From contig JAHFTH010000005.1 of NCBI GenBank assembly GCA_023269445.1, forward strand, positions 1 through 32,889: a stretch of DNA of 32,889 bases, given 5' to 3'. Made by a program: the position numbers and the translations under genes. Each line of letters starts with the position of its first letter. The first letter of the stretch is position 1. This document shows positions 1 to 32,889 of this stretch, piece by piece. Under the pieces are notes generated by a model. That model worked only from the letters and a program-made list of their open reading frames with translations, ran no database searches and had not been told where the DNA came from. The DNA comes from Lacunisphaera sp. (GTDB taxonomy: Bacteria > Verrucomicrobiota > Verrucomicrobiia > Opitutales > Opitutaceae).

Positions 1-109
1 TGAACTGGCCGAGGCTGCCGATCTGCTTGTGCGCGGCGAGCAACAGGCCGGCCCAGGAGATGGCCAGCGTGGCGAAGACGCCGAGGAAAAGGGTTAGTCC
101 GTTTTTCAT
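1..109 (-). CDS. cbb3-type cytochrome c oxidase subunit II (CcoO)-like, partial (only the N-terminus is in the window)
   Basis: Reverse-strand reading from ATG (cat at 107-109): MKNGLTLFLGVFATLAISWAGLLLAAHKQIGSLGQF..., one N-terminal TM as in CcoO; ATGA overlap with the upstream CcoN-like gene. Confidence 0.6.
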   Translation of the reverse strand, partial: MKNGLTLFLGVFATLAISWAGLLLAAHKQIGSLGQF

Positions 110-1563
110 GCGTGACCCTCCTTGGCCGCGAGGCTCAGGACCGGAGGATTAGTGATCTGCGCGACCGCCGTGCCCTGCGAATTGATCGGGCAGGCGATCC
201 AGATGAAGTTGATCAGGAAGGCCACATGGCCGACCAGCAGCACGCCGAGCACCACGGAGTTGAAGGTGTGCCAGCCCGCCAGCGCCTTGGTGATATCGCC
301 GAACGGCACGGCGGGATCATTCAAGAGGTGGCCCTGCTGCGAACCCGCCACAGCCAGACCGACGGTCAGGAGCACCACGCCGAGCGCGGTGGCACCGAAG
401 TGCGCCTTCACCAGGGCGGTCGAGCGCCACTCCTTGCCCGTCAGGCGCGGGAGGAAGAAATAAGCGGCCCCGAACATGGCGGTGGAGAAGCAGGCGTAGA
501 ACGCGAGCCAGTCCCGCAGGCCGACGAGCAGCGTGAACTGCATGATCGCCGCGAAGCTGCGCATGGAAAGCGCGAGACCCAGCACGGAGCTGAGCAGAAA
601 GCCCGCGATGCTGAGGACAATGAAGCGAAGGGTGAGACTGCCGCCCACCGCGCCGAAGCGACCGGACAGCGTGCCGAGGAAATTCAGGCCGATGATGACC
701 AAGGGAAGGACCAGCATCATGTTGGCGACGATGCCGAGGGAGGGAATCCACACCGGCACGGGCGCGCCGATCAGGCGGCTGCCGCCGGCCAGCGCGGTCG
801 AGGCCACCAGCCACCAGAACGCGAGCGGCGCGAGGTAGTAGTTGCTGATCGGTTTGCCGAGCAGCTTGGGCAGGAAGTAGTAGATGGCCGCGAGGGCGAC
901 CGGCACGAACCACAGGCCGAAGAGACCGTGGACATACCAGGCGTTGACGATGGGTTGCAGCACGCCGCGCACCGGGGCCTTGAAGAGCATCACCTGGGCG
1001 ATGGTGTAGAGCCACGGGAACCAGAAAGCCGCGCCGAAGAGATACCACTGCGAGGCATAGACGTTCTCCGTGTTGCGGATGCTGAAGGTGGTGACGACCC
1101 AGACACCGATGATGGCATAAGCCACCAGCAGAAGCAGGGTCACGTAGCGCGGCATCTCGAGCAGCTCAAAGGAGGTCGAGTAGCCCGCGAGGATGCCGCC
1201 AATGCCGAGCGTAATGCCGAGATTCCAGAACTTGGCGGCGACAAACAGCCAGCCGCCGTGACGGAGAGTGGTGGCCGACAGGCGGGCCATCAGCCAGAGA
1301 CCGAAAGCAAAGGCGGCGTTCATGCCCCAGCCGTAGATGAGCGCATTCTGCGCGGCCGGCGCGAGCCGGCCGTGGGTGAACCACTCACAGCCGGACAGGA
1401 AGCCAGGAGTGTGCAGCTGGATGTTCGCGGCCAGTTGCAGCGCGCCGCCGAGCAGCAGCCAGAGCAGCGCGGAACCGAAGAACACGAGCACGGGCCACTT
1501 GGCGGAGGCGTCGATCTCCTGCTGCTCGGCCCGGGCGTTTTGATCGTTGGAATTCATCGGCAA
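106..1563 (-). CDS. CcoN-like heme-copper oxidase subunit I homologue, apparently lacking most metal ligands
   Basis: 485 aa multi-TM protein; WYVHGLFGLWFVPVALAAIYYFLPKLLGKPISNYYLAPLAFWW and GAAYFFLPRLTGKEW are typical of cbb3 subunit I, but HH and HxH motifs are absent. Confidence 0.75.
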   Translation of the reverse strand: MPMNSNDQNARAEQQEIDASAKWPVLVFFGSALLWLLLGGALQLAANIQLHTPGFLSGCEWFTHGRLAPAAQNALIYGWGMNAAFAFGLWLMARLSATTLRHGGWLFVAAKFWNLGITLGIGGILAGYSTSFELLEMPRYVTLLLLVAYAIIGVWVVTTFSIRNTENVYASQWYLFGAAFWFPWLYTIAQVMLFKAPVRGVLQPIVNAWYVHGLFGLWFVPVALAAIYYFLPKLLGKPISNYYLAPLAFWWLVASTALAGGSRLIGAPVPVWIPSLGIVANMMLVLPLVIIGLNFLGTLSGRFGAVGGSLTLRFIVLSIAGFLLSSVLGLALSMRSFAAIMQFTLLVGLRDWLAFYACFSTAMFGAAYFFLPRLTGKEWRSTALVKAHFGATALGVVLLTVGLAVAGSQQGHLLNDPAVPFGDITKALAGWHTFNSVVLGVLLVGHVAFLINFIWIACPINSQGTAVAQITNPPVLSLAAKEGHA

Positions 1564-1566
1564 GGG

Positions 1567-1875
1567 TTACTTCTTCGCGTGATCGCGGACGGTGAGTTCG
1601 ATCGCGCGATCAATCGGCAGACGGACGACACCGGCTTTCTGGTCGATCCAAGCGTAGCTGGCGGCCTCGGCGTGCTCCTTGGTGCGGTGCTCGGCGAGCA
1701 GGGTCTTGCGGTCGGCCGGGGTGCGGACGCCTTCCACCTGCTGCACGGCAGCGGCATGGGGCGTATAGATTTTCTTCGCCAGCCAAGCAAAGGACGCGAA
1801 GCAGGCGATCACGATCAGCGCAGTGAAGACCGGGGTGCGGTGCGGAAAGGAAAAATTGGCGGGAGTATCACTCAT
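1567..1875 (-). CDS. Small single-TM protein found with ACIII/oxidase clusters (hypothetical)
   Basis: ATG at 1873-1875 overlapping the actF stop; MSDTPANFSFPHRTPVFTALIVIACFASFAWLAKKIY...YAWIDQKAGVVRLPIDRAIELTVRDHAKK. The listed ORF 1567..2220 is an N-terminal over-extension through actF. Confidence 0.7.
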   Translation of the reverse strand: MSDTPANFSFPHRTPVFTALIVIACFASFAWLAKKIYTPHAAAVQQVEGVRTPADRKTLLAEHRTKEHAEAASYAWIDQKAGVVRLPIDRAIELTVRDHAKK

Positions 1876-3107
1876 GGGGCGGTGGCCTCGTGGTGGGTGA
1901 GCGACTCGACGATGCGCGGGTCGCGGATCGGGATGAGCTTGGCGGTGGCGAAACTCTTCAGGTAGGACCAGACGCAGATGCCACCGACGCCGATGACGGA
2001 CGAGAGCACCCACAGCAAATTGATCGAGAGGAACGGCAGCGGCTCGTCGTGCGCGTCCTTGAGGGCCGGCAGGACGTTGTAGCAGAGGTCCACCAGAATG
2101 ATGAAGGCGACCCAGATGCTGATGACCAGAGCCGGCTTCAGCGTGGATTTGCGGCGATAGGACAGCCACGACAGGAAGGGCACGAAGAAATGGCCGAACA
2201 GGAGCAGCATGCCGACCCACAGCCAGTCGCCGTGTTCGCGGATGTTATACCAGAAGGTTTCCTCGGGGACGTTGGCGTTCCAGATCAGGAAATACTGCGA
2301 GAAGGTGACGTAGGCCCAGAACACCACGAAAGCGTAGGCGAGCGCCACGAGGCAGTGCAGCTGGTTGGTGTTGAGCACGCCCTTGTAGTCGCCGCGAGTG
2401 TAGAGCCACCAAGTGATGACTACACCGAAGGCCAAAGCCGCACGCATACAGTTCGCGAAGAACCAGACGCCATACATCGTGGAGAACCAGTGATACTCGA
2501 GGCTCTTCATCCAGTAGATGGCGGCGAAGCTCAGCGCCAAAGCGTTGATCGGGATGCCGAAGGCCGCGGTCTTGCGGTTCATGAACGTCCGTTTCGCCGC
2601 GCCGTCGCCGTCCTGGGTGAAGGAAGCCTTGCGCAGACGGGCCGAGAGCCAGACCCAGCCGGCGAAGAACGCCAGCGTCATGCCGGTGAACATATTCCGG
2701 TTCAGGAAGCTCGCCTTCTTTTGATAGAGGATGTCCTCCCCCACCGTGCCGTGGCCGCCATGCAGCGCGTGACCGAGGTCCATCCAAGGCCAGACGAAGC
2801 CGGGCTTGAGCCACACGGAAACCAGCAGGGGAATGAAGAGAATAAAGAGCCACTTGAAAGCCGAGAGGCCATGCTCGAACTGGCGGCGGATGACCGTGGA
2901 CCAGCCCGCATCCACGATATGGTGAATCAGAATCAGCATCAGCATGCCGATGGCGACCGCGGTCCAATAAGTGATGCCTACAACGTAGGACAGCGCGACG
3001 CCGTGCGCATCGGAAACGAATAGACCGAGCGCGGTGACAGCGAGGCCGGCGAGGCCGGCACCGAGAAATTTGTTCGCCAAGGAAGCGGTGGAGACAGGTG
3101 CGCTCAT
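1872..3107 (-). CDS. actF: Alternative complex III subunit ActF (NrfD/PsrC-like quinol:cytochrome c oxidoreductase membrane subunit)
   Basis: 411 aa multi-TM protein in the canonical position downstream of actE. Confidence 0.85.
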   Translation of the reverse strand: MSAPVSTASLANKFLGAGLAGLAVTALGLFVSDAHGVALSYVVGITYWTAVAIGMLMLILIHHIVDAGWSTVIRRQFEHGLSAFKWLFILFIPLLVSVWLKPGFVWPWMDLGHALHGGHGTVGEDILYQKKASFLNRNMFTGMTLAFFAGWVWLSARLRKASFTQDGDGAAKRTFMNRKTAAFGIPINALALSFAAIYWMKSLEYHWFSTMYGVWFFANCMRAALAFGVVITWWLYTRGDYKGVLNTNQLHCLVALAYAFVVFWAYVTFSQYFLIWNANVPEETFWYNIREHGDWLWVGMLLLFGHFFVPFLSWLSYRRKSTLKPALVISIWVAFIILVDLCYNVLPALKDAHDEPLPFLSINLLWVLSSVIGVGGICVWSYLKSFATAKLIPIRDPRIVESLTHHEATAP

Positions 3108-3108
3108 G

Positions 3109-3744
3109 TTACTTCAGCCCTCCGCGCTGGTCGGGGGGGACATCATCGATGGTGCCGTGGTGCGAACGCTGGAGGGCGCGCACGTAGGCCACCACGGCCC
3201 AGCGGTCATCGGGACTGAGCTTGTCGGCGTAGGGAAACATCGTGTTCTTGCCGGCGGTGATCGTGTTGAAAATCTCGCCCTCAGCCATCGTGCGCAGGCG
3301 GTCGTCGTGGTAGGTCGGAGTGGCGACCATGCCGTAGGACTTGGTGATGCCGTTGCCGTCACCCAGCGCGCCGTGACACGGAGCGCAATAAATCTGAAAG
3401 CGGCCCTGACCGTGGCGGACCACAGCCTCGTTGATCTCAATCGGGAACCCACGGACAAACGAGCCGTCAGCGTTCTTGCCGGCGTAGTGCGCATCATCGG
3501 CGCGGAGGAAGGCGGGGTCGGACTGATTGGCGTCCCGGCCGAACGGCACGGTGCCGGCGGGGACCGGACGGTCGGCGCGGCCGTCGGCAAAGAACTTGGA
3601 TTCAGCCTGGGCCTTATATTTGGCCTGATGGTCCATGTCGGGGAACACCTCGATCGGCGGGCGGGTGGAGATCATGCCGCGAAAGCCCATGACCGAGAAG
3701 AGCAGCACAGTAACGAAAGCGAGGGTGTAGTAGGCGTAGCGCAT
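3109..3744 (-). CDS. actE: Alternative complex III subunit ActE, monoheme cytochrome c
   Basis: One CxxCH motif (CAPCH) followed by a cytochrome c-like C-terminus (MFPYADKLSPDDRWAVVAYVRALQ); position in operon. Confidence 0.88.
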   Translation of the reverse strand: MRYAYYTLAFVTVLLFSVMGFRGMISTRPPIEVFPDMDHQAKYKAQAESKFFADGRADRPVPAGTVPFGRDANQSDPAFLRADDAHYAGKNADGSFVRGFPIEINEAVVRHGQGRFQIYCAPCHGALGDGNGITKSYGMVATPTYHDDRLRTMAEGEIFNTITAGKNTMFPYADKLSPDDRWAVVAYVRALQRSHHGTIDDVPPDQRGGLK

Positions 3745-3745
3745 C

Positions 3746-4276
3746 TTATTCCTCGAGTTCGACGATGTCCTTGCCGCCGGCCTTCGCGAGGAGGTCGCGG
3801 GTCGCTGTGGCGTTGAATTTCGGGTCGTTGGCCTCGATCACAATGTAGAAGCGGTCGTCACTGGCCCGGACGAACTGCGGGGCCTTCATCACGGGGTGAT
3901 AGTGCATGGGCAGTTTGTTCAGGAAGAACATGCCGCCGATGGTGGCGAAGGCGGTGAAGAGAATCGTCAGCTCGTAGGAAACGGGGAACGCGAACATCGG
4001 GCTGAACATGGGCTTGCCGCCGACGACCAGCGGATACTCAACCCAGCCCAGCCAGGCGATGAACGACATGCCGGTGCAGAAACCGGTGATGCCGCCGGCG
4101 AGCGAGAAACGCGGCACCTTGGAGCGACGCACGCCCATGGCGTAGTCGAGCCCGTGGATCGGAAAGGACGTGATGGCATCCCACTGCGAGTAGCCGGCGT
4201 CCCGCACCTGCTCGCAGGCATGGTAGAGACTCGGCACGGTGTCGAAGGCGGCGATGATTCCGTAATTTTTATTCAT
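3746..4276 (-). CDS. actD: Alternative complex III subunit ActD (DUF3341)
   Basis: 176 aa, two TMs; MNKNYGIIAAFDTVPSLYHACEQVRDAGYSQWDAITSFPIHGLDYAMG... typical of DUF3341. Confidence 0.88.
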   Translation of the reverse strand: MNKNYGIIAAFDTVPSLYHACEQVRDAGYSQWDAITSFPIHGLDYAMGVRRSKVPRFSLAGGITGFCTGMSFIAWLGWVEYPLVVGGKPMFSPMFAFPVSYELTILFTAFATIGGMFFLNKLPMHYHPVMKAPQFVRASDDRFYIVIEANDPKFNATATRDLLAKAGGKDIVELEE

Positions 4277-4286
4277 GGCTGGTTCC

Positions 4287-5717
4287 TCAGTGTTTGGCGC
4301 CGTGCGGATCGGCGGCGGGGATGACAGCCTTCACCTCGGACATCGGCATGATGGGCACGAAGCGGATGAAGAGGAGGAACAGGAACGAAAAGACGCCGAA
4401 GGTGCCGAAGAACGTGAAGATCTCGACGATGCTCGGCGAATAATAGCCCCAGCTCGACGGCAGGAAGTCGCGGGCGAGCGAGGTGACGATGATCACGAAG
4501 CGCTCGAACCACATGCCGACGTTGACGAAGATGGAGAGGATCCAGACGAGCGCGGTGTTCTCGCGGACGGACTTGAACCAGAAGAACTGCGGCGTGATGA
4601 CGTTGCAGCCGATCATGATCCAGTAAGCCCAGGCGTAGTGGCCGAACGCACGGTTGATGAACGCGAAGCCTTCATACGGATTCGCGCCATACCACGCGAT
4701 GAAGAACTCCATCGAGTAGGCGTAGCCCACCATGGTGCCCGTCGCCAGGGTGATCTTGCACATGCAGTCGATGTGATACTGCGTGATCAGATCCTCGAGG
4801 CGGTAGACGGCGCGCAGCGGGAGCATCAGCGTCATCACCATGCCAAAGCCGGAGAAAATGGCGCCGGCCACAAAGTAAGGCGGGAATATCGTCGTGTGCC
4901 AGCCGGGGATCAGCGACACGGCGAAGTCGAACGACACGATCGTGTGCACGGAGAGCACGAGCGGCGTCGAGATGCCCGCGAGGATCAGGTAGGCCATCTC
5001 GTAATTGCTCCACTGGCGGTTGGAGCCGCGCCAGCCCATGGCAAAGAATCCATAGATGCGGGCCTTGAGGAAATTTCCCGCGGCGGTGAAGCGATCGCGC
5101 ATCGTGCCGAGGTCGGGGATGAGGCCGATATACCAGAAGAGCACCGAGACCGTGCCGTAGGTCGAGACGGCGAACACGTCCCACTCCAGCGGGGATCGGA
5201 AATTCTGCCAGATGCCGTTCGAGTTGGGGAACGGGAAGAGGTAGCCGGGCAGCACGGCGAACCAGATGCGGCCGACGTGGAAGACCGGGAAGATGGCGGC
5301 GCAGACGACGGCGAAGATCGTCATGGCCTCGGCGGCGCGATTGATGGACGTGCGCCACTTCTGGCGCAGCAGGCAAAGGATGGCCGAGATCAAAGTGCCG
5401 GCGTGGCCGATACCGATCCAGAACACGAAGTTGACGATGTCCCAGGCCCAGTTGACCGGGTTGGCGTGGCCCCAGACGCCGACGCCCGTGGTGACGAGGT
5501 AGGTCAGGCCGGCGATGGTGAACGAAGCGATGATGCCGGCGAGGCCGAAGCACCACCACCACCAGACCGGCGTCTTGCCCTCGACGATGCCGCAGATCTT
5601 GTCGGTGATCCACTTGAAGCTGCGGTTGTTCTCCACCAGCACGCGGCGGGGAATCGCGACGGGGTTGACCTCGGCGAGGATGGCGGGAGCCGGATGATCG
5701 GAAGCGTGGCCGGACAT
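4287..5717 (-). CDS. actC: Alternative complex III subunit ActC (NrfD/PsrC-like membrane subunit)
   Basis: 476 aa multi-TM NrfD-like protein following actB; ATGA-type overlap with actB. Confidence 0.9.
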
Positions 5718-8700
5718 CAGTTATGCCCTCCGTGTTCGACGGCAGGCTTCTCGGCCTCGTGACCGTGCGCGGCACCGTGAGCGTGCGCGGCACCGTGAGC
5801 GTGCTCGGTGTGGCCGTTCTTCTTGTTATACTCCACGCGGCTGAGCGGGAGGGCGGAATAGTCCGGCATGAGTTCGTTCGGGTTGCGGAGCTTGCCGAGG
5901 TAAGTCGTGCGGGGGCGGACGTTCAGGTAGCCGAGGACGGCGTAGTCCCGGTCCTGCGCCTTGAGTTTCGAAACCGCGCTGTCTTCCCGCAAAATGTTAC
6001 CGAAGACGATGGCTTCGACCGGACACACCTGCTGGCAGGCGGTCTTGACGGTGCCGTCGGGAATCTCGACGTCGCCGCTGGCGCCGGCCTTCCGCTTCTG
6101 GGCGATCTTGGCCTGCTGCACGCGCTGGACGCAATAGGTGCACTTTTCCATGACGCCGCGCATGCGCACGGTGACATCGGGGTTCTTCACCATCTTCACC
6201 AGCTCGGGCATCTCGCTCTGATGACCGAGCGGACCCATGTAGAGGGCATCGGTGGCGCGCTTGTTGAAGTCGAAGAAATTAAAGCGGCGGACCTTGTAAG
6301 GACAGTTGTTCGCGCAATAGCGGGTGCCGATGCAGCGGTTGTAGGCCATCACGTTGATGCCTTCGTCGTCGTGCACCGTCGCGTTGACCGGGCACACGGT
6401 CTCGCAGGGCGCGAGTTCGCAATGCTGGCAGGTCATGGGCTGCATCGTGACTTGGGGATCCTCGGGGAGAATCTTGTTCAGCTGCTCGCCGCCAATGGGA
6501 ATCTGGCGCGTGTCCAAGTTGCCGTCGGAGTAATAGCGGTCGAGGCGGATCCACTGCATCTCGCGGCCGCGCAGGACCTGGTCCTTGCCGACGATCGGGA
6601 TGTTGTTCTCGGCCTGGCAGGCGACGATGCAGGCGTTGCAGCCGATGCAGGTGTTGAGGTCGATCGACATGCCCCACTGGTGGATGCCGTCGAGGTTCGG
6701 GGTCTCGTAGAGGGAATTGCCGCGGGGCGTCGTGCTGGCAATGAACGCCGGGGCTTTCCCCTTGTCGGCTCCAAGCACGGCCGGCGTGTGCGACTCCATG
6801 CCGATGCTGTTCACGAAATCGGGATTATCTTTGTATCCGCTTTTCACTTCGGCGTGTGAATCGCTCTCGTAGTTGGCCTCGCGCACGATGTCGCGGCCTT
6901 CCATCGACCAGTGCTCCTGGGTATTGGCGAGCTTCATGCGGTCGCCGGTCTTCACCAGCTTGGCGCCGGTGGCGAAGCCCATGCCATCGCTCGTGCGCAC
7001 CGCATAGGCGCTGAAACCCGCATTCGTGCCGATGTGGCCGGAAATTTTGCGGCCGTAGCCGAGCGGGAGGACAATGGTGTAATTGGCCAGACCGGGCTGG
7101 ATGTGCATCGGACCGCGCACCTTGAGGCCGTTGCTCATGGTCACTTCACCGATGTAAGCGTTCTCCTTGCCCTGCGAATACTCGGCCTCTTCCTTGCGCG
7201 CGACCTGCAGCAGGCTGCCGCCGGGGACGATGCCGAGCTCCTTGGCGAGACGCGGGCTAACGAGAATGGCGTTGTCCCACGCGATCTTCGTCATCGGGTC
7301 CGGGCACTCCTGCAACCAGCCGTTGTTGGCGAAGCGGCCGTCGTCCATCTTGTGGTCGGTAGCGAAACGGACCTCGAGGTTGTCGGCGGAGAGCGCCGCA
7401 AAGGCAGGAACGTTGGCGAAATCCCAAGCTTTCTTCGAATTGAGGGAGACGTTGACCGTCTTGTAGGCCGAGCCCGCGAGCAGGCCGTCGTGGAGGAATT
7501 TCTCGAACGCTTTCTTGCTGTCGCCGCTGGCGAGCTTGCTGATGGTCGCGAAAACCTGCGCGTAGGCATCGGGGTTTTCCTCGCCGGCCACGCGGGCCAG
7601 CAATTCGACCTCGGAGAGGCCGTTGAAGAGCGGCATGATCATCGGCTGCACCGGGACGACCGTGCCATCCACCGTGCGGGCATCGCCCCACGACTCGAGG
7701 TAGTGCGTGGCCGCGAGGTGCGTGCCGGCAAGAGCGGAGGTCTCGTCGTTGTAGTAGCCGAAGCGGATAACCTCCGGCACGGACTTCAGCGAGGCACCGA
7801 ACTCCAGATCGGCCGGTGCGTTGTAGGCAGGATTGCCGTTGAGGATGAGGAGGGTCTTGACCGAGCCGCCCTTGATGGCGGTGGCGAGGGCGGTAATCGT
7901 CGAAGCAGTGGACGGCTCGACGGCGACGAAGTCGATCGTCTTGCCGACATTATTCAGCTTGGCGTTGATCGCGTAGGCGAGCACGTGGACTTGCACGGGC
8001 TGGTGGGCACCGGCGAGCACGAGGCTTTCGCCCGGGTGCTTCATCAAATCATTGGCGCACTCCTCGATCCATTTGTCCTTGTTCGGGAAATCGAGGCCCT
8101 GCGCGAGGAAGGAGAACGCATCGGTCCCGATGATCTTGCCGGCGAGCGCAGCCGTCAGCGCCAGCACGTGGCTGCTCGCGAGGCGCAGGCGGTGGTCGGC
8201 CATGCTGCCGGTGAGCGAGAAGCCGCTCTCCACCGCATAGAGGCGGTTCATCGGGTCGGTCGGCTTGGTCACACGGCGGCCCTTGGCGAACTCGCGGGCG
8301 TAATAGAGCGAACCGGCCTCGGCGTGGAAGAAATCAGCATCAAGACTGAGGATGCGCTTGGCGGCGGCGAAACGGTAGAGCGGCTTGACGTTCTGGCCGA
8401 AGGCGGCCTGCGCAGCGGCGACCGGTGGCTCGTCCTGCACGGGCTCGTATTCGGCCCAGATGGCGCGGGGAAATTCTTTCTTCAGCTTGGCGACGAGCCG
8501 GGCGCGCGTCGGCGAGGCGGATTCATCGGCGAGGAACGCGAGGCCTTCGCCGTTGTCCTTGTAGGTGCTGTGGATCTTCGCGAGGAGGGTGTTGACCGCG
8601 ACGACATCGAGGGTCTTGGCGCCCTGCGTGTGGGCCGTGGCGCGCTCGGGATCGTAGAGATCGAGGACCGATGCCTGGGCGAGGAGCGAGCTGGCGCCGC

Positions 8701-9100
8701 CGTGCGGCAGATAGCTGGGGTTGCCTTCGACCTTGGTCGGCCGGCCCTGATGGGTCTCAGCGAGGAGCGGGATGGCCGACTTGCGCAGCGGCATCGCCGT
8801 GGCAAAATAAAGCGGCAGGCCGGGGACGGTGTATTCGACCGACTTGCCGTAGGGCAGAATATGTTTCTCCGGGCGGCGGCAGCCCGCGAGGCCCAAGCCG
8901 CCGAGGGCGAACGAAGCCGCCATCAGGCGCATGAACTGGCGGCGATCCACTCCGTCCATGCCGGCGGCACCCTCGGGGAACTCACGGGCGAGGTGCTCGC
9001 GGAAGCCGGGCGTGTCGGCCAGCTCGTCGAGGCTGCGCCAGTATTTCGGGCCGGTGAGCTCGCGTTGCGCAGGGGCGGAATGATCAAATTTGCGTTTCAT
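5717..9100 (-). CDS. actB: Alternative complex III subunit ActB (TAT-signal, molybdopterin-oxidoreductase-like plus Fe-S ferredoxin domain)
   Basis: 1127 aa; twin-arginine start [23 protein letters not shown]; Fe-S motifs [55 protein letters not shown]...[11 protein letters not shown]. Confidence 0.93.
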
Positions 9101-9753
9101 CAGCGATGGCAGCCGGAGCAGCTGGTGGGCGGTTTGACCTTCCAGTCCGTAATAAATTTGTGGGCGTCAGCAATCTTGCCTTGGTCGGCGAGCGTCTGGG
9201 AGTCGAGATTGTAGACATCCTTCGGGTCGCGGATGCGGGAAGCAGGGTCGCGATGGCAATCGAGGCACCAGCTCATGCTGTGGGGCTTGTCCTGCCGGAC
9301 GACCGTCATCTCGTTGACCTTGCCGTGGCACTCGACGCAGCTGACGCCGCGATTCACGTGCACCGAGTGGTTGAAATAAACGTAGTCGGGATTGTTGTGG
9401 ATCTTGACCCACGGCACCGGGTCACCGGTCCGGTAGCTCTCACGCACGACCTCGAGCAGCGGGCTCTGGGCCTTGATCAGGCTGTGGCAGTTCATGCAGG
9501 TCTGCGCGGCCGGCACGCTCGAGGTGGCGGATTTCTCGACCGAGGCATGGCAGTAACGGCAGTCGATGCCGAGCTGGCCGGCATGCAGGCTGTGATCAAA
9601 GGGGACAGGCTGGACCGGCTGATAACCGACGCGCAGGTAGGCCGGGGTCGCGTAGTAGGTGATACCCGCCGTCGCGACACCACCGAGCACACCAAGAAAG
9701 ATCAGGATCTGCAGCGGCAGAGCATTGGCGGACTTCGGGAAAATCTTGGACAT
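9100..9753 (-). CDS. actA: Alternative complex III subunit ActA, pentaheme cytochrome c
   Basis: Five CxxCH motifs (CRYCH, CMNCH, CVECH, CLDCH, CSGCH). Start placed at the ATG of MSKIFPKSANALPLQ; the 9801 start in the ORF list is a TTG extension. Confidence 0.92.
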   Translation of the reverse strand: MSKIFPKSANALPLQILIFLGVLGGVATAGITYYATPAYLRVGYQPVQPVPFDHSLHAGQLGIDCRYCHASVEKSATSSVPAAQTCMNCHSLIKAQSPLLEVVRESYRTGDPVPWVKIHNNPDYVYFNHSVHVNRGVSCVECHGKVNEMTVVRQDKPHSMSWCLDCHRDPASRIRDPKDVYNLDSQTLADQGKIADAHKFITDWKVKPPTSCSGCHR

Positions 9754-9972
9754 GGAGGTGGCTGACGGAATTCGCCCGGACGGAGAGGGATCGGCTGGCA
9801 AGCCCTCAGGTTAAGCGAAGAATACTAACGAGCGGTGGGTGTGCGGTAAAAAAATAACCCCCTGAGCAAAGAAGCCGTCCGGATAATGTAAAACAAAATT
9901 TCCACCCAACCTAAAGTCGGGGAGAATATTAACCCAACTGCGGGCCTGAATTTTAACGCTAATCGTCGCCTG

Positions 9973-10635
9973 TCAGGCGCTGCGTTCCAGCAACTGGCTC
10001 CCCCATCGGCGCCGACAATCGGCATAGAGGTCAGCGTCCTGCTCGTTAACCGCCAGGATTGCCTGGCGGACGGCGAAATCGAGTTCGTAGCGTCCGCCTG
10101 ATTTCTCCGGATTGATGTTGTCCCGTCTAGAGGGCGGCAGCGGGATGCCGAGCTGTTGCGCCATCACTGCCAGGGACCGGTCAAATTCCTCTACAATACC
10201 GATGAAGAAGAAATCCGCCGGTTTCTTGCTCCCGAAGTAACGGGTCATTTCATTTTGCACCAGCGGCAGGGCGGCGTAGGCAGTCAGGGACAGCTTCTTA
10301 CTGTGCAACTCGTGGCAGACGGGGTGCATTGGATCCGGGTCACGCAGCCGGTGATAATAAGATGAGACCACCCGCTCGACCGGATCTCTCACCCAAGTAA
10401 TCAGGCGGGCCGCCGGGAAAAGGCCCGTCAGCTGATCCGTTTGATAGTGGCCGTGCACACAGGTCGCATCGGATGGCACCTGCTCGACGACCCGTCCGGC
10501 TGCATCCGTTATCTGCCAGTAATTCAACACAAACCCCGAGCCGAAATGTTCCTTCAGGATGTTGCGGATGCTGACCCCGGCGGTTTTGGGGATGTGGATG
10601 CTGAGATACCTGTTATGTGGAGGGATGGGCTTCAT
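9973..10635 (-). CDS. Sulfotransferase family protein
   Basis: N-terminal 5'-PSB-type loop IHIPKTAGVS and 3'-PB-type RDPVERVVSSYYH motif. Confidence 0.8.
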   Translation of the reverse strand: MKPIPPHNRYLSIHIPKTAGVSIRNILKEHFGSGFVLNYWQITDAAGRVVEQVPSDATCVHGHYQTDQLTGLFPAARLITWVRDPVERVVSSYYHRLRDPDPMHPVCHELHSKKLSLTAYAALPLVQNEMTRYFGSKKPADFFFIGIVEEFDRSLAVMAQQLGIPLPPSRRDNINPEKSGGRYELDFAVRQAILAVNEQDADLYADCRRRWGSQLLERSA

Positions 10636-10842
10636 ACTTCGTCTAGACAGTCGAGGTTACTTCACCTGCTACTTGATTGGCCCAGAATTCAAGGGAGCAG
10701 TTACCAAGCCAAGACGGCCGTCTTGCACGATTGGTTACAACTCCAATTCGATCCGCCAAAACACGGGAAGTTTTCCCGTTAAGTGCCGGGAATGTGGGCA
10801 TGAAACCAGTCGGCCGCTGTTTGGTCGGCTCCGAACCAAATT

Positions 10843-10947
10843 TAACCACGGATTGCTCGGATTCGGTCTGGATCAGCTGGCGCCGAGCCTATGGCTGACA
10901 GATAAACCAATATCTACAGGTCTCTTCTTCGCGCTGCTTCGTGGTTA
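10843..10947. repeat. Short element bounded by inverted TAACCACG...CGTGGTTA termini (MITE/dispersed-repeat-like)
   Basis: taaccacg at 10843-10850 and its reverse complement cgtggtta at 10940-10947, in a noncoding gap. Confidence 0.45.
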
Positions 10948-10965
10948 GACTTGCCTTGGTCAGGC

Positions 10966-11718
10966 TCAGGTCACGAATTGCCCGTCGCGCATCGGCTTGA
11001 TCTCGTCGCAGCGGTTGGCGATGTCGGGATTGTGGGTCACGAGAACGACGGCCTGGCCGTTTTCCTTGGCCAACCGGGTGAGCAGGTCGAAAACAATGCC
11101 CGAATTCTTCGCATCGAGATTACCGGTGGGCTCGTCGGCGAGAATGATGGCGGGCTGGTTGGCCAGAGCGCGGGCAATAGCCACACGCTGCTGCTCGCCG
11201 CCGGAAAGCTGGGTGGCGAGACGGTGCGTCTTGTCGCCCAGGCCGACATCACTCAGTAACGAGGCGGCCCGGGCCGCCATCTCCTCTTCGGTGAGCTGGC
11301 CCAGCTTGCGCATGGGCATCATCACGTTGTCCAGCGCGGAGAATTCCTGCATCAGAAAGTGAAACTGGAAGACGAACCCGATATGTTCGCCGCGGGCGGC
11401 CGTGCGGTCCAGATCGCTGCTGTTCGACATGAGTTGGTCGCGGATCCAGATCGAGCCGTCGTCCGGCTGGTCGAGCAGGCCGAGGAGATAAAGCGTCGTG
11501 CTCTTGCCACAGCCGGAGGGACCGACGATGGCCGTGACATTACCGCGCCGGGCCTCGAAGGAGACGCCGCGCAGCACATGCACCCTGCCCTCCCCCTGGC
11601 CGAGATAGCGGTGGAGATTCTCGCAACGCAGTGCGATGTCAGCTGAGCCGCCAGCCGGCGGCGAGAGGCGGGAGGCCGGAGGAGGGAGACCGGAGGAATC
11701 TGACGACGGGAGAGGCAT
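10966..11718 (-). CDS. ABC transporter ATP-binding protein (LolD/MacB/DevA-type)
   Basis: Walker A GPSGCGKST, signature LSGGEQQRVAIARAL, Walker B IILADEPTGNLD. Confidence 0.92.
   Translation of the reverse strand: MPLPSSDSSGLPPPASRLSPPAGGSADIALRCENLHRYLGQGEGRVHVLRGVSFEARRGNVTAIVGPSGCGKSTTLYLLGLLDQPDDGSIWIRDQLMSNSSDLDRTAARGEHIGFVFQFHFLMQEFSALDNVMMPMRKLGQLTEEEMAARAASLLSDVGLGDKTHRLATQLSGGEQQRVAIARALANQPAIILADEPTGNLDAKNSGIVFDLLTRLAKENGQAVVLVTHNPDIANRCDEIKPMRDGQFVT
11661..11695. repeat. Purine-rich heptameric repeat tract (GGAGGCC/GGAGACC-like), left arm of an inverted pair
   Basis: gcgagaggcgggaggccggaggagggagaccggag; 13-nt cgggaggccggag (11669-11681) is the reverse complement of 12145-12157. 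Confidence 0.6.
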
Positions 11719-12080
11719 TAGAAATCGCGCTTCCTCACTTGAACATACTTGTGGAGCATTGCTGAGACTTTGCGGCTCCTTTCAATCAGTTCGCTGGAAG
11801 TTGCAGAATCTATCTTGCCCAGCTTGGCCGCCAAGTAAACTTGCGTTCGCAATTCGCCACTGGATCCCCGGGAGTAGTTCAGAAATTGCACAAACTCCTT
11901 GTTGGATTCGCGTTCGTAGCCCTCGGCGATATTCGAGGGAACTGACACGGCTGCTCGGCACATCTGATCCCGGAGGCCGAAATCACGTGGGTTTTCCATG
12001 CTCTGATATACCCGCGTGGCCAATTGCATACCTTCCTTCCAGACTTCGAGGTCTTCGAATCGATTGATGGTGGATTTCAT
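11718..12080 (-). CDS. Four-helix-bundle protein (23S rRNA intervening-sequence / S23 / avd-like family)
   Basis: 120 aa; FEDLEVWKEGMQLATRVYQ...FGLRDQMCRAAVSVPSNIAEGYER...EFVQFLNYSRGSSGELRTQVYLAAKLG is characteristic. SD-like AGGAG upstream; TAATG overlap with the ATPase start. Confidence 0.9.
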   Translation of the reverse strand: MKSTINRFEDLEVWKEGMQLATRVYQSMENPRDFGLRDQMCRAAVSVPSNIAEGYERESNKEFVQFLNYSRGSSGELRTQVYLAAKLGKIDSATSSELIERSRKVSAMLHKYVQVRKRDF

Positions 12081-12140
12081 GACTGCTGCTCCTTTCTTAT
12101 TATGGGTGTTGGTATTTATGGCCCGTAAATTGTTCGGCGT

Positions 12141-12171
12141 CGGTCTCCGGCCTCCCGACTCCAGCCTCCCT
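12141..12171. repeat. Heptameric repeat tract, right arm of the inverted pair
   Basis: cggtctccggcctcccgactccagcctccct; ctccggcctcccg at 12145-12157 is the inverse of 11669-11681. Confidence 0.6.
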
Positions 12172-12186
12172 GTGACGGCTGCGCCG

Positions 12187-13446
12187 TCACTGCGACGTCC
12201 CCCGGATGATGTCGCCCGGCTCGAGCCGCGCGGCGCGCCGGGCCGGGATGATGGCCGCGGTCATGACCACCACGGCGGCGCTGAGCGTGCCGACCACATA
12301 ATGCCAGATCGACCAGTGCACTTGGAAATTATCGGCGGAGAAGATGCCCCGGAGGTGGATCGGATATTTGGACACGCCGTAGGTCACGCTGGCGCCCAAC
12401 GCCCAGCCACCCATGGTGCCGAGGACCAGCACGATGGTGCCCAGCCAGATGAAGATCCGCGCGATGTCCTGCCGGGTGTAGCCCATGGAGCGCAAAATCG
12501 CTATTTCCTTGGTCTTCTCGATGACGATCATCGCGAGCGTGTTGAACATGCCGAGGCCGGAGATCAAAATGATGGTCGAGACCGTCAGCGCGGCGGAAAT
12601 CTGCAGGGCGTGGAAGGCCTCCAGCCAACTCACCTCCCGCTCCTGCCAGCTCTGGGCGCCATGCTTGAGCACCTGCTCCATCTGCTCGGCATCCTGCGGG
12701 GCGCGGTTCCGGTCGAAGAGCGCGACCTGGATGAAGGAGGCCCCGGTGGTCTTCTTCAGCAGTGAACGGGCCTCGCCGAGGTGCATGAAGATACGCACCC
12801 GGTCGATGTCCCTGACGCCACTGGCGTAAATCCCGGCCAGCCGGTAGCGCCGCTGCTCGGTGCCGGCGCGCAGGATCAGCGAGTCGCCTACGACCAGCTG
12901 CAGGCGATTCGCCAGTTCCTGGCCCATCAGCACGCCTTGGGGTGTGGTCCGGAAGTTTTCCAGGCTGCCGCTGCCGCGGCTGACCTGGGCCGCGAGGTCG
13001 GAGACTGCCAAATGGTCGTCGAGGCGGATGCCATAGACCTTGGCCGTGTCGTTCTTGAAGGAGCTGTCCGCGACGACGGATCCTTCCACGACGATGGAGA
13101 CGCCCGAGACATTCCGGAACCGGCGCAGGGCATCCATCATCACGTCGGGCTCCTCGACGCCCTCGACGTATTTGCGCGCCTCGCGCGCTGCCGCCACCTC
13201 GAACTTGCTCTCGAAGTGGGCCCCGGTGGCGATCATCGGAAACATCGTGGCCTGAATCTTATCCTCGATGCGGATCGCGCCGTTCGTGCCGAGGATCGTC
13301 TTGACGAAAAACTCCTCGAAGCCGCTCGTCTGCGCCTGAGTCACGATGAAAAAGCCCACGCCAAATACGATGCCGCTCAGGCTCATGAGCATGGAGCGTT
13401 TCCGGGCAGTCAGAAAGCGGAGGGCGATGCGGAGATTGGTCGACAC
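12187..13446 (-). CDS. ABC transporter permease (FtsX/MacB/LolC-like)
   Basis: STNLRIALRFLTARKRSMLMSLSG N-terminus; FtsX-like C-terminal TMs with RSMGYTRQDIARIF. Start set at GTG (13444-13446); the listed start at 13566 overlaps the HlyD gene. Confidence 0.88.
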   Translation of the reverse strand: MSTNLRIALRFLTARKRSMLMSLSGIVFGVGFFIVTQAQTSGFEEFFVKTILGTNGAIRIEDKIQATMFPMIATGAHFESKFEVAAAREARKYVEGVEEPDVMMDALRRFRNVSGVSIVVEGSVVADSSFKNDTAKVYGIRLDDHLAVSDLAAQVSRGSGSLENFRTTPQGVLMGQELANRLQLVVGDSLILRAGTEQRRYRLAGIYASGVRDIDRVRIFMHLGEARSLLKKTTGASFIQVALFDRNRAPQDAEQMEQVLKHGAQSWQEREVSWLEAFHALQISAALTVSTIILISGLGMFNTLAMIVIEKTKEIAILRSMGYTRQDIARIFIWLGTIVLVLGTMGGWALGASVTYGVSKYPIHLRGIFSADNFQVHWSIWHYVVGTLSAAVVVMTAAIIPARRAARLEPGDIIRGTSQ

Positions 13447-13468
13447 GGCGGCCGGGGCCCGGGGGCGG

Positions 13469-14605
13469 TTAGTTCTCCAGCACTTCCGTGCGCACACGCT
13501 CGCCTGAGCGATAACGGTCCTGCTTCTCAACGATGACCGCGTCGCCGGCGTCGAGCCCGCTGACAATCTCTAAATAATTGAGGCTGTCGTAGCCTTTCTC
13601 GACCTTGCGCAGCTCCACCTGGCCGCCGGCAACAACATAGACGTAGTCGCCGACCAACGCGCGACGGGGGATGATGACCGCATTGGCCCGCTCGGAAATG
13701 ATGATACTCACTTCGCCGGTGAGGCCCGGCATGACCACGCGCCCCTCGGGCAGGGCCACATCCAGATAGACCGAATAGCGCTGGGTCGTGACATCGGCCG
13801 AGGGCAGCACCTTGGAAATGGTGGCGGGATACTGGTCGTTGCCGAAGGTCAGGAACCGCACGGAGGCGCGTTGGCCCATCTTGATGGCGGCGAAATTATC
13901 CTCGCTGAGCTTGGCCTCGATGGTGCGGCCGACCGAGATGAGGTTGGCGATAGGGGCATTGCTGCCGATGAGATCGCCCACCCGGGCGAGCACCGCCGTC
14001 ACCACGCCGTCGGTGGGAGCGATGATGGTCATCTTGGCCATCTCGCGTTCCTTGGCCCGGAGGCTGTTTTCCCAGTTCTCCAGAGCCAGCTTGAGGTTCA
14101 CTTCATCCAACTCGCGTTTTTGCACGGTCTGCTGGTAGTTGCGGCGCGCCTTCTCGAATTCGGCGGCGGGATAGGCCCCCGCTTTGGTCTGCCGTTCCAG
14201 ATTATCCAGGGTGTCGCGCTCGTTGAGTTCCCCGGCGCGCAGGGTCGAACCGACCTCGACGCGCTTTTTCGCCGCCGTCAGCTCGTTTCTGATGCGCTCG
14301 ATCTCCAGTTCGATGTCGCCGGAATCAATGACCACGAGCACGTCGTTTTTATAGACGGGCTTGCCGATGATGAGCTCGCTGGTCTTCACGCGGCCGCCGA
14401 CCTCGCTTTTCAAAATCACATCGAACTCCGCCTTCACTTCCACCGTGCCGGGCACGCTGCGCACGGCCTTGCCGCGGGACGCGGCCACGACTTGGGCGAC
14501 CGGGCGCGTCAGGTAACTGACGGCGTAGGCGCCCCCACCCACGAGGGCGACCAGCAAAACGAGGCGCACGCTCCACTTGCCGAGGGATGACGGAGCTTTG
14601 CTCAT
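13469..14605 (-). CDS. HlyD/MacA-type periplasmic adaptor (membrane fusion protein)
   Basis: 378 aa; N-terminal TM, biotinyl-lipoyl-like halves, coiled-coil hairpin, IIAPTDGVVTAVLARVGDLIGSN motif. Confidence 0.9.
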   Translation of the reverse strand: MSKAPSSLGKWSVRLVLLVALVGGGAYAVSYLTRPVAQVVAASRGKAVRSVPGTVEVKAEFDVILKSEVGGRVKTSELIIGKPVYKNDVLVVIDSGDIELEIERIRNELTAAKKRVEVGSTLRAGELNERDTLDNLERQTKAGAYPAAEFEKARRNYQQTVQKRELDEVNLKLALENWENSLRAKEREMAKMTIIAPTDGVVTAVLARVGDLIGSNAPIANLISVGRTIEAKLSEDNFAAIKMGQRASVRFLTFGNDQYPATISKVLPSADVTTQRYSVYLDVALPEGRVVMPGLTGEVSIIISERANAVIIPRRALVGDYVYVVAGGQVELRKVEKGYDSLNYLEIVSGLDAGDAVIVEKQDRYRSGERVRTEVLEN

Positions 14606-15954
14606 TTGTTGGCCAGATTACCCACCACGGGATCTTCACTCACCGTGCCGAGAAAGGTCGTCAGCTGGTTGAAGTAATCCGCCCGGGAAGTGTAGGCCGT
14701 GATCTGGGAATCGAAGTAGCCCAGCTTCGCGACGCTGACATCTTCCTCGGCGATCACCCCGCGAGTGAACTCCTCGTTCTTGGACCGCAGGTTCCCCTCG
14801 CCCGACACGAGCAGCCGGTCATAGATCGAGACATAGCGGGCGGAGAATGCGGCCAGGCGGGCCTGCGTCTGCGCCTGCTGGGCTAGGTTCTCCGTCAGGC
14901 TGCGGTAATCGAGCTGCATCTGCCTGACTTTAGCCAAGGCGCTGCGCACTCCGGCACCGGCACTGAAACCGTCAAAGAAAGTCCAGTTGATCGAGACGCC
15001 GCCGAAGTAGGAATTAACCTGATATTTTTGCGCCACGTTGATGGTGTAGCTCTGTTCATCCTGACTGAGGCCCAGAACCAAGTTTGCCTTGGGCCGGAGC
15101 CGGGTTTTCTGGATCTTCAGATTGAGCTGCTCGATTTCCAGTGATTTGCGGAAAGTCTCGGCCTCGATCGTGACGGGATCCTTCTGCGTCAGATAGCCGG
15201 CCAAAATACGCTGAACGGCCTCATTTTGATCCGCCACCGCCGGGATGTCGTCCGGGATTTCATCGTCGCTCAACACCGCACTGCCCGTGAGCCGGGCAAA
15301 AGAAGCCTTCTGGTTCTCCACGTCAAAATTGGTCCGCTCCAGACTGATTTGGGCCCGTTCGGCGTCCATGCGGATGCCGAAAATCTGGGCCTCGGAAATC
15401 ACTTTCTTCGCTAAGCGTTCCTCGCCCTGCACCTTCAGTTTGGCGGTGTAGTCGGCGTAGAAGGCGGCTTTCTTCGCGATCAGTTTGTTGAGAATCAGGC
15501 GGAGATATTGGGCGCGCACTTCCTGCGCCAGCAGCCGGTAGCCATCGCGATACTGACCTTGGGCAATGGCCTGCCGGATTTCGCCCATCTTGGCGTAATT
15601 GCGCCGGTCACCCCAATGAAACAGCGGTTGGTTCAGCGTGAAACTATAGGACTCCTTGGTGACATTGAGCCGGCCGACCAGATCAGCCCGCTTGTCCCGG
15701 GCCTCGTAGAAACTGTAATAGCCACCGATCGAGGGCAGCATACTGGCCCGGGCCGCGATCCGGCCGTCCTCCGCCATCTCCAGATCGATCGCCCGGCTGA
15801 TCATCCGCGGCGATTGGGCAATGGCCTTCTTCAGGATGCCGTCCAACTGGGGATAGATCTGCTCCGGCATCACTATACTGTCCGCTGCCACAGTCCTCGC
15901 GCAGAGTCCGGCCATGAGGAAAGATAACGCGGCAAATAGTCTCGGGATTTTCAT
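14602..15954 (-). CDS. TolC-family outer membrane efflux protein
   Basis: 450 aa; signal peptide, duplicated helical TolC-like repeats, adjacent to the HlyD gene (ATGA overlap). Confidence 0.87.
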   Translation of the reverse strand: MKIPRLFAALSFLMAGLCARTVAADSIVMPEQIYPQLDGILKKAIAQSPRMISRAIDLEMAEDGRIAARASMLPSIGGYYSFYEARDKRADLVGRLNVTKESYSFTLNQPLFHWGDRRNYAKMGEIRQAIAQGQYRDGYRLLAQEVRAQYLRLILNKLIAKKAAFYADYTAKLKVQGEERLAKKVISEAQIFGIRMDAERAQISLERTNFDVENQKASFARLTGSAVLSDDEIPDDIPAVADQNEAVQRILAGYLTQKDPVTIEAETFRKSLEIEQLNLKIQKTRLRPKANLVLGLSQDEQSYTINVAQKYQVNSYFGGVSINWTFFDGFSAGAGVRSALAKVRQMQLDYRSLTENLAQQAQTQARLAAFSARYVSIYDRLLVSGEGNLRSKNEEFTRGVIAEEDVSVAKLGYFDSQITAYTSRADYFNQLTTFLGTVSEDPVVGNLANK

Positions 15955-16087
15955 GGGATAGAGCTGACAGGCCGCCGCAAAGCATGTGCCTTGGCAACCA
16001 GTAAATTTTCTCCTGCCCCTCTGGGCCGGAGGCGGAATTCTCCCGCAGAATTGTCATAGTGATGTCACCGCTCGTCCCGTTGCCAAA

Positions 16088-16110
16088 GTTGAAGGTTGAA
16101 GGTTGAAAGT
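16088..16110. repeat. Tandem heptamer repeat (GTTGAAG)2-GTTGAAA
   Basis: gttgaag 16088-16094, gttgaag 16095-16101, gttgaaa 16102-16108. Confidence 0.75.
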
Positions 16111-16213
16111 TCACCCGTTCATCTTTCTGCCGTCTCACACTTTTCCAGTTTCACTGTTTCTCTCTTTCTCCGGTTTCCCAATTTCATCTTTTCCGCTTTT
16201 CCGTCCCCTCCCC

Positions 16214-17035
16214 ATGCTGCGCCGTCTCGCTCCCTTCGCTGCCGATCTCTGGCAGCATCGCGAACTCCTCTGGCAGTTCACGCTGCGCAACGTCGAGTTG
16301 CGCCACAAGGGCAGCCACCTCGGGCTCGTCTGGTCGTTCCTCAACCCGCTGCTGCTGCTCGGGCTCTACGTGCTGGTCTTTGGGTTTTTTCTCGGCGGCA
16401 GTTTCGGTGTGCTCGCGCATGAGACCCGGGTGGACTACGGCTTGGGGATATTTTTTGGCCTCACTCTGTTTCATTTTGTCGCGGAAGTGCTGGGCCTTTC
16501 CCCTAGCATTATCGTCGGCAACCCCAATTTCGTGAAGAAGGTGGTCTTCCCCTTGGAAATCCTGCCCGCCGCCAGCGTGCTGGGCGCGGTCTTTCATATG
16601 CTGATCAGCCTGGCCTTGGTGCTGGCCGGCATCATGGTCCTCGGGCCCGGCCTTTCCCTGGATGCTTTCTGGCTCCCGGTCATTTTGCTACCCATCGTCC
16701 TCTTTATTCTCGGGGTCAGTTGGTTTTTCTCGGCGCTCGGGGTCTTTTTCCGCGACCTCGGTCAGGTCATCCAGTTCCTCACCATGGCGCTGATGTTTTC
16801 CAGCGCCGTGTTTTATCCCGCCGCCCGCATCGCCGCCAGTTCCCCCGCCGGTTGGGCTGTGCTCCGCTTCAATCCCGTCCTGCTCGCGATCGAGCAGGCG
16901 CGCGATGCCGCCTTGTGGGACCGCCCCCTCAATTACCACCACCTCGCCTATCTCTATGCCGTCGGCCTCGCCGCCTGCTACCTCGGCCACGCCGCCTTCC
17001 GCAAAATGAAACCCGCTTTCGCCGACGTGCTCTGA
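16214..17035 (+). CDS. Polysaccharide ABC exporter permease (Wzm/KpsM/TagG-like)
   Basis: MLRRLAPFAADLWQHRELLWQFTLRNVELRHKGSHLGLVWSFLNPLLLLGLYVLVFGFFL; ABC-2 type. The listed N-terminal extension (16103) reads through a pyrimidine-rich leader. Confidence 0.92.
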   Translation: MLRRLAPFAADLWQHRELLWQFTLRNVELRHKGSHLGLVWSFLNPLLLLGLYVLVFGFFLGGSFGVLAHETRVDYGLGIFFGLTLFHFVAEVLGLSPSIIVGNPNFVKKVVFPLEILPAASVLGAVFHMLISLALVLAGIMVLGPGLSLDAFWLPVILLPIVLFILGVSWFFSALGVFFRDLGQVIQFLTMALMFSSAVFYPAARIAASSPAGWAVLRFNPVLLAIEQARDAALWDRPLNYHHLAYLYAVGLAACYLGHAAFRKMKPAFADVL

Positions 17036-17037
17036 CC

Positions 17038-17577
17038 ATGAACCGCGAATCCCCTCATGTCTTCTGGCTGTTTGGGTTGTCGGGCGCGGGCAAGTCCACC
17101 CTCGCCGGACACCTGAGCCAGCACCTGCGCAGCGCGGGCCGGAGCGTGCTCGCTCTGGACGGCGATGATTTGCGCGCCGGCCTGTGCACCGGACTCGGAT
17201 TTTCTGACGACGACCGGACGGAGAACCTCCGCCGCGCCGCCGAAACCGCCAAGCTCGGCTTGGCTTCAAACCTCTGGGTTGTGGCCGCGTTCATCACCCC
17301 GCTAACCAGTCACCGCCGGTTGGTGGCCGGGATCCTCGGAGCGAATCTCTCGTTCATTTATGTCAGCGCCCCGCTGGAAATCTGCCGCGCCCGTGACGTC
17401 AAGGGACTCTACGCTGGAGCCAAGGCCGGGACCGTCGCCCGGCTGACCGGCGTCACCTCCGGTTTTGAACCGCCCGCCCATGCGGATCTGGTCGTCCACA
17501 CCGACTTGGAGAATGTCGCAGCCTCGGCCGGCCATCTCCTGGATTTCGTCCGCCCGCGCTCCACCTCCGCCGCATGA
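17038..17577 (+). CDS. Adenylylsulfate (APS) kinase-like protein
   Basis: Walker A GLSGAGKST; DGDDLRAGLCTGLGFSDDDRTENLRR; ARDVKGLYAGAKAGTVARLTGVTSGFEPP match CysC motifs. Confidence 0.85.
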   Translation: MNRESPHVFWLFGLSGAGKSTLAGHLSQHLRSAGRSVLALDGDDLRAGLCTGLGFSDDDRTENLRRAAETAKLGLASNLWVVAAFITPLTSHRRLVAGILGANLSFIYVSAPLEICRARDVKGLYAGAKAGTVARLTGVTSGFEPPAHADLVVHTDLENVAASAGHLLDFVRPRSTSAA

Positions 17578-18938
17578 GCCACGACGTCATCATTTCCGCA
17601 CAGCACGTCAGCAAGGCCTACCGCATCTGGGAAAGCCCGGCCTCGCGGCTCACCGCGCCCCTGATGGAGGTCGCCGCGAAGGTGCTGCCCGGCGCCCTCG
17701 GCCTGAAGGAACGCGCCGCCCGCCACTACCGCGACTTCTGGGCGCTCAAGGATATTTCATTCGAGGTCAGAAAAGGCGAGGCCGTCGGCATCATCGGCCG
17801 CAATGGCTCGGGCAAGTCCACTCTCCTCCAGATCATCGCCGGCACGCTTCAGCCCACGGCAGGCGAAGTGAAAGTGCAAGGGCGAGTGGCGGCCTTGCTC
17901 GAGCTCGGCAGCGGCTTCAACCCCGAGTTTACCGGCCGGGAGAATGTCTATCTCAATGCTTCCGTGCTGGGCCTGGCCCGGCGCGAGATCGACGCCCGCT
18001 TTGACGACATCGCCGCCTTCGCCGACATCGGCGACTTCCTGGACCAGCCGGTCAAGACCTACTCCAGCGGCATGACGATGCGGCTGGCCTTTGCCGTCCA
18101 GTCCGCCGTCGAGCCCGACATCCTGATCGTGGACGAGGCGCTGAGCGTGGGGGATTTTTTCTTCCAGCAAAAATGCGCCGCGCGCATGCGCGCCCTCCGC
18201 GAACGCGGCACCACCGTGCTCCTCGTGGCCCACGACATGGCCAGCGTGCGCGATCTGTGCCAGCGCGTGCTCTACCTGCGGCAGGGGAAAATGATGTTCT
18301 GGGGCGAATCCCAGGAGGCCATCGCCCTCTACTACGGCGAAAGCAGCGCTGCGCCGGTCCCGCCGACCGCCACGCCCGCCGCGCCCCGGACCGGACAGCT
18401 CTCCGACACCGATCTCCAGTCATTTAAGCCGCTGGCGCTCTGGTGGCACGAGAACCAGCCAGCCGAGACGGCCCCCGGTCCGGTTGAGTTGCTCGGTGTG
18501 GTTTTCCTCGACGCGCAAGGCCGCCCGACCACCCAGGTCCTGATGGGCAGTGAACTCGTCTTCCGCGTCCTCTTCCGTGCCCGCACGCCCGGCGGCTATC
18601 ATGTCGCGATCGAATTGAAAAACCGGTATGATCAGGTGCTGAGTAGTTGCGGTTCCTACACCTGCGGGCTGGAAGCCCTGCCCTTGGTGACCGGTCAGAT
18701 CGCCTGCTTCGACCTGGCGATGCAGTTGAACGTCGAGGCCGGCCGCTACACCTGTCAGGTGGTCCTCGGCCAGATCGGCAACCAGCCGAACCGCGGCCAG
18801 CGCCTGGCGGTCTCGCCCTGGCTGGGGCCCATCGAGATCACCTGGCCCTACGAAACCGAGCGAGCGCCGTTCCTCGGCTTGTTCGGCCCTCCCACCCGCG
18901 CCCGCTTCGCTGCCGAGCTGCCGACCGACCTGCCCTGA
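17574..18938 (+). CDS. Polysaccharide ABC exporter ATPase (Wzt-like) with C-terminal glycan-recognition-type domain
   Basis: Walker A GRNGSGKST, signature YSSGMTMRLAFAV, Walker B ILIVDEALSVGD; additional ~180 aa C-terminal beta-rich domain as in Wzt-C. Confidence 0.92.
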   Translation: MSHDVIISAQHVSKAYRIWESPASRLTAPLMEVAAKVLPGALGLKERAARHYRDFWALKDISFEVRKGEAVGIIGRNGSGKSTLLQIIAGTLQPTAGEVKVQGRVAALLELGSGFNPEFTGRENVYLNASVLGLARREIDARFDDIAAFADIGDFLDQPVKTYSSGMTMRLAFAVQSAVEPDILIVDEALSVGDFFFQQKCAARMRALRERGTTVLLVAHDMASVRDLCQRVLYLRQGKMMFWGESQEAIALYYGESSAAPVPPTATPAAPRTGQLSDTDLQSFKPLALWWHENQPAETAPGPVELLGVVFLDAQGRPTTQVLMGSELVFRVLFRARTPGGYHVAIELKNRYDQVLSSCGSYTCGLEALPLVTGQIACFDLAMQLNVEAGRYTCQVVLGQIGNQPNRGQRLAVSPWLGPIEITWPYETERAPFLGLFGPPTRARFAAELPTDLP

Positions 18939-18977
18939 CCAGACCCCATCACTCCTTACCCCCTCTGCAACGACTCC

Positions 18978-20933
18978 ATGGGCGCGATTAACTTTACCCT
19001 CGATCCAAACCTTATCCGGGAACTCAAACGGCTGCTCCCGCTGCCGCTGTTCGTCGAGACCGGCACCTTCCGCGGCGAATCGCTGGCCGCCGTGCAGCCG
19101 CTGTTCGACGAATGCCTCAGCATCGAGCTGTCGCCCGAGTATTACGCCGCGGCCGCCGCCCGGTTCACCGGCCGCGCGGGCGTGCGGCTGCTCCTCGGCG
19201 ATTCCCCCGCCATGCTGCGCGAGCACCGCGCGCTCTATACCGGCCACTCCACCCTGTTCTGGCTCGATGCCCATTGGTGCGCCGCCGAGAACGCCGCCGG
19301 TGAAAAATCCCAGTGCCCGCTGCTCGACGAACTCGCCGCCCTCGGCCCTCTCCATCCGGACAGCGCCATCTTGATCGACGACGCCCGGCTCTTCCTCAGC
19401 GCCCCGCCCAAGCCGCACGAGATCTCCGCCTGGCCCAGCCTCGATGCCGTGCTGCTCGCGCTGCACCGGTTGAGCGACCGGCACGCCCTCGTCTGCTTCA
19501 ACGATGTGCTCGTGTTTGTTCCGGCGGAAATTCTCCCCGCGCTGCGACCCTTCCTGCACGAGCACACGGTCAATCTGCTCACGCTCGCCGACAAGGCCCG
19601 GGATTTCGACGCCCTCCTCGCGCAGGCCAAGGCCAAGGACCAGGAGAACGCCTCACTCGTCACGGAAGCCAAGGCCAAGGATCAGGAAATCGAGGAGAAG
19701 GACCAGGAGAACGATTCCCTCCTCGCGCAGGCCAAGGCGCGGGAACAGGAAATCAAATTGCTCCACGCCACCGCCGACGAACGGCTGGCGGTGATCCAGA
19801 AACTGGACGTGGCCCTGACGCAAACGCGCCGGACGCTCGCCGAGCTCGGCCATGACGCCAAGGCCAGCCCCGACCTGACGGCGCTGACCGATGAAGTCTC
19901 CTCGCTGCGCGTCCAGTTGGACGAGGCCCGCCGCCAGGCGCAGGGCAAGCAGGCCCGGCTGCGCAAACTCGAGATCGAGGCCGCGGCCCGCGCCGGCAAG
20001 ACCAAGCCTTCGCTCCCGCAACGGTTGCTCGCCCGCTGGCAAAGCCACTTGGCCGACGCCAGCCTCCACCCGCTCGGCCAGCTCCAGCAGTATCCGCCCC
20101 GCCCCTTGCAGCGGGAAAGTTTTCCCCGGCCGCCGCACCGCGCCAAGTGGCCGCGCATCTGCCTCGCCACTCCCTCCTACCAGCAGGGGCAGTTTCTCGA
20201 GCGCACCATGCTGAGCGTGCTCGACCAGCATTATCCCAACCTCGCCTACGGCGTGCAGGACGGCGGCTCGACCGACGGCAGCGCGGAAATCATCACACGC
20301 CATGTCGCGCAGCTGGCGCACGCCGAGAGCGCGCCGGACCAAGGCCAGTCCGACGCGATCCGCCGCGGTTTCGCCAAGCTTTTCCCCACGACCCACGACC
20401 TCATGGGCTGGTTGAACTCCGATGATATGCTGATGCCCGGCGCGCTGCATCACGTCGGTGCGTATTTCGCCCGGCACCCCGAAGTGGACGTGGTCTACGG
20501 CCACCGCGTGGTCATCGACGAGCAGGACCGGGAGATCGGCCGCTGGTTTCTGCCCAAGCATCATGCCGACACGCTCAAGTGGTTCGACCTCGTCCCGCAG
20601 GAGACGATGTTCTGGCGGGCACAGTGCTACCAGGAAATCGGCGGCCTCGACGAATCGTTCCAGTTCGCCCTCGACTGGGACCTGCTGCTGCGCTTCGAGC
20701 AGGCCGGCTGCACCATCCGCCGGCTCCCGTATTTTCTCGGCTGCTTCCGCTCGCATTCCGAACAGAAGACCAGCGCCAAGATCAAATCCGTGGGCGAGCA
20801 GGAGATGGACCGCTTGCGTCGCCGCACGCACGAGCGCGAGGTGCCAGCCTGGGAAATCCACAAGCACCTGACCGCGGAGGTTCACCGCAGCGCGCTCGTG
20901 GAATGGCGGCACCGCCACGGTCTGCGCTGGTAA
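18978..20933 (+). CDS. Fusion protein: N-terminal class I methyltransferase-like domain, central coiled coil, C-terminal GT2 glycosyltransferase
   Basis: LFVETGTFRGES and FWLDAHWC (Rossmann MT-like); AKAKDQEN heptad-rich middle; RICLATPSYQQGQFLERTMLSVLDQHYPNL..QDGGSTDGS..WLNSDD GT2 motifs. Confidence 0.82.
   Translation: MGAINFTLDPNLIRELKRLLPLPLFVETGTFRGESLAAVQPLFDECLSIELSPEYYAAAAARFTGRAGVRLLLGDSPAMLREHRALYTGHSTLFWLDAHWCAAENAAGEKSQCPLLDELAALGPLHPDSAILIDDARLFLSAPPKPHEISAWPSLDAVLLALHRLSDRHALVCFNDVLVFVPAEILPALRPFLHEHTVNLLTLADKARDFDALLAQAKAKDQENASLVTEAKAKDQEIEEKDQENDSLLAQAKAREQEIKLLHATADERLAVIQKLDVALTQTRRTLAELGHDAKASPDLTALTDEVSSLRVQLDEARRQAQGKQARLRKLEIEAAARAGKTKPSLPQRLLARWQSHLADASLHPLGQLQQYPPRPLQRESFPRPPHRAKWPRICLATPSYQQGQFLERTMLSVLDQHYPNLAYGVQDGGSTDGSAEIITRHVAQLAHAESAPDQGQSDAIRRGFAKLFPTTHDLMGWLNSDDMLMPGALHHVGAYFARHPEVDVVYGHRVVIDEQDREIGRWFLPKHHADTLKWFDLVPQETMFWRAQCYQEIGGLDESFQFALDWDLLLRFEQAGCTIRRLPYFLGCFRSHSEQKTSAKIKSVGEQEMDRLRRRTHEREVPAWEIHKHLTAEVHRSALVEWRHRHGLRW
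19612..19738 (+). repeat. Intragenic direct repeats encoding the coiled-coil (AKAKDQEN-type units)
   Basis: 22-nt ccctcctcgcgcaggccaaggc at 19612-19633 and 19717-19738; 16-nt aaggaccaggagaacg at 19635-19650 and 19698-19713; gccaaggccaagga at 19626-19639 and 19668-19681. Confidence 0.8.
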
Positions 20934-20942
20934 TCCATCCGC

Positions 20943-23777
20943 ATGATCCCGCTGCTGCTCGCGCTGATTTTCTTCGTCCACTTCGCCGTCGTGGGCCGGG
21001 CGACCTTTGCCCTGCTGGGCCTGCGCTTCGGCCATGTGCGCACCTGGCTGCTGGCCCCCACCCTCGGTCTGGCCGTGACCGGCTTGATCGTCATGGTGCC
21101 CAACCAGGCCGGCGTGCCCATGGCGGCTTATGCCCGACCGCTCATCATCATCATCACGCTGGGCGCGCTCGGTGTGCTCGTCTGGCGGAGGCTTGTCCCG
21201 CCCAAGGGACTCGGGGCCTTCGTGCTGCTCGCCGCCGGCGCGCTGCTGCTCGGGGGCTGGCCCGCGCTCGTGCATGGCTTGAACTGGGTGAGCTATGGTA
21301 ACGACGACATGACCAACTACTGCCTCGGGGCTGAGCGTTTCCTGCGGCACGGTTTCTACGACATCCCGACCCCCGCCGAACTCGCCGGCGGGGACTATTC
21401 CCAACTTTCGTGGCTGTTGAATGTCGCCACGATGGAGCGATTCACCAGCCAGCTCCTCATTGCCAGCGCAGCGGGGACCGCCGGGCTGAATACCGTGCAG
21501 GTTTTCATGCCGGCTATCATCGCCTTCGCTCTCACCCAGCTTTGGGCGATCACGGCCTTGGTTTATTCCAGTCCGCGGCGGCGAACGCAGGCCCTGATTG
21601 CCGGCACCATTTTGGCCACTGCCCCCCTGTGGCACTACGGCACAACCTATCAGTTGATCGCCCAAGTAGGTGGCCTCGCCCTGCTGGCCGCCACCTTGGT
21701 CGTCATCGCCCGCACCCGCTTCCCCCGCAGCCTGGCCGGCCGGCTGAAATTTGCCCTCCTTTGCGCCCTGCTTATTTCCTCGCTCAGTATCACCTATCCC
21801 GAAGTGATCCCCTTCCTCGTCATCGGGTGGGGCCTCTATCTCGTCCTGCGGCTTATTGCATTGCGGCATTGGGTGACGGGTCTGCTGCCCACCATCGCCC
21901 TGACGCTGCTCTTCGTGCTGGTGCTGCTCCGTCACAACGTGCTCAGCGCCGTGTTCTGTTTGTTGGGGCAGACGCAACGCGGGATGAGTGCCATTGAGGC
22001 GGCCAATAACATTTCCCTGTTCCCCTATTTCCTCATGCCGGCCGGTCCGTCATTTTTCTTTGGCTTGGATGTCATTGTCTGGCGCTACACCGACCCGTTC
22101 ACCTCGCTGACGTTGATTGGGGGCTTCGCCGCGATTTTCGTCACGCTGGGTCTCTGGTTGCGCGGACTGCGGGCACACGCCATCTCAGCGACAGTTCTGG
22201 CCGGCATGTTCCTGATCGGAGCATTGCTCTTTGTTACCAACAACGGCTTCGGGCTCTTCAAACTGGCGATGTTCGCACTGCCTTTCGTCGCGATTGAGCT
22301 GGCTCGTCTGGCTGACCTCCGGTTCCCGCGCCCGGTAGTTTGCACGCTTTTCGTGGCGCTGCTGATCATTTGGATCACAGGCAGCGTGCGCTACACCGGG
22401 GCCTCACTGGCAAACGATTCCAACACGGTAAACGAACTCCTGGGCGCCTCGGCCTCCCGGGGCAACCTGCCGGCCAAGTCGACGCCGGTCTGGTCGGATA
22501 TGACCAGTTCGCCGGTGGCGAAATTGTTCATGCTGGAGAATTCGTCGCCGCGCTCGACCTTTCTCAGCCAGATTTTTGGCGCTTGGTTCTTTGGTATCGC
22601 CTACCGGTCTTACCCGGACTGGGCCTATCAAATGTTACCCGGCGATGTGCACGACACCACCGCCATGCAGCTCGTCGAATATATCCAGCGGCAGGTTTAT
22701 CATCCCCAGCATGCGCTTGGGCTTACCTTCTGGAGTCACGCCTCGTCGGAAGAAACGCCTCTCGACCCGGTGATTGCTCTCGTCACATCCCAAGCCGAGC
22801 TTCGTTCCTTTAACAAGCTGTCCGCCGATTGGTCCCCCGGCCCGGGGCTGTTCAACTACACGGCTCTCTCCGGTCTTAAAAATCATCTGGTGTTCATTCA
22901 GTCGAAACAAGGTCAGCACTACTACCTCGGTGATGCCGGCCTGATTTCTGTCTATAAGCCCGAAAGCGATCCTTACTCCCCGAACGGCTACTTTTTCGTG
23001 ATCGGCCGACACGTGCTTTTCCGCGTGCTCAATCCTACCGAGACGGTCCGACTGCGTTTGAATATGACCGCCTCGCTACTAGGCGACGGCCGCACCGCCC
23101 TGCCCGAGCAAGCAACGATCAAGGGTGGAGCTTCCGGGCCGGCCGCGCTCGGCTTGGTGGGTGCCGGCAGCGCCAATGTTTTTTCGGCTCCACTGCAACC
23201 CCAGCTGGTCAGTGGCGTGCCCTATGTGGCCTTGGACTTGGGCCGGCCGGTCATGCCCATCGGCCGTCGGGCCTCGGGCCTGCAAGGACTCTACAACCGC
23301 AACCTCTCGTTTGATACCCGTCTCGGCATAGGCTATTGCCGTGACGTCTCCTTGGTGAGCGAAGCCGACTACGCCACCCGGCCGCACCTCCGGGAGCTCC
23401 GCCGGTTTCCCACGGACCTCGTCGGTCCCGCCGCTATCGAGTATTCCGGCCTCTACGAGGATGGCTGGGTTTCCGCCCATGCCTTTGCTGTCCTCGGTCC
23501 GGTGAATCCCGGCGACAAGGTTACGGTCCGGGCCATGCTGCCCCTGATCCCCGGCACCGCCCCCGCCCCGCTGCACGTCGAGCTGCTGGCCAACGGCGTC
23601 AGTCTCCTCACGCAGGAAGTGGCCCCGGGCCATTTCACGCTGGAGGCTCTGCTGCCGTCGGCCGGCCCACAGGTTAAGATTGAACTGCGGTTTGACCGCA
23701 CCGAGACTCTGCCTGCTCCCGACAACCGGCCCGTAACCGTGCTGCTGGAAGCTCTCACGATCACGCCCTCCTCATGA
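20943..23777 (+). CDS. Large multi-TM protein, candidate GT-C-type glycosyltransferase with C-terminal soluble domain
   Basis: 944 aa; about 12 predicted hydrophobic segments, acidic motif YGNDDMTNYC in an early extracytoplasmic loop, long C-terminal soluble region. Confidence 0.55.
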   Translation: MIPLLLALIFFVHFAVVGRATFALLGLRFGHVRTWLLAPTLGLAVTGLIVMVPNQAGVPMAAYARPLIIIITLGALGVLVWRRLVPPKGLGAFVLLAAGALLLGGWPALVHGLNWVSYGNDDMTNYCLGAERFLRHGFYDIPTPAELAGGDYSQLSWLLNVATMERFTSQLLIASAAGTAGLNTVQVFMPAIIAFALTQLWAITALVYSSPRRRTQALIAGTILATAPLWHYGTTYQLIAQVGGLALLAATLVVIARTRFPRSLAGRLKFALLCALLISSLSITYPEVIPFLVIGWGLYLVLRLIALRHWVTGLLPTIALTLLFVLVLLRHNVLSAVFCLLGQTQRGMSAIEAANNISLFPYFLMPAGPSFFFGLDVIVWRYTDPFTSLTLIGGFAAIFVTLGLWLRGLRAHAISATVLAGMFLIGALLFVTNNGFGLFKLAMFALPFVAIELARLADLRFPRPVVCTLFVALLIIWITGSVRYTGASLANDSNTVNELLGASASRGNLPAKSTPVWSDMTSSPVAKLFMLENSSPRSTFLSQIFGAWFFGIAYRSYPDWAYQMLPGDVHDTTAMQLVEYIQRQVYHPQHALGLTFWSHASSEETPLDPVIALVTSQAELRSFNKLSADWSPGPGLFNYTALSGLKNHLVFIQSKQGQHYYLGDAGLISVYKPESDPYSPNGYFFVIGRHVLFRVLNPTETVRLRLNMTASLLGDGRTALPEQATIKGGASGPAALGLVGAGSANVFSAPLQPQLVSGVPYVALDLGRPVMPIGRRASGLQGLYNRNLSFDTRLGIGYCRDVSLVSEADYATRPHLRELRRFPTDLVGPAAIEYSGLYEDGWVSAHAFAVLGPVNPGDKVTVRAMLPLIPGTAPAPLHVELLANGVSLLTQEVAPGHFTLEALLPSAGPQVKIELRFDRTETLPAPDNRPVTVLLEALTITPSS

Positions 23778-24721
23778 GCTCTGTCCTCTTATCCATCGTC
23801 GTCCCGGTCTACCGCGAGGAGAAGAACATTCCGGAGTTCCTGCGGCGCATCCGCCCGGTGCTGGCGGGCGTCTCCGAGGCCTACGAAATCATTTTCTCCC
23901 TCGATCCCTCGCCCGACCGCACGGAAGACGTCATCCTCGAGGCCCGCGCCACCGACGAGCGCATCAAGCTCCTGAAATTTTCCCGCCGCTTCGGCCAGCC
24001 CATGGCCACCCTCGCCGGCATGCAATACTCGACCGGCGAGGCCGTCATCGTGATGGATGTGGACATGCAGGACCCGCCCGAGCTCGTCGCCGACATGGTC
24101 GCCCAATGGCGCGCGGGCTACGACGTCGTGCTCCCTCAGCGCCGCCAGCGCACCGGCGAGCCCTGGCTCAAGAAGCTCGTCTCCGCCGTCGGCTACAAGG
24201 TCATCAACAAGATCGCCGATGTGCAGATTCCGCCCAACACCGGCGATTTCCGCCTGATGTCGCGCCGTGTGGTCGTCGAGCTGGTGAAGCTCAAGGAATC
24301 CCACGGCTTTTTGCGCGGCATGGTCGCGGTCGTCGGCTTCAAGCAGGTCATCATCCCCTTCGACCGGCCGCCGCGCCACACGGGCGAGACCAACTACAAC
24401 CGCTTCTTCGGCTCCCTGCGCATCGGCTTCAACGGCATCTTCTGCTTCTCCACCTACGCGCTCCAGCTCAGCACCATCATGGGCTTCATCATCGCCACCG
24501 GCTCGTTTCTGCTGATGGGCATTTATCTTTTCTACAAGCTCATGGGCTGGCCCATCGCCTGGGGCAATCCCACCCTCGTCATCCTCATCGCGTTCCTCGG
24601 CGGCATCCAGTTGATCAGCGTCGGCATTCTCGGTGAATACATCGGCCGCATCTATGAGGAGGTCCGCGCCCGGCCGAAGTTCATCGTCGAGCGCGCCGCC
24701 GGCTTCGACCGCTCCGCCTGA
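23774..24721 (+). CDS. GT2 glycosyltransferase, dolichyl/undecaprenyl-phosphate sugar synthase-like (DPMS/GtrB/ArnC type)
   Basis: VVPVYREEKNIPEFL, VMDVDMQDPPEL, NTGDFRLMSRRVV, two C-terminal TMs. Confidence 0.9.
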   Translation: MSSVLLSIVVPVYREEKNIPEFLRRIRPVLAGVSEAYEIIFSLDPSPDRTEDVILEARATDERIKLLKFSRRFGQPMATLAGMQYSTGEAVIVMDVDMQDPPELVADMVAQWRAGYDVVLPQRRQRTGEPWLKKLVSAVGYKVINKIADVQIPPNTGDFRLMSRRVVVELVKLKESHGFLRGMVAVVGFKQVIIPFDRPPRHTGETNYNRFFGSLRIGFNGIFCFSTYALQLSTIMGFIIATGSFLLMGIYLFYKLMGWPIAWGNPTLVILIAFLGGIQLISVGILGEYIGRIYEEVRARPKFIVERAAGFDRSA

Positions 24722-24727
24722 CGCGCC

Positions 24728-25477
24728 ATGCCTACCGCCAAGTGGCCCAAGGTCCTGCCCCCGCTCACGCCCGAGCAACAGCGCATCAACAACGACTTCA
24801 TGCAGCGCTGGCATGTCGAGCTGGCCGGCCGGAAACTTTACGGCCCGATCGAATGGTTCAATCATAACTTCCCGGTCCGCCACACCCGGCCCGGCTTCAA
24901 GACCACGCTGGAGATTGGCGCCGGCATTGGCGGGCACCTGCATTACGAAAAACTCACCCCCGAGCAGGAGGCCCACTACTACTGCAATGATGTGCGGGAA
25001 AACATGGCGGCGGAGATCAAGCGCCTCCACCCCCGCGTCCAGACCACCGTCAGCGACTGCCAGCTGCGCTTGGATTTCCCCGACGGCTTCTTCGACCGCT
25101 ACCTCGCCATCCACGTCCTTGAGCATCTGCCCAATCTGCCCGCCACCATCCGCGAGGCGTGGCGCCTGCTGCACAAGGAGCGCGGCCAGCTCCTCGTCGT
25201 CATCCCCTGCGAAGGCAGCGCCGCCTACTCGCTCGCCCGTCAGGTCTCGGCCAAACGGGCATTCGAGCAGACCTACGGCATGTCCTACGACGTCTTCATC
25301 AAGCGCGAGCACATCAACCTGCCGCACGAGATTCTGGCCGAGCTCGACCCGTATTTCACCGTCGAGGCCCGCAGCTTCTTCCCGCTGCCGTTTCTCCCCT
25401 TCCTCTTCAACAACCTCGTCATCGGCCTTTCGCTGAAACCGCGAGCGAAACCCCTGCCCGCCGACGGCCTCGGCTAA
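24728..25477 (+). CDS. Class I SAM-dependent methyltransferase
   Basis: TLEIGAGIGGHLHYEK motif I; DGFFDRYLAIHVLEHLPNLPATIREAWRLL. Confidence 0.85.
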   Translation: MPTAKWPKVLPPLTPEQQRINNDFMQRWHVELAGRKLYGPIEWFNHNFPVRHTRPGFKTTLEIGAGIGGHLHYEKLTPEQEAHYYCNDVRENMAAEIKRLHPRVQTTVSDCQLRLDFPDGFFDRYLAIHVLEHLPNLPATIREAWRLLHKERGQLLVVIPCEGSAAYSLARQVSAKRAFEQTYGMSYDVFIKREHINLPHEILAELDPYFTVEARSFFPLPFLPFLFNNLVIGLSLKPRAKPLPADGLG

Positions 25478-25489
25478 GGAGAGCCGCGC

Positions 25490-28252
25490 ATGACTGTCAT
25501 CCTGCGAACACTGGAGATTCTCGCCCTGCTCGGGGTGCTGGGCCTGCCCGTGAATCTGTTGCTGCTGACGCGCATCGATCGCCTGCCGGGACGGTGGCGG
25601 GTTTCCGCCCGGCTCCTGCTCGCCCCGGTGACCGGTCTGGCCGTCTTCACTGTCTTCACGGGTTTCTTCTACGCCACCTCGCGCCCGATCGTCACGTCCA
25701 TCCCTTGGTTCTGGTTGTTGCTCGGCGTCCTCTGGCTCGCCGCCCTGCTGGCGTGGTGGCGCTCCGTGCCCCGGCGTTTTCCTTTCCGTCCCGGCTGGCG
25801 TTCCACCCTCTCGCACGGCCTCGTGGCCGTCGGTCTCGTGCTGGTGCTGGAGATTAACTTCCGCCCCTTCGTGCAAAACCCGGACCGCGTGTTCTGGCAT
25901 TACGCCGGAAGCGACGGCTACATGTATATGCGCATGGCCGAAAACATCGGCAGTCGCGGCACGGGCATCGTGCCGACCTTGGGGCCCTTTGACGGCGTGT
26001 CGGGCTTTCTCACCGAGGACCTGCGCCATTTCCACGAGCGTTCTTTCACCGAAAAACCCGGCACGATGGCTGCGCTGGCCGGCTTGTCCGGACTCCTTGG
26101 TCTCACCACACACGAGACTTTCTCCCCGCTGTTGATCGCGGGCCTGGCCCTGTTGTATCTGACGCTGGTCGTCTTCGGCCGGTCGCTGCTGCGGCTGCCG
26201 CTCTGGGCCAGTGCGGGCTTCGCCATCATGGGAACTTTGGCCATGCCGGTCTGGATGCTGAGCAGCCACACCTTTTTTGCCAATGTGCTGGCCCTGCCGT
26301 TTTATCCGCTGGTCATGCTCGCGGTGCGGCCGGTCACCGCGTGGCGCTCGGCCGCCTATGTGGGTCTGGTCCTCGCCGCCCAGACGCTGCTGTTTCCGGA
26401 TGGAGAGCTCGCCCTCGTCGGGGTGCTGGCGGTCGTGACCCCTTTCCTCCTCTGGACCGCATGGCGCCGCCGCCGGTTGCTCCGGCTGCTGGCCGCCGGC
26501 GCTCTGACGCTGGGCACCACCTTGATCTTGGTCGCCCCGCTTGGCCGGGTGTTGTTCTCCACCACCTTTGCCCGACTGCTTGCTGTGCTCTCCGCCGCAC
26601 CCCGCAACGCCCTCCGGGGCGGGGCCGCTGCGGGTGGACCGCATCTTCACTTCCTGCCAAAAACCGATTACGTCTGGCCCGCCTTCAACCTGAACATGAT
26701 CCCGCCGCAGCCGCTGCAGGTCGGGGAGCGGCCCTACGTTTGGGGTTACTCCGCCCTGCTCGTATTTTTTATCGGGGTGAGTTTGCTGAGGCGACCTTGG
26801 CACCGGCTATTGCCCTTCCTGCTCAGTTTCCTCCTACTGCTGACCATCGGTTTGGCGGGGTTTTTCGAGAGCGACTATGAGCTGTTCCGGGCGCTGGCGA
26901 TCTTCGCCTTCGTGCCGCTGGCCGCCGTGTGGGTGATGCCGTGGCTGGTGGCCGGGTATGCCCACGCCAGACGCGCCACCATTCTTCGGCTCGCCGTGCT
27001 CGCCGTGATCGCACCGCTGCTGGTGCATTTGGTCCGGAACGACCTGAAGCATTTCCAGTTCGCCTACGACAACCACTTTCTAGATGCGCAATACACTACC
27101 GCCAACCTCAAGGATCGGACGGAGATTTCCCGTCTGGGTGCATCCCACTCCATGGTGCTGGCCACCGAAACCCCCACTTTCACGGCCATGGCCAATGCCA
27201 TGGTGCTGTTGAGCCCGGTGCGACTGGGGTTGCCGAAATTCTACCAGAAATTCGTTTTCTTCTACGACATCGGGAACCGGGATGTGGTCTATGAAGCCGA
27301 CCTGGTCGTGCGAAATCTGCGCTACATCGACATCTTCGACCGGACGGAATCGGTGCCCGCCAAACCAAAGCTCTACGTCTCCGGTGACTTCGAAGTGGTC
27401 GAGAACGACCGCGAGCCCTTCTTCGACAGTGACACTTTCCCCATGTGGCATGGCTACCCGAAGGACTTCATGAAGAAACGCGGCCTGCCCCTTTCCCGCA
27501 TCTTGTCCCAGCAGACCGAGATCAAGTTTCTCAGCCGGACCACCCAGCCCATCATCGTCGAGCTGCAGTTCGCCCCTGGTGCCCTGCCGGCCAGCCTGCC
27601 CGCGGCCTTCGACCGTGATGCCGTGCAAAACATCGAGGTCACCACTGACGGACGCGCTCTTCTGCCGCTGCAGGTGATCGGGCCCGGGCTGCACACGCTG
27701 ACCCTCGGGCCTGTGCCGCAACCGGCCCAGGTCAGCTCCTTTCACCTGCATGCCAACGGCACCGGGCTGGCTCCCGCGCTGCTGAAAGGCGGCTGGTTTG
27801 AAAGCAAGCACCTGAAGCCGGATCAGTTGATCCCGTTTCAAAACATGAGCCCGCACCCGGCGCGCTTCTTTTCCACGTTCGGTCCCGGGCTGGACGGCGC
27901 TTCCTTCGGCGCCCATCCGGTCACGCGCCTGTGTTTTCCCGTCGCCGCCGGGCATCGGCGGCTGCAGACCACCGTGCAGATGAGTCCGGGTGCCTACACC
28001 GACCTCGCGGAGAACGAGGCCACCGACGGCATCGAGGTCGAGGTCGCCCTGCTCGCTCCCGACGGCGGACGGACCGTCGTCTTCACCCGGGAGATTGATC
28101 CCGCCCATGTCGCGACCGACCGCGGCCCTCTGGCCGTGGATGTGAGTTTTGACGTGCCCGCTGACACCGAGGTCGAACTCTTTATCGGCCCCGGAAAAAA
28201 TGGCCATGACACCCGTGACTGGACCTCGCTCGGTGCCCTGACCATCGACTGA
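25490..28252 (+). CDS. Large multi-TM protein, candidate GT-C-type glycosyltransferase with C-terminal beta-rich region
   Basis: 920 aa; similar layout to 20943..23777; acidic motif YAGSDGYMYMRMAENIGSRG. Confidence 0.55.
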   Translation: MTVILRTLEILALLGVLGLPVNLLLLTRIDRLPGRWRVSARLLLAPVTGLAVFTVFTGFFYATSRPIVTSIPWFWLLLGVLWLAALLAWWRSVPRRFPFRPGWRSTLSHGLVAVGLVLVLEINFRPFVQNPDRVFWHYAGSDGYMYMRMAENIGSRGTGIVPTLGPFDGVSGFLTEDLRHFHERSFTEKPGTMAALAGLSGLLGLTTHETFSPLLIAGLALLYLTLVVFGRSLLRLPLWASAGFAIMGTLAMPVWMLSSHTFFANVLALPFYPLVMLAVRPVTAWRSAAYVGLVLAAQTLLFPDGELALVGVLAVVTPFLLWTAWRRRRLLRLLAAGALTLGTTLILVAPLGRVLFSTTFARLLAVLSAAPRNALRGGAAAGGPHLHFLPKTDYVWPAFNLNMIPPQPLQVGERPYVWGYSALLVFFIGVSLLRRPWHRLLPFLLSFLLLLTIGLAGFFESDYELFRALAIFAFVPLAAVWVMPWLVAGYAHARRATILRLAVLAVIAPLLVHLVRNDLKHFQFAYDNHFLDAQYTTANLKDRTEISRLGASHSMVLATETPTFTAMANAMVLLSPVRLGLPKFYQKFVFFYDIGNRDVVYEADLVVRNLRYIDIFDRTESVPAKPKLYVSGDFEVVENDREPFFDSDTFPMWHGYPKDFMKKRGLPLSRILSQQTEIKFLSRTTQPIIVELQFAPGALPASLPAAFDRDAVQNIEVTTDGRALLPLQVIGPGLHTLTLGPVPQPAQVSSFHLHANGTGLAPALLKGGWFESKHLKPDQLIPFQNMSPHPARFFSTFGPGLDGASFGAHPVTRLCFPVAAGHRRLQTTVQMSPGAYTDLAENEATDGIEVEVALLAPDGGRTVVFTREIDPAHVATDRGPLAVDVSFDVPADTEVELFIGPGKNGHDTRDWTSLGALTID

Positions 28253-28274
28253 CCTGCGACCAAATCTTTCTTCC

Positions 28275-30725
28275 ATGCCGGTCTCTGATTCCCCTTCCCC
28301 CCGCGATCCCGCGCCGTCCCCGGCGGGCGTCAGTTGGGCGGAGCTGGCTTTTTTCCTCCTCGTCGTGGTCGGCGGATTTTTCTTTTTGCGCGACGCCCCG
28401 CACTGGGGCCGCGCCGCCTACGTCGGCAGCGCGCAGTTCGGCGACGCAGAGTTCTGGTGGAACGGCGCCCTGCATTTTTCCCAGGGCATCGTGGCGGAGA
28501 ATCCCAATATCGCCTACCGCATGGGCTACGCCGCCTTCGGCGGGCTGGTCGCCGCGGTGGTCGGGCCCGACTACCGGGTCTTCCACCAGATTTTGCTCGG
28601 GGTGTTTCTCGTCACCATCTGCGGCCTGTATGGCTGGCTACGCGGCCTCATCGGCCGGATCGCGGCGGCCGCGGCGGTGGTGTTTCTCGTCTTCAATCCA
28701 TTCACGGCCGAGTGGCTGGCCATCTCCACCTCCGATGGCCTCGGCCTCGTGCTCAATCTGCTGGCACTGCTCGCGCTGGTCGCCGGCGTGCGCGACGGCT
28801 TGCAACTCCGCTGGATCGCCGTGTTCGGCGTCTTTCTCTCCTGCGCCTCACTCACGCGTCCGTTGATGACGCCGTTCATCGCGCCGGCCGCGCTGACCGT
28901 GATCGTCGCCGCGTGGGGCGCGTGGCGGAAGACCGCCGTCGCGCTCGGCGTCATGCTCGCCGCCTTCATTCTGCCCACGGTGGCCTGGATGACCTTCATG
29001 GCCGCGACCACCGGCAACTTTGCCCTGACCGGCGCCAGTCAGGATTCGTCGGCCTTCTACGCCGCCAGCGATCCGCAGATCCAGGTCTGGGGCGGCGCCA
29101 TGTATGCCCCGGTCAATGAGTCGGCCAAAAAACATTTCTCGACCGACCAGCCGACGGCCAAGCAGCTCAACGCCGAGTTCTGGATTTTGACGCGCGCCAA
29201 CTACCAAAAGCACTGGCGCTATCATCTGGACCGGCTTTGGCGCAACGCGTTCGAGCTCGCCCGCTTCACCCCCAAGCGCTCCGCCGTCTCCACGGTGGCC
29301 AGCGAACGCTGGCGCGTGATCCTCAAGGGATCGCTGACGCTGGCCCTGGCAGTCCTCGCGCTCCGGCAGCGCCGGTGGCTCTCCGCCGTCGCGGTCGTCT
29401 CGCTCGGCGTCACGTGGGCGATCAGACCGCAATGGCATCCGTGGCTGGTGTTGGGCGCCAGCTGGCTCGGCCTGACGGCCTTGCTGGTGGGCCGGCGCGG
29501 TTTGTTTTTGTGGACGGTCTATTGGTGGGTGGGCGTGATGGCGCTCTACCTGACCGGCGGCACCTGGGGCCCGCCCCTCGGCGGCGTGCAGGATTTGAAT
29601 GCCCTCGGCTACCGGCTCGGTTTTCAATTTTTCTTCGCCGCTGATCTGCTGGTGATCGGCCTGCTCGGTTGCCTCGCTTTCGGCACGGACCGCGCCGACC
29701 CGGCCCACCGCCTGCTCAAGCCTTCCCCTGACGCCGGACGGATCACCCGCCTCGGCTTGCGCGGACTGCTGGTGGTGCTCGCCGCCCTGCTCGGCACCGG
29801 TGCGGTGATCGTGTCGTGGCGGCTGGTGGCCCGCGCGCGCCAGGCACCCGTGGCCTACCCCGCACTCGACGCCCTCACCTCGCTCGACGTCATGCGCGGC
29901 GCGACCCCGCTGCCCGGCCTCACCCCGCTGTATACCGCCCTCAATCTTCACGACAGCACCCCGTTGCTCACCCGCGCGATGAGTTCCGGCTTCATCTGGA
30001 ACATGCCGGGCCAGCAGCGGAGCATGCTGCTGCTCTACCAGCAGGACAACGTGCAGCCGATCCAGATGAGTCCACGGAGCGTTTATGTGGAAATCTCCCG
30101 GCACGTGCCGGACCGCGCATGGATGAACCGGCAGGGCGCGTGGCTGCTCCGCTCCTTCCCCAACACGGCACAAACCAGCAACCAGGCCTTTTATTTCGAG
30201 ATGCCGGCGGTGCAGGCCTTCGTCCCGCTCGCGCCGGACGGCCGGTCCTACGATGTCAGTCAGGCCGTCATTTTCCCCCTGGCCAAATCCGCCACGCAAC
30301 TCGTCGCCTCGGGTGAACTGGTCGTCCGCGGATCAGCGCCGGAGTGGTCGACCAATTCCGGCACGCAGAAATTTCCCCGGCGGTTCTCCCTGCGCTCCTC
30401 CACCAGCGCGGACCCGATCATCGAGCTACTCGTCAACCTGTCCCGGGCGCGCGGCCATCCGGCGCTGCGTTTCGGCGTGCAAGTGGAAGCTGCGGCCGGC
30501 GCTCCGCCCCGCGCCGCCCAAGTCTACGCGTATCTGACCTCCGCGACCCGGCCCGGGGTCACGCTCTGGGAAAGCAATCTCGACTTCGCCGCGACCGAGC
30601 CGCTCTGGGCCGAGCTCACGGCGCTGGACCCGGCCGAGCTCACCCTCACCATCGAAAACTTGCTCCCGACCGATACGCTCTGGTTTTATGAGCTTGTCAT
30701 GACCGCCGACGATTTTACCCAATGA
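28275..30725 (+). CDS. Large multi-TM protein, candidate GT-C-type glycosyltransferase
   Basis: 816 aa; early loop FGDAEFWWNGALHFSQGI, many TMs, C-terminal beta-rich segment. Confidence 0.55.
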   Translation: MPVSDSPSPRDPAPSPAGVSWAELAFFLLVVVGGFFFLRDAPHWGRAAYVGSAQFGDAEFWWNGALHFSQGIVAENPNIAYRMGYAAFGGLVAAVVGPDYRVFHQILLGVFLVTICGLYGWLRGLIGRIAAAAAVVFLVFNPFTAEWLAISTSDGLGLVLNLLALLALVAGVRDGLQLRWIAVFGVFLSCASLTRPLMTPFIAPAALTVIVAAWGAWRKTAVALGVMLAAFILPTVAWMTFMAATTGNFALTGASQDSSAFYAASDPQIQVWGGAMYAPVNESAKKHFSTDQPTAKQLNAEFWILTRANYQKHWRYHLDRLWRNAFELARFTPKRSAVSTVASERWRVILKGSLTLALAVLALRQRRWLSAVAVVSLGVTWAIRPQWHPWLVLGASWLGLTALLVGRRGLFLWTVYWWVGVMALYLTGGTWGPPLGGVQDLNALGYRLGFQFFFAADLLVIGLLGCLAFGTDRADPAHRLLKPSPDAGRITRLGLRGLLVVLAALLGTGAVIVSWRLVARARQAPVAYPALDALTSLDVMRGATPLPGLTPLYTALNLHDSTPLLTRAMSSGFIWNMPGQQRSMLLLYQQDNVQPIQMSPRSVYVEISRHVPDRAWMNRQGAWLLRSFPNTAQTSNQAFYFEMPAVQAFVPLAPDGRSYDVSQAVIFPLAKSATQLVASGELVVRGSAPEWSTNSGTQKFPRRFSLRSSTSADPIIELLVNLSRARGHPALRFGVQVEAAAGAPPRAAQVYAYLTSATRPGVTLWESNLDFAATEPLWAELTALDPAELTLTIENLLPTDTLWFYELVMTADDFTQ

Positions 30726-30741
30726 CGCCCGGCTACGCCCT

Positions 30742-31515
30742 ATGACGACCACCACCGCCGCCGCGCCTCCCTTGGAGCAGCACAACGTAGAAATCCAACG
30801 CAACCGCGAGGCGTGGCAGCGCAAACCCATGCTGCGGGAAATCTACCACGACTTTTATCACCGGATCGCCGCGCGCATCGACCCGGCGGTCCCGGGCCCG
30901 GTGGTCGAGCTCGGCTCGGGCATGGGTCGCATCAAGGACGTCATTCCCGGCTGCGTCACGACCGACCTGTTTCCCAATCCTTGGTTGGATCGCCGGGAGA
31001 ATTGCTATCAATTGAACTTTGCCGACGGGGAGGTCTCACACCTCCTGCTGTTCGACGTGTGGCATCACCTGCGCTATCCGGGCACGGCCCTGCGGGAATT
31101 TCACCGCGTGCTCGCCCCCGGCGGCCGGTTGATTTTGTTCGAGCCCGCCGCGAGCTGGGTCGGCCGGCTGGTCTATCATTTCTTCCATCACGAGCCGGTC
31201 GCGGTGCACGACCCCATCACGTGGCAGGCCCCCGCCGGATTTTCCGCCGCCGACGCCGACTACTATGCCGCCCAGGGCTCGGCCACCCGCCTGTTCTGGT
31301 GGGGCGAGGGCCACGCCCGCCTCGCCGGCTGGCAGCTGCGCGAAGTGCGCCCGATCACCTCGTTCAATTACTTTGCCTCCGGCGGTTTCTCCGGGCCGCA
31401 GTTGGGCGGGCGCTTTCTGCACAGCCTGATGCGCGGCCTCGACTTCGTCACCGCGCCCTTCCCTCGCATCTTCGCCGCCCGCCTGCTCGTCGTCCTGGAA
31501 AAGGAGAAAGCCTGA
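30742..31515 (+). CDS. Class I SAM-dependent methyltransferase
   Basis: PVVELGSGMGRIKDVIPGCVTTDL, LLLFDVWHHLRYPGTALREFHRVLAPGGRLILFEP. Confidence 0.85.
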   Translation: MTTTTAAAPPLEQHNVEIQRNREAWQRKPMLREIYHDFYHRIAARIDPAVPGPVVELGSGMGRIKDVIPGCVTTDLFPNPWLDRRENCYQLNFADGEVSHLLLFDVWHHLRYPGTALREFHRVLAPGGRLILFEPAASWVGRLVYHFFHHEPVAVHDPITWQAPAGFSAADADYYAAQGSATRLFWWGEGHARLAGWQLREVRPITSFNYFASGGFSGPQLGGRFLHSLMRGLDFVTAPFPRIFAARLLVVLEKEKA

Positions 31516-31516
31516 C

Positions 31517-32889
31517 ATGCCCGCCGCCTCCGAACTCACCCGCCAGCATCTGGAGAAGATCCGGGTGTTCTTCGATGCCGCGCCAACCGCACCCAACGCT
31601 GCGGCCCGCCACTACCGTGCGCTGCTGGCCCGCACCTACAATCTGTTCATCCCCGCCGGCGCCTCTGTCCTGGAGATCGGCTGTGGCTCGGGCGAACTGC
31701 TCGCGCAGTTGCGCGCCCGCCGCAAGGTCGGGATCGACCTCTCCTCCGTCCAGCTCGCCGCCGCCCGCGCCCGCCTGCCGGAAGCCGAGTTCCATGTGCA
31801 GGCCGGCGAGGACCTGGCCCTCACCGAGAAATTCGACTGCATCATCATTTCCGACACGCTGAACCTGGCCGCCGACGTGCAGTTGCTGCTCGAGCAATTG
31901 CATCAGGTCACGCATGCCGACACCCGGCTGATTTTGAATTACAACTCCTCGCTGTGGCGGCCGTGGTTCGCCCTCGGTGAGTTTCTCCGCATCCGCCGCC
32001 GGCAGCCGCAGAGCAGTTGGATGAACACCGGCGACGTGCGCAACTTGCTCCAGCTCGCGGACTGGAACCCGCTGCTCACCCAGCCCCGCCTGCTCCTCCC
32101 GCTCCGGTGCCTCGGGCTCGAGCACCTCGTCAACCGCTGGCTCGCCCCGCTGTTCGGTTGGTTCTGCCTGACGGTTTTCTGCGTGGCCCGGCCCGCGCGG
32201 CCCCGGCCCGCGACCGCCCGCACGGTCTCGGTCATCATCCCCGCCCGCAACGAGGCGGGCAATATCGCGGCCGCCGTGCTCCGCACGCCCGACATGGGCG
32301 CGGGCACCGAGTTGATCTTCGTCGAGGGCCATTCCAAGGACGACACGTGGGCGCAGATCCAGCGCGTGCAACGCGAGCACCCGCAGCGGAAGATCAAGAT
32401 CATGCAGCAGACCGGCAAGGGCAAGGGCGACGCCGTGCGCATGGGCTTCGCCGCCGCCACCGGCGACATTTTGATGATCCTTGACGCCGACCTCACCATG
32501 CCGCCCGAGGAGCTGCCGAAATTCTACGCGGTGCTCGCGAGCGGCCACGCTGAGTTCGCGAACGGCGTGCGGCTCGTGTATCCCATGGACGAGAAGGCCA
32601 TGCAGTTCCTGAATCTCTGCGCGAACAAGACCTTTGGCATCATCTTCACCTGGCTGCTCGGCCAGCCCGTGAAGGACACGCTCTGCGGCACCAAGGTCCT
32701 CAGCCGCGCCCACTACGAACAGATCGCCGCCAACCGCGCCTACTTCGGCGACTTCGATCCCTTCGGCGACTTCGACCTGCTGTTCGGGGCGGCCAAGCTC
32801 AACCTGAAGATCGCCGACGTGCCCATCCGCTACCGCGCACGCACCTACGGCGAGACCAACATCCAGCGCTGGAGCCATGGCTGGCTGCT
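31517..32889 (+). CDS. Bifunctional class I methyltransferase / GT2 glycosyltransferase fusion (partial, runs off window)
   Basis: Continuous frame from ATG 31517: VLEIGCGSGELLAQL ... VSVIIPARNEAGNIAAAVL ... LILDADLTMPPEE-type DxD (MILDADLTMPPEELPKFY) with no stop before the window end. Confidence 0.85.
   Translation, partial: MPAASELTRQHLEKIRVFFDAAPTAPNAAARHYRALLARTYNLFIPAGASVLEIGCGSGELLAQLRARRKVGIDLSSVQLAAARARLPEAEFHVQAGEDLALTEKFDCIIISDTLNLAADVQLLLEQLHQVTHADTRLILNYNSSLWRPWFALGEFLRIRRRQPQSSWMNTGDVRNLLQLADWNPLLTQPRLLLPLRCLGLEHLVNRWLAPLFGWFCLTVFCVARPARPRPATARTVSVIIPARNEAGNIAAAVLRTPDMGAGTELIFVEGHSKDDTWAQIQRVQREHPQRKIKIMQQTGKGKGDAVRMGFAAATGDILMILDADLTMPPEELPKFYAVLASGHAEFANGVRLVYPMDEKAMQFLNLCANKTFGIIFTWLLGQPVKDTLCGTKVLSRAHYEQIAANRAYFGDFDPFGDFDLLFGAAKLNLKIADVPIRYRARTYGETNIQRWSHGWL

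Follow-up and report, generated by a model that had tools for sequence, protein, structure and literature searches.

A homolog of CcoN, the subunit I of cbb3-type oxidases, is encoded in an alternative complex III (ACIII) operon of Lacunisphaera sp. and has lost five of its six heme/CuB histidines together with the active-site tyrosine. On its sequence, the protein (N in the following) is homologous to CcoN but stands outside the functional oxidases, in which six histidine ligands and a tyrosine cross-linked to a CuB histidine are found; one of the six is present in N. We infer that N is free of metal cofactors and does not reduce O2. The ligands are gone while the fold, the ORF, and the operon are retained, which supports a role as a metal-free membrane anchor that holds CcoO and CcoP at ACIII, the two forming an electron wire toward a separate acceptor. 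We assign this reading a probability of about 0.6.

Gene, fold, and operon context

The window, i.e., the whole stretch of DNA analyzed, comprises 32,889 nt (GCA_023269445.1, contig JAHFTH010000005.1, positions 1 to 32,889). The sequence-only reading had placed the gene at 106–1563; an ORF lies there, on the minus strand, which that reading had not given. The frame reaches 1563 if the TTG at this position is the start, the ATG at 1557 being the likelier one, and N is 483 to 485 aa long depending on the start codon. Residue numbers count from the TTG. The plus-strand frame at 106–1563 is without any family match and was rejected as a gene.

N belongs to the heme-copper oxidase (HCO) superfamily by its homologous 12-TM COX1 domain (PF00115, 3.2e-44, 151.9 bits versus a cut-off of 34.8). 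The ccoN equivalog TIGR00780 also matches (1.5e-36), yet the score of 126 bits is below the cut-off of 583, as are the 239 to 248 bits of ligand-complete act-linked relatives. CcoN chains from the PDB match at 1.8e-26 and 1.1e-25. The AlphaFold model, for which the window protein and 46 homologs were used as input, has a mean pLDDT of 89.2 and a pTM of 0.90, and Foldseek places it on the cbb3 CcoN 3mk7 (TM 0.87/0.91), with NOR and A/B-type oxidases ranking behind. The likeness to CcoN-type subunits along the whole length, which had been claimed by eye, is borne out by the Pfam, PDB, and Foldseek matches. Viral contigs were searched as a source of N relatives, and none were present there.

Table 1. 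Features of the ACIII operon end of the window and ligand positions of N (ligand numbers in brackets refer to P. stutzeri CcoN).
Feature	Position	Strand	Remarks
ccoO (FixO) 5′ end	1..109	minus	cut by contig end; ATGA overlap with N
Ligandless CcoN homolog (N)	106..1557	minus	ATG start at 1557; 12-TM COX1 fold
R350-D351-W352	508..516	minus	replace H-x-H (heme b3/heme b axial ligands)
S262-R263	775..780	minus	replace CuB His-His pair (H257-H258)
T256	796..798	minus	replaces cross-linked active-site Tyr (Y251), helix VII
H212	928..930	minus	CuB ligand (H207); sole ligand position still His in window N
A71	1351..1353	minus	replaces helix II heme b His (H60)
Small protein	1567..1875	minus	102 aa; by eye, a single hydrophobic helix predicted; gene located between actF and N
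ActF	1872..3107	minus	named from operon position; place conserved in relatives; no Pfam match
ActE	3109..3744	minus	mono-heme cytochrome c (CAPCH)
ActD	3746..4276	minus	PF11821, 4.7e-60
ActC	4287..5717	minus	NrfD family, PF03916
ActB	5717..9100	minus	molybdopterin-oxidoreductase-like + Fe-S
ActA	9100..9801	minus	pentaheme cytochrome c, 5 CxxCH

The ACIII genes actABCDEF occupy 1872–9801 of the window (Table 1), with the true ActA start probably at an internal ATG. They are followed by the small protein gene, whose product is without a Pfam match though conserved in the operon. N starts 9 nt past this gene and overlaps ccoO by ATGA; because of the overlap and the short gap, N looks translationally coupled, and the earlier description of an intact, coupled ORF holds. 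ccoO begins MKNGLTLFLGVF. In relatives, the order is actABCDEF-small-N-ccoO-ccoP, i.e., a cbb3-type cluster with both ccoO and ccoP, of which the window contains the ccoO start. This order is kept across nearly the whole sampled family, contig ends permitting. The CcoO proteins of the relatives are full-length and mono-heme (one CxxCH, FixO PF02433), and the CcoP-like protein is likewise mono-heme, with one heme instead of two.

Loss of the metal ligands

Pairwise, HMM, and multiple alignments to ligand-complete relatives concordantly place A71, H212, S262, R263, R350, and W352 in the six ligand columns. The substitutions named in the sequence-only reading, including the remaining H212, are therefore exact, and mapping onto CcoN locates the ligands at no other positions. 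The protein contains neither an HH nor an HxH motif anywhere, as had been stated. With the alignments in agreement, misalignment with ligands located elsewhere was rejected. Sequencing error was rejected too, because the same substitutions are common to a 90% identical relative and to more distant ones from other assemblies. The H212 column holds Asn, Gln, Ser, or Thr in many relatives, and the tyrosine column holds Gly, Ala, Ser, or Thr in most ligandless ones.

Distribution and repeated loss

In profile searches, the scope of which was the Verrucomicrobiota, N was found in 135 of 150 genomes of the same family. Named relatives come from Oleiharenicola (90% identical), Lacunisphaera, Didemnitutus, Rariglobus, and other Opitutaceae and are mostly MAGs. 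By their six histidines, the family sample divides into 91 proteins with zero to two, 23 with all six, and one (L071) with five. L071 (G103), the sole copy of this kind, has H257 changed to Arg and Y251 to Gln; loss may be at an early stage here, or the changes may be errors, the MAG being 65% complete.

Order- and class-wide sampling reveals many families with a ligand-complete act-linked N and others in which N is ligandless or partly so. Written as seven letters in the order heme b His, CuB His, Tyr, CuB His, CuB His, b3 His, and b His, the intermediates read YHTRHHH (L265), YHAQHQQ (L264), QQAHHHN (L283), and HNSQRYH (L322). With this series, the order in which the cofactors were lost can be put to the test. 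In a genome made up of a single contig of 5,957,605 bp (L347/G003), N is ligandless (QQGRHQQ). Ligand-complete relatives of N that are unlinked to act (L047, L051, L130, L273, L049, and L299) coexist with act-linked copies, which are ligandless in G049, G110, G144, G172, and G003 and complete in G013.

Further COX1 proteins are present in nearly all sampled genomes and are complete where checked. The genome of the window itself has a separate ligand-complete A-type oxidase and a CcoNO fusion, which answers the earlier question of a second, complete oxidase. Nine genomes were checked in detail: the ligand motifs are intact in 28 other COX1-family proteins and absent from the single act-linked copy of the set; in two A-type members (L348 and L349) the script chose another HH pair, with the usual WSHHM visible.

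The ligandless proteins are nested among ligand-complete act-linked relatives. In a large quick tree, built with the ligand columns removed, the 91 family sequences form one clade (SH-aLRT 99) and the ligand state changes twice. A wider quick tree gives four changes and a careful, thinned tree seven, at least six of which are forced by well-supported branches; a single origin of the ligandless state occurs in 0% of the bootstrap trees. Single loss was set aside on the basis of the careful tree, and long branches may have drawn the ligandless rows together in the larger ones. The changes are read as losses because regaining six histidines is implausible. Ligand loss would thereby have occurred at least six times independently, a count that is sensitive to sampling and long branches. 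The class-wide recurrence, the ligand-complete act-linked relatives, and the position of ccoO at the contig edge go beyond the sequence-only reading.

Close pairs of ligandless N have dN/dS values (Nei-Gojobori) of about 0.08 to 0.24, compared to 0.03 to 0.16 for ligand-complete pairs, and the operon neighbors fall in a similar range. By these ratios, ligandless N is under purifying selection. Mean column entropy is 1.82 bits in the ligandless clade versus 0.73 bits in the complete proteins, the two samples differing in size. About 48 columns, largely Trp, Gly, Pro, and Tyr, are conserved in both groups, and the ligand columns diverge.

Methanotrophs of the Methylacidiphilaceae

Five genomes of this family, which belongs to the same class, all encode a member of the pmoA/amoA family. 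Each of the five has a ligandless act-linked N, in which the second His of the CuB pair is the sole ligand left, and N-O-P is followed by a gene for aa3 subunit I. In Ca. Methylacidiphilum kamchatkense Kam1, the ligandless N-O-P unit is flanked by ACIII and by a ligand-complete aa3 oxidase that retains WAHHMY, GHFHYMM, and FLGHPEVY. The Kam1 genome paper treats this locus as a cbb3 oxidase and associates it with a high affinity for O2 (PMC6688271). A review counts the cbb3 type among three types of complex IV and mentions its position beside ACIII (PMC8498564). The residues at the ligand positions argue against the act-linked locus of Kam1 as a working high-affinity cbb3 oxidase. Annotation would need correction for loci counted as such, e.g., those of Methylacidiphilum (PMC6688271, PMC8498564).

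In one methanotroph genome (L343, G376; about 5836–13140), a gap of ~7 kb separates actF from the ligandless N. In M. caldifontis IT6, nos genes are reported to lie inside the ACIII cluster, with aa3 and cbb3 genes adjoining (PMC11102522), and the gap may correspond to such a nos cluster.

Proposed role and alternative explanations

N is read as a cytochrome holder because it is kept by selection with c-type partners, yet without metal ligands. It would be a former subunit I of the cbb3 type (C-family) in which the sites for both hemes (b and b3) and CuB and the tyrosine site were lost and which stayed in the ACIII supercomplex as the 12-helix membrane anchor of CcoO and CcoP. Electrons from menaquinol would pass through ActB/ActA/ActE to the c-hemes of CcoO/CcoP and from there to the separate acceptor. 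In Methylacidiphilaceae, the aa3 oxidase whose gene comes next in the operon would accept them, and the gene order ACIII, N-O-P, aa3 fits such a wire. In Opitutaceae, the acceptor would be a caa3 or cbb3 oxidase encoded elsewhere, or soluble carriers. That the ligandless operons of Opitutaceae are mostly without an oxidase gene directly downstream speaks against the anchor. The contacts between N, CcoO/CcoP, and ACIII are assumed from canonical cbb3 oxidases and operon order.

The heme-binding motifs of the partners are nearly always kept: CxxCH is present in CcoO in 88 of 89 ligandless operons, the sole exception (L121) being a truncated fragment, and in CcoP in 86 of 86, where the CcoP Met is likewise retained at 100%. 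The distal heme Met of CcoO is replaced in about 18 of 87 ligandless operons, 13 times by His, and in 0 of 24 ligand-complete ones; the wire itself would therefore be undergoing alteration. The Met-to-His change could possibly give a bis-His heme. Operons with a changed Met are L036, L037, L060, L072, L074, L076, L079-L081, L090, L096, L097, L100, L106, L112, L114, L116, L122, and L125. A CcoO/CcoP wire is not obligatory, because the ACIII of Flavobacterium johnsoniae can feed aa3 directly, without an N-O-P-like unit and without ActE (PMC8552683).

A decaying pseudogene that hitch-hikes in the operon would account for the diverse ligand columns, the entropy above that of the complete relatives, and one fragmented copy (L165). 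The frames are open in the window and across the family sample, except for a ligand-complete copy with a TGA inside the match (L031), dN/dS is well below 1, and at least six parallel losses were each followed by retention, so that decay is hardly credible. The view of the sequence-only reading, a retained ligandless oxidase-fold subunit rather than a pseudogene, is supported by the actABCDEF-adjacent homologs, which share the substitutions and lack signs of relaxed selection, as well as by the 91 family members and the fold. Residual redox function of N, with a single heme or metal bound by leftover or substitute ligands, is unlikely. Some lineages do retain two to four ligands (e.g., L265 and L283), and H52 and H389 (alignment numbering, i.e., protein numbering + 1) are common in the ligandless clade. 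The latter two are equally conserved in complete proteins and do not occupy ligand positions, so they are not replacements. There is no universal replacement ligand, because the 44 rows of the ligandless alignment share no invariant His, Met, or Cys.

The earlier proposal had offered two roles for N. Its structural or docking half fits best and is refined here to a holder of the CcoO/CcoP c-hemes, whereas no positive evidence was found for the quinone/proton half. A metal-free ion-translocating or quinone-binding module driven by ACIII is rather improbable: part of the fold is strongly conserved and proton translocation by ACIII itself is unsettled (PMC8498564), but the active-site Tyr at the end of the K-pathway is lost, N without metal has no redox driver of its own, and the few conserved columns specific to the ligandless proteins form no new charged pathway by eye. 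That metal loss marks a new function, with N as the proton/quinone module of an enlarged ACIII, is quite doubtful; if true, complex III would have gained a pump or a second quinol site from a dead complex IV. We see equally little likelihood in an assembly or regulatory subunit of the ligand-complete CcoNO or aa3 of the cell, acting in heme/Cu delivery or as a decoy. The complete COX1 proteins elsewhere in the genomes would provide its target, but N keeps a strict order with actABCDEF, ccoO, and ccoP and not with other oxidase genes.

Relation to known systems

N shares the 12-helix fold and the place before ccoO and ccoP with P. stutzeri CcoN (3mk7), from which it differs by the missing ligands and tyrosine and by a score far below the ccoN cut-off. 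ActB of ACIII has the fold of a molybdopterin oxidoreductase without its cofactor. N resembles ActB in that a respiratory complex has taken over an enzyme fold for a structural purpose, the superfamily being another one. An ACIII-linked C-type oxidase of Opitutaceae and verrucomicrobial methanotrophs has been noted, after Refojo 2010 (PMC8498564). It is the same locus, with act genes directly followed by ccoNOP-like genes; that review treats it as a working oxidase, whereas many members, including Kam1, are without ligands. In F. johnsoniae, ACIII and complex IV (aa3) form one particle (PMC8552683, PMC8361435). The partner there is a complete aa3, whereas here a ligandless cbb3-like unit follows act, alone or before aa3.

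A literature search that covered a minority of the subscription journals yielded no earlier account of a subunit I of the heme-copper oxidases without ligands, nor a case of cofactor-free reuse of their fold. A published HCO classifier discarded sequences without six histidines (PMC3084760), and because of this filter ligandless N-type proteins would have been invisible to it. N would be a core subunit of the heme-copper oxidases that selection maintains without its metals, with several parallel origins. This suggests a second role for the oxidase scaffold in ACIII supercomplexes, one on which selection can act.

Other genes in the window

Two long ORFs at 20943–23774 (944 aa) and 25490–28249 (920 aa) are without a Pfam match and lie near genes for glycosyltransferases and a Wzt-type ABC transporter. 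A gene for a 23S rRNA intervening-sequence protein (PF05635, 11721–12080) is located inside a MacB/HlyD/OEP-type efflux group (10969–15954).
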